A DNA stretch of 64,000 nt from Streptomyces sp. NBC_00539 (GTDB lineage Bacteria > Actinomycetota > Actinomycetes > Streptomycetales > Streptomycetaceae): NCBI RefSeq assembly GCF_036346105.1, contig NZ_CP107812.1, positions 186,001 to 250,000 on the forward strand, in the 5' to 3' direction. Under the pieces are notes generated by a model that was not told the origin of the DNA, made no database searches, and was given only the letters and a program-made list of their open reading frames with translations. Position numbers and translations under genes: made by a program. Shown piece by piece: positions 1 through 64,000 of this stretch (within the stretch, counting starts at the first letter, position 1; each line of letters starts with the position of its first letter).

Positions 1-3000
1 GCGTCGAGGGTGGTGGTGTCGGCGAGTTCGGCGGTGACGGTGGAGTAGAACGGGACGTCGGCCCGGCGCGGGGTGATCGGGCCCAGCACCTCCAGCAGCT
101 CGGCTTCGATCCGCTCCACATGTGCGGAGTGCGAGGCGTAGTCGACCGGCACCTGACGGGCCCGGATGTCCTCCGCCTGCGCGGCAGCGACGAACTCCAC
201 GATGGCATCCGCGTCACCCGCCACGACCGTGCTGGAGGGGCCGTTGACGGCGGCGATACCCAGCCGCCCCGACCACGCCTCCAGCCGTGCCTCCACCTCA
301 ACCAGAGGCAGAGGAATCGACGCCATGCCGCCCAGCCCGGCCAGTTCCCGGCCGATCACTGCGGCACGGAGGGCCACCACCCGGGCGGCGTCCTCCAGTG
401 ACAGCGCGCCGGAGACGGCGGCAGCGGCGATCTCGCCCTGCGAATGCCCCACGACCGCATCCGGCACCACACCCAGGGAGCGCCACAGCGCGGCCAGCGA
501 CACCATCACCGCCCACGTCACCGGCTGGACCACATCCACCCGGTCCAGCGAACGGCCCTCCCGCACCACCTGGACCACGTCGAAGTCCACGAACGGCGCC
601 AGCGCGTCCGCGCACTCCCGCAACCGCGCCGCGAACACCGGCGAGGACTCCAACAGCCCCGCACCCATCCCCACCCACTGCGTCCCCTGCCCCGGGAACA
701 CCAACACCCGACGGCCCGGGGTGCCTGCGACGCCCTCCACGACCGTCGGTCCCAGGGTGACCGAGCGGTGTTCCAGCATCGAGCGGCCGGTCGCGAGGCT
801 CAGGGCCACGTCCAGGGGACGGAGGGCGGGGTTCTGCTCCAGGTGCGCGTCCAGGCGGGCGCTCTGGGCGCGCAGTGCGGTCTCGGACTTGGCGGTGAGG
901 ACGAGGGGAACGACCGGCAGTTCCCGCTCAGCGGACTCCACCACCGACTCCACCACCGGAGCCTGCTCCAGGATCACGTGCGCGTTCGTCCCGCTCACCC
1001 CGAACGACGACACACCCGCCCTGCGCGGACGCCCCACCTCCGGCCACGCCCGCTCCTCCGTCAAGAGAGAGACAGCACCCGCCTCCCAATCCACCTGCGA
1101 CGACGGCACATCCACATGCAGGGACTTCGGCAGCCTCCCGTGCTCCAGCGCCATCACCATCTTGATGACACCACCCACACCCGCAGCAGCCTGCGCATGC
1201 CCGATGTTCGACTTCAACGACCCCAACCACAACGGCTCACCGTCCACCGGCCGCTGCCCGTACGTCGCCAACAACGCCTGCGCCTCGATCGGATCCCCCA
1301 ACCGGGTCCCCGTACCATGCGCCTCCACCACATCCACATCAGCCACACCCAGACCGGCACTCTCCAACGCCGCCCGGATCACCCGCTGCTGCGACGGACC
1401 GTTCGGCGCCGTCAACCCATTGCTCGCACCGTCCTGGTTCACCGCCGAACCCCGCACCACCGCCCACACCCGATGACCCCCGGCCACCGCGTCAGACAGC
1501 CGCATCACCAGCAGCATCCCCACACCCTCGGCCCAGCCCGTACCGTCCGCCGCATCCGAGAACGCCTTCACCCGGCCATCCCCCGCAAGCCCCCGCTGCT
1601 GCGAGAACTCCACGAACAGACCGGGTGCGGCCATCACCGAGACGCCGCCCGCGAAGGCGAGGTCGCATTCGCCGGAGCGCAGGGACTGGGCGGCCAGGTG
1701 GAGGGCGACGAGGGAGGAGGAGCAGGCCGTGTCGACGGTGACCGCCGGGCCTTCCAGGCCCAGGGCATACGCGATGCGGCCGGACATGACGCTGGCCGTG
1801 TTGCCCGTGAGGAGGTAGCCCTCGTAGCCCTGGGCGGGCTCGTACAGCCGGGGGCCGTACTCCTGCGACATAGCACCGACGAAGACGCCCGCGCGGGATC
1901 CCCGCAACGACGAAGCCGGAATACCCGCCCGCTCCAACGCCTCCCACGACGTCTCCAACAGCAACCGCTGCTGCGGATCCATCGCCACCGCCTCACGCGG
2001 CGAAATACCGAAGAAGTCCGCATCGAACTCCCCCGCCTCATGCAGGAAACCACCCTCCCGCACATACGAACGCCCCGGAACACCAGGCTCCGGATCAAAC
2101 AACGACTCCACGTCCCACCCACGGTCACCCGGGAACGGAGACACCGCATCCACACCCGACGACACCAGATCCCACAAACCCTCCGGCGAGCCCACCCCAC
2201 CCGGGAAACGACACGCCATCCCCACGATCGCCAGGGCGTCCCCGTCCTCCACCGGCCGGCGCTCGCGACGCTGCTCGGGGGCGGCGGCGGGCTCACTGCC
2301 GGCCTCGGCGGCGGCCGCGTCCCGGATCATGCGGGCGACGGCGAGCGGGGTCGGGGCGTCGTAGATGAGGGTGGTGGGCAGGCGCAGTCCGGTCGCGGCC
2401 CGGAGCCGGTTGCGCAGCTCGATGCCCTGGACGGACTCGAAGCCCTGCTCCTTGAAGGTGTGCTCGGCGGTGACGGATTCGGCGGTGGGGTAGCCGAGCA
2501 CTCCGGCCGCGTGGACGCGCACCAGGTCCAGGACGTGGTCCAGTTGCTCGTCGGCGGACCGGCCGCGCAGCTCGCGGCTGAGCAGGGTCTCGGCGGTGTC
2601 GGCGGCGGGCGTGGCCGGCTTTTCGTCGTCGGCGCCGGAGGTGAGCCAGTGGTGGGTGCGCTGGAAGGCGTACGTCGGCAGGTCGGTCAGACGGGCGCCG
2701 GTGCCCTCGAAGAGGGCGGCCCAGTCGATGTCGACGCCGCGTACGAACAGCTCGGCGGCGGATGTCAGCACGCGCTCCAGACCACCGTCGTCGCGGCGCA
2801 GCGAGCCGGCCGCCAGGACGTCGACGCCCGCCGCCTCCGCGGTCTCCTGGATGCCGATCGTCAGGACGGGGTGGGCGCTGGACTCCACGTAGGTACCGAA
2901 GCCGTCGGCGAGCAGCGTGCGGAGGGTTTCCTCGAAGCGGACGGGGTTGCGCAGGTTCCGGTACCAGTACGCGGCGTCCAGCACCGGCTCGGTCAGCAGT

Positions 3001-5213
3001 CCGCCCGTCACCGTCGAGTAGAAGGGGACCTCGGGCCGCTGCGGCCGGATCGGGCCGAGGACGTCGAGGAGTTCGGTTTCGATCCGCTCGACGTGCGCGG
3101 AGTGGGAGGCGTAGTCGACCGGCACCTGACGGGCCCGGATGTCCTCCGCCTGCGCGGCGGCGACGAACTCCACGATGGCATCGGCGTCACCCGCCACGAC
3201 CGTGCTGGAGGGACCGTTGACGGCCGCGATACCCAGCCGCCCGTCCCATCCCGCAAGCCGTGCCTCGACCTCAACCAGAGGCAGAGGAATCGACGCCATC
3301 CCGCCCAGCCCGGCCAGCTCCCGCCCGATCACCGCCGCACGGAGGGCCACCACCCGGGCCGCATCCTCCAACGACAACGCGCCGGAGACGGCGGCAGCAG
3401 CGATCTCGCCCTGCGAATGCCCCACCACCGCATCCGGCACCACACCCAGCGACCGCCACAGCGCGGCCAGGGACACCATCACCGCCCACGTCACCGGCTG
3501 GACCACATCCACCCGGTCCAGCGAACGGCCCTCCCGGACCACTTCGACCACGTCGAAGTCCACGAACGGCGCCAACGCCTCCGCACACTCCCGCAACCGC
3601 GCCGCGAACACCGGCGAGGACTCCAACAGCCCCGCACCCATCCCCACCCACTGCGTCCCCTGCCCCGGGAACACCAACACCCGACGCCCGGTCTCACCGG
3701 CCACCCCGTGGACGGCGGACCGCTCCAGCCGGGTCAGGAATTCCTCCCGGTCGGCCGCCAGGACCACCGCGCGGTGGCCGAAGGTCGTGCGGGCGGCGGC
3801 GAGGGTCCAGGCCACGTCGGCAAGTTCCAGCTCCGGGCCGTGCTCGACGCATGCGCTGAGCCGTGCGGCCTGGTCCCGGAGACCTTCGGCGGTGCGGCCG
3901 GAGACGACGAAGGGAAGCACGGCCAGCCGTCGGCCGGACACGGCGGCCGTTTCTGCCGTCGGGGCCTCTTCGAGGACGAGGTGGGCGTTGGTGCCGCCCA
4001 TGCCGAAGGAGGAGACGCCGGCGAGGCGGCGCCGCCCGGGCTCCTCGGTCCACGGTTCCAGCTCGGTCTGGACGCTCAGGTTCAGCTCGTCGAGCGGGAT
4101 GTCCGGGTGGGCGCTGGTGTAGTTGAGGCTCGGCGGGAGTTCGCCTTCGCGGACGGCGAGCACGGCCTTGAGCAGGCCGACGAGTCCGGCGGCGCTTTCG
4201 AGGTGGCCGACGTTGGTCTTGGCGGAGCCGACGGCGAGGGGGGACCCGGTGCGGGCCGTGCCGAGGACGGCGCCGAGGGCCGCGGCTTCGACGGGGTCGC
4301 CCGCGCGGGTGCCGGTGCCGTGGAGCTCCACGAAGCGGACGTCGCCGGGCCGGACACCGGCCCGTTCGTAGGCTTCGCGGAGCACCGCTTCCTGGGCGGC
4401 CCGGTCGGGGGTGGTCAGGCTCGGGCCGCCGCCGTCGTTGTTGACGGCGCCGCCCTTGATGACGGCGTGCACGGGGTCGCCGTCGGCCAGCGCCCGGCGC
4501 AGCGGCTTCAGTACGACGGCGGCACCGCCCTCGCCGCGTACGTAGCCGTTGGCGCGGGCGTCGAAGGTGTGGCAGCGGCCGTCGGGGGAGAGCGCCCCCA
4601 TGCTCTCCATGAGGGAGGTGCTCTCGTCGGCCAGGATGAGGTTGACGCCGCCGACGACGGCGAGTTCCGTCTCGCCGCGGCGCAGGCTTTCGCAGGCGAG
4701 GTGTACGGCGACGAGCGAGGAGGACTGGGCGGTGTCGACGGCCATGCTGGGGCCGCGCAGTCCGAGGAGGTAGGAGAGGCGGTTGGCGGCCATGGCGCGG
4801 TACCGGCCGGCCGCGCTGTAGCCGCCGGCGGGGGCTTCGGTGCGCTGGGCGAGGGTGGCGTAGTCGTCGGAGGCGATGGCGACGTACACGCCGGTGCGGG
4901 TGCCGGAGAGCCGGGCGGGGACGATGCCGGCGTGTTCCAGGGCCTCCCAGCCGAGTTCGAGTACGAGTCGCTGCTGGGGGTCGGTGGCGGCCGCCTGGGC
5001 CGCGCTCATCGCGAAGAATTCGGAGTCGAATTCGCCGTGGCCGTCCAGGGCCGCGCGCCAGGTGCCGTCTTCCTGCCGGGTGACGGACTGGCGGCCGTTG
5101 CGCAGGAGTTCCCAGAATTCCGCCGGGTTCGCCGCTCCGGGCAGTCGGCAGGACATCCCCACGACGGCTATGTCGTTTTCACCCACGTGCTGCTCACCGG
5201 TCTTGGGGGTCAT
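1..5213 (-). CDS. Modular type I polyketide synthase, loading module KSQ-AT-ACP plus start of module 1 (partial)
   Basis: First protein of a modular PKS; the C-terminus lies beyond the left edge (about 1737 residues visible). Domains: KS-like residues ~13-440, AT ~505-820, ACP ~880-960, KS ~985-1410, AT from ~1500. The first KS reads DTAQSSS with Gln163 in place of the nucleophilic Cys, so it is a KSQ that decarboxylates the extender on the loading ACP. The second KS has a normal DTACSSS (Cys1164). Both ATs carry GHSQGE (Ser600, Ser1591) and YASH (701 and 1692), the signature of methylmalonyl-CoA-specific ATs, so a propionate starter and a methylmalonate first extension are inferred. The loading ACP serine is Ser927 in GFESVQG. 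The chosen ATG has GGAGA just upstream; the frame is open throughout. The P450 gene 79 bp upstream is probably in the same operon. Macrolide-type assembly line is an inference. Confidence 0.93.
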   Translation of the reverse strand, partial: MTPKTGEQHVGENDIAVVGMSCRLPGAANPAEFWELLRNGRQSVTRQEDGTWRAALDGHGEFDSEFFAMSAAQAAATDPQQRLVLELGWEALEHAGIVPARLSGTRTGVYVAIASDDYATLAQRTEAPAGGYSAAGRYRAMAANRLSYLLGLRGPSMAVDTAQSSSLVAVHLACESLRRGETELAVVGGVNLILADESTSLMESMGALSPDGRCHTFDARANGYVRGEGGAAVVLKPLRRALADGDPVHAVIKGGAVNNDGGGPSLTTPDRAAQEAVLREAYERAGVRPGDVRFVELHGTGTRAGDPVEAAALGAVLGTARTGSPLAVGSAKTNVGHLESAAGLVGLLKAVLAVREGELPPSLNYTSAHPDIPLDELNLSVQTELEPWTEEPGRRRLAGVSSFGMGGTNAHLVLEEAPTAETAAVSGRRLAVLPFVVSGRTAEGLRDQAARLSACVEHGPELELADVAWTLAAARTTFGHRAVVLAADREEFLTRLERSAVHGVAGETGRRVLVFPGQGTQWVGMGAGLLESSPVFAARLRECAEALAPFVDFDVVEVVREGRSLDRVDVVQPVTWAVMVSLAALWRSLGVVPDAVVGHSQGEIAAAAVSGALSLEDAARVVALRAAVIGRELAGLGGMASIPLPLVEVEARLAGWDGRLGIAAVNGPSSTVVAGDADAIVEFVAAAQAEDIRARQVPVDYASHSAHVERIETELLDVLGPIRPQRPEVPFYSTVTGGLLTEPVLDAAYWYRNLRNPVRFEETLRTLLADGFGTYVESSAHPVLTIGIQETAEAAGVDVLAAGSLRRDDGGLERVLTSAAELFVRGVDIDWAALFEGTGARLTDLPTYAFQRTHHWLTSGADDEKPATPAADTAETLLSRELRGRSADEQLDHVLDLVRVHAAGVLGYPTAESVTAEHTFKEQGFESVQGIELRNRLRAATGLRLPTTLIYDAPTPLAVARMIRDAAAAEAGSEPAAAPEQRRERRPVEDGDALAIVGMACRFPGGVGSPEGLWDLVSSGVDAVSPFPGDRGWDVESLFDPEPGVPGRSYVREGGFLHEAGEFDADFFGISPREAVAMDPQQRLLLETSWEALERAGIPASSLRGSRAGVFVGAMSQEYGPRLYEPAQGYEGYLLTGNTASVMSGRIAYALGLEGPAVTVDTACSSSLVALHLAAQSLRSGECDLAFAGGVSVMAAPGLFVEFSQQRGLAGDGRVKAFSDAADGTGWAEGVGMLLVMRLSDAVAGGHRVWAVVRGSAVNQDGASNGLTAPNGPSQQRVIRAALESAGLGVADVDVVEAHGTGTRLGDPIEAQALLATYGQRPVDGEPLWLGSLKSNIGHAQAAAGVGGVIKMVMALEHGRLPKSLHVDVPSSQVDWEAGAVSLLTEERAWPEVGRPRRAGVSSFGVSGTNAHVILEQAPVVESVVESAERELPVVPLVLTAKSETALRAQSARLDAHLEQNPALRPLDVALSLATGRSMLEHRSVTLGPTVVEGVAGTPGRRVLVFPGQGTQWVGMGAGLLESSPVFAARLRECADALAPFVDFDVVQVVREGRSLDRVDVVQPVTWAVMVSLAALWRSLGVVPDAVVGHSQGEIAAAAVSGALSLEDAARVVALRAAVIGRELAGLGGMASIPLPLVEVEARLEAWSGRLGIAAVNGPSSTVVAGDADAIVEFVAAAQAEDIRARQVPVDYASHSAHVERIEAELLEVLGPITPRRADVPFYSTVTAELADTTTLD
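118..710. repeat. Long direct repeat, copy A (AT domain of module 1)
   Basis: By eye about 95% identical to 3091-3683 at a constant offset of 2973 bp. It covers the AT core including the GHSQGE and YASH motifs. The flanks (KS-AT linker and the post-AT region) diverge quickly. This is the usual footprint of gene conversion or recent duplication between AT domains of one PKS. Confidence 0.85.
3091..3683. repeat. Long direct repeat, copy B (AT domain of loading module)
   Basis: Partner of the repeat at 118-710. Most differences are silent. The near identity means both ATs very likely have the same substrate, methylmalonyl-CoA by motif. It also marks a spot where short-read assembly could collapse or swap modules. 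Confidence 0.85.
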
Positions 5214-5292
5214 TGGTTCTCCATGGCCAGGGACGAGACGAAATTCGAGGAATTCGCGAGAGCGGGAAGGGCCGGGCGTGCCGCGGGCGTGG

Positions 5293-6504
5293 TCACCAGG
5301 CGACGGGGAGTTCCACGGGTCCGCGGACGAGCATTCCCTCGTGCCAGGCGAGTTCGTCGGCGGGGACGGCGAGCCGCAGGCCGGGGAGCCGGGTGATGAG
5401 GGCTTCGAGGGCGCACTGGAGTTCGGCGCGGGCCAGTGGTGCGCCGAGGCAGTAGTGGGGGCCCTGGCCGAAGGCGATGTGCGGGTTGTTCGTGCGGTCG
5501 AGGACGAGGTCGGAGGCGTTCTCGAAGACGCTTTCGTCGCGGTTGGCGGAGGCCAGGGAGTAGACGACGGCTTCGCCGGCGCGGAGGGTGACGCCGCCGA
5601 TCTCCACGTCTTCGGTGACGATCCGGGTGGGGCCGACGCTGGCCCACAGGGGGACGACGCGCAGGAGTTCCTCGACTGCGGTGGGTACCAGTTCGGGACG
5701 GGCGCGGAGTTCCTCGTAGCGGCTGCGGTCGCGCAGCAGGAGGGCGACGTGGCCGGCGAGCTGTCCGGCGGTGGTTTCGTGCCCGCCGATGAGCATGCCG
5801 CCGACGAGCATGAGCAGCTCGTTCCCGCTGAGCTGCCCGCCTTCGTCGTGGGCTTCGACGAGGGCGCTGAGCAGGTCGTCTTCGGGCTGGGCACGCCGTT
5901 TGGCTACGTATCCCCGCAGGTAGTCGGCGTACTGTTCGGCGGCTTCGGCGACTTCCTGTTCGGTGTAGCGGCTGCTGGACATGAGGGCTTCGGTGAAGGC
6001 GCGGAAGACGTGCCGGTCCTCGTGGGGGATGCCGAGCATTTCGCAGATCACGGCGGTGGGCAGCGGCAGGGCGAGGCGCTGGACGAGGTCGGCGGGACCG
6101 CCGTCGGCGATGAGTCCGTCGATGAGGCCGTGGGTGATCTCGGCGATACGGGGGCGCAGCTCGGCGACGCGGCGGGCGGTGAAGGCGCGGGAGACCAGGC
6201 GGCGCAGTCGGGCGTGGCTCTCGGGGGGCATGCCCATGAGGCCGACGGAGTCGAGGCCGCGGGGGGCGGCGCGGGGGACGTCGCGGTCGGCGCCGGCGTG
6301 CATGCTCAGGCGCGGGTCGGCGGAGGCCTTCTTGATGTCGGCGTGGCGGGTGAGGAGCCAGGCTTCGCCGCCGTAGGGCATGCGGACCCGGACCACGGGT
6401 TCGCCGGCCCGCAGTTCGGCGTAGGCCGGGTCGAGTTCGAGGTCGACGCGGTCACCGAAGGGGTACGTCCGGACGGATCCGGCGGCGGCATGAGGGCAGG
6501 TCAT
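5293..6504 (-). CDS. Cytochrome P450 monooxygenase
   Basis: 403-residue soluble bacterial class I P450 of the CYP105/107 kind, expected to hydroxylate or epoxidise the polyketide using ferredoxin and reductase encoded elsewhere. Visible motifs are the I-helix GGHETT near residue 240, the ExxR motif (EELLR) and the haem loop FGQGPHYCLG with Cys352 as axial ligand. All key residues are present and the length is normal. The ATG is preceded by GAGGAGATTC at good spacing. It lies just upstream of the PKS loading-module gene and is transcribed in the same direction, so a tailoring role on the type I polyketide is the natural inference; the position of oxidation cannot be predicted. A divergent promoter region separates it from the glycosyltransferase. 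Confidence 0.9.
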   Translation of the reverse strand: MTCPHAAAGSVRTYPFGDRVDLELDPAYAELRAGEPVVRVRMPYGGEAWLLTRHADIKKASADPRLSMHAGADRDVPRAAPRGLDSVGLMGMPPESHARLRRLVSRAFTARRVAELRPRIAEITHGLIDGLIADGGPADLVQRLALPLPTAVICEMLGIPHEDRHVFRAFTEALMSSSRYTEQEVAEAAEQYADYLRGYVAKRRAQPEDDLLSALVEAHDEGGQLSGNELLMLVGGMLIGGHETTAGQLAGHVALLLRDRSRYEELRARPELVPTAVEELLRVVPLWASVGPTRIVTEDVEIGGVTLRAGEAVVYSLASANRDESVFENASDLVLDRTNNPHIAFGQGPHYCLGAPLARAELQCALEALITRLPGLRLAVPADELAWHEGMLVRGPVELPVAW

Positions 6505-6612
6505 GGCTGAATCTCCTCTGTACGCGGACCTTTGCCACCCAACAACAGCGCGCCGTCGTCCCCGCGAGGATGAATTGGATTATGTCAACTCGGCCCTATT
6601 CACCTCGGACGT

Positions 6613-6630
6613 TCGAGCGCCGGTCGAGTT
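6613..6630. promoter_or_regulatory. Putative SARP-type direct repeat in divergent P450/glycosyltransferase promoter region
   Basis: The 284-bp region 6505-6788 lies between divergent genes and is visibly richer in A/T than its flanks. It contains TCGAGCG at 6613 and TCGAGTT at 6624, exactly 11 bp apart. Heptamers of this type with 11-bp periodicity are the known operator pattern of SARP activators such as DnrI and ActII-ORF4. Three SARP genes are present in the window. TCGA is common in GC-rich DNA, so confidence is modest, and no convincing -10 could be assigned on either strand. Confidence 0.4.
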
Positions 6631-6788
6631 GAATTCCATGGTGATTTGAGGAGACCGGCGCAGGGTCGGGCCACGAGGTTGAGCCGTCGGACACTGTGTC
6701 AAGTCCGCACTTGCGCCGTCCGACCGGTCCCCGTAATTTCCGTTGCATCGACAAGCCATATCCATTTTTGCTTCGAAAGGCTGGCTCG

Positions 6789-8015
6789 ATGGCGCATATC
6801 GCCTTCTTCATTCTCCCTGCGGCGGGTCATGTGAATCCGACGCTGTCCGTGGCGCGGGAGCTCGTCGCGCGCGGCCACCGGGTCAGCTACGCCCTGTCGG
6901 AGAACTACGCCGAGCGGGTGCTCGCGACGGGCGCGGAGTTCCTCCCGTACCCGATGGACCAGGACCGGTTCCTGGCCACGATGGTGCCGCAGCAGGACTC
7001 GGCCGCGTACACGGACCAACAGGAGTTCGTGAACATGATGAAGTGGATGCTGGAGCTGACGCGGCAGACGCTTCCGGGTTTCGAGGCGCACTTCGAGGAC
7101 GCGCGTCCGGACGTGTTCGTGTGCGATCCGTCCTCGTTCTGGAGCGGGCACATCCTCGCCGCGAAGTGGGGCGTACCCGTCATCCGCAGTACGCCGACGT
7201 ACGTGGCGAACGAGCACTGGTCGCTGCACCCGCCGGTGGACACGGCCGAGGAGCAGCAGGAGAACCCGGAGACGGGCGAGCTGTTCGGGGTGATCGCGGA
7301 GCTGCTGGCCGAGCACGGTGTGGACAAGAGCATCGGCGCGTTCGCGGACGAGGTCCACTCGGGGCCGGCGCTGGTGTACCTGCCGCGGGCGTTCCAGTAC
7401 GCGGGGGACACGTTCGGCGAGGAGGTCGGCTTCGTCGGCCCCTGTACGAGCGCGAACAGTTTCCACGGCGCGTGGGAGGCACCGGCCACGGGCCGGCCGC
7501 TGGCGCTGATCAGTCTGGGCACGCTGTACAACAAGCAGCCCGCCTTCTTCCGCGCGTGCGTCGAGGCGTTCGCGGACCTCGCCTGGGACGTGGTGATCGC
7601 GCACGCCGGCGGGGTGGATCCCGCTGAGCTGGGTGAGGTTCCGGCGCACGTGCAGGTGCACGAGTTCGTTCCGCAGGGCGAGGTGCTGCGGCACGCCACC
7701 TTGATGATCAACCACGGCGGTACGAGCACCGTGCTCCAGGCCGTCTCCGAGGGTGTGCCGGTGATCTGCGTTCCGCAGATGGCCGAGCTGCACGCGACCG
7801 CGACGCGGGTCGAGCAGCTCGGTGTGGGCGCCAAGATCCTGCGCAAGGACATCTCGCCGGAGCGGATCCGCGAGACCGTGCTGGCGGTCGCCGGTGACGG
7901 GAAGGTGCGCGACGCGGTGGCGCGGCTGCGCCACGAGATCGAGTCGGCGGGCGGTCCCGCGGCCGCCGCGGACGCGATCGAGCGGCTGGTGGCGCCCGTT
8001 CCCGCCGGGGCCTGA
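6789..8015 (+). CDS. Macrolide-family (MGT/OleD-like) glycosyltransferase
   Basis: GT-B fold glycosyltransferase of about 408 residues, related to the OleD/OleI macrolide group. It would move a sugar from an NDP donor to the polyketide. The N-terminus has the acceptor-domain motif AAGHVNPTL; the C-terminal half has the NHGGTST nucleotide-binding loop. In OleD-type glucosyltransferases an Asp-Gln pair follows that loop and contacts glucose; here the stretch reads PQMAELHA, so the pair is Glu-Leu. That suggests a donor other than UDP-glucose, such as one of the deoxysugars made by the genes just downstream, but this is inference. The ATG at 6789 was chosen because GAAAGG lies about 8 nt upstream; a GTG at 6696 would add an unlikely basic extension. 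First gene of the deoxysugar operon. Confidence 0.88.
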   Translation: MAHIAFFILPAAGHVNPTLSVARELVARGHRVSYALSENYAERVLATGAEFLPYPMDQDRFLATMVPQQDSAAYTDQQEFVNMMKWMLELTRQTLPGFEAHFEDARPDVFVCDPSSFWSGHILAAKWGVPVIRSTPTYVANEHWSLHPPVDTAEEQQENPETGELFGVIAELLAEHGVDKSIGAFADEVHSGPALVYLPRAFQYAGDTFGEEVGFVGPCTSANSFHGAWEAPATGRPLALISLGTLYNKQPAFFRACVEAFADLAWDVVIAHAGGVDPAELGEVPAHVQVHEFVPQGEVLRHATLMINHGGTSTVLQAVSEGVPVICVPQMAELHATATRVEQLGVGAKILRKDISPERIRETVLAVAGDGKVRDAVARLRHEIESAGGPAAAADAIERLVAPVPAGA

Positions 8016-8081
8016 CCCCGCGCCCGACCCCTCCTCCCCTCCCCCCCCCACTTCTGCCGTACCAGAGCTGAGGAAGCCTTC

Positions 8082-9377
8082 ATGACGACACAGACCACGG
8101 ACCTCGCCGCCCAGGACGAGGCGGCCTCGGAAGCGGCCGCCTCGGACGGGGCGGCCCAGGAAGGGGCGCCGGCCGCCGAGGCGCCGCACCCGCTGGCCCA
8201 GCCGGAGGGCGCGAACGCAGAGCAGCTGCTGGAGTGGTTCGCGCGCGCCCGTGCCGAGGCGCCCGTCTTCTACGACTCGACGCGCTTCGCGTGGCAGGTG
8301 TTCTCGTACGAGGACTACAACACCGTCTCCACGAACCCGCAGATCTTCTCCTCGGACTTCTCCCCGGTCTTTCCCGTCCCGGAGGAGCTGGCGCTCCTGA
8401 TGGGCCCGGGAACCTTCGGCGGCATCGACCCGCCCAAGCACGGCCCCCTGCGCCGCCTGGTCAGCCAGGCGTTCACGCCGCGCCGGATGGCGGCGCTGGA
8501 GCCGCGGATCGAGGAGATCACCCGGGAGCTGCTCGCGGGCCTGGAGGGGCGGACGGAGATCGACGCGGTCACGGACCTCGCGTACCCGCTGCCGGTGACG
8601 GTGATCGCGGAGCTGCTGGGGGTGCCGGCGGCGGACCAGGACCTGTTCCGCGAGTGGGTCGACGTCATCCTCAACAACGAGGGGATGGAGTACCCGAACC
8701 TCCCGGACGACTTCGCGGAGACGATGGGTCCGGCCATCAAGGAGTGGGCCGCGTACCTGTACGCGAAGATCGCCGAGAAGCGGGCGGAGCCGACCGACGA
8801 CCTGATGAGCGGACTCATCGAGTCCGAGGTCGAGGGGCGGCGGCTGACGGACGAGGAGATCGTCAACATCGTGGCGCTGCTGCTGACGGCGGGCCACATC
8901 TCCAGCGCCACGCTGCTGGCCAACCTGCTCATCGTCCTGGACCGGCATCCGCAGGCGCAGGCCGAGCTGCGGGCCGACCGCTCGCTGATCCCGGGCGCCA
9001 TCGAGGAGACGCTGCGTTTCCGCGGCCCGTTCAACAACATCTTCCGGCTGCTGACGCAGGACACCGACATCCTGGGCGTGCCGATGAAGGCCGGCCAGAT
9101 GGTGACGGCGTGGAGCGCCTCGGCCAACCGTGACGGCGCGCAGTTCCCGGACCCGGACACCTTCGACATCCGCCGGTCCGCGAACAAGCACATGGCGTTC
9201 GGGCACGGCATCCACCACTGTCTGGGCGCGTTCCTCGCGCGGATCGAGGCGAAGGTGTTCCTGAACCTGTTCTTCGACACGTTCTCCTCGTTCTCGGTCG
9301 GCCACGACCGGGCGGAGTTCTACGAGGCCGACGAGCTGACCGCCCGCCACCTGCCGGTCTCCGTCGTCCGCGGCTGA
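8082..9377 (+). CDS. Cytochrome P450 with atypical I-helix
   Basis: 431-residue P450 with a roughly 45-residue Ala/Glu/Asp-rich N-terminal extension. The haem loop [10 protein letters not shown] is intact with Cys380, so this is a true P450 and not one of the Cys-less auxiliary proteins (DesVIII, EryCII) that often accompany macrolide glycosyltransferases. The I-helix reads AGHISSAT (Ile273-Ser274), so the acid-alcohol pair that normally delivers protons for O2 activation is missing. P450s with changes here can use the substrate for proton delivery or do unusual chemistry. It starts 66 bp after the glycosyltransferase, behind a C-rich spacer, and is followed by the ketoisomerase. It may act on the aglycone or on a sugar; which cannot be told. 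Confidence 0.88.
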
Positions 9378-9436
9378 GGCGTCCGCGCCCAGGAACCCGA
9401 CCGGGTCCGGACCAGGCAACGAGGGAGCGCGATCGC

Positions 9437-9883
9437 ATGGCCGTGGGCATCACCACAGAAGCGAAGGTGGGCAGGGTCAAACCTTGTGCCTTCATCGACT
9501 TGGAGCAGCACAACGACGAGCGGGGCAACCTGTCGGTCGTCGAGTCCGAATGGACGGCGGGCTTCCCGATCCGGCGGGTGTACTACCTGCACGACCCGGA
9601 CCCGGGTTCCTCGCGGGGCGGCCACGCGCACCGCGCGCTGGAGCAGTTGATCATCGCCGTGCACGGCAGTTTCACGATCACCGTGGACGACGGGGAGCGG
9701 CGGGCGCGGTACGCGCTGGACGACGCCGGCCGGGGCCTGTACGTCGGCCCGATGGTGTGGCGGGACCTGAGCGACTTCTCCGAGGGCGCGGTCGCCCTGG
9801 TCCTGGCCTCGCTGCACTACGACGAGGCGGACTACTACCGCGACTACGAGGAGTTCCTGGCCGACGTGAGGAGGCCGCGATGA
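9437..9883 (+). CDS. NDP-4-keto-6-deoxyhexose 3,4-ketoisomerase (FdtA/QdtA/Tyl1a-like cupin)
   Basis: 148-residue single-domain cupin of the family that converts NDP-4-keto-6-deoxyglucose into the 3-keto isomer before 3-amination. The conserved cupin stretch RGGHAHR is present, followed by the strand with [10 protein letters not shown]. Length matches FdtA/QdtA/Tyl1a. RBS GAGGGAG precedes the ATG. Its last codons overlap the start of the 3-aminotransferase by 4 bp (ATGA), which is the expected biochemical order. Together these two genes make an NDP-3-amino-3,6-dideoxyhexose. The C4 configuration of the product (QdtA-like gluco or FdtA-like galacto) cannot be read from sequence by eye. Confidence 0.87.
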
Positions 9884-11064
9884 CTTCGGCGACGGTGACT
9901 TCGGCGACGGTGACCTCGGCTGCGGTGGCTCCGGCCGCGGTGACGGAGCAGGCGCTCGTCCCCTTCCACGACCTGCGGGACCTGCACGCGCTGGACGGGG
10001 TGCAGGAGGAACTCGACGCGGCGGTGCTGCGGGTGACCCGCTCCGGCCGGTACCTGCTGGGCGCGGAACTGGCGGCCTTCGAAGAGGAGTTCGCCCGCTA
10101 CTGCGAGAACGCGCACTGCGTGGGACTGGGCAGCGGCCTGGACGCCCTGGAGCTGACGCTGCGGGCGCTGGGGATCGGGGAGGGCGACGAGGTCGTCGTC
10201 CCCGGGCACACCTTCATCGCGACGTGGCTCGCGGTGTCCGCCACCGGCGCCCGTCCGGTACCGGTGGAGCCGGAGCCGGACTCGTTCCTGATCGACCCCG
10301 GGCGGCTGGAAGCCGCGATCACCCCGCGCACCAAGGCGGTGATGCCGGTGCACACGTACGGGCACCCGGTGGACCTGGACGCGATCGACGCCGTCACCGC
10401 GCCCCGGGGCATCCCGGTCGTGGAGGACGCGGCGCAGGCGCACGGGGCCCGCTACCGGGGCCGGCGCATCGGCTCCCGCTACGCGGCGGCGTTCAGCTTC
10501 TACCCGGGCAAGAACCTGGGCGCGCTGGGCGACGGCGGCGCCGTCGTCACCGCCGACCGGGAGCTGGCGGAGCGGATCCGGCTGCTGCGCAACTACGGCT
10601 CGCGCGAGAAGTACCGGCACGAGGCGCGCGGCACCAACTCCCGTCTGGACGAGATCCAGGCGGCGGCGCTGCGCGTGAAGCTGTCCCGGCTCGACGCGTG
10701 GAACGCCCGCCGGGACGCCGTCGCCACCCGGTACTCGCAGGGCCTGGCGGGCCTGCCGGGGGTGAGTGTTCCGGCGGTCCGCTCCTGGGCGGCGCCGGTC
10801 TGGCACCAGTACGTACTGCGCACGCCGCACCGCGACCGGCTGCGGCGGGCGCTGACCGGAGCCGGGGTGGAGAGCCTGGTCCACTACCCGGTCGCCGTCC
10901 ACCGGTCGGATGCCTACGCGGGCACCGTTGCCGGCGAGCTGCCCCACTCCGAGCGTCTGGCCGCCGAGGTGCTGAGCCTGCCCATGGGGCCGCAGCTGAC
11001 CGCGAAGGACGTAGAGACCGTCATCACGGCGGTCCGTGACGCCACGGAGAGCAGCCATGATTGA
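9880..11064 (+). CDS. NDP-3-keto-6-deoxyhexose 3-aminotransferase (DegT/DnrJ/EryC1 family)
   Basis: 394-residue PLP-dependent sugar aminotransferase. Lys211 in FYPGKNLGA forms the internal aldimine; [10 protein letters not shown] carries the pyridine-nitrogen-binding Asp. It follows the ketoisomerase with a 4-bp overlap, so it should install the 3-amino group (compare TylB, DesV, FdtB). The first 20 residues are a Thr/Ser/Ala/Val low-complexity tail encoded by a short tandem DNA repeat. An internal GTG at about 9940 ([12 protein letters not shown]) could be the true start. No N-methyltransferase for the amino sugar is seen in the window, so a further gene would be needed for a dimethylamino sugar such as mycaminose. 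Confidence 0.88.
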
Positions 11065-12040
11065 GGTTCCGTCCCTTCCCTCCCTCCCCTCCCTCCCGCC
11101 CGTGTCGACGCTGGGCGGCAGCGGCCCGCGCCGTCCGCTCAAGGGCATCATCCTGGCGGGCGGGAGCGGCACCCGGCTGCGGCCGCTGACCGGGACGCTG
11201 TCGAAGCAGCTCCTGCCGGTGTACGACAAGCCGATGATCTACTACCCGTTGTCGGTGCTGATGCTGGCCGGCATCCGGGACATCCAGATCATCTCGGCCA
11301 AGAACCACCTGGACATGTTCCGGGCCCTGCTGGGCGACGGCTCCCAGCTCGGCCTGGAGCTGAACTACGCCGAGCAGGACGAGCCGCGCGGCATCGCGGA
11401 GGCCTTCCTCATCGGCGAGGAGCACATCGGCGACAGCCCGGTGGCGCTGATCCTGGGGGACAACGTCTTCCACGGCCCCGGTTTCTCCTCGTTGATCTCG
11501 CAGGCCGCGCGCCGCCTGGACGGCTGTGAACTGTTCGGCTACCCCGTCCAGGACCCGCAGCGCTACGGGGTCGGCGAGGTGGACTCCGAAGGGCGGCTGC
11601 TGTCGCTGGTGGAGAAGCCGGTCAAGCCGCGCTCCAACCTGGCGGTCACCGGCCTCTACCTGTACGACAACGACGTGGTGGAGATCGCCCGCGGGCTGAC
11701 CCCGTCCGCCCGCGGCGAGCTGGAGATCACCGACGTCAACCGGGTCTACCTCGCGCAGGGCCGGGCCCGCCTCAACGAGCTGGGCCGCGGCTTCGCCTGG
11801 CTGGACATGGGCACGCACGACTCGCTCCTCCAGGCCGGCCAGTACGTCCAGCTGCTGGAGCAGCGCCAGGGCGAGCGGATCGCGTGCGTCGAGGAGATCG
11901 CCCTGCGGATGGGGTTCATCAGCCACGAGCAGTGCTTCGCGCTGGGCCGCGAACTCGGCGACTCCAGCTACGGAAACTACGTGCGCCAGCTCGCCGGGCG
12001 GGCCGGTGCGGGCAAGGGGGCCGACTCCCCCGCCGCCTGA
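11057..12040 (+). CDS. rmlA: Glucose-1-phosphate thymidylyltransferase
   Basis: 327-residue nucleotidyltransferase that makes dTDP-glucose from glucose-1-phosphate and dTTP, the entry step to all the deoxysugars here. The signature [11 protein letters not shown] is followed by [11 protein letters not shown], and the Mg-binding LGDN is present near residue 130. An N-terminal tail of about 32 residues with a Leu-Pro-Ser repeat precedes the fold. The ATG overlaps the end of the aminotransferase by 8 bp, which argues for this start and for translational coupling. Order of rmlA then rmlB is typical of antibiotic sugar cassettes. Confidence 0.93.
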
Positions 12041-12091
12041 GCGACCCCTCCCCCACCGCTCCATCCCCGTTTGCGGAAAGGCCTCTTTCAC

Positions 12092-13120
12092 ATGCGTGTC
12101 CTGGTGACCGGAGGTGCGGGCTTCATCGGCTCCCACTTCGTCAGAGAGCTGCTGGCCGGGTCCTACCCGGACCTCGGCGAGGGCGAGGTGGTGGTGCTGG
12201 ACGCCCTCACCTACGCCGGGAACCTCGCCAGTCTCGACCCGGTGCGCGACCACCCCCGGCTCAGGTTCGTCCACGGCGACATCTGCGACGCCGGCCTGGT
12301 CGCGCAGCTGATGACGGGCACCGCGGTGGTGGTGCACTTCGCCGCCGAGTCGCATGTGGACCGTTCGATCGCCGACGCCTCCGCGTTCGTACGGACCAAC
12401 GTGCTCGGCACGCAGACGCTGCTCCAGGCCGCCGTCGCCGCCGGCGTGGGCCGTTTCGTGCACGTCTCCACCGACGAGGTGTACGGGTCGATCGAGACGG
12501 GGTCGTGGCCGGAGGAGCACCCGCTGGCGCCCAACTCCCCGTACGCGGCCTCCAAGGCCGCCTCCGACCTCCTCGCGCTGGCCTGCCACCGCACGCACGG
12601 GCTGGAGGTGTGCGTGACGCGCTGCTCCAACAACTACGGCCCGTACCAGTTCCCCGAGAAGGCCATCCCGCTGTTCACCACCAACCTGGTCGACGGGCTC
12701 GACGTCCCGCTGTACGGGGACGGCGGCAACAGCCGCGACTGGCTGCACGTGGACGACCACTGCCGGGGCATCGCGCTCGTCGCGGTCAAGGGCCGGCCCG
12801 GGGAGGTGTACAACATCGGCGGCGGCACCGAGCTGACCAACCTGGAACTGACGCAGCGGCTGCTGGAGCTGTGCGGGCGCGACGCCGGCGCGGTGCGGCG
12901 GGTCGCGGACCGGGCCGCGCACGACCGCCGGTACTCGGTGGACACGGCGAAGATCTCGGCGGAGCTCGGGTACGCGCCGCGCGTCCCGTTCGCCCGCGGG
13001 CTGGCCGACACGGTGGCCTGGTACCGGGAGAACCGGGCCTGGTGGGAACCGCTGAAAGCGCGCGCCGCGCTGCCCGCGGCGCCCGGTGGGCGGCGGGCGG
13101 GTTCCGATGCGGATCGATGA
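12092..13120 (+). CDS. rmlB: dTDP-glucose 4,6-dehydratase
   Basis: 342-residue extended SDR that converts dTDP-glucose into dTDP-4-keto-6-deoxyglucose, the branch point for every sugar route in this window. The N-terminal VTGGAGFIGSHF binds NAD. The catalytic triad is visible as STDEVYG (Thr-Asp-Glu region) and YAASKAASD (Tyr and Lys). The ATG at 12092 is preceded by GGAAAGG; an upstream TTG gives a worse fit. The end overlaps the epimerase start by 14 bp. The C-terminal tail is Arg/Ala/Gly-rich and not part of the fold. Confidence 0.94.
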   Translation: MRVLVTGGAGFIGSHFVRELLAGSYPDLGEGEVVVLDALTYAGNLASLDPVRDHPRLRFVHGDICDAGLVAQLMTGTAVVVHFAAESHVDRSIADASAFVRTNVLGTQTLLQAAVAAGVGRFVHVSTDEVYGSIETGSWPEEHPLAPNSPYAASKAASDLLALACHRTHGLEVCVTRCSNNYGPYQFPEKAIPLFTTNLVDGLDVPLYGDGGNSRDWLHVDDHCRGIALVAVKGRPGEVYNIGGGTELTNLELTQRLLELCGRDAGAVRRVADRAAHDRRYSVDTAKISAELGYAPRVPFARGLADTVAWYRENRAWWEPLKARAALPAAPGGRRAGSDADR

Positions 13121-13697
13121 AACCGTCCTGCCCGGCGCCTACCGGATCGTCCCCGACCGGATCGAGGACGAGCGGGGCCACTTCTACGAGGCCGCCCGCC
13201 ACAGCCTGCTGACGCGCGCGACGGGCATGGAGTTCACCGTCCGGCAGGTCAACAACTCCGTCTCGCGGCGGGGCACGCTGCGCGGCGTGCACTGCAACGA
13301 CGTGCCGCCGGACGCGAGCAAGCTCGTCACCTGCGTGCGCGGTTCGATCCTGGACTTCATGGTCGACCTTCGCGTCGGCTCGCCGTCCTTCGGCCGGCAC
13401 GTCATGACCCGGCTGGACGCCGCCGACGGCACCGCCCTGTACCTGCCCGGCGGCATCGGCCACGCCTTCCTCGCCCTGGAGGACGGCGCCTGCGTGAACT
13501 ACCTGCTGTCCGCCGAGTACGTGCCGGGCGCGATGGTCGACGTCGACGCCCTGGACCCGGAACTCGCCCTGCCGTGGGGGCTGACCGAGCCTCCCGTCCG
13601 GTCCGCCAAGGATGCTGCGGCGCCCTCGCTCGCCGAGGCCGTGGCGTCCGGCCGGCTGCCCCGCTACACGCCCCCCGAGGAGCTGAACCGACCGTGA
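13107..13697 (+). CDS. RmlC-like dTDP-4-keto-6-deoxyhexose epimerase
   Basis: 196-residue cupin of the RmlC family. The segment LRGVHCN holds the catalytic His and is followed by SKLVTCVRGSILD, typical of the secondary-metabolism subgroup (NovW, EvaD, TylK). It inverts C5, or C3 and C5, of a 4-keto sugar, giving access to L-sugars. Whether it acts as a 5-mono-epimerase or a 3,5-epimerase cannot be judged by eye. It overlaps rmlB at its start, and its stop overlaps the GTG of the thioesterase, so it is tightly embedded in the operon. Confidence 0.88.
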   Translation: MRIDETVLPGAYRIVPDRIEDERGHFYEAARHSLLTRATGMEFTVRQVNNSVSRRGTLRGVHCNDVPPDASKLVTCVRGSILDFMVDLRVGSPSFGRHVMTRLDAADGTALYLPGGIGHAFLALEDGACVNYLLSAEYVPGAMVDVDALDPELALPWGLTEPPVRSAKDAAAPSLAEAVASGRLPRYTPPEELNRP

Positions 13698-14470
13698 CCC
13701 TGCCCACCGCCACGCGCGCCCCGGCCGTCACCCGCGACGCGTGGCTGCGCCGCTTCCGCCCCCTCGACACCGCGGCCGTGCGGCTGGTGTGCTTCCCGCA
13801 CGCGGGCGGCTCGGCCAGCTCCTACCTCCGCTTCGCCACCGCGCTCGCGCCCGGCGGGATCGAGGTGCTGGCCGTGCAGTACCCGGGCCGCCAGGAGCGT
13901 CGCTCCGAGCCCTTCGCGCGGAGCGTGGAGGAGCTGGTCGAGGCGCTGCTGCCGGAACTGCGGCAGTGGACCGGCCGGCCGTTCGCCCTGTTCGGGCACA
14001 GTCTGGGCGCCACGCTCGCGTACGAGACCGCCCGGCGGCTGGCCGCGTACGGCGAGGCGCCCGTGCACCTGTTCCTGTCGGGGCGCCGGGCGCCGACGGT
14101 GCCGCGCCGGGACACCGGACACCTGCTGGACGACGCGGAGCTGATCGCCATGATCTCCCGGCTCCAGGGCACCGATCCGGCGCTGCTCCAGGACGAGGAG
14201 CTGCTGCGCATGGTGCTGCCGGCGATCCGCAGCGACTACGAGATGGCGGGCGCGTACGTCCACCGGCCGGGGGCGGCGCTGCGGATGCCGGTCACGGTCC
14301 TGACCGGCGACAGCGACCCGAACGTCTGCGTCCAGGACGCGCAGCGCTGGTCGGAGGTGGCGGCCGGGGACTTCCGCCTGTGGGTGATGCCCGGCGGCCA
14401 CTTCTTCCTCAACGACCGTACGCGATCCGTCTGCACCATCATCGAGGAGGCGCTGGAGCATGCTCACTGA
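13694..14470 (+). CDS. Type II thioesterase (PKS editing)
   Basis: 258-residue alpha/beta hydrolase of the GrsT/TylO/PikAV group that removes wrongly decarboxylated or stalled acyl groups from PKS carrier proteins. It has FPHAGGSASSY (oxyanion region), the nucleophile elbow GHSLG with Ser103, the acidic residue in TGDSDP and the terminal GGHFF His. GTG start overlapping the previous stop by 4 bp. Location inside the sugar operon next to the type I PKS argues for a role with that PKS. A second TEII lies at 24870-25664, which may serve another pathway. Confidence 0.9.
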   Translation: MTLPTATRAPAVTRDAWLRRFRPLDTAAVRLVCFPHAGGSASSYLRFATALAPGGIEVLAVQYPGRQERRSEPFARSVEELVEALLPELRQWTGRPFALFGHSLGATLAYETARRLAAYGEAPVHLFLSGRRAPTVPRRDTGHLLDDAELIAMISRLQGTDPALLQDEELLRMVLPAIRSDYEMAGAYVHRPGAALRMPVTVLTGDSDPNVCVQDAQRWSEVAAGDFRLWVMPGGHFFLNDRTRSVCTIIEEALEHAH

Positions 14471-15884
14471 CACGGCGGCCCGGGCCGCCGACCGCGTGGA
14501 GACCGCACGCCGCCTGCTCGTCTCGGCCCGTACCCCCGACAGCCCGGCCATGCCGGTCGCCCAGGTGCCGTCGTGGCTGGCGGAGCGGGCCCGCGCGGGC
14601 GAGTTCCGGGTCACGCGGGTGCCGTTCGCGCAGCTGCGCGGCTGGTACTTCGAGGAGGGGACCGGGGACCTGCGGCACGAGTCGGGCCGCTTCTTCGCCG
14701 TCGAGGGACTCCACGTCCACGCCGACGCCCTGCCCGCCGGGGGCTGGAGGCAGCCGATCATCGTGCAGCCGGAGGTGGGTCTGCTGGGCATCGTCGCCCG
14801 GGAGATCGACGGCGTGCTGCACTTCCTGATGCAGGCCAAGATGGAGCCGGGCAACATCAACACGCTCCAGCTCTCGCCGACCGTCCAGGCCACGCGCAGC
14901 AACTTCACCGGCGTGCACAAGGGCCGCCCCATCCCCCACCTCGACCTGTTCCTGCGGCGCGGGCGGGCCCGCGTGCTGGTGGACGTGCTCCAGTCCGAGC
15001 AGGCCGACTGGTTCCTCGCCAAACGCAACCGCAACATGATCATCGAGGTGGACGAGGACATCGAGACGGGGCCCGAGTTCCGCTGGCTGACCTTCGGCCA
15101 GCTGCTGCGGCTGCTGCACCTGGACAACGTCGTCAACATGGACACCCGCTCCATCCTCGCCTGCCTGCCCACGGCCGGCGCCGGCGACGGCGCGTCCGCC
15201 GGCCCGGTGCTGCGCTCCTTCCACGACCCGTCGGCGGCCTCCCGGCACACCATGCCGGAGATCCTCAGCTGGCTCACCGGCATCCGGGCGCTGCGCGAAC
15301 TGGTCCAGCGCCGGATCCCGCTCGACGCGGTCGCCGAGGACGGCTGGCGGCGCACCGGTGAGGAGATCGGCCACGACAGCGGCCGCCGCTTCCGCGTCAT
15401 CGGCGCCGACATCCGCGCCAGCAACCGCGAGGTGGCGTCCTGGTCGCAGCCGCTGATCCAGCCGCAGGTGCCGGGGCTGATGGCGCTGGTCGTCAAGCGG
15501 ATCGGCGGCACCCTGCACGCGCTGGTGCAGGCCCGCGTCGACGTCGGCCACCTCAACGTCGCCGAACTCGCGCCGACCGTCCACTGCCGCCCCGCCGACC
15601 ACACCGGCCCGGGTACGCAGCCCTTCCCGCCGTTCCTCGCGGACGTCCTGGCCGCTCCGGCCGGCCGGGTCCGCTACGACGCGGTGCAGTCCGAGGAGGG
15701 CGGCCGCTTCTACCACGCGGAGAACCGGTACGTGATCGTCGAGGCGCCCGACGCGTTCACCGAGGACGTGCCCGACGACTACGCCTGGCTGACGTTCGCC
15801 CAGCTCACGGAGTTGCTGGCGTACGGCAACCAGCTCAACGTCGAACTGCGCACCCTGGTGGTCTGCGCCCACACGCTGTACTGA
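14460..15884 (+). CDS. NDP-4-keto-6-deoxyhexose 2,3-dehydratase (EvaA/TylX3/SpnO family)
   Basis: 474-residue protein with the tandem two-domain layout of NDP-hexose 2,3-dehydratases. Each half repeats W-x-QP-h-I/L-x-P-(E/Q)-V/P and a QA(K/R)-x-(E/D)-x-G-(N/H)-(I/L)-N motif (about residues 95-140 and 325-370). It removes the C2 hydroxyl of dTDP-4-keto-6-deoxyglucose to give the unstable 3,4-diketo intermediate that the next gene product reduces. Start overlaps the thioesterase stop by 11 bp. With the downstream reductase it gives 2,6-dideoxy sugars. The locus can therefore make a second sugar besides the 3-amino-3,6-dideoxy one. Confidence 0.92.
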   Translation: MLTDTAARAADRVETARRLLVSARTPDSPAMPVAQVPSWLAERARAGEFRVTRVPFAQLRGWYFEEGTGDLRHESGRFFAVEGLHVHADALPAGGWRQPIIVQPEVGLLGIVAREIDGVLHFLMQAKMEPGNINTLQLSPTVQATRSNFTGVHKGRPIPHLDLFLRRGRARVLVDVLQSEQADWFLAKRNRNMIIEVDEDIETGPEFRWLTFGQLLRLLHLDNVVNMDTRSILACLPTAGAGDGASAGPVLRSFHDPSAASRHTMPEILSWLTGIRALRELVQRRIPLDAVAEDGWRRTGEEIGHDSGRRFRVIGADIRASNREVASWSQPLIQPQVPGLMALVVKRIGGTLHALVQARVDVGHLNVAELAPTVHCRPADHTGPGTQPFPPFLADVLAAPAGRVRYDAVQSEEGGRFYHAENRYVIVEAPDAFTEDVPDDYAWLTFAQLTELLAYGNQLNVELRTLVVCAHTLY

Positions 15885-15895
15885 GGGACACGCCC

Positions 15896-16924
15896 ATGCC
15901 CACGCCCGTGCCCGCCCCCGCGCAGACCCCCGGGCCGGCCCCGCTGCGCCTCGGCGTCCTCGGCTGCGGTGACATCGCCGCCCGCCGGACACTGCCCGCG
16001 CTGCTGCGCACCCCGCAGCTCACCCTGGCCGGCGTCGCCGCGCGCGACCCCGCGCGGGCCGCCGCGTTCGCGCGGCGGTTCGGCGGGACACCCGCCGCCT
16101 CCTACGAGGCGCTGCTGGAGCGAGCCGACGTGGAGGCCGTCTACCTGTGCCTGCCGACGCTGCTGCACGCGCGGTGGGCCGAGCGGGCGCTGCGCGCGGG
16201 CAAGCACGTGCTCGTGGAGAAGCCGCTGGCCACGAACGGGGCGGATGCCGAGCGGCTGTTCCGCCTCGCCGGGGAGCGTTCGCTGGTCCTGCTGGAGAAC
16301 TTCATGTTCCTCCACCACGCCACCCAGCGGACGGTGTCGGGGCTGCTGGCGGCCGGCACGCTCGGCACGGTCCGCGCCGTGTCGGCGGCGTTCACCATCC
16401 CGCCCCGTCCGCAGGGCGACACCCGCCTCGATGCGGCGGTCGGCGGCGGGGCGCTGCTCGACAACGGCGTCTACCCGCTGCGGGCCGCCCTGCGCTTCCT
16501 CGGCGGGGACCTGTCCGTCGCCGGGGCGGTGCTGCGCCACAGCGAGCGGCACGGCGTGGACCTCTCCGGCTCCGTGCTGCTGGCCGCGCCCGACGGGGCC
16601 GCGGCGCACGTCCGGTTCGGGATGGAGCACCACTACCGGTCCTGGTACGAGATCCAGGGCAGCGCGGGCACCCTGTCCGTCGACCACGTGTACACGACGG
16701 CCCCCGACCACGCGCCGGTCGTCCGCCTCAGCGTCGGGACGGACCACACCGAGGTGCGCGTGCCCGCCGAGGACCACTTCGAGGCCGTGCTGCGGTACTT
16801 CGCCGGCGCCGTGCGGGAGCCGCGGCGCGCCGCGCCGGGCCTGCAGCTGCTCGGTGAGGAGTCGCGGCGGCAGGCCGCCCTGCTGGATGCGGTCCGCGGG
16901 GCGGCCCACCTCGTCGCCGTGTGA
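15896..16924 (+). CDS. NDP-3-keto-2,6-dideoxyhexose 3-ketoreductase (Gfo/Idh/MocA family)
   Basis: 342-residue NAD(P)H oxidoreductase of the TylC1/SpnN/KijD10 type. The N-terminal Rossmann motif GVLGCGDIAAR and the KHVLVEKPLA motif (with the conserved Glu-Lys-Pro) are clear. It reduces C3 of the product of the 2,3-dehydratase, fixing C3 stereochemistry. It is the last gene of the plus-strand sugar operon, 11 bp after the dehydratase, and ends 58 bp from the convergent ABC-F gene. No 4-ketoreductase was found in the window, so the final step of the 2,6-dideoxy sugar must be encoded elsewhere, perhaps left of the window. Confidence 0.9.
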   Translation: MPTPVPAPAQTPGPAPLRLGVLGCGDIAARRTLPALLRTPQLTLAGVAARDPARAAAFARRFGGTPAASYEALLERADVEAVYLCLPTLLHARWAERALRAGKHVLVEKPLATNGADAERLFRLAGERSLVLLENFMFLHHATQRTVSGLLAAGTLGTVRAVSAAFTIPPRPQGDTRLDAAVGGGALLDNGVYPLRAALRFLGGDLSVAGAVLRHSERHGVDLSGSVLLAAPDGAAAHVRFGMEHHYRSWYEIQGSAGTLSVDHVYTTAPDHAPVVRLSVGTDHTEVRVPAEDHFEAVLRYFAGAVREPRRAAPGLQLLGEESRRQAALLDAVRGAAHLVAV

Positions 16925-16940
16925 TGCGGCGCGGGGTGCA

Positions 16941-16957
16941 GCGTCACGGTGTGACGC
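16941..16957. terminator. Hairpin between convergent sugar operon and ABC-F gene
   Basis: Perfect 7-bp stem GCGTCAC/GTGACGC with a GGT loop, in the 58-bp gap between two genes that end head-on. It is followed by another GC palindrome (GCGGCGCGCCGC). A bidirectional terminator is the likely role; there is no clear T-run. Confidence 0.5.
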
Positions 16958-16982
16958 GGCGCGGCGCGCCGCACCGGGGGTG

Positions 16983-18647
16983 TCACCCCGTGTACGGCGC
17001 TCCGTCGCGCAGCTCCAGGTGGGTCCCCTCGAAGCCGCGCCGCATCCGCCGGTCGTGCGTGACGGTGACCACCGCGCCCGTGTACTGCGCGAGGGCCTCC
17101 TCCAGCTCCTCCACCAGCAGCGGGGACAGGTGGTTGGTGGGCTCGTCCAGCAGCAGCAGGTCCACCGGCCGGGTCACCAGGCGCGCCACGTCGATGCGGC
17201 GGCGCTGGCCCACCGACAGCGAGCCGACGGGCAGCTCCAGCTCGGACGCGCGGAACAGGCCGAGCGCCAGCAGCTGTTCGGCGTACTCGTCGGGGTGACC
17301 GGGCCGGCCCTCGGCGAACTCGGCCAGCACCGAGCGGCGGGGGTGCTTGGGGGCCTCGTCCTGACGCAGCCAGCCGGTGTGCGCGGCCCGGCGTACGGTC
17401 CCGCGGTCGGGGGTCAGGTCCCCGGCGAGCACCCGCAGCAGGGTGCTCTTGCCCGCGCCGTTGGGCCCGGTGACCAGGAGCCGTTCGCCGGGTGCGATGG
17501 CCAGCGCGTCGATCCGCAGCCGGCCGGCGACCTCGACGCCCGAGATTTCGGTCAGGGGGCCGTCCGTTCCGGTCGGCGCCTCCTCGTTCCCGACGGCGAG
17601 GGATGCGGTGAAGCGCAGCGGCTCGGGCGGGGCGGGCACGGGGTTCTCCCGCAACCTGCGCAGCCGTTCGTTGGCGTTGCGGGCCTTGCCGGAGGTGGCC
17701 GTGGAGGAGGACCTGGCGCGGTGGTGCTCGGAGCCGCTGAACGCCCAGGGGCCCTTGGAGGCGATCGAGGCGAGCATCCGGCCGGCGTTCTCGGCGAGCT
17801 TCTCCTGGCGGGCGATCTCCTGGAGGTGGTCCTCGTACTCCTGCTCCCAGCGGGCGCGGGCGGCGGCCTTGGCCGTGAGGTAGCCCTGGTAGCCGTTGCC
17901 GTAGCGGTTGACGGTGCGCCGGTCCGGGTCGACCTCCAAGATGGCGGAGGTGACGGCTTCCAGGAACGCCCGGTCGTGGGTGATGACGACGACGGTGCCC
18001 CGGTGGTCGCGCAGCCGCTTCTCCAGCCAGTCGACGGCCTGGTCGTCCAGGTCGTTCGTCGGCTCGTCCAGCAGCAGCAGTTCGGGGGCGGCGGCCAGGG
18101 TCGCGGCCAGCGCCAGCCGTGAACGCTCCCCGCCGGAGAGGGTGTCGACGGCCCGGGCCCGGTCGAGGCCGGGCAGGCCCAGGCCGTGCAGGGCGGCGTC
18201 GGCGCGGGCGTCCGCCTCGTAGCCGCCGCGCGCCTCGAACTCGGCGAGCAGGTCGCCGTAGGTCTCCAGGAGCCGGGGGTCGTCGTCGACGAGCGCGTCC
18301 TCCGCCTCGTGCAGCTTGCGCTCGACCTCACGCAGGTCGGCGAACGCCCGGTCCAGTACGTCCTTGACGGTGGCGCCGGCGGGCAGTTCCAGCCGCTGGG
18401 GCAGGTAGCCGGTCCCGCCGGGGGCGGCGACGGTCACGTCACCGTTGTCGGCGCTCTCGACGCCGGCGATCAGCCGCAGCAGCGTCGACTTGCCCGATCC
18501 GTTGTCCCCGATGACGCCGGCCTTCTCGCCCGGCTTGACCGTCAGCGACACCCGGTCCAGCACCACGTGGTCGTCGTAGCGTTTGGTGACCTCGTCCAGC
18601 GAGAGCTGGGAGTGAGCCAGGGACGCGGTGGGTGAGGACATTCGCAT
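16983..18647 (-). CDS. ABC-F ribosome-protection ATPase (macrolide-type self-resistance)
   Basis: Cytosolic protein of about 554 residues with two ABC ATPase domains and no membrane segments. Walker A motifs are GDNGSGKST and GPNGAGKST; signature motifs are LSGGERSRLAL and LSVGQRRRIDV; Walker B regions are LLLLDEPTNDL and LLLLDEPTNHL. This is the CarA/SrmB/TlrC/OleB group of antibiotic-producer ABC-F proteins, which displace ribosome-targeting drugs such as macrolides. That fits a macrolide-like product from the adjacent type I PKS. Three in-frame ATGs lie at the 5' end (18653, 18647, 18641). The second is best placed, 7 nt after AGGAG. The second signature is degenerate (Val for Gly), as is common in this group. 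Confidence 0.9.
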   Translation of the reverse strand: MRMSSPTASLAHSQLSLDEVTKRYDDHVVLDRVSLTVKPGEKAGVIGDNGSGKSTLLRLIAGVESADNGDVTVAAPGGTGYLPQRLELPAGATVKDVLDRAFADLREVERKLHEAEDALVDDDPRLLETYGDLLAEFEARGGYEADARADAALHGLGLPGLDRARAVDTLSGGERSRLALAATLAAAPELLLLDEPTNDLDDQAVDWLEKRLRDHRGTVVVITHDRAFLEAVTSAILEVDPDRRTVNRYGNGYQGYLTAKAAARARWEQEYEDHLQEIARQEKLAENAGRMLASIASKGPWAFSGSEHHRARSSSTATSGKARNANERLRRLRENPVPAPPEPLRFTASLAVGNEEAPTGTDGPLTEISGVEVAGRLRIDALAIAPGERLLVTGPNGAGKSTLLRVLAGDLTPDRGTVRRAAHTGWLRQDEAPKHPRRSVLAEFAEGRPGHPDEYAEQLLALGLFRASELELPVGSLSVGQRRRIDVARLVTRPVDLLLLDEPTNHLSPLLVEELEEALAQYTGAVVTVTHDRRMRRGFEGTHLELRDGAPYTG

Positions 18648-18670
18648 AGACATGCTCCTGGTCGTGCGGG

Positions 18671-18688
18671 TCGGTCCACGGTCGACCC
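18671..18688. promoter_or_regulatory. Putative SARP-type heptamer pair upstream of ABC-F gene
   Basis: TCGGTCC at 18671 and TCGACCC at 18682 are 11 bp apart, starting 24 bp upstream of the chosen ATG. A TCGAGCC lies further on at 18702, off register at 20 bp. The same stretch can also fold as GGGTCG/CGACCC around a 9-nt loop, so a leader hairpin is an alternative reading. Confidence 0.3.
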
Positions 18689-18763
18689 TGCCCCGGGACG
18701 CTCGAGCCGTACTGGACCGGCGCTGGAAGGCTCGTACAGCCGGTGCGGGGGCCGGCGGGCGGC

Positions 18764-19060
18764 TCAGGCGACGGCCGCCTCGCCCGCGACCGCCTCGTAC
18801 AGGCCCGGTTCGGGCGCGGCGAGTTCGGCCAGTTCCTCGCTCAGCCTGCGGTAGCCGTCCTCGGCGACGGCGGCCCGGTGCGCGTCGGCGTCCTTCCAGA
18901 CGGACAGTTCCACGAACACGTCCGCGGCGCCGACGAGGCGCAGCGTCTGGTGGCTGACGCAGCCGGGCTGGGCACTGAGGAAGCGCGTGAGACGGTTCCT
19001 GGCCGCGAGGAACCGGCGGAGGTCGCCGTGGACGCTGAGCTTGTTGACGAAGGTCACCAT
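18764..19060 (-). CDS. Antibiotic biosynthesis monooxygenase (ABM) domain protein
   Basis: 98-residue ferredoxin-like alpha/beta protein of the ABM family, which includes cofactor-free anthrone oxygenases such as TcmH and ActVA-ORF6 as well as heme-degrading relatives. Start MVTFVNKL was chosen because AGGAG lies 7 nt upstream; longer open frames upstream are low-complexity. It follows the aromatase gene in the same direction with 55 bp between them, so both probably tailor an aromatic polyketide, for example by oxidising an anthrone or naphthol to a quinone. The substrate is not predictable. It sits 11 kb from the nearest type II KS genes. Confidence 0.75.
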   Translation of the reverse strand: MVTFVNKLSVHGDLRRFLAARNRLTRFLSAQPGCVSHQTLRLVGAADVFVELSVWKDADAHRAAVAEDGYRRLSEELAELAAPEPGLYEAVAGEAAVA

Positions 19061-19115
19061 GGTGGTCGCTCCTGTCGGGGTGCGGTGCGCTGCGGGCGCG
19101 GGCGGTGGGGGCGGG

Positions 19116-20084
19116 TCATCTCCCCGGGGTGAGGACGCGGACGGCGGATTCCGCGTACCGGCGGGCACGGTGCAGCGTGGCGGTGCTCGCGGCGCCCAGG
19201 GTGCTGCGTACGTGGTCGCGGGCCTGGGCGAGGTCGACGCCGGGGCCGAGGAGCTCCTCGACGTCCTCCTCGCGCAGGACGACGCTGTGGCGGGCGACGG
19301 CGGTCAGCCCGTTCTCGTCGGGCACCAGCGACCATTCGCCGGTGTGCGCGGCGAGCGGCAGGGGGCCGCGGGTCTCCTTGAAGACGATCCGCCCGGCGTG
19401 CGGGAAGCAGACCCGCACGGATTCGGCGGTGTGGGTGCGGCCGTCCGCCGCGCGGGTGTCCAGGCTCAGCAGCTGCACCCCGGTGCGGTCCTCGCGGACG
19501 TCGGCGCGGGTGACGTCGGGCAGGTGGGCGGGCCAGTCCTCGGCCCCGTAGAGGAACGCGTAGACGAGTTCGGCGGGGCCCTGGACGCGCACGGAGTCCT
19601 CGAAGGTGAGCAGGAGGTCGTCCAGGCGCGTCCAGCGCTCGGCGGTTTCCTTGAGCCGGGCCAGTTCCGCGCCGCTGTTGGCGTCGGTGGCGCGGGTGAC
19701 CCACTCGGCGTCGGCCCGGTTGTCGTCCGCGACGGTGAAGTGGTGCAGCAGGGTCAGCCGGGACCGCCCCGGTCCCCGCTCCTCGACGGCCCAGCGGCCT
19801 CCCATGGAGGTCGCGGGCGGCGCGGGGACCTCCTGGTGGAAGTCGATGGTGCGGGCGGCGCTGTCCAGGGACCGGCGGGAGATCCAGGACGTGACGGTGC
19901 CGCCGGCGGTGGCCCACATGCCGAAGCGGTCGTGGGTCCCGTCGAAGTCCAGCCGTTCGACGTGGATGCTCGGCGGGATGAACAGCGGCCACTGGGTGGT
20001 GTCCGCGAGCAGCGCGTAGACCACTCCTGCGGGCGCCGCCACGTCCACCGCGTACGACGTGTGACGCACACGTTCACCTGACAT
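19116..20084 (-). CDS. Di-domain aromatase/cyclase (type II PKS)
   Basis: 322-residue protein with two consecutive START/Bet v1-like helix-grip domains (about 1-150 and 160-320), as in the ActVII/JadD/PgaL aromatase group that aromatises the first ring of a type II polyketide. The hallmark IPPSIHVE near residue 36 and the WTRLDD/LTFEDSV start of the second half align with the second copy at 57531-58478. The two copies are clearly homologous but well diverged, so they are not a recent duplication. RBS GAGAGG precedes the ATG. It lies downstream of a SARP gene and upstream of the ABM gene and may belong with the separate KS-alpha/CLF pair at 30.8-33.4 kb. Confidence 0.87.
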   Translation of the reverse strand: MSGERVRHTSYAVDVAAPAGVVYALLADTTQWPLFIPPSIHVERLDFDGTHDRFGMWATAGGTVTSWISRRSLDSAARTIDFHQEVPAPPATSMGGRWAVEERGPGRSRLTLLHHFTVADDNRADAEWVTRATDANSGAELARLKETAERWTRLDDLLLTFEDSVRVQGPAELVYAFLYGAEDWPAHLPDVTRADVREDRTGVQLLSLDTRAADGRTHTAESVRVCFPHAGRIVFKETRGPLPLAAHTGEWSLVPDENGLTAVARHSVVLREEDVEELLGPGVDLAQARDHVRSTLGAASTATLHRARRYAESAVRVLTPGR

Positions 20085-20144
20085 CGGCTCACACCTCTCT
20101 CGACCCCCGGCCTCCGACCATCGCGCCGGGTGCCGGAGAGCCGG

Positions 20145-20173
20145 TCGACGGTGCCTCGAACCGCGGTCGGGCG
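20145..20173. promoter_or_regulatory. Three 11-bp-spaced heptamers upstream of aromatase operon
   Basis: TCGACGG at 20145, TCGAACC at 20156 and TCGGGCG at 20167 are each exactly 11 bp apart. They lie 60-90 bp upstream of the aromatase ATG and just beyond the end of a SARP gene. Three in-register repeats are the strongest SARP-operator candidate in the window. No clear -10 element was found at the expected distance. Confidence 0.45.
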
Positions 20174-20187
20174 CCGGCTCGCCGGGC

Positions 20188-21009
20188 CTACGCGGCGAAG
20201 AGGTCGAAGGTGGAGGAGCGGCGCGGGCCGGCGACGACGTCGAGGGCGGGGTCCACGGTCAGCATCGCCTGGTGCAGGCGCTGGAGCTGCGGGCTCGGTT
20301 CGACGCCGAGCTCCTCGACGAGGCGGGCGCGCAGCCGGCGGTACACGTCGAGGGCGGTGGCCTGGCGGCCGGAGCGGTAGAGGGCGACCATCGCCTGGGA
20401 GTGCAGGCCCTCGTGCTGCGGGTGACGGGCGATCAGCCCGGTCAGCTCCACGATGAGTTCGGCGTGCCGGCCCAGGCGCAGGTCGACGTCGATGCGCCGC
20501 TCCAGCGTGACGAGCCGGCTCTCTTCCAGCCGCAGCACCTCGATGCCGAGGATGGGGCCCACGTGTACGTCGACCAGCGCCGGGCCCTGCCACAGGGCGA
20601 GGGCCTCGCGCAGCCGGGCAGCGGCGGCCGCGTCGTCACCGGCGTCGAAGGCCTGCTGGCCGGCGCGCACGAGGCTCTCGTAGGTGTGGACGTCGACGGC
20701 CTCGGGGGCGATCTGGAGCAGGTACCCGCCGTGCCGGGTGGCGATGACGTCCTTCGCGCCGGTGCCGGCGCCCGGACCCATGGCCGTGCCCAGGCGCCGG
20801 CGCAGCTGGAGGATGTACGTCTGCAGGGTGGTCAGGGCGCTCTGCGGGAGTTCCGTCCGCCAGAGCTCCTCCATGAGGGTGGGGACGGGGACCACCCGTC
20901 CCGGATACAGGGACAGGAGCGCCAGTATCTGGCGTGGTTTTCCGGCCGTCGGAACGATCGAGCCCCCGTTGACCTCCGCACTCAACGGACCCAGAACCTG
21001 AATCTTCAC
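20188..21009 (-). CDS. SARP-family transcriptional activator (1)
   Basis: 273-residue SARP: N-terminal OmpR-type winged helix (about residues 1-95, with PRQILALLSLYPGRVVP and the ALTTLQTYILQLRR recognition region) and a C-terminal bacterial transcriptional activation domain (about 100-250). It would activate biosynthetic promoters through direct heptamer repeats. No ATPase or TPR extension, so a small ActII-ORF4/DnrI-like SARP. GTG start with GGAGG at 5-6 nt. It is upstream of and co-oriented with the aromatase and ABM genes and divergent from ccr. One of three SARPs of similar size in the window. Confidence 0.93.
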   Translation of the reverse strand: MKIQVLGPLSAEVNGGSIVPTAGKPRQILALLSLYPGRVVPVPTLMEELWRTELPQSALTTLQTYILQLRRRLGTAMGPGAGTGAKDVIATRHGGYLLQIAPEAVDVHTYESLVRAGQQAFDAGDDAAAAARLREALALWQGPALVDVHVGPILGIEVLRLEESRLVTLERRIDVDLRLGRHAELIVELTGLIARHPQHEGLHSQAMVALYRSGRQATALDVYRRLRARLVEELGVEPSPQLQRLHQAMLTVDPALDVVAGPRRSSTFDLFAA

Positions 21010-21330
21010 GGTTGCCTCCGCAGCTGGTCGTATTCCGTCGGTTTTCGGCCTTGACAGTCGAACGGTAGCGAAGCGTGGGGCCGCTTCCCCGAATGGTCCA
21101 GCACCTTTCCAGGGATTCTCGACCCCGACCTCGGTAAGCGATCACACCAGCTATGACCTGCGAGATCATCGAGTGTTTCCTCAGGTGTTCCGCTCCACCG
21201 GGGAACCGGCCGACGGGCATGTCAATTCTTCCGCCGGTTTTCTCCGGGTTGTGAAAAGTGACCGGCGGGGGGTCCGGAAACGCCCTTACCCTGTCCGGAA
21301 CCGTCCCCTCTATTTCGCAAGGGAATTCAC
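21010..21330. other. Divergent intergenic region between SARP1 and ccr
   Basis: 321 bp without a gene, flanked by the GTG of SARP1 and the GTG of ccr. It holds TTGACA at 21053 followed by TCGAACG, and scattered TCGA motifs at 21119 and 21131 that are 12 rather than 11 bp apart. I found no -35/-10 pair with correct spacing and no hairpin I would defend. It must contain at least one promoter for each flanking gene. Confidence 0.5.
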
Positions 21331-22674
21331 GTGGACGAGATCGTCAATGCCCTGCTCTCCGAGACCGCGACGCCGGCCGACTTCGCCGCGCTGGCGCTGC
21401 CGGACTCGTACCGCGGGAACGTCGTGCGCCGGGACGAGACGGACATGTTCGAGGGGATGGCCTCGGCGGACAAGGATCCGCGCAAGTCCCTGCGGCTCCA
21501 GGACGTCCCGACGCCGCAGCCCGGGCCGGGCGAGGCGCTGGTCGCGGTGATGGCCAGTGCCGTCAACTACAACACGGTGTGGTCCTCGATCTTCGAGCCG
21601 TTGCCGACGTTCGGGTTCCTGGAGCGCTACGGGCGCCTGTCGGAGCTGACCAGGCGCCATGACCTGCCCTACCACGTGCTCGGTTCGGACCTGGCGGGCG
21701 TGGTGCTGCGTACGGGCCCGGGCGTCAACCGGTGGAAGGCGGGCGACCGCGTCGTGGCGCACTGCCTGTCGGTGGAGCTGGAGTCCGCCGACGGGCACGG
21801 TGACACGATGCTCGATCCGGAGCAGCGGATCTGGGGCTTCGAGACGAACTTCGGCGGTCTGGCGGAGCTGGCGCTCGTCAAGTCGAACCAGCTGATGCCC
21901 AAGCCCGAGCACCTGACGTGGGAGGAGGCCGCAGCTCCCGGTCTGGTGAACTCCACCGCCTACCGCCAGCTGGTCTCGCGCAACGGCGCCGGCATGAAGC
22001 AGGGTGACAACGTCCTGATCTGGGGCGCCAGCGGCGGCCTCGGCTCGTACGCCACCCAGCTGGCGCTGGCCGGGGGCGCCAACCCGATCTGCGTGGTGTC
22101 CAGCCCGGAGAAGGCGGACATCTGCCGTGCCATGGGGGCGGAGGCGGTCATCGACCGCAGCGCGGAGGGCTACACGTTCTGGAAGGACGAGCAGACGCAG
22201 GATCCGCGGGAGTGGAAGCGCTTCGGCAAGCGCATCCGCGAGCTGACCGGCGGCGAGGACGTGGACATCGTCTTCGAGCACCCGGGCCGCGAGACCTTCG
22301 GCGCCTCGGTGTACGTGACCCGCAAGGGCGGCACCATCGTCACCTGCGCCTCCACCTCCGGGTTCCGGCACGAGTACGACAACCGCTACCTGTGGATGTC
22401 CCTCAAGCGCATCATCGGCTCGCACTTCGCGAACTACCGCGAGGCCTGGGAAGCCAACCGCCTCATCATCAAGGGAAAGATCCACCCCACCCTTTCGAAG
22501 GTGTACGCGCTGGAGGACACCGGCCAGGCCGCCTACGACGTCCACCGCAACCTCCACCAGGGCAAGGTCGGCGTCCTCGCCCTGGCCCCGGAAGAAGGCC
22601 TGGGCGTACGCGACCACGAGATGCGGGCCAAGCACCTGGACGCCATCAACCGCTTCCGCCCGCAACCGGCTTAG
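21331..22674 (+). CDS. ccr: Crotonyl-CoA carboxylase/reductase
   Basis: 447-residue MDR-type enzyme that reductively carboxylates crotonyl-CoA to ethylmalonyl-CoA with NADPH and CO2. The sequence is typical throughout: SAVNYNTVWSSIFEP near residue 75, the nucleotide-binding WGASGGLGSYATQLA, and the family-specific FEHPGRETFGASV stretch with the conserved CO2-pocket region. It differs from ordinary quinone reductases by these features and by length. GTG start with AAGGGA upstream. Its presence predicts an ethylmalonyl extender for a PKS module outside the window or, in aromatic pathways, an unusual starter. ccr homologues are common in 16-membered macrolide clusters such as tylosin. It ends tail-to-tail with SARP2, only 13 bp apart. 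Confidence 0.95.
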   Translation: MDEIVNALLSETATPADFAALALPDSYRGNVVRRDETDMFEGMASADKDPRKSLRLQDVPTPQPGPGEALVAVMASAVNYNTVWSSIFEPLPTFGFLERYGRLSELTRRHDLPYHVLGSDLAGVVLRTGPGVNRWKAGDRVVAHCLSVELESADGHGDTMLDPEQRIWGFETNFGGLAELALVKSNQLMPKPEHLTWEEAAAPGLVNSTAYRQLVSRNGAGMKQGDNVLIWGASGGLGSYATQLALAGGANPICVVSSPEKADICRAMGAEAVIDRSAEGYTFWKDEQTQDPREWKRFGKRIRELTGGEDVDIVFEHPGRETFGASVYVTRKGGTIVTCASTSGFRHEYDNRYLWMSLKRIIGSHFANYREAWEANRLIIKGKIHPTLSKVYALEDTGQAAYDVHRNLHQGKVGVLALAPEEGLGVRDHEMRAKHLDAINRFRPQPA

Positions 22675-22687
22675 CGGCCGCCCCGGT

Positions 22688-23557
22688 TCAGCCGACGCGG
22701 ACGAGCCGCTCGTCGGGGTTCTGGACGGCCGCCGCGGACACGGCGGATGCCGCGGGCTGGGCGGCCGCCGCGGCGCCGGCCGCGGCCTCCGGGCCGGCCA
22801 TGAGGATCGAGCGCTGGAGCCTGCGCAGCGCCACCGACGGCTCGATGCCCAGTTCGCGCACCAGGGTGCCCCGCAAGCGCTGGTACACGTCGAGGGCCTC
22901 ACCGCGGCGTCCGGAGCGGTGCAGGGCCAGCATGAACTGGCCGTGGAGGTTCTCGTGGGTGCGGTAGCGGCTGGCGAGGACGGTGAGTTCGGCGAGCAGC
23001 TCCCGGTGGCGGCCGAGCCGCAGGTCGGCGTCGATGCGCTGGTCGAGCGCGCACAGCCGGGTCTCCTCCAGGCGGCGGCACTCCATGTCCAGTTGCACGC
23101 CGCCCGCCACGTCGGCGAACGCGGGCCCGGACCACAGGGCCAGCGCCTCGCGCAGCAGACGGGCTGCGCCGGGGTGGTCACCGGCGTCCATGGCGCGGTA
23201 GCCGAGGCCCGCGAGCCGGTCGAACTCGCGGACGTCGCTGGTGCCGCCGTTGCTGTCGAGCAGGTAGCCGCCGGGCAGGGTGACGAGGACGTCCTTGGCC
23301 GTGCGCGTGCCGTCGCCGCCCTGTTCGAGGGCGGTGGTGATGAGCGAGCGGAGCTGGAGCACGTACGTCTGCAGGGTGGTACGGGCGCTGCGCGGCGGTT
23401 CACCGGCCCACAGCTCCTCGATGAGGGCCGACACGGGCACGACCTGGTCGGCGTGCAGGGCCAGGAGCGCCAGGACCTGCCGCGGCTTGAGGGCGGTCGG
23501 CGTGATGGAGACTCCGTGCTCCCGCACCGCCAGTGTGCCAAGTACTTCGATGTCCAC
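22688..23557 (-). CDS. SARP-family transcriptional activator (2)
   Basis: 289-residue SARP with the OmpR-type DNA-binding domain (PRQVLALLALHADQVVP, ARTTLQTYVLQLR) and the BTAD helical domain. The C-terminus is an Ala-rich tail of about 25 residues after the BTAD, probably unstructured. GTG start 5 nt after GGGGAG. It is a paralogue of SARP1 and SARP3 rather than a copy. A sigma-70-like promoter is visible upstream, so this one could be the input point for housekeeping or SARP-independent expression of the cluster. Confidence 0.93.
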   Translation of the reverse strand: MDIEVLGTLAVREHGVSITPTALKPRQVLALLALHADQVVPVSALIEELWAGEPPRSARTTLQTYVLQLRSLITTALEQGGDGTRTAKDVLVTLPGGYLLDSNGGTSDVREFDRLAGLGYRAMDAGDHPGAARLLREALALWSGPAFADVAGGVQLDMECRRLEETRLCALDQRIDADLRLGRHRELLAELTVLASRYRTHENLHGQFMLALHRSGRRGEALDVYQRLRGTLVRELGIEPSVALRRLQRSILMAGPEAAAGAAAAAQPAASAVSAAAVQNPDERLVRVG

Positions 23558-23590
23558 GCGTACTCCCCTGTCCGTGGATGAGCCTGCCTC

Positions 23591-23619
23591 AGTAAAAAAC
23601 AGGCCCCACGGTTTGTCAA
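23591..23619 (-). promoter_or_regulatory. Sigma-70-like promoter for SARP2
   Basis: On the minus strand a perfect -35 TTGACA is followed by 17 bp and TTTACT, which is a moderate -10. The -10 lies 33 bp upstream of the GTG. The surrounding 60 bp are A/T-rich for this genome. Region 23558-23846 otherwise holds a short inverted repeat (ACAGAC/GTCTGT at 23751-23768) and a terminator. Confidence 0.5.
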
Positions 23620-23791
23620 TATCAAACCAACTGCGCCGTTTTCATCAGGGGTAACCTCACGGAACGCCGCCCCACACTCGCCGTCCACCCGTACCGCGCT
23701 CCACAACGGCCCCAACCTGTACCCGGATCCGACCTGACGCCCACTCAAAAACAGACCAAGGAGTCTGTATTCTGGGGTGTTCCTGGCACGC

Positions 23792-23825
23792 GAAAGGGCG
23801 ACGGGGCACCCCCGCCGCCCTTTTC
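23792..23825 (-). terminator. Hairpin terminator downstream of EamA transporter 1
   Basis: Arms GAAAGGGCGACGGGG and CCCCGCCGCCCTTTTC pair with one mismatch around a short CAC loop; runs of A and T flank the arms. It lies 22 bp beyond the EamA stop codon on the minus strand. The symmetric A/T runs would let it work in both directions. Confidence 0.6.
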
Positions 23826-23846
23826 CGGCACCTCACCCGCCGCCGG

Positions 23847-24785
23847 TCACGGCCGGTCGGCGGCCTCCTTCGCGACCGGCGCGTCCGCGGGGGCGGGGCG
23901 TGTGCCGCGCGTCCGGGAGACCGCCACACCGCCGAGGCAGATGGCACCGCCCAGCAGGGTCAGCCAGCCGGGCACCTCGTCCAGGAGGATCCAGGCGATC
24001 AGCACCACCACGGCGGGCACCGCGTACGTGGTCGCGCCCATCTTCCCGGCCGTGGTGCGCGACAGCGCGTACGTCCAGGTGGTGAAGGCCAGGGCGGTCG
24101 GGAAGAGGCCCAGGTAGACCATGTTGAGCGTGGCGCCCAGCGGCGCCTCGGGCAGCTGCGCGAACAGCTGCCCGGCGAACGGCAGGGTGACCGCCGTACC
24201 GACGAAACAGCCGTACGTGGTCACCTGGAGCGGACTCGCGTGCCGCAGCGCCGGCTTCTGCGAGACCACCCCGGCCCCGTAGGTGAGCGCCGCCAGCAGG
24301 CAGAGCAGCACACCGGTCAGGGAGGAGCCGCCGCCCTTGGAGGTGGACAGCCCCACGACGGCCGCGCCCACGAAGGAGACGGCCATGCCCGCCAGCAGCA
24401 TCGGCGGGAAACCCTCCTTGAGGATCCAGCCGCTCAGTAGGGCGATGACGATGGGACCGATGTTGACGACCATCGCCGCGGTGCCGGCGTCGACGCCCTG
24501 CTCCCCCCAGTTCAGGGCCACCATGTAGAGCCCGAACCACAGCACACCGGAGGCGAGGATCCCCGGCCAGGCCTGCCGCGACGGCGGCGGCACCCGCTTG
24601 ACCAGCAGCACCACGCCGAGTGCGAGCGAAGCGGTCAGGAGCCGGCCCAGAGCCAGGGCGCCGGGCCCGAAGTGCTGGGCCGACGCGCGGATGGAGACGA
24701 ATGCGGAGGCCCACATGACGACGGTGACTGAGGCCGCTAAGAGGGCACGGTGATCGGTTCTGGGAGCGCCAGCCGTTTGATCCAT
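23847..24785 (-). CDS. EamA/RhaT-family membrane transporter (1)
   Basis: 312-residue integral membrane protein with about ten predicted hydrophobic segments in two EamA repeats (for example VTVVMWASAFVSIR near the N-terminus and the second repeat near residue 165). This drug/metabolite-transporter superfamily exports small metabolites or amino acids. It follows the malonyl-CoA synthetase and thioesterase genes on the same strand, after an 84-bp gap with an 8-bp inverted repeat (GAGCAACG/CGTTGCTC) overlapping its start region, so it may have its own promoter. Substrate unknown. A second unrelated-looking EamA protein lies at 46195-47103. Confidence 0.85.
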   Translation of the reverse strand: MDQTAGAPRTDHRALLAASVTVVMWASAFVSIRASAQHFGPGALALGRLLTASLALGVVLLVKRVPPPSRQAWPGILASGVLWFGLYMVALNWGEQGVDAGTAAMVVNIGPIVIALLSGWILKEGFPPMLLAGMAVSFVGAAVVGLSTSKGGGSSLTGVLLCLLAALTYGAGVVSQKPALRHASPLQVTTYGCFVGTAVTLPFAGQLFAQLPEAPLGATLNMVYLGLFPTALAFTTWTYALSRTTAGKMGATTYAVPAVVVLIAWILLDEVPGWLTLLGGAICLGGVAVSRTRGTRPAPADAPVAKEAADRP

Positions 24786-24869
24786 GCGAGCAACGTACCC
24801 ACGCCCGTCCGCCCTGCCCAGATCGTTGCTCCCGATCCGGCCACCCGCCTACCGCCCCGGCCGCCCGGG

Positions 24870-25664
24870 TCAACCGGCCGGTGCGGGACGGCCCGTGAAG
24901 GCCGCCAGGTCCTCGATGACGGCCCGGGTCACCGCCTCGCGCTGCTCATTGAGGTAGAAGTGCCCGCCGGGGAAGGAGCGGAAGGTGAACGCTCCCCCGG
25001 TCAGCTCCCGCCAGGCCATGGCCTCGGGCACGCCGACGCGCGGGTCCGACTCCCCGGTCAGCACGCTGACGGGCGTGCGCAGCGCAGGGCCCGGTCGGTG
25101 CCGGTAGGTCTCGACCGCCTTGTAGTCGCCGCGCAGCGCCGGGAGGATCAGCTCCCGCAACGCCGGGTCGGCCAGCAGCCGGGCGTCGGTCCCGGCGAGG
25201 GCGGTCAGCGTCGCGATCAGCGCGTCGTCGCCCTGGAGGTGGACGTCCTCCTCCCGGTCCAGGAGCGCCGAGCGGCGCCCGGAGACGATCAGCCCGCGCG
25301 GGGGTACGCCGGCGCGCTCCAGGCTGCGCGTCAGCTCGTAGCCGACCAGCGCGCCCATGCTGTGCCCGAACACGGTCAACGGCCGCCCCCGCCAGGGCCG
25401 CAGCGCCTCTTCCACGCCGTCGGCCAGGGCGGCGATGCTCCCCGGGACCGGCTCGTCGATCCGCTCCTGACGCCCGGGGTACTGGGCGATGAGCACCTCG
25501 GCGTGGGCGGACAGCGCCGGGGAGAACGGGCGGTAGTAGGCGGCGCTGCCGCCCGCGTGCGGGAGCACCAGCAGGACGGGTGCGTCCGGTGAGTGCGGTC
25601 CGGCGTCGAAGCGGCGCAGCCAGGGACTGCCGGTGGTGCGCATGGCGCGGTCGAGCCCGTTCAC
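24870..25664 (-). CDS. Type II thioesterase (2)
   Basis: 264-residue TEII of the same family as the one at 13694, with LPHAGGSAAYY, the nucleophile elbow GHSMG, TGESDP and the terminal GGHFY His. The start overlaps the stop of the malonyl-CoA synthetase by 4 bp (ATGA), so the two are translated together. A pairing of extender synthesis and carrier-protein editing suggests support for a PKS or for the NRPS. The two TEII proteins in the window are homologous but not near-identical. Confidence 0.9.
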   Translation of the reverse strand: MNGLDRAMRTTGSPWLRRFDAGPHSPDAPVLLVLPHAGGSAAYYRPFSPALSAHAEVLIAQYPGRQERIDEPVPGSIAALADGVEEALRPWRGRPLTVFGHSMGALVGYELTRSLERAGVPPRGLIVSGRRSALLDREEDVHLQGDDALIATLTALAGTDARLLADPALRELILPALRGDYKAVETYRHRPGPALRTPVSVLTGESDPRVGVPEAMAWRELTGGAFTFRSFPGGHFYLNEQREAVTRAVIEDLAAFTGRPAPAG

Positions 25665-27028
25665 CGCCGCTCCCCCGTGAGGCCGTCGGGTCCGTCCGTG
25701 AGCAGCAGCCTCTTCTGCGGCTTGCCCATGGCGTTGCGCGGCAGCGACGCGACGAAGCGCACCTCGCGGGGGCGCTTGTGCACCGACAGGTGCGAGGCGA
25801 CGAAGTCGGTGAGTTCGGCGCCGGTGACGCCCTCGGCCACGACGAACGCCACGATGCGCTGCCCGAGGTCGGTGTCCGGGACGCCGACCACGGCCGCCTC
25901 GCTGACCTTGGGATGGTCGAGCAGGGCGTTCTCGATCTCGCCCGCGCCGATCCGGTAGCCACCCGACTTGATCATGTCGATGGAGGCCCGGCCCACGATG
26001 CGGTGCACGCCGTCCTCGTCGACGGCGGCGATGTCACCCGTACGGAACCACCCGTCCTCGGTGTACGCGGCCGCGCTGGCCTCCGGCCGGCCCAGGTATC
26101 CGGCGAACAGGGTCGGCCCGGTGAGCTGGAGTTCGCCGATCTCCGCGCCGGGTTCGGCGGCGATACGGGTCCGTACGCCGCGCAGCGGGGTGCCGACCGT
26201 ACCGGGGTGGACCTCGCCGCCCGCGCGGCCGCTGACGGTGATCAGGGTCTCGGTCATGCCGTACCGCTCGACGGGCCGGTGGCCGGTCAGGGCTTCCAGG
26301 TCCCGGAACACGGGCGCGGGCAGGGCGGCGCTGCCCGAGACGAGCAGCCGGGCCCCGGAGAGGGCGGCGGCCGCCCGGGGTTCGGCGGCGACGCGGGACC
26401 AGACGGTCGGCACCCCGAAGTACAGGCTGCCGCCGGCCGCGGCGTACGCCTCGGGAGTGGGCCGGCCGGTGTGCACGAGGCGGCTGCCGGTGCGCAGGGC
26501 GCCGAGCACGCCGAGGACGAGGCCGTGTACGTGGAACAGGGGCAGGCCGTGTACGAGGGTGTCCTCGGCGGTCCACTGCCAGGCCTCGGCGAGGGCGTCG
26601 AGGTCGGCGGCGATGGCGGCCGCCGTGAGCACCACCCCCTTGGGCGGACCGGTGGTCCCGGAGGTGTAGAGGATCAGCGCGGGTTCCCCGTCGGCGGCGG
26701 GCCGGTGTCCGCGGTCGGGGCCCTTGCGCGCGAAGTCGACGTCGATCTCGACCGCCCCGGAGTCGCGCAGGATGTGCTCCCGCTCGGCCGGCCCGGCGTC
26801 GGGCGGCAGCGGTACCAGCGGCACCCCGGCCAGCAGCGCGCCGACGGCGGCGGCGACGGTCTCCAGCGACGCGGTCGCGGTGACGGCGAAGGCGGGGGCC
26901 CCGGTGTCGGTGGCATCGGCCGCCACCGCCCTGGCGGCGCCCAGCAGTTGCTCGTACGAGCAGACCCGTCCGGCGACGCTGACCGCGTCGGCCCGATCCC
27001 CGTACACCCCGTTCAGTGCGGTAAGCAC
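25661..27028 (-). CDS. Malonyl-CoA synthetase-like acyl-CoA ligase (MatB-like)
   Basis: 455-residue adenylate-forming enzyme. The P-loop YTSGTTGPPKG, the MatB-type segment LVHGLPLFHVHGLVLG, the ERYGMTET motif and the terminal catalytic Lys in NAMGKPQK are all present. It closely resembles Streptomyces MatB, which makes malonyl- and methylmalonyl-CoA from the free diacids. It would feed extender units to the PKS systems. GTG start with GAGGAG upstream. Divergent from the hydrolase at 27201 with 172 bp between. The N-terminal lobe is slightly shorter than in typical MatB (about 485 residues), but no core motif is missing. Confidence 0.88.
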   Translation of the reverse strand: MLTALNGVYGDRADAVSVAGRVCSYEQLLGAARAVAADATDTGAPAFAVTATASLETVAAAVGALLAGVPLVPLPPDAGPAEREHILRDSGAVEIDVDFARKGPDRGHRPAADGEPALILYTSGTTGPPKGVVLTAAAIAADLDALAEAWQWTAEDTLVHGLPLFHVHGLVLGVLGALRTGSRLVHTGRPTPEAYAAAGGSLYFGVPTVWSRVAAEPRAAAALSGARLLVSGSAALPAPVFRDLEALTGHRPVERYGMTETLITVSGRAGGEVHPGTVGTPLRGVRTRIAAEPGAEIGELQLTGPTLFAGYLGRPEASAAAYTEDGWFRTGDIAAVDEDGVHRIVGRASIDMIKSGGYRIGAGEIENALLDHPKVSEAAVVGVPDTDLGQRIVAFVVAEGVTGAELTDFVASHLSVHKRPREVRFVASLPRNAMGKPQKRLLLTDGPDGLTGERR

Positions 27029-27200
27029 GCGCGACTCCTCGTTAGTGGTCCCCCCAGGCTACGACCCGGCCCCGACCCCACCCCCCGGAGCCGGCCCCCG
27101 CCGGCGTTCGAGGCGTGCGGGGCGGAGCCACGCACAGCAGCAGTGACCGGGCGACCCGACGTGATCTTGCTCGGGAGATCGTTCTGTCGGAGGCTGAGGC

Positions 27201-28055
27201 ATGCAGAATTCACCGACGTTCATATTCGTGCACGGGGCCTTCGCGAACTCGTTCTCGTTCGCTCCGCTACAGGCCGAACTCGCCCTGCACGGGCACCGCT
27301 CGCTCGCCGTCGACCTCCCGGGGCACGGTTTCGAGGCCACTTTCCCCGCGGCCTACCAGGCTCCCCAGGACCCGGACGCACTCGCCGCGGAACCGGGCGG
27401 CATCAAAGGGGTCGCGCTCGCCGACAACGCGGCCCGCGTGATCGAGGTCCTCGAACGGGCCAAGCGGAACGGGCCCACCGTCCTCGTCGCGCACAGCAGG
27501 GGCGGCGTCACGGCCACCGCCGTCGCCAACGCCCGGCCCGAGCTGATCGACCGGATCGTCTACGTCTCCGCCTGGTGCCCCGTCGATCTGGCGGTGGGCG
27601 ACTACTACGCCCAACCGGAGATGGCGGACGTCGACGCGACGGCCTTCGCCTCCACGTTGGTCGGCAACCCGGCCGAACTCGGTCTGCTGCGGGTCAACTT
27701 CCGTACCGCCGACCCGGCGGCGCTCGCCGCGTTCAAGGCGGCGTTCGCCGCCGACCTCACCGATGACGAGTTCCGGACCGTCCTGAACACCTTTCAGCCC
27801 GACGAGAACCTCGACGTCGGTACGTCCGCCGACCGCGCGCGGGCCGCGACCTGGGGCCGGGTTCCCAAGACCTATGTGCGCCTGGCCGACGACGCCAGCA
27901 TCCCGCCCGCCGCCCAGGACCGCATGATCCGCGAAGCCGACGCGCTCACCCCCGACAACCCCTTCGAGGTCCGGACGCTCCCGGGGAGCCACCTGAGCTG
28001 GCTCGTCCACCCGGAGCCCGCGGCGAAGCTGCTCGCCGACCTCGTGGCGCACTGA
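27201..28055 (+). CDS. Alpha/beta hydrolase
   Basis: 284-residue soluble alpha/beta hydrolase with the oxyanion segment VHGAFAN, the nucleophile elbow AHSRGG and a terminal GSHLSW catalytic His. The fold resembles esterases related to plant MES/hydroxynitrile-lyase proteins and streptomycete lactonases. No signal peptide. RBS GGAGG 7 nt before the ATG. It stands alone on the plus strand between minus-strand operons and may be a resident gene not tied to the clusters, or a hydrolase acting on a pathway ester. Function not assigned. Confidence 0.75.
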   Translation: MQNSPTFIFVHGAFANSFSFAPLQAELALHGHRSLAVDLPGHGFEATFPAAYQAPQDPDALAAEPGGIKGVALADNAARVIEVLERAKRNGPTVLVAHSRGGVTATAVANARPELIDRIVYVSAWCPVDLAVGDYYAQPEMADVDATAFASTLVGNPAELGLLRVNFRTADPAALAAFKAAFAADLTDDEFRTVLNTFQPDENLDVGTSADRARAATWGRVPKTYVRLADDASIPPAAQDRMIREADALTPDNPFEVRTLPGSHLSWLVHPEPAAKLLADLVAH

Positions 28056-28104
28056 CACCCGCCCGCCCCGCAACCCCCGGACGGTCCGGAGGTGCCCGGG
28101 GTGG

Positions 28105-28160
28105 GCGCCCCGGCCGGGCCCGCGCGTCGGACGGCGTCGCGAACGGGCCCGGCCGGGCGC
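28105..28160. terminator. Convergent terminator between hydrolase and glutamate dehydrogenase
   Basis: A 17-bp GC stem (left arm 28105-28122, right arm 28144-28160) with a single bulged base and a 21-nt loop fills the 125-bp gap between two genes that end toward each other. The arms are built on GGCCGGGCCCG. A bidirectional role is likely. Confidence 0.65.
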
Positions 28161-28180
28161 TCAAGGCCTGCGGGCGAGGG

Positions 28181-30279
<2,099 letters not shown>

Positions 30280-30850
30280 GCCGGCCCGCGCGGTGCCGCC
30301 GCGCGCGGCTCGGGCGTGGACGTGCAGCGGCTCCGCGGCCGGAGCGTGGACGACGTGCCCGCGCTCCACGGCGCCGCCGGTCTCCTCGTATCCGAGGCGG
30401 GTGGGGACCAGTCCGGGAACCGGGCGTGATCGCAGGAGAGGACGCGGTCGCCATCGACGGCCGGGCCGGGCAGCGACCGGCTGCGCGCTAGGCGCGCGAG
30501 GGACTCACCCCGGTCGAGGGCGGGAGTCTCGTCTCTCCCACCTTCGTCGAAGTCGCCGGGGTGCGGGGTGGCACGAGGGCCGGCGCATCGCCCTCCCGAC
30601 GGGCGTGCCCGGGACCCCGCGGTACGCGTCCGCCTCGGCGGCGTCCTCGCCCCCGGAGATCGCCTTCGCGCCGAAGGGCCCGCCGTGGCACGGCGCGTCG
30701 GCCGTCTCGCCCGCGGGCAGCAGGGGCCTCCCCGTCGGTACGCGGCCGTAGCGCAGGCAGGTGCCGCCCGGCTCGGCCTTCTCGACGGTCCTCGTGTCCC
30801 GGGGCCCCCGGACGGTCTTCGGGGCCCCCGGGTCCGTCACCAGGCGGCCG
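30280..30850. other. 571-bp region without a convincing gene
   Basis: Between DUF1772 (plus) and CLF1 (minus). Several short open frames exist on both strands, but none has a good RBS, and the reading preference shifts along the stretch. A plus-strand frame of about 45 codons beginning near 30290 (VDVQRLRGRSVDDVP) looks faintly protein-like and could be gene debris. The right end holds the terminator listed separately. Otherwise I see nothing in it. Confidence 0.5.
30798..30833 (-). terminator. Hairpin downstream of CLF1
   Basis: CGGGGCCCCCG occurs twice (near 30800 and 30820). The two copies can pair over 11 bp with one central mismatch, leaving a loop of about 9 nt. It lies 18 bp beyond the CLF1 stop on the minus strand. 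Each copy is also close to a self-palindrome. Confidence 0.45.
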
Positions 30851-32110
30851 TCAGGCGGCGCGTACCACCACGGCCGCGTTGAAGCCGCCGCGGCCGCGGG
30901 CCAGGACCAGGGCGGTACGCAGCCGGTCGGGCCGGCGTACCTCGGTGACCAGGTCGACCGGGCAGTCCGCGGCCGGCGGCCCCGCGTTGACGGTCGGCGG
31001 GATCACCCCGTCCCGCAGGCAGAGCAGGGCGGCCGCCAGGTCCAGGGAGGCGCCGCCCGCGGCGAGCCGGCCCGTCATGGTCTTCGGCGCGGTCACGGGG
31101 ACGCCGTACGCGCCGAACAGGGCGGCGAGGGCGCCGGCCTCCTCGCGGTCGGCGGTGCGCCGGCCGGCGGCGTCGGCGAAGACCACGTCGACGTCGGCGG
31201 CCTCCAGCCCGGCGTCCCGCAGGGCGAGCCGGGCGGCGGCGCCCAGGCGCGGGGTGCCGCCCGAGCCGGGCGGCGGGTCGAAGGTGGCGGCGTACCCGGC
31301 GACGGCCCCGTACAGGGCGGCGCCCCGCTCGCGTGCGTGGTCCGCGTCCTCCAGGACGAGCAGGGCGCCGCCCTCGCCCGCGACGTGGCCGTCCGCGTCG
31401 GCGGAGAACGGCAGGTACGCCCGGTCCGGGTCCTCGGCGGTGCTCAGTTCGCCTCCGGCGAGGTGCGCCGCCCAGCCCCACGGGCACAGGGAGGAGTCCA
31501 CCCCGCCGGTCACCAGCAGCCGTACGCCGCTCTTGCGGAGCTGGCGGCGGGCGTGGGCGACCGCGTCGAGGCCGCCGGCCTGCTCGGTGACCAGGACGCC
31601 GCTGGGGCCGCGCAGCCCGTTCCTGATGGAGATCTGGCCGGTGTTGACGGCGTAGAACCAGGCGAAGGACTGGTAGGCGCTGACGTACTGGCCGCCCTTG
31701 CTCCACAGTTCCTGGAGTTCCTTCTGGCCGAACGCGTAGCCGCCCGCGGAGGCCGCGGTGATGACCCCGGCGCAGAAGTCGGGCAGGGCGGACACGTCGA
31801 CGGCCGCGTCGGCGAGGGCCTCGTCGGCGGCGGTGAGGGCGAGCCGGGTCATGTGGTCGGTCTGGGGCAGCAGCCGGCTCGGGATGTGGTCGGCCGCGTC
31901 GAAGCCCGGCACCTCCCCGGCGAGGCGGGCGGGGTACTGCCCGGCGTCGAACCGGCCGACCGGGCGGATGCCGCTCTCGCCGCGCAGCACGGCCCCCCAC
32001 CACGCTTCGGTGCCCAGGCCGTTCGGCGCGGCCACGCCGATGCCGGTGACGACCGGCGCGGTGGAACCGGTGGCGGGGCGGGCGGAGTCGGGGGCGGGGG
32101 CGGTGGTCAT
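30851..32110 (-). CDS. Type II PKS chain length factor (KS-beta), set 1
   Basis: 419-residue KS-like subunit without the active Cys. The equivalent position reads VTEQAGG, the canonical Gln of chain length factors. It pairs with the KS-alpha encoded immediately upstream (4-bp ATGA overlap, translational coupling) to form the heterodimer that builds the poly-beta-keto chain. Other KS features, such as the [11 protein letters not shown] segment and the terminal [11 protein letters not shown], match type II CLFs. No ACP or ketoreductase gene lies beside it, unlike set 2 at 58-62 kb, so set 1 either borrows the second set's ACP or makes a different chain. Confidence 0.92.
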
Positions 32111-33378
32111 GCGGCATCTCCCAGGCGCGGGCGGGTCAGGACGATGGCGCTCTGGAAGCCGCCGAAACCGCTGCCGACGCTGAGCACGGTGTCGGTGCGC
32201 TGCTCGCGCGCGACGAGCGGGGTGTAGTCCAGGTCGCAGGTGGGGTCGGGGGTGTGCAGGTTCGCGGTGGGCGGCACGGTGTTGTGCTCGATGGCCAGGG
32301 CGCAGGCGGCCACCTCCAGCGAGCCGATCGCTCCGAGCGAGTGCCCGATCATCGACTTGATGGAGCTGACGGGCACCTCGTAGGCGTGCTGCCCGAGGCT
32401 CCGCTTGAAGGCGGCGGTCTCGTGGCGGTCGTTCTGCTTGGTGCCGGAGCCGTGGGCGTTGATGTAGTCGACGGCGCCGGCGTCCAGCCGGGCCTCGTCC
32501 AGGGCGCTGTCGATGGCGGCGGCCATCTCCGCGCCGTCGGAGCGCAGTCCGGTCATGTGGTACGCGTTGCAGCGGCCGGCGAACCCGGCGATCTCGGCGT
32601 AGACGTGGGCGCCGCGGCGGCGGGCGCTCTCCAGCTCCTCCAGGACCAGCACGGCCGAGCCCTCGCCGAGGACGAAGCCGTTGCGGGTGGCGTCGAAGGG
32701 CCGCGAGGCGGTCCGCGGGTCGTCGTTGCGCGGCGAGGTCGCCTTGATGGCGTCGAAGCAGGCCACGCTGATCGGGGAGATGGGTGCCTCCGTGGCGCCG
32801 GTGACCATCACGTCGGCGCTGCCCTCGCGGATCAGCTCGGCGGCGTGGCCGATGGAGTCCAGGCCCGAGGTGCAGCCGGTGGAGACCATGGACACGGGTC
32901 CCTGGGCGCCGACCCGCCAGGCCACTTCGGCCGCCATCGAGCTGGGGACGAAGTAGTCGAACAGGTGCGGGGCGGCCAGGGTGTGGTCCACCTGCCAGGT
33001 GCTGCCGCCCAGGCTCACCGCGTTGTACTGGTCGTCGAGGCCCATGGTGCAGCCGACCGCGCTGCCTAGGGTGACCCCGGTGCGCTCCGGATCCGCGTCC
33101 GCCCCGTCCAGGCCGCTGTCGCGCAGCGCCTCGCCGGCCGCGACCAGCGCGAACTGCGCCGCCCGGTCGAGGCGGTGGGCCTCTTCGGCGGTGAATCCGT
33201 GGGCGAGGGGGTCGAAGTCGACCTCGGCGGCGATGCGGGAGCGGTACCCGGTGGCGTCGAAGAGGCTGATGGGCCGGGTGGCGGTCGTCCCGGAAGTGAG
33301 CAGGGACCAGTACTCCTTGGTGCCCACTCCCCCGGGCGCGACCACGCCGATTCCGGTGATGACGACGCGTCGGCTCAT
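32107..33378 (-). CDS. Type II PKS ketosynthase alpha, set 1
   Basis: 423-residue KS-alpha with the catalytic Cys in VSTGCTSG, His in [11 protein letters not shown] and His in [11 protein letters not shown]. It condenses malonyl-ACP units with its CLF partner. Start MSRRVVITG was chosen because GAAGGA lies 7 nt upstream; an upstream in-frame ATG is weaker. Closely similar in layout to KS-alpha of set 2 at 61028 but with many substitutions, so the two sets have separate histories. A terminator ends the metF operon about 100 bp upstream, so this pair probably has its own promoter, with heptamer repeats at 33432. Confidence 0.93.
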
Positions 33379-33431
33379 TGGGTGTTCCTTCACGGGTGAG
33401 TCCTATGGGTGGTGAGCTTGGCCAGCTCCGC

Positions 33432-33449
33432 TCGACGGCAGGTCGAGCG
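33432..33449. promoter_or_regulatory. Putative SARP-type heptamer pair upstream of KS-alpha set 1
   Basis: TCGACGG at 33432 and TCGAGCG at 33443 are 11 bp apart, beginning 54 bp upstream of the KS-alpha ATG, in the gap between the metF terminator and the KS gene. This is the distance expected for a SARP operator overlapping the -35 region. Confidence 0.4.
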
Positions 33450-33476
33450 CGGGTGGTGGGCGCACCCGCAGGCGCC

Positions 33477-33503
33477 CGTGGCCCCCGGCGTGCGGGGGCC
33501 ACG
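33477..33503 (-). terminator. Hairpin terminator after metF
   Basis: Perfect 11-bp stem CGTGGCCCCCG/CGGGGGCCACG with a GCGTG loop, 37 bp past the metF stop on the minus strand. It separates the SAM-cycle operon from the KS-alpha/CLF pair. Confidence 0.65.
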
Positions 33504-33539
33504 GACGGCTCGCCACGGACTCGGCGCTCCCCGTGCTGC

Positions 33540-34451
33540 TCAGCGCGGGGCGGCGAGCAGGGGCCGGGCGGCGGCGCTCGGCGAGCCGAGGATGTTGCGG
33601 TGGATCTCCAGGGTCGCCGTGGAGCGGTTGAGGGTGATGTAGTGCAGGCCGGGGGCTCCTTCCGCCAGCAGCCGCTGCGCCATGGCGGTGGCGTACTCCA
33701 CGCCGATGCGGTGCCCTTCCTCCGGGTCGTCGCGCGCTGCTTCCAGGCGCTGCGCGAGGGACGGCGGGAACGCGGCGCTGCTGAGCTCGGCGAAGCGCCG
33801 GATCTGGCGCACGTCGGTGGCGGGCATGATCTCCGGGATGATCGGGGTGTCGCAGCCCGCCGCGGTGACCCGGTCGCGCAGCCGCAGGTAGTCCTCGGCG
33901 TGGAAGAACATCTGCGTGACGGCGTAGTCGGCGCCGGCCCGGCACTTGGCCACGAAGTGCCGGATGTCGCTGTCCCAGTCCGGCGAGCGGGGGTGCCGCT
34001 CCGGGAAGGCCGCGACGCCCACGCTGAACTCCCCGGCCCTCCGGACCAGCGAGACCAGCTCGTGGGCGTGGTGGAAGCCCTCCGGGTGCGCTGTCCAGGG
34101 CGCGTTCGGATCGCCCGGCGGGTCGCCGCGCAGGGCCAGGACGTCGAGGACGCCCGCGTCCGCGTACTGGCCGAGGATGTGGCGCAGTTCGGCGACGGAG
34201 TGGCCGACGGCGGTGAGGTGGGCGACGGGCCGCAGGGTCGTCTCTGCGGCGATCCGCTTGGTGACCTCGACCGTCCGGTCCCGGGAGGAGCCGCCGGCCC
34301 CGTAGGTGACCGATACGAAGGACGGTGAGAGGGGTTCGATCCGACGGATCGCGTCCCACAGCACGCGGGTTCCCGCGTCGGTCTTCGGCGGGAAGAACTC
34401 GAAGGAGTACGAGGGCCTCCCGCTGCGCAGCATCTCGCGCAGTACGGTCAT
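33540..34451 (-). CDS. metF: Methylenetetrahydrofolate reductase
   Basis: 303-residue single-domain MetF-type TIM-barrel flavoprotein that makes 5-methyltetrahydrofolate, the methyl donor for methionine. The N-terminus [13 protein letters not shown] holds the catalytic Glu; [13 protein letters not shown] and [10 protein letters not shown] are family motifs. It lies in a minus-strand run metK, adenosine kinase, metF with gaps of 48 and 76 bp. This grouping regenerates SAM and clears its by-product, and is known from macrolide clusters such as tylosin, where methylations demand SAM. The methyltransferases themselves are not in this window. Confidence 0.92.
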
Positions 34452-34527
34452 CTGCGCCCTCCCGCCCGGCCCGGCGTCCCGCCCGTGGGCGCGCGGCCCC
34501 CGGGCGTCCCGCTCCCGCACTTCCCCC

Positions 34528-35511
34528 TCATGCGCGCCCCGCCAGACCCGGCTCGATCTCCCGCGCCGCGGCGCTGCCGTAGACGCGGTCGATACGGGAC
34601 AGCAGCTCGGAGGGGAGCAGCTTGTACTCCTGCGTGCCGACCGATTCGAGGACCACCGTGGCCAGCGCGCAGCCCAGTTGGGCGGCCCGCTCGTACGGCA
34701 GGCCCCAGGACACGGCGGCGAGGAAGCCGGCGCGCAGGGCGTCGCCCACGCCGGTCGGGTCGGCCGCGGCGTCGGTGAGGACGGCGGGGACGTCCGTACG
34801 GGAGGCGCCGGCCGTCAGGATCGAGACCCCGTCGGCGGCGCGGGTCACGACCCAGGTGCCGACCCGCTCCAGCACCTGCTCCTCGTCCCAGCCGGTGCGT
34901 TCGCGCAGCAGTGCGCTCTCGTACTCGTTGGTGAACAGCAGGTCCGCCCCGTCCACCAGCAGCCGGGTCTGCTCGGTGTCGAGCCGGGCGAGCTGCTGCG
35001 AGGGGTCGGCGGCGACGGGGATGCCGAGTGCGTGTGCCGCAGCGGTGTGGCGCAGCATCGCGGCGGGGTCGTCGGCGCCCACGAGGACGAGGTCGAGGCC
35101 GCCCACGCGCTCGTGGGTCTCGGCGAGGTCGATCCTTCCCGCCTCGGCCATGGCACCCGCGTAGAAGGTGGCGATCTGGTTCTGGTCGTCGTCCGTGGTG
35201 CACACGAAGCGTGCCGTGTGCAGGGTCTCGCTGACGCGGACGGAGGTGGTGTCGACGCCCGCTTCGCGCAGCCGGGCGCCGTATTCGGTGAAGTCGAGGC
35301 CCGCGGCCCCGATGAGCAGGGGCCGCAGGCCCAGCCGGCCGAGACCGACGGTGATGTTGGCCCCGACGCCGCCGTGGCGGACTTCGAGGCGGTCGGCGAG
35401 GAAGGACAGCGAGACCCGGTCCATCTGTTCGCTGATCAGCTGGTCGGCGAAGCGTCCGGGGAAGACCATGAGGTGGTCGGTGGCGATGGAGCCGGCCACG
35501 GCGATACGCAC
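34528..35511 (-). CDS. PfkB-family kinase, probable adenosine kinase
   Basis: 327-residue ribokinase-fold kinase. It has an N-terminal [11 protein letters not shown] substrate region, [16 protein letters not shown] and the C-terminal [12 protein letters not shown] with the catalytic Asp and anion hole. The residue pattern matches actinobacterial adenosine kinases more than fructokinases. Between metK and metF it would phosphorylate adenosine released from S-adenosylhomocysteine, pulling the methyl cycle forward. In this window it might alternatively act on a nucleoside of the C-nucleoside route 8 kb away; that is speculative. Confidence 0.85.
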
Positions 35512-35559
35512 AACGATTCTCCTTGGAGTGTGGCGGGGCCAGTTGGCGCGGACCGGCGT

Positions 35560-36771
<1,212 letters not shown>

Positions 36772-36877
36772 GGGCGGATTCCTTCTGTGGTGTGGGCGGG
36801 AGGCGACAGTCTCCGACCCCTCTGGAGATCCGCTCGAGGACCGGAAGCGGCCCTGCCCAGCAGCGGTGTGGCCCGCC

Positions 36878-37618
36878 TCACCAGGCGAGGCCCCCGTTGA
36901 CCTCCAGGACGTGCCCGTTGACGTAGGCCCCGGCGTCGCCCGCCAGGTAGACGGCGGCCCCGGCGATCTCGCGGCCGGTGCCCATGCGGCCCAGCGCCAC
37001 CTTCGGCGCGTACGTGCTCCACACCGCCTGGTTCTGCTTCAGCAGCCGCCCCATGCCCTCGTCGATGAAGCCGGGGGCCAGGCAGTTGACGACGATGCCC
37101 TTCGGCGCGAGTTCCAGGGCGATGACCTTGCTGAACATCTCCACAGCCGCCTTGGTCGCGCAGTACGCGGACGCTCCCGGGGCGGGCCGGCTGCCCAGCG
37201 CCGAGGACATCGTGATGATGCGGCCGCTACCGCTCCGCTCCAGGTACGGCACGGCCGCCTGCACGCAGTGGAAGAGGCCGTTCACGTTCGTGTCGACGAC
37301 CTCCGCCCAGTCCGCGCCGGCCAGCCCCGCCGCGGGCCCCGGCCGGCTCAGACCGGCGTTGGCCATCAGGATGTCGACCCCTGCGAACCGGTCCGCCGTC
37401 GCCTCCATCAGCGCGCGCACCGATTCCGGGTCGCGTACGTCGGTCTGCCGGAAGACGGCGCGGCCGTCCAGGTGCGCCAGGGCCCCCTCCGCCCCGGCCT
37501 CGCCGCGCGCGGCGACGACGACGCGCGCGCCCTCCGCGACGAACGCCTCGGTGATCTTGAGGCCGAGGCCCTTCGTCCCGCCGGTCACCACGGCGACCCG
37601 GCCCTCCAGTGCCCCCAT
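36878..37618 (-). CDS. Short-chain dehydrogenase/reductase
   Basis: 246-residue classical SDR. NADPH-binding TGGTKGLGL, the NNAG-equivalent MANAGLS, active-site Ser in MSSALGS and YCATK (Tyr and Lys) are all in place. FabG-like in general, so it could reduce a keto group of a polyketide or act as a dehydrogenase. The first base of its start overlaps the last base of the SARP3 stop (TGATG), so it is translationally coupled to that activator. Target unknown. The C-terminal NGGLAW ending is common in polyketide-tailoring SDRs. Confidence 0.85.
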
Positions 37619-38463
37619 CAGGTACCGGACCGCACCGCGAACCGCTCGCCGCCGGCCCGGGGGGCCGCGGCGCCGGGCGGTCCGGGGACGCGCCCGGGGA
37701 CGCGCCTGGGGGCGGGGCTCAGCAGCCGGGCCTGGAGCTGCCTGAGTTCCGGCGAGGGTTCCATGCCCAGCTCGTCGGCGAGGATCCGGCGGACGTTCTG
37801 GTAGGCCCGCATGGCTTCCGCGCGCCGGCCGGCGCCCACCAGGGCCGCGATGAGCCGGCTGTGGAACCACTCGTTGAGCGGGTAGTCGTTGGTGAGCTTG
37901 CGCAGTTCCGGGATGGATTCGCGGTTCAGACCCAGCTGCTCCTGCGCCTCGATCCGGATCTCGAAGGCCCGTACGCGCAGCTCCTCCAGGTGCACGAGGT
38001 GGCCGGTGAGCACATCGCCGACGGGGTGGTTCGACAGCGCGGGCCCGCGCCACAGGTCGAGCGCCTGCCGGACGCTGCGCAGCGCCGCGCCCGGGTGTCC
38101 GCCGCCGAGTTCGGTACGGGCCTGGGCGACGAGCCGTTCGAAGACGCGGATGTCGATCTCGGTGTCGTCGGCGAGGATCCGGTAGCCGGGCGGGCTGGTG
38201 ACGATCAGGGAGCGCCCGGCCGGCACCAGGTCCTCGCTGACCAGCATCCGGCGGGCGTGGTACACGTACGTCTGGAGAGTGGTGACGGCGCTGCGCGGCG
38301 GTGTGTCGCCCCACAGCTCATGGATGAGCGCTTCCGCCGTGACGATCTCATGGGGCCGGGTGAGCAGCAGCGCCAGTGTCTGGCAGACCTTGGGGGTCCC
38401 CGGCCGGTACACCCGTCCGTCGTCGGAGACGATCTCGAACGGGCCGATGAGATTGAAACGCAT
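37618..38463 (-). CDS. SARP-family transcriptional activator (3)
   Basis: 281-residue SARP with an OmpR-type domain (CQTLALLLTRPHEIVTA, AVTTLQTYVYHARR) and a BTAD, followed by a Pro/Arg-rich tail. It is the most diverged of the three SARPs here, by inspection of the DNA-binding helices. AGGAG precedes the ATG. It is directly downstream of the indigoidine synthetase gene, but a strong terminator lies between them, so it has its own promoter in the 111-bp gap or receives read-through. Co-translated with the SDR. Confidence 0.93.
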   Translation of the reverse strand: MRFNLIGPFEIVSDDGRVYRPGTPKVCQTLALLLTRPHEIVTAEALIHELWGDTPPRSAVTTLQTYVYHARRMLVSEDLVPAGRSLIVTSPPGYRILADDTEIDIRVFERLVAQARTELGGGHPGAALRSVRQALDLWRGPALSNHPVGDVLTGHLVHLEELRVRAFEIRIEAQEQLGLNRESIPELRKLTNDYPLNEWFHSRLIAALVGAGRRAEAMRAYQNVRRILADELGMEPSPELRQLQARLLSPAPRRVPGRVPGPPGAAAPRAGGERFAVRSGT

Positions 38464-38519
38464 GGGAGATGGCTCCTCGTCAACAAGACGGCGGCGGCCG
38501 GACGGCCGTCGACGGACGG

Positions 38520-38553
38520 GGCCGCCCCGCCGGATCGCTCCGGCGGGGCGGCC
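38520..38553 (-). terminator. Strong hairpin terminator after indigoidine synthetase
   Basis: Perfect 14-bp GC stem GGCCGCCCCGCCGG/CCGGCGGGGCGGCC with a 6-nt ATCGCT loop, 22 bp past the synthetase stop on the minus strand. Together with the hairpin at 42683-42707 it isolates the synthetase as a single-gene unit. Confidence 0.72.
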
Positions 38554-38574
38554 GTCACCGCGTGGTCCGCGCCG

Positions 38575-41500
38575 TCACTCCTCGCCGAGCAGGTAGCGGA
38601 TGTGCTTGACCAGCTCGCCGATGTCCTCGCGCAGCAGGCTGTAGTGGTCGGCGTCGAGGTCGATCACCGTCGGCGGCTCGGCCGAGTAACCGCTGCTGTT
38701 CTCCAGGAACGAGTAGTCGTCGCCCACGGCCTTGAAGATGCTGATCGGCGCCTGGAGGGTGCGCTCGGCCAGCTCGTGGAAGGAGTACTCGAACTCGTAG
38801 GTCTGGCCCACGACCGAGATGATCCGCCGGGCGAGTTCGACGTCGATGCCCTTGAGCTCGCTGATGAACTCGGCGAAGGACGCCTCGTCCGTCACGGTCT
38901 CCAGGCACTTGTCCAGGTCCGGACCGGAGATGGTGCCGGTGAAGACGGAGAAGAGGATGGTGGTGTAGCCGCGGTTGGCGAAGGACGCCTCGCGGCCCCA
39001 CACCTTGCCGTTCTCGGCGCGCACCTTCGGGGAGCCCGGCGCGATCAGGAACAGGTTGTCCACCTTCTCGCCGGCCTGCTCCAGCTGGTAGGCGGTCTCG
39101 AAGGCCACGCGGGCGCCGAAGGAGTAGCCCCACAGGGTGTAGGGGCCGGTCGGCTGGAGCTCCTTGATGGCCTCGATGTCCGCCTTGGCCATCTCGACGA
39201 TGGTCTCGTACGGGCTCTCGCCCTCGTTGATGCCGTGCGACTGGACACCGTAGAAGGAGCGGCCGAGGCCGATCTCGCCGGCCAGGGAGCGCAGGTTCAT
39301 CGGGTAGCCGCCGAGGCCCGGCCAGCAGATCACGGGCTTGGCCTTGCCGGTCTCCGCGTGCAGGCGCACCAGGCGCGAGGACTCCTGGGCGACCTCCCGC
39401 TCCAGGCGCCGGGCGAGCTTCTCGACGGTCGGGGACTCCAGGACGCTCTGCAGCGGCAGGGAGACGCCGAGCCGGGAGTTGAGCTCGCGGATGAGACCGA
39501 CGGCGATCAGCGAGTTGCCGCCGGACTCGAAGAAGTCGTCCTGGACGGAGACGCTCTCGCGCCGCAGGGACTTCGCCCAGATCGCGCTGATCTCCTTCTC
39601 GGTCTCCGTGCGCGGGGCGACGAAGGGGCGTTCGACGAGTTCGGCGTTGACCTGCTCGGAGGCGGCCAGTGCCTTGACGTCGACCTTGCCGTTGGCGGAC
39701 AGCGGCATCCGCTCGAACACCACGACCCGGTTCGGGATCATGTAGTCGGGCAGGAAGCTGACGAGGTCGTCGCGGATGAGCTCGGCCGGACCGCGCATGT
39801 GGACGCTGTCCTCGCGCATGCCCTCGTGGCCGACCTGCTCGTCGCTGATGCGGCCGCCGACGAAGAAGTACATCGGGCCGCCCTCGACGCCGTTCGCGGC
39901 GAGGACGGAGTCCATGCGGCGCGAGGCGGGCAGCGGGTTGCCGGTCTTGGAGCTGTAGCCGGAGGACATGAAGCCCAGGTTCAGCCCGTTCATCATCAGG
40001 TGCTGGAGCTTCTTGCCCAGCTCGATGTAGTGCATCCACGCCTGGGGGGCGCGGCTGTAGACGCTGATGCCGAAGCTGGCGGCCTGGTACACCGACTGGT
40101 TGATCGCGATGACGTGCTTCTTGAGGACGATGTCGTCCGAGAAGCGGGTCAGCTCGCCGTCCTCGTAGCGGTACAGGGCCTCGGGCAGGCCGGCGATCTT
40201 GCTGCCGTGCGTCTGGACGTAGACCTCGGCGTGGTCCTCGCGCGGGCCCGCGTGCGGGACGAGCTCGAAGGTGCCCAGGTAGTAGTCCTCGTCGGCGACG
40301 TCGAGCAGTTCCCGCACGGCCGGCTCGTAGGCGCGGTCGTGGATGTCGAGGCCGTAGGACGGCAGGATCTGCTCGAAGAGGCCGACCATGTGGCCGGTCT
40401 CGATCTCCAGCACTTCGAGGATGTTGTTCTTGTAGACCGGCTCGATACCGCTCTTCTTGCCGATGAAGTGGATCTGCGCGGTGGGCTTGCCGGTGGCCTC
40501 GCGCTCGCTGATCAGCACGAGCTGGTGGCGGACCGGCTGGTAGTAGTAGTAACCCGGCCGCAGCCCGCCGACGCCCTCCAGCTCGAAGTACATCTGCGTC
40601 GCGTACAGGGCGCCCGGGGAGGCGTACCCGTACTTCGGCAGGAGCCGCTCCTCGCTGACGAACTGGCCGAACCAGCGCAGGATCTGCCCCAGTTCGGCGG
40701 GGGCCAGGTCGGCCGCCTTGCGCGAGTAGCCCGCGGTGACCTTGGCGCCGAGCAGGTCGAGCAGGTCGGCCCGGGTGACCTCGCCGCCCTCGTAGAAGCG
40801 GTAGGTCTTGCGGGCGAAGACGCGGGCGCGCTGCTCGGGGGTGGCTTCGGCGCCCGGCAGGTCGTAGGCGGTGCGGGCGGCGAGCTCGGCGTCGTCGCGC
40901 AGGCCCGGGTTGGACAGCTGCGCCTTGACCTGGAGCTTGCTCTTCTTCGAGGCGTGGTGGGAGCCGTGGTTGCCCTGGTCCATCAGGGCGGCTTCCTTCT
41001 CGCTCAGCTCGACGCAGGCGATCAGGTTCTGGAAGCCGGTACGGCTGTCGTTCTTGACGATGACGGCCGCGTTGCGGACCCACTCGTGGTTCTCGATCGC
41101 GAGGGAGATCTCGTCGAGTTCGACGCGGTAGCCGCGCAGCTTGACCTGGTTGTCGGCGCGGCCGGCGAACTGCACGGTGCCGTCCGGGTTCCACTGGCCC
41201 AGGTCGCCCGTCTTGTAGAGGCGGGTGGGGGTGTCGCCGTCGCCGAGGGGGATCTCCAGGAAGCGGTCGGCGGTCAGGTCGGGGCGGTGCAGGTAGCCGC
41301 GGGCCAGCTGGACGCCGCCGATGTAGAGCTCACCGATCTCGCCGACGCCGACGGGCCGCAGGTCCTTGTCGAGGATGTGGTACTCGGTGCGGTGGACCGG
41401 GCTGCCGATCGAGATCGACTGGGGGCCCTCGTCCAGGGCCTCGGGGTCGACGGTGTACGAGGAGGAGTTGATGGTGCACTCCGTCGGCCCGTACAGGTTG

Positions 41501-42426
41501 ATCAGGGAGCGGCCCGGCATCTCGCGGGTGACCTGGATCGCGAGGTTGCGCGAGAGCGCCTCGCCGCCGCTGAATATCTGCTCCAGGGAGGAGCAGGCGT
41601 CGAACTTCTCGGTGTCGATGAGCGCCTGGAGCAGCGTCGGGACGCACTGCAGGGTGGTGACGCCGTGCTTGTGGATGGTCTCGATGAGGCCCTCGGGGTC
41701 GGCGTAGACGCCGGGGGCGCCCATGACGACGGTGGCGCCGTTGGCCGGGGAGAGGATCTCCCACTGGGCGGCGTCGAAGCTCATCGGGGTCTTCTGCAGG
41801 ACGACCTTGCTGCGGTCGATGCCGTGCGTCTCGCGCAGCCAGCCGAGCTGGTTGACGACGCTGCGGTGCTCGATCATCACGCCCTTGGGCTTGCCGGTGC
41901 TGCCCGAGGTGTAGATGACGTAGGCGAGGCTGTCGGGGCGGGCGCCTTCGGCGGCGGGCGCCGGCGCGCCCGCACCGGGCAGGACGAAGGCGTCGGAGTC
42001 GCGCAGGGTGACGACGGTGACGTCCTTGGGCGCGAGTTCGCGCAGCCGGGACACCAGGCGCTGCTGGGCCAGGATGATCTTCGCCTGGCTGTTCTCGATC
42101 ATGTAGCGGAGCCGGTCCTCGGGGTACTCCGGGGACAGCGGCAGGTAGGCGCCGCCGGCGGACAGGATGCCCCAGGCGCCGATCATCAGGTCGAGCGACG
42201 GCTCGACGAAGAGGCCGACGCAGTCGTCCGCCGAGACGCCGAGATGTCTGAGGTACTCGGCCAGGGCCGAGCTTCTGGCCGCCAGTTCGCGATACGTGAG
42301 GCTCTGGTCACGGTAGACGACGGCGGTCGCCTCCGGGTGCTCCGCGACCCGCTCGGCGAGCAGGTCCGGCAACGCCTTGGTTCCCAGAAGGGTGGGATCG
42401 AGCACGCTGGTCTCCTGAAAGGTCAT
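38575..42426 (-). CDS. bpsA: Indigoidine-type non-ribosomal peptide synthetase (A-Ox-T-TE)
   Basis: 1283-residue one-module NRPS, the same length and layout as BpsA/IndC. The A domain (about 1-560) has YTSGSTGKPKG and SFDAAQWEIL. An FMN-dependent oxidase domain is inserted between A core motifs 8 and 9 (about 590-850, with the Tyr-rich GYYYYQP). The T domain carries Ser972 in GGNSL; the TE has Ser1102 in GYSFGA. From memory it is nearly collinear and highly similar to S. lavendulae BpsA. Such enzymes cyclise and oxidise L-glutamine to a 3-amino-pyridine-dione that dimerises to blue indigoidine or, in minimycin-type pathways, is diverted to a C-nucleoside. The genes to its right favour testing the second fate. 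RBS AAGGA precedes the ATG. It needs a PPTase, and one is encoded at 52367. Confidence 0.96.
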   Translation of the reverse strand: MTFQETSVLDPTLLGTKALPDLLAERVAEHPEATAVVYRDQSLTYRELAARSSALAEYLRHLGVSADDCVGLFVEPSLDLMIGAWGILSAGGAYLPLSPEYPEDRLRYMIENSQAKIILAQQRLVSRLRELAPKDVTVVTLRDSDAFVLPGAGAPAPAAEGARPDSLAYVIYTSGSTGKPKGVMIEHRSVVNQLGWLRETHGIDRSKVVLQKTPMSFDAAQWEILSPANGATVVMGAPGVYADPEGLIETIHKHGVTTLQCVPTLLQALIDTEKFDACSSLEQIFSGGEALSRNLAIQVTREMPGRSLINLYGPTECTINSSSYTVDPEALDEGPQSISIGSPVHRTEYHILDKDLRPVGVGEIGELYIGGVQLARGYLHRPDLTADRFLEIPLGDGDTPTRLYKTGDLGQWNPDGTVQFAGRADNQVKLRGYRVELDEISLAIENHEWVRNAAVIVKNDSRTGFQNLIACVELSEKEAALMDQGNHGSHHASKKSKLQVKAQLSNPGLRDDAELAARTAYDLPGAEATPEQRARVFARKTYRFYEGGEVTRADLLDLLGAKVTAGYSRKAADLAPAELGQILRWFGQFVSEERLLPKYGYASPGALYATQMYFELEGVGGLRPGYYYYQPVRHQLVLISEREATGKPTAQIHFIGKKSGIEPVYKNNILEVLEIETGHMVGLFEQILPSYGLDIHDRAYEPAVRELLDVADEDYYLGTFELVPHAGPREDHAEVYVQTHGSKIAGLPEALYRYEDGELTRFSDDIVLKKHVIAINQSVYQAASFGISVYSRAPQAWMHYIELGKKLQHLMMNGLNLGFMSSGYSSKTGNPLPASRRMDSVLAANGVEGGPMYFFVGGRISDEQVGHEGMREDSVHMRGPAELIRDDLVSFLPDYMIPNRVVVFERMPLSANGKVDVKALAASEQVNAELVERPFVAPRTETEKEISAIWAKSLRRESVSVQDDFFESGGNSLIAVGLIRELNSRLGVSLPLQSVLESPTVEKLARRLEREVAQESSRLVRLHAETGKAKPVICWPGLGGYPMNLRSLAGEIGLGRSFYGVQSHGINEGESPYETIVEMAKADIEAIKELQPTGPYTLWGYSFGARVAFETAYQLEQAGEKVDNLFLIAPGSPKVRAENGKVWGREASFANRGYTTILFSVFTGTISGPDLDKCLETVTDEASFAEFISELKGIDVELARRIISVVGQTYEFEYSFHELAERTLQAPISIFKAVGDDYSFLENSSGYSAEPPTVIDLDADHYSLLREDIGELVKHIRYLLGEE

Positions 42427-42682
42427 TTCTCGCTTCCTTACTTCCTTCGTGGAACAGCGGGCGTGCTCGACGCCCGCGCGACCGGGCCGCGCTCCTTGCG
42501 GCAGACCGGTCTGCAGCGGCTCACCGCGGTGCGGACGGCACCCGCGGGCCGGGGAACACCGCGGGGGTGAGCCGGAAGAGCCGGGCGGCGGCCCGGAGTG
42601 AAGAAACCGACGGACAGGGGACCAGGACCGCTCCCCCGGTAGGGCTGCCGGGACGGCGCGCCGCGCGCACCGCCCCGGGGTA

Positions 42683-42707
42683 CGGGCGGGCCCCCTCGGC
42701 CCGCCCG
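42683..42707 (-). terminator. Hairpin terminator after PRPP synthetase
   Basis: Perfect 10-bp stem CGGGCGGGCC/GGCCCGCCCG with a CCCTC loop, 7 bp past the prs stop on the minus strand. The rest of region 42427-42714 should carry the promoter of the synthetase gene. I see no convincing -35/-10 there and only a single TCGAC. Confidence 0.65.
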
Positions 42708-42714
42708 TCCCGGC

Positions 42715-43674
42715 CTACCGGTCCTGGAGCAACCGGGTCACCGATCCGTTCTCGAACACCTCACGGGCGGCACCCGCGATGAGCGGGGCGATCGACAGGA
42801 CGGTGACCTTGTCCAGTCCGAGCGCCCCGGGCACCGGCAGGGTGTCCGTGAAGACGAACTCGCTGACCCGCGAGTTCTTGAGGCGGTCCGCGGCGGGGCC
42901 GGACAGCACCCCGTGCGTGGCCGCCACGATGACGTCCCGCGCGCCCTGTGCGAAGAGGGCGTCGGCGGCGGCGCAGATCGTGCCGCCGGTGTCGATCATG
43001 TCGTCGACGAGGACGCAGTCCCGGCCCTCGACGTCACCGACCACCTCGTGGGCGGTGACCTGGTGGGCCACGTCCTTGTCGCGCCGCTTGTGGACGATGG
43101 CCAGCGGCGCGCCCAGCCGGTCGCACCACCCGTCCGCGACCCGGACGCGGCCGGCGTCGGGCGAGACGACCGTCAGGTTGTCGCGGTCGGCCTTGGCGCC
43201 GATGTGGTCCGCGAGGACCGGCATCGCGAACAGGTGGTCCACCGGCCCGTCGAAGAAGCCCTGGATCTGGTCGGCGTGCAGGTCCACCGTCAGGATCCGG
43301 TCCGCTCCGGCCGTCTTGAGCAGGTCCGCAACCAGACGGGCCGAGATGGGCTCGCGGCCGCTGTGCTTGCGGTCCTGGCGGGCGTATCCGTAGAACGGCA
43401 GGATCACCGTGATGCTGCGGGCCGAGGCCCGCTTCAACGCGTCGATCATGATGAGCTGTTCCATGATCGCCTTGTTGATCGGTGCGGTGTGGCTCTGGAT
43501 GACGAAGCAGTCCGCGCCGCGCACGGAGGCGTGGTAGCGGATGTAGATCTCGCCGTTGGCGAAGTCGATCGCCTTCGTCGGGACCAGCGTCGTACCCAGT
43601 TCGGCTGCCACGGCCTGCGCCAGCTCGGGGTGTGCGCGCCCCGAGAAGAGCAGCATCTGGCCCGGGCTGCTCAC
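42715..43674 (-). CDS. prs: Ribose-phosphate pyrophosphokinase (PRPP synthetase)
   Basis: 319-residue class I PRPP synthetase that makes 5-phosphoribosyl-1-diphosphate from ribose-5-phosphate and ATP. Motifs include FANGEIYIR, the [11 protein letters not shown] metal/ATP region and the PRPP loop [15 protein letters not shown] start overlapping the reductase stop by 4 bp. Its presence in one run with a uracil phosphoribosyltransferase and a TrpF-like barrel indicates a dedicated PRPP pool. The C-glycosylating enzyme nearby is expected to use ribose-5-phosphate, the substrate of this enzyme, so the two compete for or balance the same pool. Probably a cluster-specific second copy. Confidence 0.93.
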
Positions 43675-44756
43675 GCGGAACCGGCCTCGGCCAGCGTCGG
43701 GTAGTCGGTGTAGCCCCGGTGGTCGCCACCGTAGAAGGTGGTGGTGTCCAGTGCGTTGAACGGGCCGCCGGCGCGGACGCGCTCCGGCAGGTCCGGGTTG
43801 GCGAGGAACGCCGCGCCGAACGCGACGGCGCAGGCGACGCCGGCCTCCAGTGCCTCGGTGGCGATCTCGGCCGTGACCGGGACGCCCAGGTTCTCCGGGT
43901 GCGGGCACAGGATGATGGTGCCGGTCCACTGGGCGCGCAGCGCCTCGGTCTGGCCGCGGTTGCCGCCCTCCAGGACGTGCAGGAACGCCACCGGCGGCAG
44001 GGCCGCGACGAGCGCCTCGTACAGGGCGGCGGTGTCGCCCTCGACGATGTCGTTGTACGGGTTGGCGGGCGAGATGCGCACGCCGACGCGGTCCGCGCCG
44101 ATGCGCTCGGACACCGCCTCGATCACCTCGACGGCGAAGCGGATGCGGTTCTCGATGGAGCCGCCGTACCGGTCGGTGCGCCGGTTGGTGTTCTCCGCGA
44201 GGAACTGGTGGAGCAGGAAGCCGTTGCCCGCGTGGACCTCGACGCCGTCGAAGCCGGCCTCGATGGCGTTCTGCGCGGCGTCCGCGAACTCCTTGACGGT
44301 GTCAGCGATCTCCTCGACCGTCAGCTCGTGCGGCTCCTGGTACTCCAGCGGGCCCTCGGGGCCGAAGCACTGGCCGGCCGCGGTGACGGCCGACGGCGCG
44401 ACGGACTGGTGGGCGCTCGGGTACAGGGAGGGGTGGCCGATGCGGCCGCAGTGCATGAGCTGGGCGGCGATCAGCCCGCCGGCGCGGTGCACGGCGGAGG
44501 TGACCTGCTTCCAGGATTCGGTCTGCTCCTGGGAGTACAGGCCGGGGCTGTTCATGAACCCCTGGCCGACGACGTTGGGCTGGATGCCCTCGGTGATGAT
44601 GAGGCCGGCGCCCGCCCGCTGGGCGTAGTAGGTGGCCATCAGCTCGGTGGCGAGGCCGTCGGGGGTGGCGCGGTTGCGGCTCATGGGCGCCATGACCAGG
44701 CGGTTGCCCAGGGACAGCTTGCCCAGGGTGACCGGCTCGAACAGCTTCTCGGACAT
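43671..44756 (-). CDS. Old yellow enzyme-family ene-reductase
   Basis: 361-residue FMN TIM-barrel oxidoreductase of the OYE/OPR type. The FMN-binding start [10 protein letters not shown], the LMHCGRIGH strand, the catalytic [14 protein letters not shown] (His and Asn pair) and RYGGSIENR are all intact. It reduces activated C=C bonds with NAD(P)H. RBS GAGGAG before the ATG. Translationally coupled to prs and 110 bp downstream of the PsuG-like gene, so most likely part of the pyridine/C-nucleoside pathway, where it could reduce the oxidised amino-pyridine-dione. I know of no OYE in described indigoidine or minimycin clusters; a role in detoxification of quinones from the aromatic pathway is the alternative. 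Confidence 0.9.
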
Positions 44757-44847
44757 CGTGTGTCTCCTCATTGAGGTCATGTCGTGGTGCGGACGTACGG
44801 CGGCGTGGCGCGGTGGCCGGGACGGAGCCCGGGCCGGACGGGGGCCG

Positions 44848-44886
44848 GCGGCCCGCGCGTTCGGGGCTAGCGGCCCGCGCGTTCGG
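44848..44886. repeat. 17-bp direct repeat across the stop codon of the PsuG-like gene
   Basis: GCGGCCCGCGCGTTCGG occurs at 44848-44864 and again at 44870-44886, with a 22-bp period. The right copy encodes the last residues of the enzyme and the TAG lies between the copies. It looks like a small tandem duplication of the gene's 3' end and has no clear function. Confidence 0.6.
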
Positions 44887-45811
44887 CGAGGTGCGCGGCG
44901 TGGGCCACGGCCAGGCGGCCCGCGGCCTCGGCGCAGGAGGCGAGGACGGCCATGTTGGCGCGCGCCGAACGCCCGTCGGTGGCCGCGTCCACGGCCCGCA
45001 TCAGGTACTTGGTGATGCCCTGGCCGGAGACCCCGTCGGCGGTGGCCCGGGCGACGGCGGCGCGGATGGCCGTGTCGACCTCGGTGGAGTCGATGGCGTC
45101 CTCTTCCCTGACCGGGGTGGTGATCAGGAAGGAACTGTTGTTGCCCAGCGCCCAGTGCGCCTCGATGGCGCGGGCGATGACCTGCTCGTCGTCCAGGCGG
45201 TGGGGCGCCCGGTGACCGCTGGTGCGGCAGTAGAAGGCGGGGAAGTCGTCCGAGCGGTAGGCGACGACCGGGACGCACTGCGTCTCCAGGTACTCCAGCG
45301 TCAGCCCGAGGTCGAGGATCATCTTCGCTCCGGCGCAGACGACCGCGACCTTGGAGCGGGTGAACTGGATGAGGTCGGAGGAGACGTCCCAGGTCTCCTG
45401 CGCGCCGCGGTGCACGCCGCCGATGCCCGCGGAGGAGAAGAAGGGGATGCCCGCGAGCTCGGCCGCCACGACGGAGGACGCCACGGTGGTGGCGCCGAGG
45501 CCGCCCTTGGCCAGCACCAGGGGCATGTCCCGGCTGGAGACCTTGGGGATGTCCGGCAGGGAGGCGAAGCGCTCGATGTCCGAGTCCGACATGCCGACGC
45601 GGATCTCGCCCGCCTCGATGCAGATCGTCGCGGGTACGGCACCGCCGGCCCGTACGGCGTCCTCCACCTTGCGGGCGGTGGCCGCGTTGTCGGGGTAAGG
45701 CAGGCCGTGCGTGATGACGTTGCTCTCCAGGGCGACGACGGCCGCGCCGTCGTGGAGGGCCTCACGGACTTCCTCGGTGTAGACGACGGGGATGCCGCTG
45801 CTTGCGCTCAT
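44867..45811 (-). CDS. Pseudouridine-5'-phosphate glycosidase-family C-glycosylating enzyme (IndA/MinB/AlnA-like)
   Basis: 314 residues, full length for the PsuG family. Catalytic residues are conserved: Glu29 in ALESN, Lys90 in KVSSRD and Lys163 in [16 protein letters not shown] forms the phosphate loop. PsuG breaks the C-glycosidic bond of pseudouridine-5'-phosphate. Secondary-metabolism relatives run the reverse reaction, joining ribose-5-phosphate to a heterocycle (IndA/MinB) or an aromatic polyketide (AlnA in alnumycin). Both kinds of acceptor pathway are present here, an indigoidine synthetase and two type II PKS sets. Location beside prs, an OYE, UPRT and the synthetase favours the heterocyclic acceptor. 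The usual partner, a HAD phosphatase (IndB/AlnB), was not found. Confidence 0.9.
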
Positions 45812-45821
45812 CGAAGGTCTC

Positions 45822-46055
45822 TCACTTCTCGTTCCAGTAGCCGGGCGGTTTGACCAGCAGGTCCCGGCGGGCCGCTATCTCGGTGAGGACGTGGGCGTCC
45901 CAGTCCTCGGGTTCGACCGGCTCCAGCGAGATCGAGACGGTCTCTTCGCCGGTGGCGAAGGTCCGCATCACCGCGGAGGTGACCGCGTCGTCGATCGCCC
46001 GGAGCTGTTCGGCCGTGAAGTCTCTCGGGTAGTGCCGGACGTGGATGTGGGGCAC
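45822..46055 (-). CDS. 4-oxalocrotonate tautomerase-family protein (PptA-like)
   Basis: 77-residue protein beginning (M)PHIHVRHYP. Removal of Met exposes Pro1, the catalytic base of the tautomerase superfamily. Length and the ending KKPGY-like VKPPGYW match E. coli PptA. GTG start, with GGAGAGGAACC about 10 nt upstream. It lies 10 bp upstream of the PsuG-like gene on the same strand, so the two form an operon. A keto-enol tautomerase could adjust the hydroxypyridone or uracil-like ring around C-glycosylation; this is inference from position. Longer in-frame starts upstream run through a hairpin and are unlikely. Confidence 0.85.
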
Positions 46056-46089
46056 GGGACTCGGTTCCTCTCCTGATCGGTGGCGGACG

Positions 46090-46129
46090 GGTGGCACACC
46101 GAGGACGGGGGAGACCTCGGTGTGCCACC
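46090..46129 (-). terminator. 15-bp perfect hairpin between EamA and tautomerase genes
   Basis: GGTGGCACACCGAGG pairs perfectly with CCTCGGTGTGCCACC around a 10-nt loop. It lies 66 bp past the EamA stop and 35 bp upstream of the tautomerase GTG, on the minus strand. It could terminate the TrpF-UPRT-EamA unit or act as an attenuator for the following genes. Confidence 0.6.
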
Positions 46130-46194
46130 ACCTCTCCCGGCCCCCACCAGGGGGGTTTCGGCGGGGCCGGGAGTTCGGGAGGAGCTCCGGCGCG

Positions 46195-47103
46195 TCAGGC
46201 GTCGACGGGCTCCCGCGCACTGGCCCTGGCCGCCTGCCTCCTGGCCCGGCCCGGACGCGGCTGGGCCAGGATCACGGCGGCGACCACGGTGAGGGCACCG
46301 ACGAGCTGGAGCGGCGACAGGGCCTGGCCGAGGACGAAGTAGCCGAGCAGGGTGGCCGCGAGCGGCGAGGCGAAGCTCAGGAACGACACGGCGAGCGCGG
46401 GCAGCCGTTCCATGCCGCGGAACCAGATCGCGTAGGCGAACAGGGCGCCGATGATGCCGAGGTAGGCGAAGCCGGCGAGGTTCTTGCCGGTGATCGTGTC
46501 GGGCAGGCCCTCGCCGATCAGTGCGACCGGCAGGAGCACGAGTCCGCCGACGGTCAGCTGCCAGCCCGTGAAGGTCAGCAGGCCCACCCCTTCGGGGCGG
46601 CCCCAGCGCTTGGTCAGCACGATGCCGGAGGCCATGCTGAGCGCGCCCAGCAGACCGGCGATGACCCCGGTGGCGTTCAGGCCGGCGTTCGGCTGGAGGA
46701 CCAGCAGGGCCACACCGGCGGCGCCGAGCGCACAGGCGACCAGGTGGATCTGCTTGATCTTCTCCTTGAGCAGCAGGGCCCCCAGCAGGAGCACGATCAT
46801 CGGCTGGATGGACATCACCAGCGCCGCGACCCCGCCCGGCAGGTGGTACGCCGCGACGAACAGCAGGTAGAAGAAGGCGCCGATGTTCAAGACGCCCAGG
46901 ACCAGCGCACGCCACCACCAGATGCCGCGGGGCAGCGTCCGGCCGATGAGTACGAGGATCAGGCCGGCGGGCAGGGCCCGCAGCAGGGACGCCAGCAGCG
47001 GGCGGCCCTCCGGGAGCAGCTCGGTGGTGACCAGGTACGTCGAACCCCAGATGGCGGGTGCGAGCGCGGTCAGCGCCGAGTCGGACAGCGCGCGGCTCTT
47101 CAT
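46195..47103 (-). CDS. EamA-family exporter (2), candidate product exporter
   Basis: 302-residue ten-helix membrane protein with two EamA repeats (WGSTYLVTTELLP near the start, a second repeat near residue 150) and a basic C-terminal tail. Start overlaps the UPRT stop by 4 bp (ATGA), so it is translated with that enzyme. In the minimycin cluster a transporter (MinT) and a UPRT (MinD) are described as parts of self-protection; the same coupling here supports a role in exporting a nucleoside-like product. That assignment is by analogy from memory. Confidence 0.87.
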   Translation of the reverse strand: MKSRALSDSALTALAPAIWGSTYLVTTELLPEGRPLLASLLRALPAGLILVLIGRTLPRGIWWWRALVLGVLNIGAFFYLLFVAAYHLPGGVAALVMSIQPMIVLLLGALLLKEKIKQIHLVACALGAAGVALLVLQPNAGLNATGVIAGLLGALSMASGIVLTKRWGRPEGVGLLTFTGWQLTVGGLVLLPVALIGEGLPDTITGKNLAGFAYLGIIGALFAYAIWFRGMERLPALAVSFLSFASPLAATLLGYFVLGQALSPLQLVGALTVVAAVILAQPRPGRARRQAARASAREPVDA

Positions 47104-47768
47104 CGGACCACGGCCGAGTCGGTCGTGCCGAAGAAGCGGTCGCCGAAGTCACCGATGCCGGGGATCATGAACGCGTTCTCGTTCAGCCGCTCTTCGACCG
47201 ACGAGGTGACGATCTTGACGGCGGGGTGCTTGGCGTGGACCGCCTCGATGCCCTCGGGCGCGGCGAGGAAGTTGACGAACACGATGTTCTCCTCGCGCAC
47301 GCCCGCGTCGAGCAGCAGGCCGATGGCGGCGTTGGCGCTGCCGCCGGTGGCGAGCATCGGCTCCAGCAGCAGTACCTGCCGGTGCGCGATGTCGTCCGGG
47401 AGGTTCTGGTAGAGGTACTGCGGGAGCTTGGTGGTCTTGTCGCGCTGGATGAGTATCTTGCCGACGCGGATGTTGGGAACCAGGGCGCGCAGCTCGTCCA
47501 CCATCGAGTCCCCGGCCCGGATCACGGGCACGGCGCACAGGTCCGGCGTGAACTTCAACCCCTCGAAGGTCTCGCCGACCGGCGTGGTCACCTTCTGCTT
47601 GTCGAACGGCAGCAGATCCAGCGCCGATTCGAGCAGGAGGCGGATGATGCGCCGGGAGTAGAAGACGAAGTCCGCGCGCGAGGCGTCACGGTCTCGGATG
47701 ATGGTGTGCATCGCCCGCAGCTGGTTGGTCTGCGGAAGCGGGTGGACGTTGTGGTGGCCGGTCGCCAT
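47100..47768 (-). CDS. upp: Uracil phosphoribosyltransferase
   Basis: 222-residue type I PRTase, UPRT group. The PRPP loop reads LEPMLATGGSANAAI, with Glu where most UPRTs have Asp before PMLATGGS; the uracil-binding C-terminal region AFMIPGIGDFGDRFFGT is conserved. It makes UMP from uracil and PRPP. In a C-nucleoside cluster it may salvage or neutralise a toxic uracil analogue, or feed a phosphoribosylated intermediate. A GC-rich hairpin of about seven pairs at 47806-47842 lies upstream, between this gene and the TrpF-like gene. The RBS is weak (AGG only), which fits coupled or low expression. Confidence 0.92.
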   Translation of the reverse strand: MATGHHNVHPLPQTNQLRAMHTIIRDRDASRADFVFYSRRIIRLLLESALDLLPFDKQKVTTPVGETFEGLKFTPDLCAVPVIRAGDSMVDELRALVPNIRVGKILIQRDKTTKLPQYLYQNLPDDIAHRQVLLLEPMLATGGSANAAIGLLLDAGVREENIVFVNFLAAPEGIEAVHAKHPAVKIVTSSVEERLNENAFMIPGIGDFGDRFFGTTDSAVVR

Positions 47769-47871
47769 GAGAACCTGCTATCTCGTCGGTCGGTGGAGAC
47801 GGGCTGCGGCCGGGCCCGGTGGGGGTGCCCCGGGGCGGCCGCAACCACGGGGTCGGGCGGTGCCGTCGGCG

Positions 47872-48567
47872 TCAGGCGCTCTCGGCCGCGATCTCGGCGA
47901 ACGCCTTGCGCGACTCGGCCACGAACTTGGCGACCTTGGCGCGGTCCTTGCGGCCGTCGGCGCCTTCGAGGCCCGTGTGGGCGTCGACGGCGGCCGGCTT
48001 GACGAAGCGGATCGCGTCGGCGACGTTCTCCGCGTTCAGGCCGCCGGCCATCATCAGGGGCTTGGGGGAGCGGCGCACGAGCTCGGCGCTGACGTTCCAG
48101 TCGTGGGTGAGGCCGGTGGCGCCCTTGGCACCGGTGGCCGGGTTGAAGGTGTCGGTGATGAACATGTCCACCGAGTCGGCGACGTCGTCGACGAGCTGGA
48201 GCAGCTCCTCGGCGTTGTCCTCCTTCACGACCAGGCTCTTGAGCACGTACAGGTCGGGACGGTTGGCCTTGAGCTTGCGCAGCTGTTCCGGCTCCACGTC
48301 ACCGTGCAGCTGGACGGCCTTGACGCCGAGCTGAGTGGTGAAGGCGCTGATCTCGTCGGCGTCCGTCATGTAGCTGATGAGGACGCCCTCCTGGGGGGCC
48401 TTCAGGCTGCCGATGATCTCCGTCGCCGCCACCTCGGAGATGTCGTCCTTGCCCGACGGGAGGCGGAGCGGGAACCCGAACCAGTCGACGCCCTCCTCGG
48501 CCAGCAGAGCGGCCTCTTCGGCGTCGATGATCCCGGCGACCTGCACCAGATCCTTCACGTCACTCAT
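47872..48567 (-). CDS. TrpF-like (phosphoribosylanthranilate isomerase fold) protein lacking the catalytic Cys
   Basis: 231-residue TIM barrel of the TrpF family. Conserved segments are the strand with FGFPL, KAVQLHG, the acidic FITDTFNP (Asp matching the general acid), MAGGLNAENV and AVDAHTGLE (phosphate loops). The first strand reads VQVAGIID where TrpF has KICGIT, so the general-base Cys is Ala11. It is therefore unlikely to be a working phosphoribosylanthranilate isomerase and no other trp gene is near. It could bind another phosphoribosyl compound, such as a C-nucleotide, or isomerise a different aminoaldose. GAAGAGG precedes the ATG. First gene of its unit, behind a 257-bp leader region. 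Confidence 0.85.
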   Translation of the reverse strand: MSDVKDLVQVAGIIDAEEAALLAEEGVDWFGFPLRLPSGKDDISEVAATEIIGSLKAPQEGVLISYMTDADEISAFTTQLGVKAVQLHGDVEPEQLRKLKANRPDLYVLKSLVVKEDNAEELLQLVDDVADSVDMFITDTFNPATGAKGATGLTHDWNVSAELVRRSPKPLMMAGGLNAENVADAIRFVKPAAVDAHTGLEGADGRKDRAKVAKFVAESRKAFAEIAAESA

Positions 48568-48700
48568 GTGTATTCCTCTTCAGGGTGAAACCGAATGAAC
48601 AGAACACTTGCGGGCAGTACTACGGAGGGACGTGCCCCGGTATGACGGTTTTCGGTACACGTCGCGGGATGCTCTCCAAAAGCCTCGTTGGTACCGATCC

Positions 48701-48770
48701 GTGGGTCAACGGGGTCTATGTCAGATCCGTGTCAACCTTCCTCACGTCCGTGTCAGAGACGGTCAGGGAC
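48701..48770 (-). promoter_or_regulatory. Repeat-rich promoter region of the TrpF-like/UPRT/EamA unit
   Basis: The motif GTCA (TGAC on the transcribed strand) occurs at 48705, 48720, 48731, 48752 and 48762, giving spacings of 15, 11, 21 and 10 bp. On the minus strand this reads as TTGACAC and TCTGACA heptamers lying on one face of the helix. That resembles an activator operator array. It sits 135-200 bp upstream of the TrpF-like ATG. No defended -10. Confidence 0.4.
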
Positions 48771-48824
48771 CGGGTAACTCACCCCATCCGCAAGGGCGTT
48801 GGGGGAAGCTGGGCGCGAGAACGG

Positions 48825-49043
48825 TCAGCGGCCGCGGCGGGCGGCGCGCCCCCGGACGAGGGCGATCCCCCAGGCGGCCCGGCGGCGCAGCAGCGTGGAC
48901 AGGGGCGGCCCGGGGTGGCACGGCGCGGGGTACACCAGCTCGGGGAACCAGAGCGCGGCGCGCTGGCGCGCGTGGTCGCGTACGGGTTCCCGTACCGGTT
49001 CACGGCGTGCGGGGACGAGGTAGCCGGTGATCCCGGTGCTCAC
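48825..49043 (-). CDS. Small hypothetical protein, translationally coupled
   Basis: 72-residue open frame starting with GTG that overlaps the SnoaL-like gene's stop by 4 bp (GTGA). Sequence begins VSTGITGYLVPARREPVRE; it is Arg/Pro-rich and ends in a basic tail RRGR. I do not recognise a family. No membrane helix or metal motif. The coupling and correct codon bias are the only evidence that it is made. It ends the operon that begins at the angucycline support genes, about 260 bp before the next gene. Confidence 0.5.
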   Translation of the reverse strand: MSTGITGYLVPARREPVREPVRDHARQRAALWFPELVYPAPCHPGPPLSTLLRRRAAWGIALVRGRAARRGR

Positions 49044-49591
49044 CACTGCACCCCGGTCAGCTCGGGCAGGCGGTCCCCGGCGTCCCACACGACGTGGAAG
49101 GAGACGTGGCTCAGCCGCCAGCCGGCCGCCGTGCGCACGGCGCGGGCCCGGCAGTACCCGCCCACCTCGAAGGGTGCCGAGGGCTGCTCGCCGGGCCGCC
49201 CGTCGCCGGCTCCGTGGAGGTGCCGGGTGAGCTGCTGGACCCGCAGCGTGGCCCGGTCGCCGTCGAGGCGGATGTCGTGGTTGGCGCTGATGTGGTGGGT
49301 GCGCGACCAGCGCGCCCCCGCATCCCGGCGCAGCACGGCGAAGCCCTCGACGCCGGTGCACGTGCCGACGGGGAAGGCGAAGACGGCGTCCTCGGTGAAG
49401 AGCTCGTCGAACGCCACCGCCCCGGGGTCGGTGTGGTCCCCGGTGTCGAGGGCGCCGACGTAGCGGTCGAAGAGGTCCCGCAGCTCGGCTCGGTCGCGCA
49501 GGACCCGTACTTGCGCGGACAGATCCGCGATCTCGTCGTGGATCGATGGCATGGCCGCTCCTGTTCGGGAATCGTCGGTCGATTCGGTCAT
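49040..49591 (-). CDS. SnoaL-like / nuclear transport factor 2 fold protein
   Basis: 183-residue protein. After a leader of about 15 residues it shows the NTF2 cone pattern: an N-terminal helix (ELRDLFDRYVGALDTGD), then FDELFTEDAVFAFPVGT, then strands with THHISANHDIRLDGD and RAVRTAAGWRLSHVSF. SnoaL_4-type proteins act as cyclases, hydroxylases or dehydratases in aromatic polyketide and sugar pathways; the chemistry cannot be fixed here. ATGA overlap with the 3-dehydratase gene upstream; an internal ATG at 49552 (MPSIHDE) is an alternative start. Confidence 0.78.
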   Translation of the reverse strand: MTESTDDSRTGAAMPSIHDEIADLSAQVRVLRDRAELRDLFDRYVGALDTGDHTDPGAVAFDELFTEDAVFAFPVGTCTGVEGFAVLRRDAGARWSRTHHISANHDIRLDGDRATLRVQQLTRHLHGAGDGRPGEQPSAPFEVGGYCRARAVRTAAGWRLSHVSFHVVWDAGDRLPELTGVQW

Positions 49592-50892
49592 GTCCGGGAC
49601 TGCACGAACTCCTTGACGGACGCGACGACGTAGTCGAGCATCTCGTCGGTCAGCGCCGGGTAGACCCCGACCCAGAAGGTCTGGTCGGTGACGATGTCGC
49701 TGTTCGTGAGGTCGCCGACCACGCGGTGCGGTTCGCCGATGTAGGCCGGGTGCCGGGTCAGGTTCCCGGCGAACAGGCGCCGCGTGCCGATCTTGCGGTC
49801 CTCCAGGAAGTCCACGAGGGCCGCCCGCGTGTAGGGCGCCGCGGGGTCCACGGTGAGGGCGAAGCCGAACCAGCTCGGGTCGCTGCGCGGGGTGGCCTCG
49901 GGCAGGATCAGGTGGGGCACGCCGTCGAGGCCCTCGCGCAGCCGGCGCCAGTTGCGGCGGCGGGCCTCGCAGAAGTCGTCCAGCTTGTCGAGCTGGGTGA
50001 GACCGAGTGCCGCCTGGATGTCGGTGGCCTTCAAGTTGTAGCCGACGTGCGAGAAGATGTACTTGTGGTCGTAGCCCTCGGGGAGGGTGCCCATCTGGTA
50101 CTTGAAGCGCTTGAGGCACTTGTTGGTCTCGCCCGGCTCGCACCAGCAGTCCCGGCCCCAGTCGCGCAGCGATTCCACGATCCGCGCGAGCGCCAGGTTC
50201 GAGGTCAGCACGCAGCCGCCCTCGCCCATGGTCAGGTGGTGGGCCGGGTAGAAGCTGACCGTCGTCATGTCGCCGAACGTCCCGGTGAGCTGCCCGTCGT
50301 ACGTGGAGCCCACCGCGTCGCAGTTGTCCTCGATGAGGAACAGGTCGTGGTCGGCGGCGAGCCGGGCGATCTCCGCGACCTCGAACGGGTTGCCCAGGGC
50401 GTGCGCGATCATGATGGCGCGGGTCTTGGGGCCGATCGCCTGCGCGACCCGGTCCGCCGTCGTGTTGTAGGTGCCCAGCTCGATGTCGACGAAGACCGGG
50501 ACGAGTCCGTTCTGGATGATCGGGTTGACGGTGGTGGGGAAGCCCGCGGCGACGGTGATGACCTCGTCGCCCCGCCTCAGGCGCCGGTCCTCGAGCAGGT
50601 GCGAGGTGAAGGCCGTCATGGCCAGCAGGTTGGCGGAGGAACCGGAGTTGGTCAGGTGTGCCTTGCGGTGCCCCAGCTTGCGGGCGAAGCGCGACTCGAA
50701 CCGGCGCGAGCTGGGTCCGGCGGCGATCCGCATCTCCAGGGCCGCCTCGACCAGCGCCGTGCGGTCGCGCTCGTCCAGTACCGCGCCGGCGGGCCAGATT
50801 TCGGTGGTGCCGGGGACGAAGGGCCGGTCGGCCTGGGTGTCCTGATGGAACTTCACGGTCTCGTCCAGTACGAGGCCCTTGTGGATGTTCAT
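49588..50892 (-). CDS. NDP-4-keto-6-deoxyhexose 3-dehydratase (SpnQ/UrdQ/E1 type)
   Basis: 434-residue PLP/[2Fe-2S] enzyme of the DegT fold. At the place of the aminotransferase Lys the sequence is FYPAHHLTMGEGG, so His218 replaces it, the hallmark of E1/SpnQ/UrdQ dehydratases that remove the C3 hydroxyl rather than transfer an amino group. Cysteines in RDCWCEP and NKCLKRF fit the iron-sulfur site. It gives NDP-2,3,6-trideoxy-4-keto sugars on the way to rhodinose, aculose, amicetose or forosamine, common on angucyclines. It needs the 2,3-dehydratase and 3-ketoreductase products from the 14-17 kb operon, which ties the two halves of the window together. Confidence 0.92.
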   Translation of the reverse strand: MNIHKGLVLDETVKFHQDTQADRPFVPGTTEIWPAGAVLDERDRTALVEAALEMRIAAGPSSRRFESRFARKLGHRKAHLTNSGSSANLLAMTAFTSHLLEDRRLRRGDEVITVAAGFPTTVNPIIQNGLVPVFVDIELGTYNTTADRVAQAIGPKTRAIMIAHALGNPFEVAEIARLAADHDLFLIEDNCDAVGSTYDGQLTGTFGDMTTVSFYPAHHLTMGEGGCVLTSNLALARIVESLRDWGRDCWCEPGETNKCLKRFKYQMGTLPEGYDHKYIFSHVGYNLKATDIQAALGLTQLDKLDDFCEARRRNWRRLREGLDGVPHLILPEATPRSDPSWFGFALTVDPAAPYTRAALVDFLEDRKIGTRRLFAGNLTRHPAYIGEPHRVVGDLTNSDIVTDQTFWVGVYPALTDEMLDYVVASVKEFVQSRT

Positions 50893-50948
50893 GACGTGAT
50901 CCCTTCCCGGCGCTCACCTGTCGCCGGTCGTACGAAGCCTCGGTCGGT

Positions 50949-51118
50949 CTAGGCCGTCTCTTTCGGATCTTGCCGGTCAAGCCCGCGTCGTCCGGCGCCG
51001 TGCCTCGCAAGGCGGAGGGGCGCCGGTGTACTGGACGTACTCCGGCGCCCCGACAACGCGGCGAGGTGCGGTGCCGGGCGGCGCGGGTCAGGCAAGATCC
51101 GGAAGAGACGGCCCTAGG
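50949..51118. repeat. 170-bp imperfect palindrome (MITE-like or structural element)
   Basis: CTAGGCCGTCTCTTTCGGAT at the left end is mirrored by ATCCGGAAGAGACGGCCCTA at the right. The arms match imperfectly over about 60 bp each. Inside is a perfect GGGGCGCCGG/CCGGCGCCCC stem (51017-51026 and 51042-51051) capped by GTAC..GTAC. The right end supplies the TAG stop of the epsilon-subunit gene. It fills the 221-bp gap between the 3-dehydratase and that gene. It could be a small non-autonomous element, a strong terminator, or both. No target-site duplication was evident. Confidence 0.75.
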
Positions 51119-51350
51119 CCGGCCGCGGGGCGGCGGGGTCTTCCCGCCAGGTGTGGGCGCGGCCGGCGGTGCGGTCGCGCCGGAGCCGGTGCCGGTTCGC
51201 GGGGGCGGGCCCGGCGCCCGCCGTGCCGCCGTACTGGCCCTCGTGGGCCGCGGCCCGGGCGAGGACGACGGCGGTCAGGGCCGCGAGTTCGTCGGTGTCG
51301 GGCCGGCCCTCCACCTCGCGGACGAACCGGCCGGGATCGTGTCTTGTCAC
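51114..51350 (-). CDS. Acyl-CoA carboxylase epsilon subunit
   Basis: 78-residue protein with the pattern VREVEGRPDTDELAALTAVV followed by a basic Pro/Ala-rich tail ending in WRED, typical of AccE/PccE, the small actinobacterial subunit that stimulates acetyl- or propionyl-CoA carboxylase. GTG start with AGGAG 7 nt upstream. No carboxyltransferase beta subunit is nearby, so it would act with a beta subunit encoded elsewhere, raising malonyl-CoA for the PKSs. Its stop codon lies inside the large palindrome. Confidence 0.75.
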   Translation of the reverse strand: MTRHDPGRFVREVEGRPDTDELAALTAVVLARAAAHEGQYGGTAGAGPAPANRHRLRRDRTAGRAHTWREDPAAPRPA

Positions 51351-51389
51351 AGGGTGCTCCTCGTCTCGACGGCCCCGCGGGGCCGCTGG

Positions 51390-52343
51390 TCAGACCGCGG
51401 TGTCGCTCGGCGCGTCCGGCGCCGCGGCCACCGACGGGGCGGCGGTCCGCGTCGTGTGGACGCGGGCGTCCGGCAGGATGCGCCGGACCAGGCCGCCCAG
51501 CACCCGGCCCGGGCCCACCTCCACGAACCGGTCGGCGCCCGCGTCGGCGAGCGTCGCGACGGCTTCCGTCCACCGCACGGGCCGGGTCAGCTGGCCACGC
51601 AGCGCGACGACGGCCTCGGCGGCGGTCTCGATGCGCCCCCCGGTGACGCTGGAGGCCAGCGGCAGCCGCGGGTCACGGAAGTCGGTGGCGATCAGGGTCT
51701 CGGTGAACTCCGCCTCCACCTCGCGCAACAGGCTGGAGTGGAAGGGGCCGCCGGTCCGCAGCGGCCGCACCCGTGCCCCGGCCGCGCGGGCGGCCTCGGT
51801 GAGGTGGGACACCGCCCCGGCCTCCCCGGACACCACCGTCTGGCGGGGTTCGTTGTCCCCGGCCACCTCGACGACCTGGTCCGTCGCCGCACGGGACTCG
51901 GCGCACAGCCTCACCAGGTCCCGGCGGCTGAGGCCGATGACGGCCGCGGTGGCGCTGCCGACCCGGTCGCCGACGGTGGCGACGAGTTCGCTGCGCAGCC
52001 GGACCAGCCACAGCGCGTCGGTCCACTCCAGGACCCCGGCGGCGACCAGCGCCATGTACTCGCCGAGGCTGTGCCCGGCTACCGCGTGCGGCTCCAGGCC
52101 TTCGCCGCGCAGCACCTCCAGGGCCGCCAGGCTCGTCAGGAACACGGCCGGCTGCGCGACGACCGGGTCCTCCAGGTCCCGGTCGGATCCGTCCCGGCAG
52201 ATCCTGGCCAGCGGGATCCCGAGGAGGTCGTCGGCGGCGCGGAAGTAGGTGTCGGCGAGCTGCGGACGCCGGGCGAGCAGCTCCCTGCCCATGCCGGCGC
52301 ATTCGGAGCCCTGCCCGGGAAATACGAAGGCGGTACGGGTCAT
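51390..52343 (-). CDS. Malonyl-CoA:ACP transacylase
   Basis: 317-residue FabD-type acyltransferase. FVFPGQGSECAGMG opens the domain, AGHSLGEY holds the nucleophile Ser and GGPFHSSL the catalytic His. It loads malonyl units on ACPs. Type II clusters usually borrow the fatty-acid enzyme, so a cluster-encoded copy next to a PPTase and a free ACP suggests a dedicated loading step for that ACP. The C-terminal 25 residues are Ala/Pro-rich. The specificity cannot be stated with certainty, but the FHS stretch fits malonyl. Confidence 0.9.
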   Translation of the reverse strand: MTRTAFVFPGQGSECAGMGRELLARRPQLADTYFRAADDLLGIPLARICRDGSDRDLEDPVVAQPAVFLTSLAALEVLRGEGLEPHAVAGHSLGEYMALVAAGVLEWTDALWLVRLRSELVATVGDRVGSATAAVIGLSRRDLVRLCAESRAATDQVVEVAGDNEPRQTVVSGEAGAVSHLTEAARAAGARVRPLRTGGPFHSSLLREVEAEFTETLIATDFRDPRLPLASSVTGGRIETAAEAVVALRGQLTRPVRWTEAVATLADAGADRFVEVGPGRVLGGLVRRILPDARVHTTRTAAPSVAAAPDAPSDTAV

Positions 52344-52366
52344 CCGGTCACGTCCTTAATCTGCGG

Positions 52367-53194
52367 TCAACTGGCGAGTGCCGTGCGGTCCGGCCAGGGG
52401 GCGGACGCACCGCACACGGAACCTCCGGCGGCCAGCCAGCTGTCGGGGACCCAGCGGACGTCGACCACCGCGGGGGCGGTCCCGGCCACCGCCACGGCGG
52501 CGGCGTGGGAGGTGTCGGCGGGGATGCCGACCATGGTCCAGTCGTCCGGGTGCCGGTCGTGGTCGGTGCCGAGGTAGTCCTCGGCGGGTGAGCGGCTCAA
52601 CCCTGTCCCGAGTCCCTTGAGAAACGCTTCTTTTCGAGTCCAGATCTGGCCGAAGAGCTGTCGTCGGGCCTCGCCGGCGGCGGCCCGGGCGATCTCCAGC
52701 TGCTCGTCCGGGTGCAGCGCCTTCGAGCAGATGTCGACGGTCTCCACTCCGGGCAGCTTCTCCACGTCGACGCCGAGCGGCACCGTGCCGACGCCGACCA
52801 GGGCCACTCCCCCGCTGTGCGAGAGGGAGTAGTGCAGCGGTGGCGGGGGCGGGGACAGCGCGGGGCGGCCGTGCGGTTCGCCGCACCCCGGGCAGGGCTC
52901 GCGCATGAAGCGCACGTCCTGCGGCAGCGTCGCCGTGTAGCGGCCGAGCAGCCGGCGCACCGCGACGTGGGCGGCCGCGTAGAGCATTCCGTCGGAGCGC
53001 CTGATGAAGGCGTCCGTGCGCTTGCGCTCCTGCGCGTCCAGTTCCGCGACGGCCAGCGCTTCGGCGTCGGCCCCGGTGGGGCGGCGCACCAGCCACAGGT
53101 CGACCCGGTCCGGGGAGAGGGTGAAGTCGGCGTCGGGCAGGTCGAGGTGGTTGACGGTCGGGCGGGTGGCCGGCCGCAGGGTGGTCGTCGTCAT
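52367..53194 (-). CDS. Sfp-type 4'-phosphopantetheinyl transferase
   Basis: 275-residue PPTase. PLGVDVEKL (metal-binding Asp and Glu) and IWTRKEAFLKGLG (W-x-x-K-E-A) are the family signatures. The CxxC pair in EPCPGCGEPHG is the usual feature of the streptomycete Sfp-like branch. It converts apo carrier proteins to holo form. Start overlaps the free ACP gene by 4 bp. It could serve the ACPs here and the T domain of the indigoidine synthetase, which is known to need an Sfp-type enzyme. Confidence 0.92.
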   Translation of the reverse strand: MTTTTLRPATRPTVNHLDLPDADFTLSPDRVDLWLVRRPTGADAEALAVAELDAQERKRTDAFIRRSDGMLYAAAHVAVRRLLGRYTATLPQDVRFMREPCPGCGEPHGRPALSPPPPPLHYSLSHSGGVALVGVGTVPLGVDVEKLPGVETVDICSKALHPDEQLEIARAAAGEARRQLFGQIWTRKEAFLKGLGTGLSRSPAEDYLGTDHDRHPDDWTMVGIPADTSHAAAVAVAGTAPAVVDVRWVPDSWLAAGGSVCGASAPWPDRTALAS

Positions 53195-53568
53195 GCCGGC
53201 ACCGCTGCCCCGTGCAGGTGCGACTCCGGGCCGAACTGGCCGACGAGGCATTCGATGAGCTCCTGCGCGCTGTTCGCCGTCAGCAGCCGCTGGAGGTTGA
53301 GGTCGACGCCCAGCACCGCCTCCATCCGGTACTGCAGTTCGATTCCGGAGATCGAGCCGATGCCCAGGCAGCCCATCGGGCGGCCCGTGGTGTCGACGCG
53401 GTGCGGCTCGATGCCGAGGATGCGGCCGAGCTCCTCGCGTACGTACTGCTCCAGCATCCGGGTGCGCTCGTGCCTGCCGACGGTGTGCAGCAGGGTGACG
53501 TCGGGCGGGCTGATGTGGACCGGCCCGCTGTCCGTTTCATAGGTGTGCGACATGTGAAGTGTGGTCAT
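53191..53568 (-). CDS. Free-standing acyl carrier protein (type I-like)
   Basis: 125-residue carrier protein with about 30 residues before the fold. The pantetheine site is GIGSISGIEL (Ser within IGS/SIS), followed by QYRMEAVLGVDL, which looks like a PKS type I or hybrid ACP rather than the GYESLALLE type II ACP at 59413. Embedded between MFS and PPTase genes with 4-bp overlaps on both sides. Possible role: carry a starter unit or an acyl group to be transferred onto a scaffold; partner not seen. Which of the two serines is modified should be checked. Confidence 0.8.
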   Translation of the reverse strand: MTTLHMSHTYETDSGPVHISPPDVTLLHTVGRHERTRMLEQYVREELGRILGIEPHRVDTTGRPMGCLGIGSISGIELQYRMEAVLGVDLNLQRLLTANSAQELIECLVGQFGPESHLHGAAVPA

Positions 53569-55007
53569 GATGCTTTCCGTTCAGGGCGTACGGGTGTCCC
53601 CGTACGCCCGGGGGCGGGGAGGTGGGGAAGTCGGTTGCGGCCGGCCAGGGCGCTGAGTGCGACGCCCGCGCCGGTCAGGCCGACGGCCGTGACCAGGGCG
53701 AGCGCCGCGCCCCGGTCCGCCGGGTACAGCGCGGCCACGGGGACGGCCGTCAGGGCGGCGCCCAGCTGGACGCAGGTCTGGTAGAGCGCGCCGGCCGGCT
53801 GCCGGTGCCCGGGCGGGAGCCCGCCGGTCGCCTGGAGGTGCAGCGCGGTGAAGGCGAGGACGAAGGCGGCGCCGACGCAGCCCGTCGCGGGCAGCAGGTC
53901 GGCGAAGCCCGGGCCGACGGGGCCGGCCCGCGGGTAGAGCGCGTAGCCGAGCGGCGCCGCGACGGCGCCCGCCGCGACCGCCCGGGCGGGTCCGAGCCAC
54001 AGCGCGATCCGGGCCGAGTACAGGGCGCTCACCGCGAGCGGGGCGCCGGCCGGCAGGAAGGCGAGCGCGGTCTGCCAGGGGGTCGCGCCGGCCCGGTGCA
54101 GGTCCAGCGCGGCCACCAGCAGGAAGGCCACGTAGGAGCCGTTGAGGGTGGCCGCCCCGATCGCGGAACGCACCAGCGGTGCGTGCCGCAGCAGCCCGGC
54201 GGCGACCAGTGGGCGCGGGGAGGCCCGTTCGGCCGCTACGAAAACGGTCCCGGCCAGCAGCGCCCCGGCGAAGGCGGCGCCCGCGCGGGCGGGTTCGCGC
54301 CCGGCGCCCACGGCGCAGGAGAGCCCGTACAGCAGCAGCGTCACCGCGGCGCCGAGGGCGAGGCCCGCCACCAGCGCGCGGCGGGTGGCGCCCGCCGCGG
54401 GCCGCGGGGCGGGTCCGTCGCGTGGGACGAGCCGCAGGCCCGCGGCGAGCAGCAGCAGTGCGACGGGGGCCGGGAAGGCCAGGGTCCAGCGCCAGCCGAC
54501 GCCGGTGAGCAGGCCCGACAGCAGCAGGCCCGCGCAGAACCCGGCGGCGCCGAAGAAGGAGTAGAGGGAGACCGCCCGGCGGCGGGCGGGGCCCTCGGGG
54601 ACGGCGGAGACGAGGATGGCGAGTCCGGTGGGAGCGGTGAGCGCGACGCAGCCGCCTTTGACGGCCCGGGTGGCGATGAGCACCGCCGCGCTGTCGGTGA
54701 GTGCGCCGGCCAGCGAGACCGCCGCGAAGAGGAGGAGGGCGGCGAGGTAGACCCGGCGCCGGCCCAGGCGTTCGACGAGCCGGTCGCCGAGGAGCACCAG
54801 CGCGCCGAACCCGGCGGCGAAGGCGCTGACGATCCACTGGAGCCCGGGCACCGCCAGCCCGAGGCCGTCGCCGATCCGCGGCAGCGCCACGACGGTCGCG
54901 GACACCTCCAGGGCGTCGATCAGCATGTTCGCGGAGAGTACGGAGACCAGGGCCCAGCGGGTCCCGCTCCGCCCGGCCCCGGCCGGGGAGGTGGTCGAGG
55001 AGTGCAT
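53565..55007 (-). CDS. MFS drug efflux transporter
   Basis: 480-residue membrane protein with about 12-14 hydrophobic segments; the loop DRLVERLGRRRVY after helix 2 is the MFS motif A and the arrangement fits the DHA2 (EmrB/QacA-like) group. Very Ala/Leu/Gly-rich. First gene of the support operon (MFS, ACP, PPTase), since a strong terminator lies just upstream. Probably exports the aromatic product. ATG preceded by GAGG inside the upstream gap. Confidence 0.88.
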   Translation of the reverse strand: MHSSTTSPAGAGRSGTRWALVSVLSANMLIDALEVSATVVALPRIGDGLGLAVPGLQWIVSAFAAGFGALVLLGDRLVERLGRRRVYLAALLLFAAVSLAGALTDSAAVLIATRAVKGGCVALTAPTGLAILVSAVPEGPARRRAVSLYSFFGAAGFCAGLLLSGLLTGVGWRWTLAFPAPVALLLLAAGLRLVPRDGPAPRPAAGATRRALVAGLALGAAVTLLLYGLSCAVGAGREPARAGAAFAGALLAGTVFVAAERASPRPLVAAGLLRHAPLVRSAIGAATLNGSYVAFLLVAALDLHRAGATPWQTALAFLPAGAPLAVSALYSARIALWLGPARAVAAGAVAAPLGYALYPRAGPVGPGFADLLPATGCVGAAFVLAFTALHLQATGGLPPGHRQPAGALYQTCVQLGAALTAVPVAALYPADRGAALALVTAVGLTGAGVALSALAGRNRLPHLPAPGRTGTPVRPERKAS

Positions 55008-55042
55008 GCTCCCGCTTCGACGTGGGGTGTGGGGAACGTGAA

Positions 55043-55082
55043 GGGCGGCCCGGCCGGGGAGGGTTCCCCGGCCGGGCCGCCC
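55043..55082 (-). terminator. 18-bp perfect hairpin terminator after oxygenase-reductase gene
   Basis: GGGCGGCCCGGCCGGGGA pairs perfectly with TCCCCGGCCGGGCCGCCC around a GGGT tetraloop, 62 bp beyond the stop of the fused oxygenase gene on the minus strand. It marks the end of the angucycline core operon and is the most stable hairpin I found. Confidence 0.8.
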
Positions 55083-55143
55083 GTCGCCGGCGTGGCGTGG
55101 GTGTTTCACGCCGGCGGCCTCGGGGGGCGGTACGCGGCGGCGG

Positions 55144-57528
55144 TCAGCCGAGCAGCGTGCCGCCGGTGGCGTCGACGAACGAGCCGGTGATCCAGCGGGC
55201 TTCGTCGGTCGCGAGGAAAGCCACCACATCGGCGATGTCCTCCGGTTCTCCGACCCGGTTGAAGGCGGACAGCGCCGCCATCTGTTCGACGGCCTCGGGG
55301 ATGTCGAAGACCGGGTTCCCGTTGCGGGTGATGCCGGGGGCCACGGAGTTGATGGTGATGTTCCGCGGGCCCAGGGACTTCGCGAAGTGCAGGGCGAGCT
55401 GTTCGAGTGCGCCCTTGCTCATCGCGTACGCGATCTCGTCCGGGTTCGCGAAGCGGGTGAGGCCGGAGGAGATGTTGATGATCCGTCCCCCGTCGGGCAT
55501 GTTCCGCAGTGCCCGCCGGATCAGGAAGAACGGGGCCTTGGCGTTGACCGCGAAGATCCGGTCGAAGTGCTCGGGGGTGATCTCGGCGGCGCTGGTGCCG
55601 CCCATCACCCCCGCGTTGTTGACCAGGATGTGCAGGTCGGTGCTGCCCGTCCGGTCCAGCAGCCCCTCCTCCAGGTCGGCGAAGAGGCCCTCGACGTCGC
55701 CGTCGACGCCCAGTTCGGCGCGGATGGCGAAGGCCCGGCCGCCGTCCCGCTCGACGCAGGCGACGACCTCGTGGGCGGCGGCCTCGTCGGTGGCGTAGTG
55801 GACGGCGACGAGCGCGCCCTCCTCCGCGAGCCGCCCCGCCACGGCGCGGCCCATGCCCCGGCTGGATCCGGTGACCAGCGCGGTACGGCCGCTGAGCCGT
55901 TCCGTGCCGTTCCTCCTCTTGCCCGCCGTCGAGGTCGCGGCCGTCGTCGAGGTCGCGGCCTTCGTCCGCCGCTCCTGCGGCCGGTGCGCCGGAGCCGACG
56001 AGGGCTCGGGCAGGGCGGCCGGGCGTGTGGTACGGGGTGACGCGGGCCCGAACCACCGTTCCAGGGCGGCCGTGAGTCCCGCCTCCCCGGGGCCGTCGGA
56101 CCAGACGACGTGGCCGTCCGGCCGGATCAGCAGGGTGCCGGCGGTGGCGTCCGCGCCGGCCGCGCCGGCCGGTCCTTCGGCGGGCAGCGCCGTCGCCAGG
56201 CGCACCCGGTCCGTCCAGGGCTTCGCCAGGGCGCGCAGTTCCTCCCGTCGGGCCTCGTCGCCCGCCGGGAGGAGCAGCAGCCCCTGCCCCGAGCGCAGCA
56301 GCGCGAAGGTGGTGGTCGTGCCGTCGCCGGTGACCGCTGCGCACCGGGGGGCGCGCAGGCCCAGCACCGGGCCGTCGCCGGGGCCCGCTTCGTAGCGCAC
56401 GTCGAGGCCCGAGACGGCCGCGGCGAGGTGGGTGCGTACGTCCTCGTGCCCGGTGAGTTCCGCGAAGACCTCCCGGACGGCGTCGACCTCGGGGCCGCCG
56501 AGCAGCAGCAGCGCCTGGGTCCGGACGTTGCTCTGGACCGCCTGTCCGACGGCGTGCCGCTCCTCGTGGTAGCTGTCGAGCAGCTCCTCGCCGCCGTGTC
56601 CGTCCAGCAGCGCGGCCAGCTTCCAGCCCAGGTTGAAGGCGTCCTGGAGGCCGAGGTTGAGGGCCTGGCCGCCGATGGGCATCTGCTGGTGCGCGGCGTC
56701 CCCGGCGAGCAGGAGCCGGCCGCGGCGGTAGTGCGCGGCCTGGCGGGAGGCGTCGCCGAAGGAGTTGACCCACAGCGGGGTGCCGGAGCCGATGTCCTCG
56801 CCGGTGATGCGCTTCCAGGTGTCGGCGACGTCCTGGAAGGAGGGCGCTCCGGCGCGGGGTGCGCTCCCGAATTCGTGGACCATGACGCGGGTGACCCCGT
56901 CGGGGCGCCGGGCGGCGATGACCAGGCCCTGCTCCAGGCGTTCGAAGCGGCGGGCCGGTATGTCGATGCCCTCGACGTCGGCGCGCAGCAGTTCCCGGCC
57001 GGCGTCGGTGCCGGGGAACTCGAAGCCGCCGAGGCGCCGTACGGCGCTGTTCTCGCCGTCGCAGCCGACGGCGTACGCGCCCCGTACGGTCAGCCGGGTG
57101 CCGTCGTCGGTGCGGACGTCGGCGACGACCCCGTCCGCGGTGGCGGTCAGCCCGGTCAGTTCGTGGCCGCGCCAGATGTCGGCGCCGAGGTCGGCGGCCC
57201 ACTGCCCGAGCACTTCTTCCAGGCGGGTCTGCGGGACCTTCCACTGGCCCGGGTAGGGCGTGGGGAGGCTGAGGTCGAGGGGGATCCCGCCGAAGTGGCC
57301 GACGGGGTCGTGCGGGACGTCGTCCAGCCGTTCCAGCAGGCCGCGGGTGTCGAGGATCTCCATGGTGCGGGCGTGCAGGGTGGAGGCCCGTGATGCGGTG
57401 GTCGGCGCGGTGAGCTTTTCGAGGACCACCACGTCCGCGCCCGCCAGCCGCAGTTCCCCGGCGAGCAGCAGCCCCACCGGTCCTGCGCCCACCACGATCA
57501 CCTGGGTGTCGGTGTAGTCCCCAGCCAT
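55144..57528 (-). CDS. Fused FAD-dependent oxygenase / SDR reductase (PgaM-like)
   Basis: 794 residues. Residues 1-490 are an aromatic-polyketide flavin hydroxylase: Rossmann GAGPVGLLLAGEL at the start, the family GD motif in LLLAGDAAHQQMP near residue 285 and a C-terminal thioredoxin-like domain. A linker of about 40 residues with a repeated Thr-Ala-Ser pattern joins an SDR (about 540-794) with TGSSRGMG, NNAG and YAMSK. This architecture is known from PgaM/CabM of angucycline pathways, where it performs C12b hydroxylation and C6 ketoreduction. An AGGAGG lies just before the SDR part, suggesting separate translation of the reductase, but no ATG/GTG/TTG follows it. Two bases separate the upstream stop from this ATG. 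Confidence 0.93.
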   Translation of the reverse strand: MAGDYTDTQVIVVGAGPVGLLLAGELRLAGADVVVLEKLTAPTTASRASTLHARTMEILDTRGLLERLDDVPHDPVGHFGGIPLDLSLPTPYPGQWKVPQTRLEEVLGQWAADLGADIWRGHELTGLTATADGVVADVRTDDGTRLTVRGAYAVGCDGENSAVRRLGGFEFPGTDAGRELLRADVEGIDIPARRFERLEQGLVIAARRPDGVTRVMVHEFGSAPRAGAPSFQDVADTWKRITGEDIGSGTPLWVNSFGDASRQAAHYRRGRLLLAGDAAHQQMPIGGQALNLGLQDAFNLGWKLAALLDGHGGEELLDSYHEERHAVGQAVQSNVRTQALLLLGGPEVDAVREVFAELTGHEDVRTHLAAAVSGLDVRYEAGPGDGPVLGLRAPRCAAVTGDGTTTTFALLRSGQGLLLLPAGDEARREELRALAKPWTDRVRLATALPAEGPAGAAGADATAGTLLIRPDGHVVWSDGPGEAGLTAALERWFGPASPRTTRPAALPEPSSAPAHRPQERRTKAATSTTAATSTAGKRRNGTERLSGRTALVTGSSRGMGRAVAGRLAEEGALVAVHYATDEAAAHEVVACVERDGGRAFAIRAELGVDGDVEGLFADLEEGLLDRTGSTDLHILVNNAGVMGGTSAAEITPEHFDRIFAVNAKAPFFLIRRALRNMPDGGRIINISSGLTRFANPDEIAYAMSKGALEQLALHFAKSLGPRNITINSVAPGITRNGNPVFDIPEAVEQMAALSAFNRVGEPEDIADVVAFLATDEARWITGSFVDATGGTLLG

Positions 57529-57530
57529 GA

Positions 57531-58478
57531 TCAGTCCCTGTTCTTCTCGGCGTACGCCTTGGCGTGTCCCAGCGTGGCCAGGCTGTTGGTGCTCAGCGCG
57601 GTGCGCACGTACTGCCGGGCGTCTTCGACCGTCGCCCCCTCGCCGAGCACCGCGGCGATGTTCGCGGTGTTCAGGGTCACGGTGTGCTGCGAGGACGCGG
57701 CCACGCCCCCGTCGTTCTCGGCGAAGGTCCAGTACCCGGTGTGCAGGGTCATCAGCGCCGGGAGGGTGGTCTGCTTGTAGGCGATCCGGGTGTGCGGGAA
57801 GGTGACCCGGTAGGACTTGGTGGTGTGCAGCGACCCGTCCTTCGCCCGGGTGTCCATCTCCAGTTCCTGCAGTCCGGGGGTGTCCTCGGTCAGCCGTACG
57901 CTCGCCACGTGCGGCAGCCGCTCGGGCCACAGGGCGGCCTCGTTGACGAAGTCGTAGACGTCCTTGGCGGAGCCGGCGACCTGGACCGTGTCCTCGAAGG
58001 AGAACGTCAGGTCCTCGGTGGCGTGGGCCAGCTCCAGGTTGGTCTTGAGCGCGGCGAGTTCGGAGCGGGAGTTGCGGTCGACGGCCTCGTCGATCCAGGC
58101 GAGGTGCGCGGGGTCGTCGTCGACGGCCCGGTAGTCGTGCAGCAGCCTGACCCGCGACTCGCCGGCGGAGAGCTCCTCGATGACCCAGGCGCCGCCCATC
58201 GCGGCGACCGGCGGGGCCGGCAGTTCCTGGCGGAAGGTGATGCGCAGGGCCGCCGGGTCCAGGGTGCGGCGGGAGGTCCAGTTCTTGGCCTCGCCGTTGG
58301 CGGTGGCCCAGATGCGGATGTGCTCCTCGCCGGCGCCTTCGGCGATGTGGTCGACGTAGAGGGTCGGAGGGAAGATCCGGGGCCAGTTCCGGACCTCGGC
58401 GATCAACCGGTAGACGGCGGTGGCCGGGGCCGAGACCGTGATCTCGTGCTCGACTTCGCGCAGGCCGGGCTGCGACAT
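57531..58478 (-). CDS. Di-domain aromatase/cyclase, angucycline set
   Basis: 315-residue two-domain START/Bet v1-like aromatase equivalent to JadD/PgaL/UrdL. The IFPPTLYVDHIAEG region and the second repeat starting LTFSFEDTVQV match the family. Together with KS, CLF, ACP and ketoreductase it aromatises the first ring of the decaketide. It is directly upstream of the oxygenase-reductase fusion. A diverged homologue is at 19116-20084. Confidence 0.93.
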   Translation of the reverse strand: MSQPGLREVEHEITVSAPATAVYRLIAEVRNWPRIFPPTLYVDHIAEGAGEEHIRIWATANGEAKNWTSRRTLDPAALRITFRQELPAPPVAAMGGAWVIEELSAGESRVRLLHDYRAVDDDPAHLAWIDEAVDRNSRSELAALKTNLELAHATEDLTFSFEDTVQVAGSAKDVYDFVNEAALWPERLPHVASVRLTEDTPGLQELEMDTRAKDGSLHTTKSYRVTFPHTRIAYKQTTLPALMTLHTGYWTFAENDGGVAASSQHTVTLNTANIAAVLGEGATVEDARQYVRTALSTNSLATLGHAKAYAEKNRD

Positions 58479-58522
58479 GTTGACGGCTCCTTGAGGCTCG
58501 GGACGGTTGGGGCGGTTCGGGA

Positions 58523-59311
58523 TCAGAAGTTGCCGAGGCCGCCGCAGACGTTGAGGGCCTGCGAGGTGATGGAGGCGGCGTTGTCGGAGGCCAGGTAGCC
58601 GACGAGGCCGGCCACCTCCTCGGGGGTGGAGTACCGGCCCAGGGGGATCTTGGCCTGGAACTTTTCGAGGATGGCGTCCTCGGTGGAGCCGTAGGCGGCG
58701 GCGTACCCCTGCCGCACCCGCTGTGCCATCGGCGTCTCCACGTACCCCGGGCAGACGGCGTTGACCGTGATGCCGGTGGGGGCGAGCTCGTTGCCGAGCG
58801 CCTTGGTGAAGCCGACCACGCCGTGCTTGGAGGCGGAGTAGGGGGCGCCGAGCACGACGCCCTGCTTGCCGGCGGTGGAGGCGATGTTGATGATGCGGCC
58901 GCGGTTCTTCTCGCGCAGGCCGCCGGTGGTCAGCGCCTCGCGGGTGACGCGGAAGACGCTGTTGAGGTTGGTGTCGATGACGTCGTGCCACAGTTCGTCG
59001 TCGATGTCGGCGGTGACTCCGCCGCCGGAGCGGCCCGCGTTGTTGACGACGACGTCGATGGGTCCGAAGCGGTCGACGGCGGCGCGGATCCAGGCGCGGA
59101 CCTCGTCGGTGGAGCGGACGTCGACCACGGCCCCGCAGACGTCGAGGCCCTCGTCCTGGAGCAGCTTGACGGTCGCGGCGACGTTGTCGGCGCTGCGGGC
59201 ACCGATGAACACCTGGTGGTCCTGGGTGGCCAGCAGCCGTGCGACGGCCAGGCCTATCCCGCTGGTGGCACCGGTGACGACGGCGACCTTCTTGCGGTCC
59301 TGATCCGACAT
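58523..59311 (-). CDS. Type II PKS C9 ketoreductase
   Basis: 262-residue SDR closely resembling ActIII/PgaD/UrdD. TGATSGIGLAVARLLA binds NADPH; NNAGRSGGG, IASTAGKQG and YSASKHG carry the catalytic Asn, Ser, Tyr and Lys. The ALNVCGGLGNF ending is typical of polyketide C9 ketoreductases. RBS GGAGAAC precedes the ATG. It sets the reduced C9 position found in angucyclines before aromatisation. Confidence 0.95.
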   Translation of the reverse strand: MSDQDRKKVAVVTGATSGIGLAVARLLATQDHQVFIGARSADNVAATVKLLQDEGLDVCGAVVDVRSTDEVRAWIRAAVDRFGPIDVVVNNAGRSGGGVTADIDDELWHDVIDTNLNSVFRVTREALTTGGLREKNRGRIINIASTAGKQGVVLGAPYSASKHGVVGFTKALGNELAPTGITVNAVCPGYVETPMAQRVRQGYAAAYGSTEDAILEKFQAKIPLGRYSTPEEVAGLVGYLASDNAASITSQALNVCGGLGNF

Positions 59312-59412
59312 GTGTCTGTTCTCCAAAATGAGCTGGGTGGATCGGGGTGGGGGCGGCGGCCGCCGCGGGACGGATGCGGTCGGCCGCCGTGCCTGCACTG
59401 GCCCTGCGCTTC

Positions 59413-59688
59413 CTACGCGTCCACGAGGGCGGCGGCCCGCAGGGTCTCGTTGACGGCCGCGATCAGCGCGCGGGGCGTGCTGTTGTCGCTGAAGACGTCG
59501 TCGTCCAGGGTGATCGCGAACTCGCGCTCGATCCGGCCGCCGGTCTCCAGCAGCGCCAGCGACTCGTAGCCCAGGGATTCGAAGTCGGTGTCGAGGATGT
59601 CGCCGTCGAGGTCGATCTCCTCGTCGGCGCCGGCGCCGTCCAGGAGGATGCGCTTGAGGTCGTCGAAGGTGAATTCGGTCTTGGACAA
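59413..59688 (-). CDS. Type II PKS acyl carrier protein
   Basis: 91-residue acidic four-helix ACP. The pantetheine site is LGYESLALLE, with Glu in place of the more usual Asp before Ser. Start is a TTG (MSKTEFTFDD), supported by AAGGGA 7 nt upstream; no ATG or GTG is available at the family's usual start. It sits between CLF and ketoreductase as in most angucycline clusters and carries the growing polyketide. A rare TTG start could keep its level down or may be tolerated because of the strong RBS. Confidence 0.92.
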   Translation of the reverse strand: MSKTEFTFDDLKRILLDGAGADEEIDLDGDILDTDFESLGYESLALLETGGRIEREFAITLDDDVFSDNSTPRALIAAVNETLRAAALVDA

Positions 59689-59813
59689 GGTGGGTCCCTT
59701 CGTGGGTGGACGGCGGTATCCGACGGATCCGCCGGGGTGGCCGGGTGGTGGCGTGGGGGAGCGGCCGCCGCCGTCGGGGGCGGTGACGGGGGCGGCCGCC
59801 GGCTCGGGGGCCG

Positions 59814-61031
59814 TCAGTCGACGGCGCGGACGATGACCGCGGAGTTGAAGCCGCCGCGGCCGCGGGCGAGGACCACGGCGGTGCGCACCGAGGCGGTCCT
59901 CGGGCGTACGGCGACCAGGTCGAGGTCGTAGGCGGGCGACAGCTCCACGTTGGTGGTGGGCGGGATCAGGCCCTCCCGCATGGAGAGCACCGCCGAGACG
60001 ACGTCCACGGGCGCCGCGCCCGCGCCCAGCCGTCCGGTCGTCGTCTTGGGCGCGGTGACCGGCACGCCGCGCGGGCCGAACACACGGGTGATGGCCTCGG
60101 CTTCCTCGCGGTCGAGCCGCTTGGTGCCCGCGGCGTCGGCGAAGACCACGTCGACCTCGGCGGGGTGGCAGCCGGCGTCGCTGAGCGCGGTGTCGATGGC
60201 CCGGCGCAGGCCCGGCTCGCGTCCGCTGCCGGGCCGGGGGTCGAAGGTCGCCCCGTATCCGGCGAGTTCGCCGTAGACGGTGCGGGCGCCGCGGGCGCGG
60301 GCGCTGTCCTCGTCCTCCAGGACGAGCAGGGCGCCGCCCTCCCCCGGTACGTAGCCGGCCGCGTCCTCGTCGAAGGGCAGGTAGGCGCGCTCGGGTTCGG
60401 CGCCGGTCGACATCAGGCCGCCGGCGAGCTGGGCCGCCCAGCCCCAGGGGCAGACGGGGGCGTCGAAGCCGCCGGTGGCGGTCAGCCTGCCGCCGGCGCG
60501 GATCTGGCGCCGGGCGTGCGCGAGGGCGTCGAGGCCGCCGGCGTGGTCGCTGACGACCACTCCCGAGGGCCCGGACAGGCCGTGGCGGATGGAGATCTGC
60601 CCGCTGTTGGCGGCGTGGAACCAGGCGAAGGACTGGTAGGCGCTGACGTGCTTCGCGCCCTGGCCCCACAGCTTGCGCAGCTCGTTGCCGCCGAACTCGA
60701 CGCCGCCGGACCCGGCCGCGGTGACCACGCCCATGCCGTACGGGTCGATGCCCCCCGGCGCCACTCCCGCGTCCGCGAAGGCGTGGTCGGCGGCGGCCAG
60801 GGCCAGCTGGGTGACCCGGTCGGTCTGCGGTACGAGCCGCCCGGGCAGGTGCTCCTTGGCGTCGAAGCCGTGGATCTCACCCGCCAGGCGGGAGGGGTAG
60901 GAGGAGGCGTCGAAGCGGGTGACGGGGCCGATCGCGTTCTTCCCGACCCGGGTCGCCGCCCAGAAGTCCTCCACGCCGAGTCCGCTCGGGGCGGCCACCC
61001 CGATGCCGGTGACCAGGGTCCTGGCACTCAT
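59814..61031 (-). CDS. Type II PKS chain length factor (KS-beta), set 2, with Gln-to-His change
   Basis: 405-residue CLF paired with the KS-alpha by a 4-bp overlap. The position that is Cys in KS-alpha and Gln in almost all CLFs (VTEQAGG) reads VVSDHAGG, so His163 stands there. The codon is CAC and the neighbourhood is well conserved, so this is not a frameshift effect. The rest of the protein (APKTTTGRLGAGAAP, GRGGFNSAVIV) is typical. That Gln has been linked to malonyl-ACP decarboxylation in CLFs, so priming here may differ. Gene order F-A-B-C-D matches angucycline clusters. Confidence 0.92.
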   Translation of the reverse strand: MSARTLVTGIGVAAPSGLGVEDFWAATRVGKNAIGPVTRFDASSYPSRLAGEIHGFDAKEHLPGRLVPQTDRVTQLALAAADHAFADAGVAPGGIDPYGMGVVTAAGSGGVEFGGNELRKLWGQGAKHVSAYQSFAWFHAANSGQISIRHGLSGPSGVVVSDHAGGLDALAHARRQIRAGGRLTATGGFDAPVCPWGWAAQLAGGLMSTGAEPERAYLPFDEDAAGYVPGEGGALLVLEDEDSARARGARTVYGELAGYGATFDPRPGSGREPGLRRAIDTALSDAGCHPAEVDVVFADAAGTKRLDREEAEAITRVFGPRGVPVTAPKTTTGRLGAGAAPVDVVSAVLSMREGLIPPTTNVELSPAYDLDLVAVRPRTASVRTAVVLARGRGGFNSAVIVRAVD

Positions 61032-62296
61032 GCGGTCCTCCTGTCGGGGCGGGTCAGCACCATCGCGCTGTGGAACCCGCCGAATCCGCTGCCCACGGTG
61101 AGGACGGCGTCGGTGCGGTGCTCCCGCGCGTGGAGCGGGACGTAGTCGAGGTCGCACTCGGGGTCGGGAGTGCGCAGGTTGGCGGTGGGCGGCACCACGT
61201 GGTGCCTCATCGCGAGGACGGAGGCGGCGATCTCCATCGATCCGACCGACCCGAGCGAGTGCCCGATCATCGACTTGATGGAGCTCATCGGGATCCGGCG
61301 GGCGTGCTCGCCGAGCGCCAGCTTGTACGCGGCCGTCTCGTGGAGGTCGTTCTGCCGGGTGCCCGAGCCGTGCGCGCTGACGTAGTCGATCTCGGCGGGG
61401 TGCAGGCGCGCGGCGTCCAGGGCGACCGTGACGGCCTCGGCCAGCTCGCGCCCGTCGGGGCGCAGCCCGGTCATGTGGAAGGCGCTGGAGCGGGCGGCGT
61501 GTCCGGCGATCTCCGCGTACACGTGCGCGCCGCGCCGGCGTGCGGCCGTCAGCTCCTCCAGGACGAACACGGCGGCGCCCTCGCCCAGTACGAAGCCCTT
61601 GCGGGAGACGTCGAAGGGGCGGGAGGCGGTGCCCGGCTGGTCGTTGTACGGGGTCGTCGCCTTGATGGCGTCGAAGCAGGCCAGGGTGATCGGGGTGATC
61701 GGCGCGTCCGTGGCGCCGGTGACCATCACGTCGGCGCTGCCGTCGCGGATCAGGTCCGCGGCGTACGCCACCGAGTCGATCCCCGAGGTGCAGCCGGTGG
61801 AGACGGTGGTGACGGGGCCCTCGGCGCCGACGGCCCAGGCCACCTCGGCGGCGAAGGAACTCGGCACGAAGTGGTCGTAGAGGTCGGGCGAGGCGTAGGT
61901 GTGGTCGACCGCCTCGAGCCGGCCGTCGTGGCTGACGGCGCGGTACTCGCGGTCGAGCGCGCCGGGGGCGCCGACGCCGGTGCCCAGGGCGACACCGGTG
62001 CGGTGGGGGTCGAGCCCGGTGAGGGCCAGCCCGCTGTCGGCGAACGCCTCGCGCGCCGCCACCACGGCGAACTGTGCGGCGCGGTCCATGCGGCAGATCT
62101 CCCGCGGGGTCAGCCCGTGCGCCCGCGGGTCGAAGTCGGCCTCGGCCGCCACCCGGGAGCGGAACGGCGAGGCGTCGAAGAGGGTGATCTCCCGCGTCGC
62201 GGTGCGCCCTTCGCTCAGCAGGCGCCAGAAGGCCCCGGTGCCCGTGCCTCCCGGCGCCAGCACTCCGACCCCCGTGATCACTACCCGGCGAGCCAC
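61028..62296 (-). CDS. Type II PKS ketosynthase alpha, set 2
   Basis: 422-residue KS-alpha with catalytic Cys in VSTGCTSG and the two His in SAHGSGTRQND and MIGHSLGSVGS. Forms the minimal PKS with the CLF and ACP encoded next to it. GTG start preceded by GGGGAGGG. Upstream is the TcmI-type cyclase gene, 37 bp away. This is the angucycline-type set, as judged by its neighbours (PgaF-like cyclase, PgaM-like fusion, PgaE-like hydroxylase). Confidence 0.94.
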   Translation of the reverse strand: MARRVVITGVGVLAPGGTGTGAFWRLLSEGRTATREITLFDASPFRSRVAAEADFDPRAHGLTPREICRMDRAAQFAVVAAREAFADSGLALTGLDPHRTGVALGTGVGAPGALDREYRAVSHDGRLEAVDHTYASPDLYDHFVPSSFAAEVAWAVGAEGPVTTVSTGCTSGIDSVAYAADLIRDGSADVMVTGATDAPITPITLACFDAIKATTPYNDQPGTASRPFDVSRKGFVLGEGAAVFVLEELTAARRRGAHVYAEIAGHAARSSAFHMTGLRPDGRELAEAVTVALDAARLHPAEIDYVSAHGSGTRQNDLHETAAYKLALGEHARRIPMSSIKSMIGHSLGSVGSMEIAASVLAMRHHVVPPTANLRTPDPECDLDYVPLHAREHRTDAVLTVGSGFGGFHSAMVLTRPDRRTA

Positions 62297-62333
62297 CGGT
62301 ACGGCCCTCCCCTCGTGTCGGTGTGGCGGCCGC

Positions 62334-62666
62334 TCACTCGGACGCCGTCCAGTCGTAGAAGCGCGTGGCCATGGCGTCGGCGGGGGTGCGCCAGGTCGCC
62401 GGGTCGTACGGCTGGATGAACGGCAGCAGGTCGTGGCTGATCTTCATGAAGCGGGGGTCGTTGCGGGACTCCTGGATGCGCCGGCCGCCGTCGTCCTCCG
62501 CGAAGTCCTGGAGGTGGAAGTAGAGGCCCTTGTACATGAACAGCCGGCGGCGCAGGGTGCCCATCCGCTGGGGCATGTCGGTCTGGTCGAACTCGGTGAA
62601 GAGACGGGCCACTTGCTCGCTGGACATGCTGTCCATCCGGGCCACGATCAGGTTGCTGTGCGTCAT
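62334..62666 (-). CDS. TcmI-family polyketide cyclase (JadI/PgaF-like)
   Basis: 110-residue ferredoxin-fold cyclase. The pattern SEQVARLFTEFDQTDMP near the N-terminus, YKGLYFHLQDF in the middle and ending ATRFYDWTA is characteristic of the JadI/LanF/UrdF/PgaF cyclases that fold the last ring of angucyclinones. Full length. It sits between TetR and KS-alpha, where these cyclases are found in angucycline clusters. Confidence 0.93.
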   Translation of the reverse strand: MTHSNLIVARMDSMSSEQVARLFTEFDQTDMPQRMGTLRRRLFMYKGLYFHLQDFAEDDGGRRIQESRNDPRFMKISHDLLPFIQPYDPATWRTPADAMATRFYDWTASE

Positions 62667-62699
62667 CTGGTCTCTCTCTTCCGTGCGTCGGGGAGCGGT

Positions 62700-63365
62700 T
62701 CAGGGGTGGTACAGGCGGATGAAGTCCGCGACGCCGTCGGCGATGAGCGCGTCGGCCTCGGCGCGCGGCACGGGCAGGGCGCCGAGGAAGGAGCGCTGCA
62801 CGACACCGGAGGGGACCAGCAGGATGAAACGTTCCGCCGCCTGGTCGGCGTCGGGGATGTCGAGCAGTCCGCGGGCCGCGACGCCCCGCAGCCTGCGGGC
62901 CAGCTCGCGGCGTGCCTGGCGGGGGCCGGCCGCCTGCCACTTCTCGACGGCTTCGACCGGCAGCCGGGTCACCTCGGCGCTGACGTGGCGCACGATCGCG
63001 AAGTGCTCGCGGAACGCCTCCAGCGGCGCCAGCCAGGCCCGGCCCAGCGCGATGAGGTCCTGCTCCAGGTCGGTGATCTCCGCCAGGCAGCTCCCGGCGA
63101 CCGCCGCGAGGGCGGCCGCGACGGAGACGGAGCTGTCCAGCAGCACGCCCACCAGCAGCTGTTCGTGGTCGGGGAAGCACCGCCGTACGGTGTCCAGCGG
63201 TACGCCCGCCTCGGCGGCCGTGGCCTCGGCGGTGCAGCGTCTCCAGCCCTCGCGGGCCAGCACGGTGCGGGCCGCCCTGACGATGGCGCGGCGGTCGTCG
63301 GCCGCTTCGTCCGACGGCCGGGGGGTGCGCTCAAGGGTGGCCGACGTCGCTCGCGGCAGTGCCAT
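62700..63365 (-). CDS. TetR-family transcriptional regulator
   Basis: 221-residue regulator. The N-terminal helix-turn-helix (about 28-72) includes AARTVLAREGWRRCTAEATAAEAGVP split by short loops, with the C-terminal ligand-binding helices after it. TetR proteins in angucycline clusters often sense the product or intermediate and control exporters or core genes. It lies inside the core operon between the hydroxylase and the cyclase, 33 bp from the latter. RBS AAGGA before the ATG. No operator palindrome was found next to its own start. Confidence 0.88.
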   Translation of the reverse strand: MALPRATSATLERTPRPSDEAADDRRAIVRAARTVLAREGWRRCTAEATAAEAGVPLDTVRRCFPDHEQLLVGVLLDSSVSVAAALAAVAGSCLAEITDLEQDLIALGRAWLAPLEAFREHFAIVRHVSAEVTRLPVEAVEKWQAAGPRQARRELARRLRGVAARGLLDIPDADQAAERFILLVPSGVVQRSFLGALPVPRAEADALIADGVADFIRLYHP

Positions 63366-63394
63366 GTCCGGTTTCCTTTTCGTGACGTGCTCGT

Positions 63395-63418
63395 CCGGCC
63401 GGCGGGTGCGCCGGCCGG
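63395..63418 (-). terminator. Hairpin between hydroxylase and TetR genes
   Basis: Perfect 10-bp stem CCGGCCGGCG/CGCCGGCCGG with a GGTG loop, 18 bp after the hydroxylase stop and 30 bp upstream of the TetR ATG on the minus strand. A terminator or attenuator is likely. Confidence 0.6.
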
Positions 63419-63436
63419 CAGGTGGTGCGGGCGTCG

Positions 63437-64000
63437 TCAGGGAGTGCCGAACCAGCGTTCCAGCGCCATGGGCAGGTCGTGGTGGCTGCCGGGCGCCGCC
63501 CAGGCCACGTACCCGTCGGGGCGGATCAGCAGGGCCGTGGTGTCGCGCAGTTCCCCGTCCTGCGGGTTGCCGCGCGGCCTGGCGGTGACGATGTCGACCC
63601 GGTCGGCCCAGGCCGTGGCGCGCTGACGCAGCCGCGGGTTGTCCGCGAGGTCGAGGAGCACCCCGCGGGCGGGGTGCAGCAGCTGCGTGCTGGAGGTGGC
63701 GGGGCCCGGGCCGGCCAGCTCCAGGTGCGGCATGCGCCGGCCCAGCAGCGGGTGGGTGCCCTTGCCGACGTCGTAGGCGATCTCCAGACCGCTGACCATG
63801 GCGGCGAGGTGGCGCGCCACGTCCTCGTACGCCATGAGTTCCCCGAGGGTGTCGCGCAGCGGCTGCACCTCGGCGCCGCTGAGGAACAGCAGTCCCTGGG
63901 CGCGGGTGTTCATCAGCAGCCGGCGGCCGACGGGGTGCCGCTCGTCGTGGTAGGTGTCGAGCAGGGCGGCCGGGGCGTCGCCGCGGGCCACGGCGGCGAG
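63437..64000 (-). CDS. FAD-dependent aromatic polyketide hydroxylase, C-terminal part (PgaE/JadH-like, partial)
   Basis: Only the last 187 or so residues are in the window; the N-terminal FAD domain lies beyond the right edge. The visible part starts in the substrate domain (LLDTYHDERHPVGRRLL) and contains the thioredoxin-like C-terminal domain with LLIRPDGYVAW and the ending ALERWFG, the same endings as the oxygenase half of the fusion at 55144-57528. In angucycline clusters this position holds the PgaE/JadH/UrdE C12 hydroxylase. The frame is open to the edge. Confidence 0.9.
   Translation of the reverse strand, partial: LAAVARGDAPAALLDTYHDERHPVGRRLLMNTRAQGLLFLSGAEVQPLRDTLGELMAYEDVARHLAAMVSGLEIAYDVGKGTHPLLGRRMPHLELAGPGPATSSTQLLHPARGVLLDLADNPRLRQRATAWADRVDIVTARPRGNPQDGELRDTTALLIRPDGYVAWAAPGSHHDLPMALERWFGTP

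Follow-up and report, generated by a model that had tools for sequence, protein, structure and literature searches.

A widespread eight-gene operon on a Streptomyces plasmid probably encodes a TrpF-type branch of the indigoidine and minimycin pathways

What is made where an indigoidine-type synthetase is encoded alongside a C-glycosynthase and a barrel protein resembling TrpF? The question is raised by eight genes at positions 38575 to 48567 of the window, as we call the whole 64,000-nucleotide stretch of Streptomyces plasmid DNA analyzed here. All eight genes named in the initial annotation were found on the minus strand within 10 kb, where they form one operon-like block inside an auricin-like type II polyketide synthase (PKS) region. 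In order of position, they are predicted to encode a nonribosomal peptide synthetase (NRPS) of 1283 amino acids with A-Ox-T-TE architecture (38575 to 42426); a canonical PRPP synthetase, or ribose-phosphate diphosphokinase (42715 to 43656; NF002844, 553 bits against a cut-off of 438); a NemA-like Old Yellow Enzyme (OYE; 43671 to 44756); a MinB-like C-glycosynthase of the PsuG/IndA (Indigoidine_A) family (44867 to 45811); a PptA-like tautomerase (45822 to 46055); an EamA-family exporter (46195 to 47103); a uracil phosphoribosyltransferase (UPRT; 47100 to 47768); and the TrpF-like protein (47872 to 48567). A SARP-family regulator gene, also on the minus strand, adjoins the block (37618 to 38463). 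Several overlapping starts had been claimed, but only the UPRT and EamA genes overlap, by 4 bases; gaps of 10 and 14 bases separate the tautomerase and PsuG genes and the OYE and PRPP synthetase genes, respectively, and the NRPS gene starts 288 bases downstream of the PRPP synthetase gene.

The linear plasmids pSA3239 and that of NBC_01276 carry these eight genes in the same order, with proteins 78 to 95% identical to those of the window. The grouping is thus not a matter of chance. At the equivalent plasmid site, W1SF4 has only the NRPS, tautomerase, and EamA genes and lacks the other five, and in NBC_00158 only the OYE and TrpF-like genes are absent from the eight. Two modules within the block are therefore gained or lost separately. 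A SARP homologue occupies the equivalent position in pSA3239, NBC_01276, and W1SF4, and none was present in the NBC_00158 stretch.

Judged by its sequence, the synthetase is of the indigoidine type (BpsA/IndC). Its A, T, and TE domains were assigned with Pfam, and between A and T comes an Ox stretch that can be aligned with those of other indigoidine-type synthetases. The active-site serines of T and TE were present in 83 of the 84 rows of the NRPS alignment, the remaining row having a gap. The specificity code, DAWQFGLINK, for which the positions were picked by eye from the A-domain motifs, is common to the window NRPS and minimycin-type NRPSs. The pocket of indigoidine-type synthetases accepts glutamine. 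The PRPP loop and the C-terminal uracil-binding loop of UPRT were likewise conserved, with few exceptions, across 75 rows.

The PsuG-type enzyme retains Lys163 and Glu29, which match Lys166 and Glu31 of the E. coli enzyme and so bear out the earlier statement that its catalytic residues are intact; this Lys/Glu pair was found in all 88 alignment rows (75 different sequences). The window PsuG is 73 to 78% identical to PsuGs from four clusters of the minimycin type and three of the HAD type and 42% identical to a second PsuG of its own genome, although identity is no clean marker, the PsuG of the Corynebacterium aurimucosum cluster also being only 42% identical to it. A PsuG tree, which has long branches and an uncertain root, is used here for one grouping only, that of the HAD-type PsuGs with 17 TrpF-type PsuGs (100/99). 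PsuG-type synthesis passes through a ring-opened adduct, as described in part of PMC7722734. By homology, the window enzyme likely makes a C–C bond with ribose 5-phosphate.

We looked at 76 NRPS loci in sampled Streptomycetaceae, the window being excluded and one contig-edge match dropped. A PsuG gene was present in 16 of these, and all 16 also had UPRT; 10 had the TrpF-like gene and 6 had a HAD gene, with no locus having both or neither. The 60 PsuG-negative loci of the sample contained no UPRT, TrpF, HAD, OYE, or PRPP synthetase gene. The exchange of HAD for TrpF is not absolute, since a HAD-like gene of about 32% identity directly follows OYE in one TrpF-type locus (L180), and HAD and TrpF-like are both missing from NBC_00158. 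A phylum-wide sample of 396 genomes yielded the Ox stretch in just 5, which was not enough for a second co-occurrence test; the single new locus from that sample (L232) entered the PsuG tree only.

We also scanned GTDB, using two peptide patterns and retaining only the best 80 of 154 relatives, so that the scan is not exhaustive. Those best 80 included 63 loci that encode a close homologue of the TrpF-like protein, drawn from both Actinobacteria and Proteobacteria and spanning Streptomyces, Microbispora, Micromonospora, Rheinheimera, Pseudoalteromonas, and others. UPRT was nearby in 63 of the 63, an NRPS in 58, and PsuG in 57, and neither HAD (at least 45% identity) nor DUF4243 was found at any of them. 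OYE and PRPP synthetase, present at only 29 and 21 of these loci, are accordingly not part of the core. The operon is widespread, and, as pSA3239 shows, its full gene set is not unique to the window.

What might the TrpF-like protein do? It has the phosphoribosylanthranilate isomerase (PRAI) fold, and PRA isomerases are its nearest folds. In TrpF, the cysteine of the K-x-C-G motif is the general base. The Thermotoga maritima and archaeal TrpFs used for comparison have K-I-C-G where the TrpF-like protein has Q-V-A-G, with Gln9 and Ala11 replacing the lysine and the catalytic cysteine, and this change from K-x-C to Q-x-A was found in all 63 homologues among the best 80 of 154 relatives. Asp139, which we take to be the catalytic aspartate and general acid, was kept in the same 63 of 63. 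A spare housekeeping PRA isomerase is disfavored because the cysteine is missing throughout this set. Nor do we favor UPRT and TrpF-like as a copy of TrpD and TrpF (N-ribotide formation followed by an Amadori shift), since, in the six sampled clusters with HAD but no TrpF, UPRT is linked to PsuG just as closely. Loss of the cysteine base could mean that the protein is dead or only binds a ligand. The OYE keeps His175 and Asn178, and Phe180 stands in place of the expected proton-donor tyrosine in all 42 rows (34 different sequences). A phenylalanine at this site is also seen in a chromosomal paralogue. In ergot biosynthesis, EasA with tyrosine reduces its substrate and EasA with phenylalanine isomerizes it, according to part of PMC4303823.

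Taken together, the block is probably a biosynthetic operon for a TrpF-type branch of the indigoidine and minimycin pathways, in which a C-ribotide of an aminopyridinedione would be formed and its sugar then reworked. From what is known of the family, the NRPS would oxidize and cyclize L-glutamine to 5-amino-3H-pyridine-2,6-dione, and the tautomerase, by analogy with the Tau domain of MinA, would yield the nucleophilic tautomer and so avert dimerization to indigoidine. PsuG, its residues intact and the reaction known for homologues, would couple the aminopyridinedione to ribose 5-phosphate by a C–C bond via a lysine iminium and a ring-opened intermediate. At the other end of the pathway, UPRT, fed with PRPP by the PRPP synthetase, would sustain the UMP pool against a toxic C-nucleotide and EamA would export the product, both by analogy with MinD and MinT. 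These steps are likely. The intervening rework of the sugar is suggested only weakly: without the HAD phosphatase of minimycin, the TrpF-like barrel might act on the still-phosphorylated, ring-opened sugar, in the simplest form by an Amadori-like 1,2-shift to a C-linked 1-deoxyribulose 5-phosphate, and the OYE might isomerize or reduce the conjugated exocyclic double bond. With ribose attached through carbon and then reworked by enzymes that lack the usual catalytic residues, the product would probably be neither plain indigoidine nor minimycin.

The auricin literature would make this a plain indigoidine locus, with the blue dimer as its end product and the remaining genes detoxifying or accessory. 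Part of that literature reports a blue, indigoidine-like pigment for the pSA3239 strain, W1SF4 has just the NRPS, tautomerase, and EamA genes at the equivalent plasmid site, and 60 of the 76 sampled NRPS loci lack PsuG. We nevertheless consider it unlikely: in the sampled loci the sugar genes are strictly linked to PsuG (UPRT in 16 of 16 with it and 0 of 60 without), the core recurs in two phyla, and an accessory role leaves an intact MinB-like PsuG unexplained. Self-protection or salvage, in which PsuG would cleave a toxic C-nucleotide as a glycosidase, PRPP synthetase recycle the ribose 5-phosphate, UPRT form UMP, and EamA export, strikes us as quite unlikely. PsuG, PRPP synthetase, and UPRT could in principle close a cycle, a PfkB-family kinase gene, which might encode a pseudouridine kinase, lies at 34528 to 35511 of the window, and four sampled loci have the sugar module with no NRPS beside it, including one in a genome (G199) with no Ox-domain match anywhere. 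Yet an NRPS accompanies 58 of the 63 TrpF-like loci (best 80 of 154 relatives), the equilibrium of PsuG strongly favors synthesis in the account given in part of PMC7722734, the eight genes include no C-nucleoside kinase, and the TrpF-like protein and OYE would be left unexplained.

Identity with the minimycin (oxazinomycin) cluster was rejected as very improbable. Counterparts exist for the NRPS, tautomerase, PsuG, UPRT, and exporter, but both parts of MinC, the HAD phosphatase and DUF4243, are missing: neither gave a match in the window, and PF14027 was absent from the whole genome, while full-length matches in three minimycin-type genomes served as the positive control. The initial annotation had overlooked this absence, which argues against minimycin itself. 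A short, weak PF14027 match was also seen outside the cluster in one TrpF-type genome (G353). Least probable of all is that PsuG C-ribosylates the product of the neighboring type II PKS, as its homologue AlnA does in alnumycin biosynthesis. The position of the block suits such a role, but the window PsuG is only 48% identical to AlnA, against 73 to 78% for the minimycin- and HAD-type PsuGs (and 42% for C. aurimucosum), the core occurs without a PKS in the annotated stretches of the C. aurimucosum and A. vitis plasmids, and part of PMC10409956 names the auricin sugar genes as those for D-forosamine.

A bolder proposal, which we hold tentatively and regard as less likely than not, extends the TrpF-type branch. 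The TrpF-like protein would be a new Amadori-like isomerase with a rebuilt site, acting on a C-linked ribotide rather than N-phosphoribosylanthranilate, and together with the Phe-type OYE would give open-chain C-linked sugars, a class of C-glycosides crossing phyla and including colored members such as the Corynebacterium black pigment. Should the main reading of a TrpF-type branch hold, a conserved line of C-glycoside chemistry has gone unnoticed in the genera listed above, and it would include a repurposed TrpF with a reaction testable in a single tube. TrpF-like loci are public and numerous, yet in the two cases with an accompanying text the genes are called indigoidine or black-pigment genes; no paper in the collection searched contained both "C-nucleoside" and "phosphoribosylanthranilate isomerase."

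Among known systems, the minABCDT cluster of S. hygroscopicus JCM 4712 (described in part of PMC8724604) makes minimycin, and the same architecture is present on an S. mirabilis plasmid (L007). Compared gene by gene, the window shares the A-Ox-T-TE NRPS with its identical specificity code, the tautomerase, PsuG (73% identical to that of L007), UPRT, and an exporter, which upholds the proposed minimycin-like logic of NRPS, PsuG, UPRT, and transporter. It differs in having a separate tautomerase, where the Tau domain is fused in MinA, an EamA exporter where L007 has an MFS protein, and TrpF-like, OYE, and PRPP synthetase genes in addition, with no HAD or DUF4243. The OYE and TrpF-like protein, with their invariant active-site changes, stand as parts that diverge from minimycin, as had been proposed.

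Showdomycin and alnumycin biosynthesis also employ a PsuG-type C-glycosynthase, there paired with a phosphatase (SdmB or AlnB; part of PMC8724604). Their aglycones are different, and showdomycin employs dissociated NRPS parts. The indochrome of Arthrobacter comprises C-ribosylated relatives of indigoidine and would be an expected product of an NRPS and PsuG. The igi indigoidine clusters of Leisingera and Phaeobacter combine an NRPS with a 4-oxalocrotonate tautomerase, and the igi genes tabulated in PMC5014874 include no PsuG, UPRT, or TrpF.

Two described loci come closer, contrary to the earlier view that no described cluster has the full set. The pET44827 black-pigment locus of C. aurimucosum has the core, with TrpF-like (55% identical to that of the window), UPRT, NRPS, tautomerase, PsuG (42%), and EamA in one run; it lacks OYE and PRPP synthetase and additionally encodes a MarR regulator and an NAD(P)H-binding protein, and its partner genes were guessed, in part of PMC2830990, to activate the NRPS. 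Published work assigns indigoidine genes to the auricin plasmid pSA3239 of S. lavendulae CCM 3239, and the relevant part of PMC10409956 treats them as being for indigoidine alone; from the plasmid and the synthetase, we infer that they are the eight-gene block. The aur1 region of pSA3239 differs from the window in having an alpha/beta hydrolase and two deoxysugar genes between TrpF and rfbH, where the window has a gap of 1 kb with no room for them, and it shares with the window all eight genes, their order, 81 to 95% protein identity, and the PKS neighborhood.

The window covers bases 186001 to 250000 of a 436,969-base contig in a 7.5-Mb genome. Its eight minus-strand genes at 38575 to 48567 encode an indigoidine-type nonribosomal peptide synthetase (NRPS), a PRPP synthetase (PRPPS), an OYE, a PsuG, a tautomerase, an EamA protein, a UPRT and a TrpF-like protein. 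Pfam and NCBIfam upheld these identities, all proposed in the initial annotation; PsuG was assigned to Indigoidine_A by Pfam and matched no NCBIfam model. Several starts had been said to overlap, but an overlap was seen for UPRT and EamA only. The NRPS has AMP-binding, PP-binding and thioesterase domains, and the stretch between its A and T domains could be aligned with other indigoidine-type synthetases. Its pocket code is DAWQFGLINK, with positions assigned by eye from A-domain motifs; of 84 aligned NRPSs (the window's included), 68 share this code and 16 differ from it by one residue.

The claim that PsuG has intact catalytic residues held, the Lys and Glu being retained in all 88 aligned rows (75 different). 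The window PsuG was 73 to 78% identical to those of seven minimycin-type and HAD-type clusters, 55% to that of A. vitis, 48% to AlnA and 47% to the E. coli protein. Since it was 42% identical both to the second PsuG of its own genome and to the PsuG of the C. aurimucosum cluster, identity alone cannot sort function.

We used the 37- to 50-kb segment of the window as a megablast query. The full gene set had been thought to have no described counterpart, yet it was recovered, with gene order conserved, from two records of pSA3239, the auricin plasmid of S. lavendulae CCM 3239, and from a Streptomyces sp. NBC_01276 plasmid. The related NBC_00158 plasmid lacks both OYE and TrpF, and at the same place the W1SF4 plasmid retains only the NRPS, tautomerase and EamA genes. 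From 48.6 to 64 kb, the window flank aligns with pSA3239 across 88% of its length at about 84% identity. The auricin cluster is reported to be interrupted by genes for indigoidine, a blue pigment described as an unrelated metabolite (PMC10409956); we infer that those genes are the eight-gene block.

The block is flanked by two distinct sets of type II PKS KS/CLF-like genes, at 30837 to 33393 and at 59814 to 62296, the second within the auricin-like region (48.6 to 64 kb, about 84% identical to pSA3239). NDP-hexose 2,3-dehydratase-like and Gfo/Idh oxidoreductase-like genes are found at 14460 to 16924, and pSA3239 has such genes near its TrpF-like gene; the deoxysugar genes may have been relocated between the two arrangements. 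Consecutive metF-like, PfkB kinase and metK genes were recognized by eye at 33540 to 36771 (PfkB also by family-model search). Another genome, G333, has similar versions of all three downstream of its related cluster (locus L047, 16878 to 20000), so a cassette for methyl supply may accompany some of these clusters.

Across 395 Streptomycetaceae genomes, a TrpF-like homologue of at least 64% identity was present in 15, the window's included, and the next 22 genomes reached at most 34%. Indigoidine-type NRPSs at an E value of 1e-90 or better gave 78 matches in 69 genomes. We covered the neighborhoods of 76 of the 77 matches besides the window's (10 of L038 to L051 and all of L082 to L147), leaving out one at a contig edge (G133:C268), and scored markers within about 9 kb, setting the identity threshold at 45% (35% for tautomerase). 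PsuG was present at 16 of the 76 loci. All 16 had UPRT, 10 had TrpF and 6 had HAD, with none having both or neither; the odds of no such overlap would be 1 in 8008 by our own arithmetic if the loci were independent, a figure that overstates the exclusion because they are related. The same 16 held tautomerase (14), EamA (11), OYE (5), PRPPS (5) and DUF4243 (3). At the 60 loci without PsuG, none of UPRT, TrpF, HAD, OYE or PRPPS was found, and tautomerase (25), EamA (4) and DUF4243 (1) were.

Four genomes (G134, G147, G199 and G165; L041 to L044) carried TrpF-UPRT-EamA-PsuG-OYE(-PRPPS) modules with no NRPS in the stretch taken; PRPPS was not found in the G165 module, and tautomerase was found only in that of G134. 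Three of these genomes have an Ox domain elsewhere, and G199 had no genome-wide match. L085 and L009 (S. clavuligerus pSCL4) carry an indigoidine-type NRPS, tautomerase and DUF4243, with no PsuG match in the stretch searched, possibly an oxidative branch without the sugar. The NBC_00212 plasmid (L008, 8147 to 20840) has PsuG, HAD hydrolase and MFS genes beside tautomerase, cupin, asparagine synthase, PrpF and dihydroorotase-family genes and gave no NRPS match; it may represent another kind of C-nucleoside cluster.

We scanned GTDB with the TrpF-like alignment and took the best 80 of 154 relatives, of which 63 (L148 to L210) were 62 to 98% identical in TrpF-like and the remaining 17 at most 50%. 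Several genomes appear to be common to this set and the Streptomycetaceae sample. Record titles place 13 of the 63 in Proteobacteria, and some titles are those of metagenome bins. Among these 63 of the best 80, UPRT was found at 63 loci (at most 600 bases from TrpF-like in 61), NRPS at 58 (59 by looser counting, the extra being a 28% match in L172), PsuG at 57, tautomerase at 46, EamA at 42, OYE at 29, PRPPS at 21, DJ-1-like at 17, WrbA-like at 14 and methyltransferase at 8; HAD and DUF4243 were found at none. L180 has a weaker HAD-like gene directly after OYE (about 32% identity, best E value 3e-21), and that of L159 is more distant. At the 43 loci with both 10-kb flanks, UPRT was present in 43, PsuG in 42 and NRPS in 41. 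OYE and WrbA-like never occurred together, and 19 of the 63 had neither. A second subtype with WrbA-like (often with DJ-1-like and methyltransferase) and without OYE comprises L047 to L051 and 14 of the 63. The C. aurimucosum pET44827 locus (MarR, TrpF, UPRT, NRPS, tautomerase, PsuG, EamA) has been tied to a black pigment, its two phosphoribosyl genes being guessed to activate the NRPS (PMC2830990), and the A. vitis plasmid gene table lists TrpF, UPRT, EamA, NRPS, tautomerase, PsuG and OYE.

The K-I-C-G motif of T. maritima TrpF is replaced by Q-V-A-G in all 63 TrpF-like proteins from the best 80 of 154 (61 different), in which Asp139, Lys148, His155 and His197 are invariant. The 17 lower relatives have K-x-C in 14 cases and Q-x-A in 3 (L211 to L213), the latter outside the cluster context. 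These three are TrpF-like at 45 to 50% identity and share the change seen in the block; UPRT, PsuG and NRPS had no match in the stretches searched (only 4 kb for L211). The AlphaFold model of the TrpF-like protein is a confident barrel (pLDDT 91), and the nearest solved folds are PRA isomerases, followed by ribulose-phosphate epimerase, thiamin phosphate synthase and other barrels. The block OYE has H-A-G-N-G-F, whereas four solved relatives have H-x-x-N-G-Y; Phe was present in all 42 aligned rows (34 different). Eight OYEs were found in the window's genome, and the motif is visible in seven (five Tyr, two Phe). Since one of the two Phe proteins is a chromosomal paralogue, the change is not exclusive to the block. 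In the ergot enzyme EasA, Tyr forms reduce and Phe forms isomerize, and restoring Tyr gives reduction (PMC4303823).

We favor a reading in which PsuG makes a C-ribotide of aminopyridinedione and TrpF-like and OYE then rework the sugar. In YeiN, open-chain ribose 5-phosphate is first bound to Lys as an iminium; base coupling, Lys elimination and ring reclosure follow, and the equilibrium lies on the synthesis side (PMC7722734). The corresponding ring-opened adduct would have an exocyclic double bond conjugated to the ring carbonyls. A 1,2-shift from C2' to C1' on this adduct would be the carbon analogue of the TrpF reaction, and OYE would be a natural partner for the double bond. This scheme would be consistent both with the presence of TrpF-like in the branch that lacks the HAD phosphatase and with the joint absence of TrpF and OYE from the NBC_00158 plasmid. 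Counting against the OYE step, OYE was not seen in 34 of the 63 TrpF loci (from the best 80 of 154) within the stretches covered. In the PsuG tree, whose root and deep branches are unsafe, three HAD-type PsuGs cluster with 17 TrpF-type ones (100/99), separate from other TrpF-type PsuGs, a grouping which suggests exchange of the HAD and TrpF endings among related PsuGs.

In the literature searched, which lay outside subscription papers, no paper mentioned both C-nucleosides and PRA isomerase; indigoidine appeared together with PRA isomerase only in the Corynebacterium black-pigment paper, and together with UPRT in three papers. We regard the block as a variant of the PsuG/indigoidine-type pathways. 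The minimycin cluster comprises MinA (A-Ox-T-TE plus Tau), MinB (PsuG), MinC (HAD plus DUF4243), the self-resistance UPRT MinD and MinT (PMC8724604). An S. mirabilis plasmid has this architecture, with an MFS protein, an NRPS-tautomerase fusion, PsuG, HAD-DUF4243 and UPRT. HAD and DUF4243 had no match in the 64-kb window, and PF14027 was not found across the window's genome or in G345 by a search that matched it in the positive controls G265, G355 and G258; G353, a TrpF-type genome, gave a short, weak match away from its cluster. PsuG is accompanied by a phosphatase in the showdomycin, alnumycin and minimycin pathways alike (PMC8724604); set against the last of these, the window has counterparts of everything except MinC.
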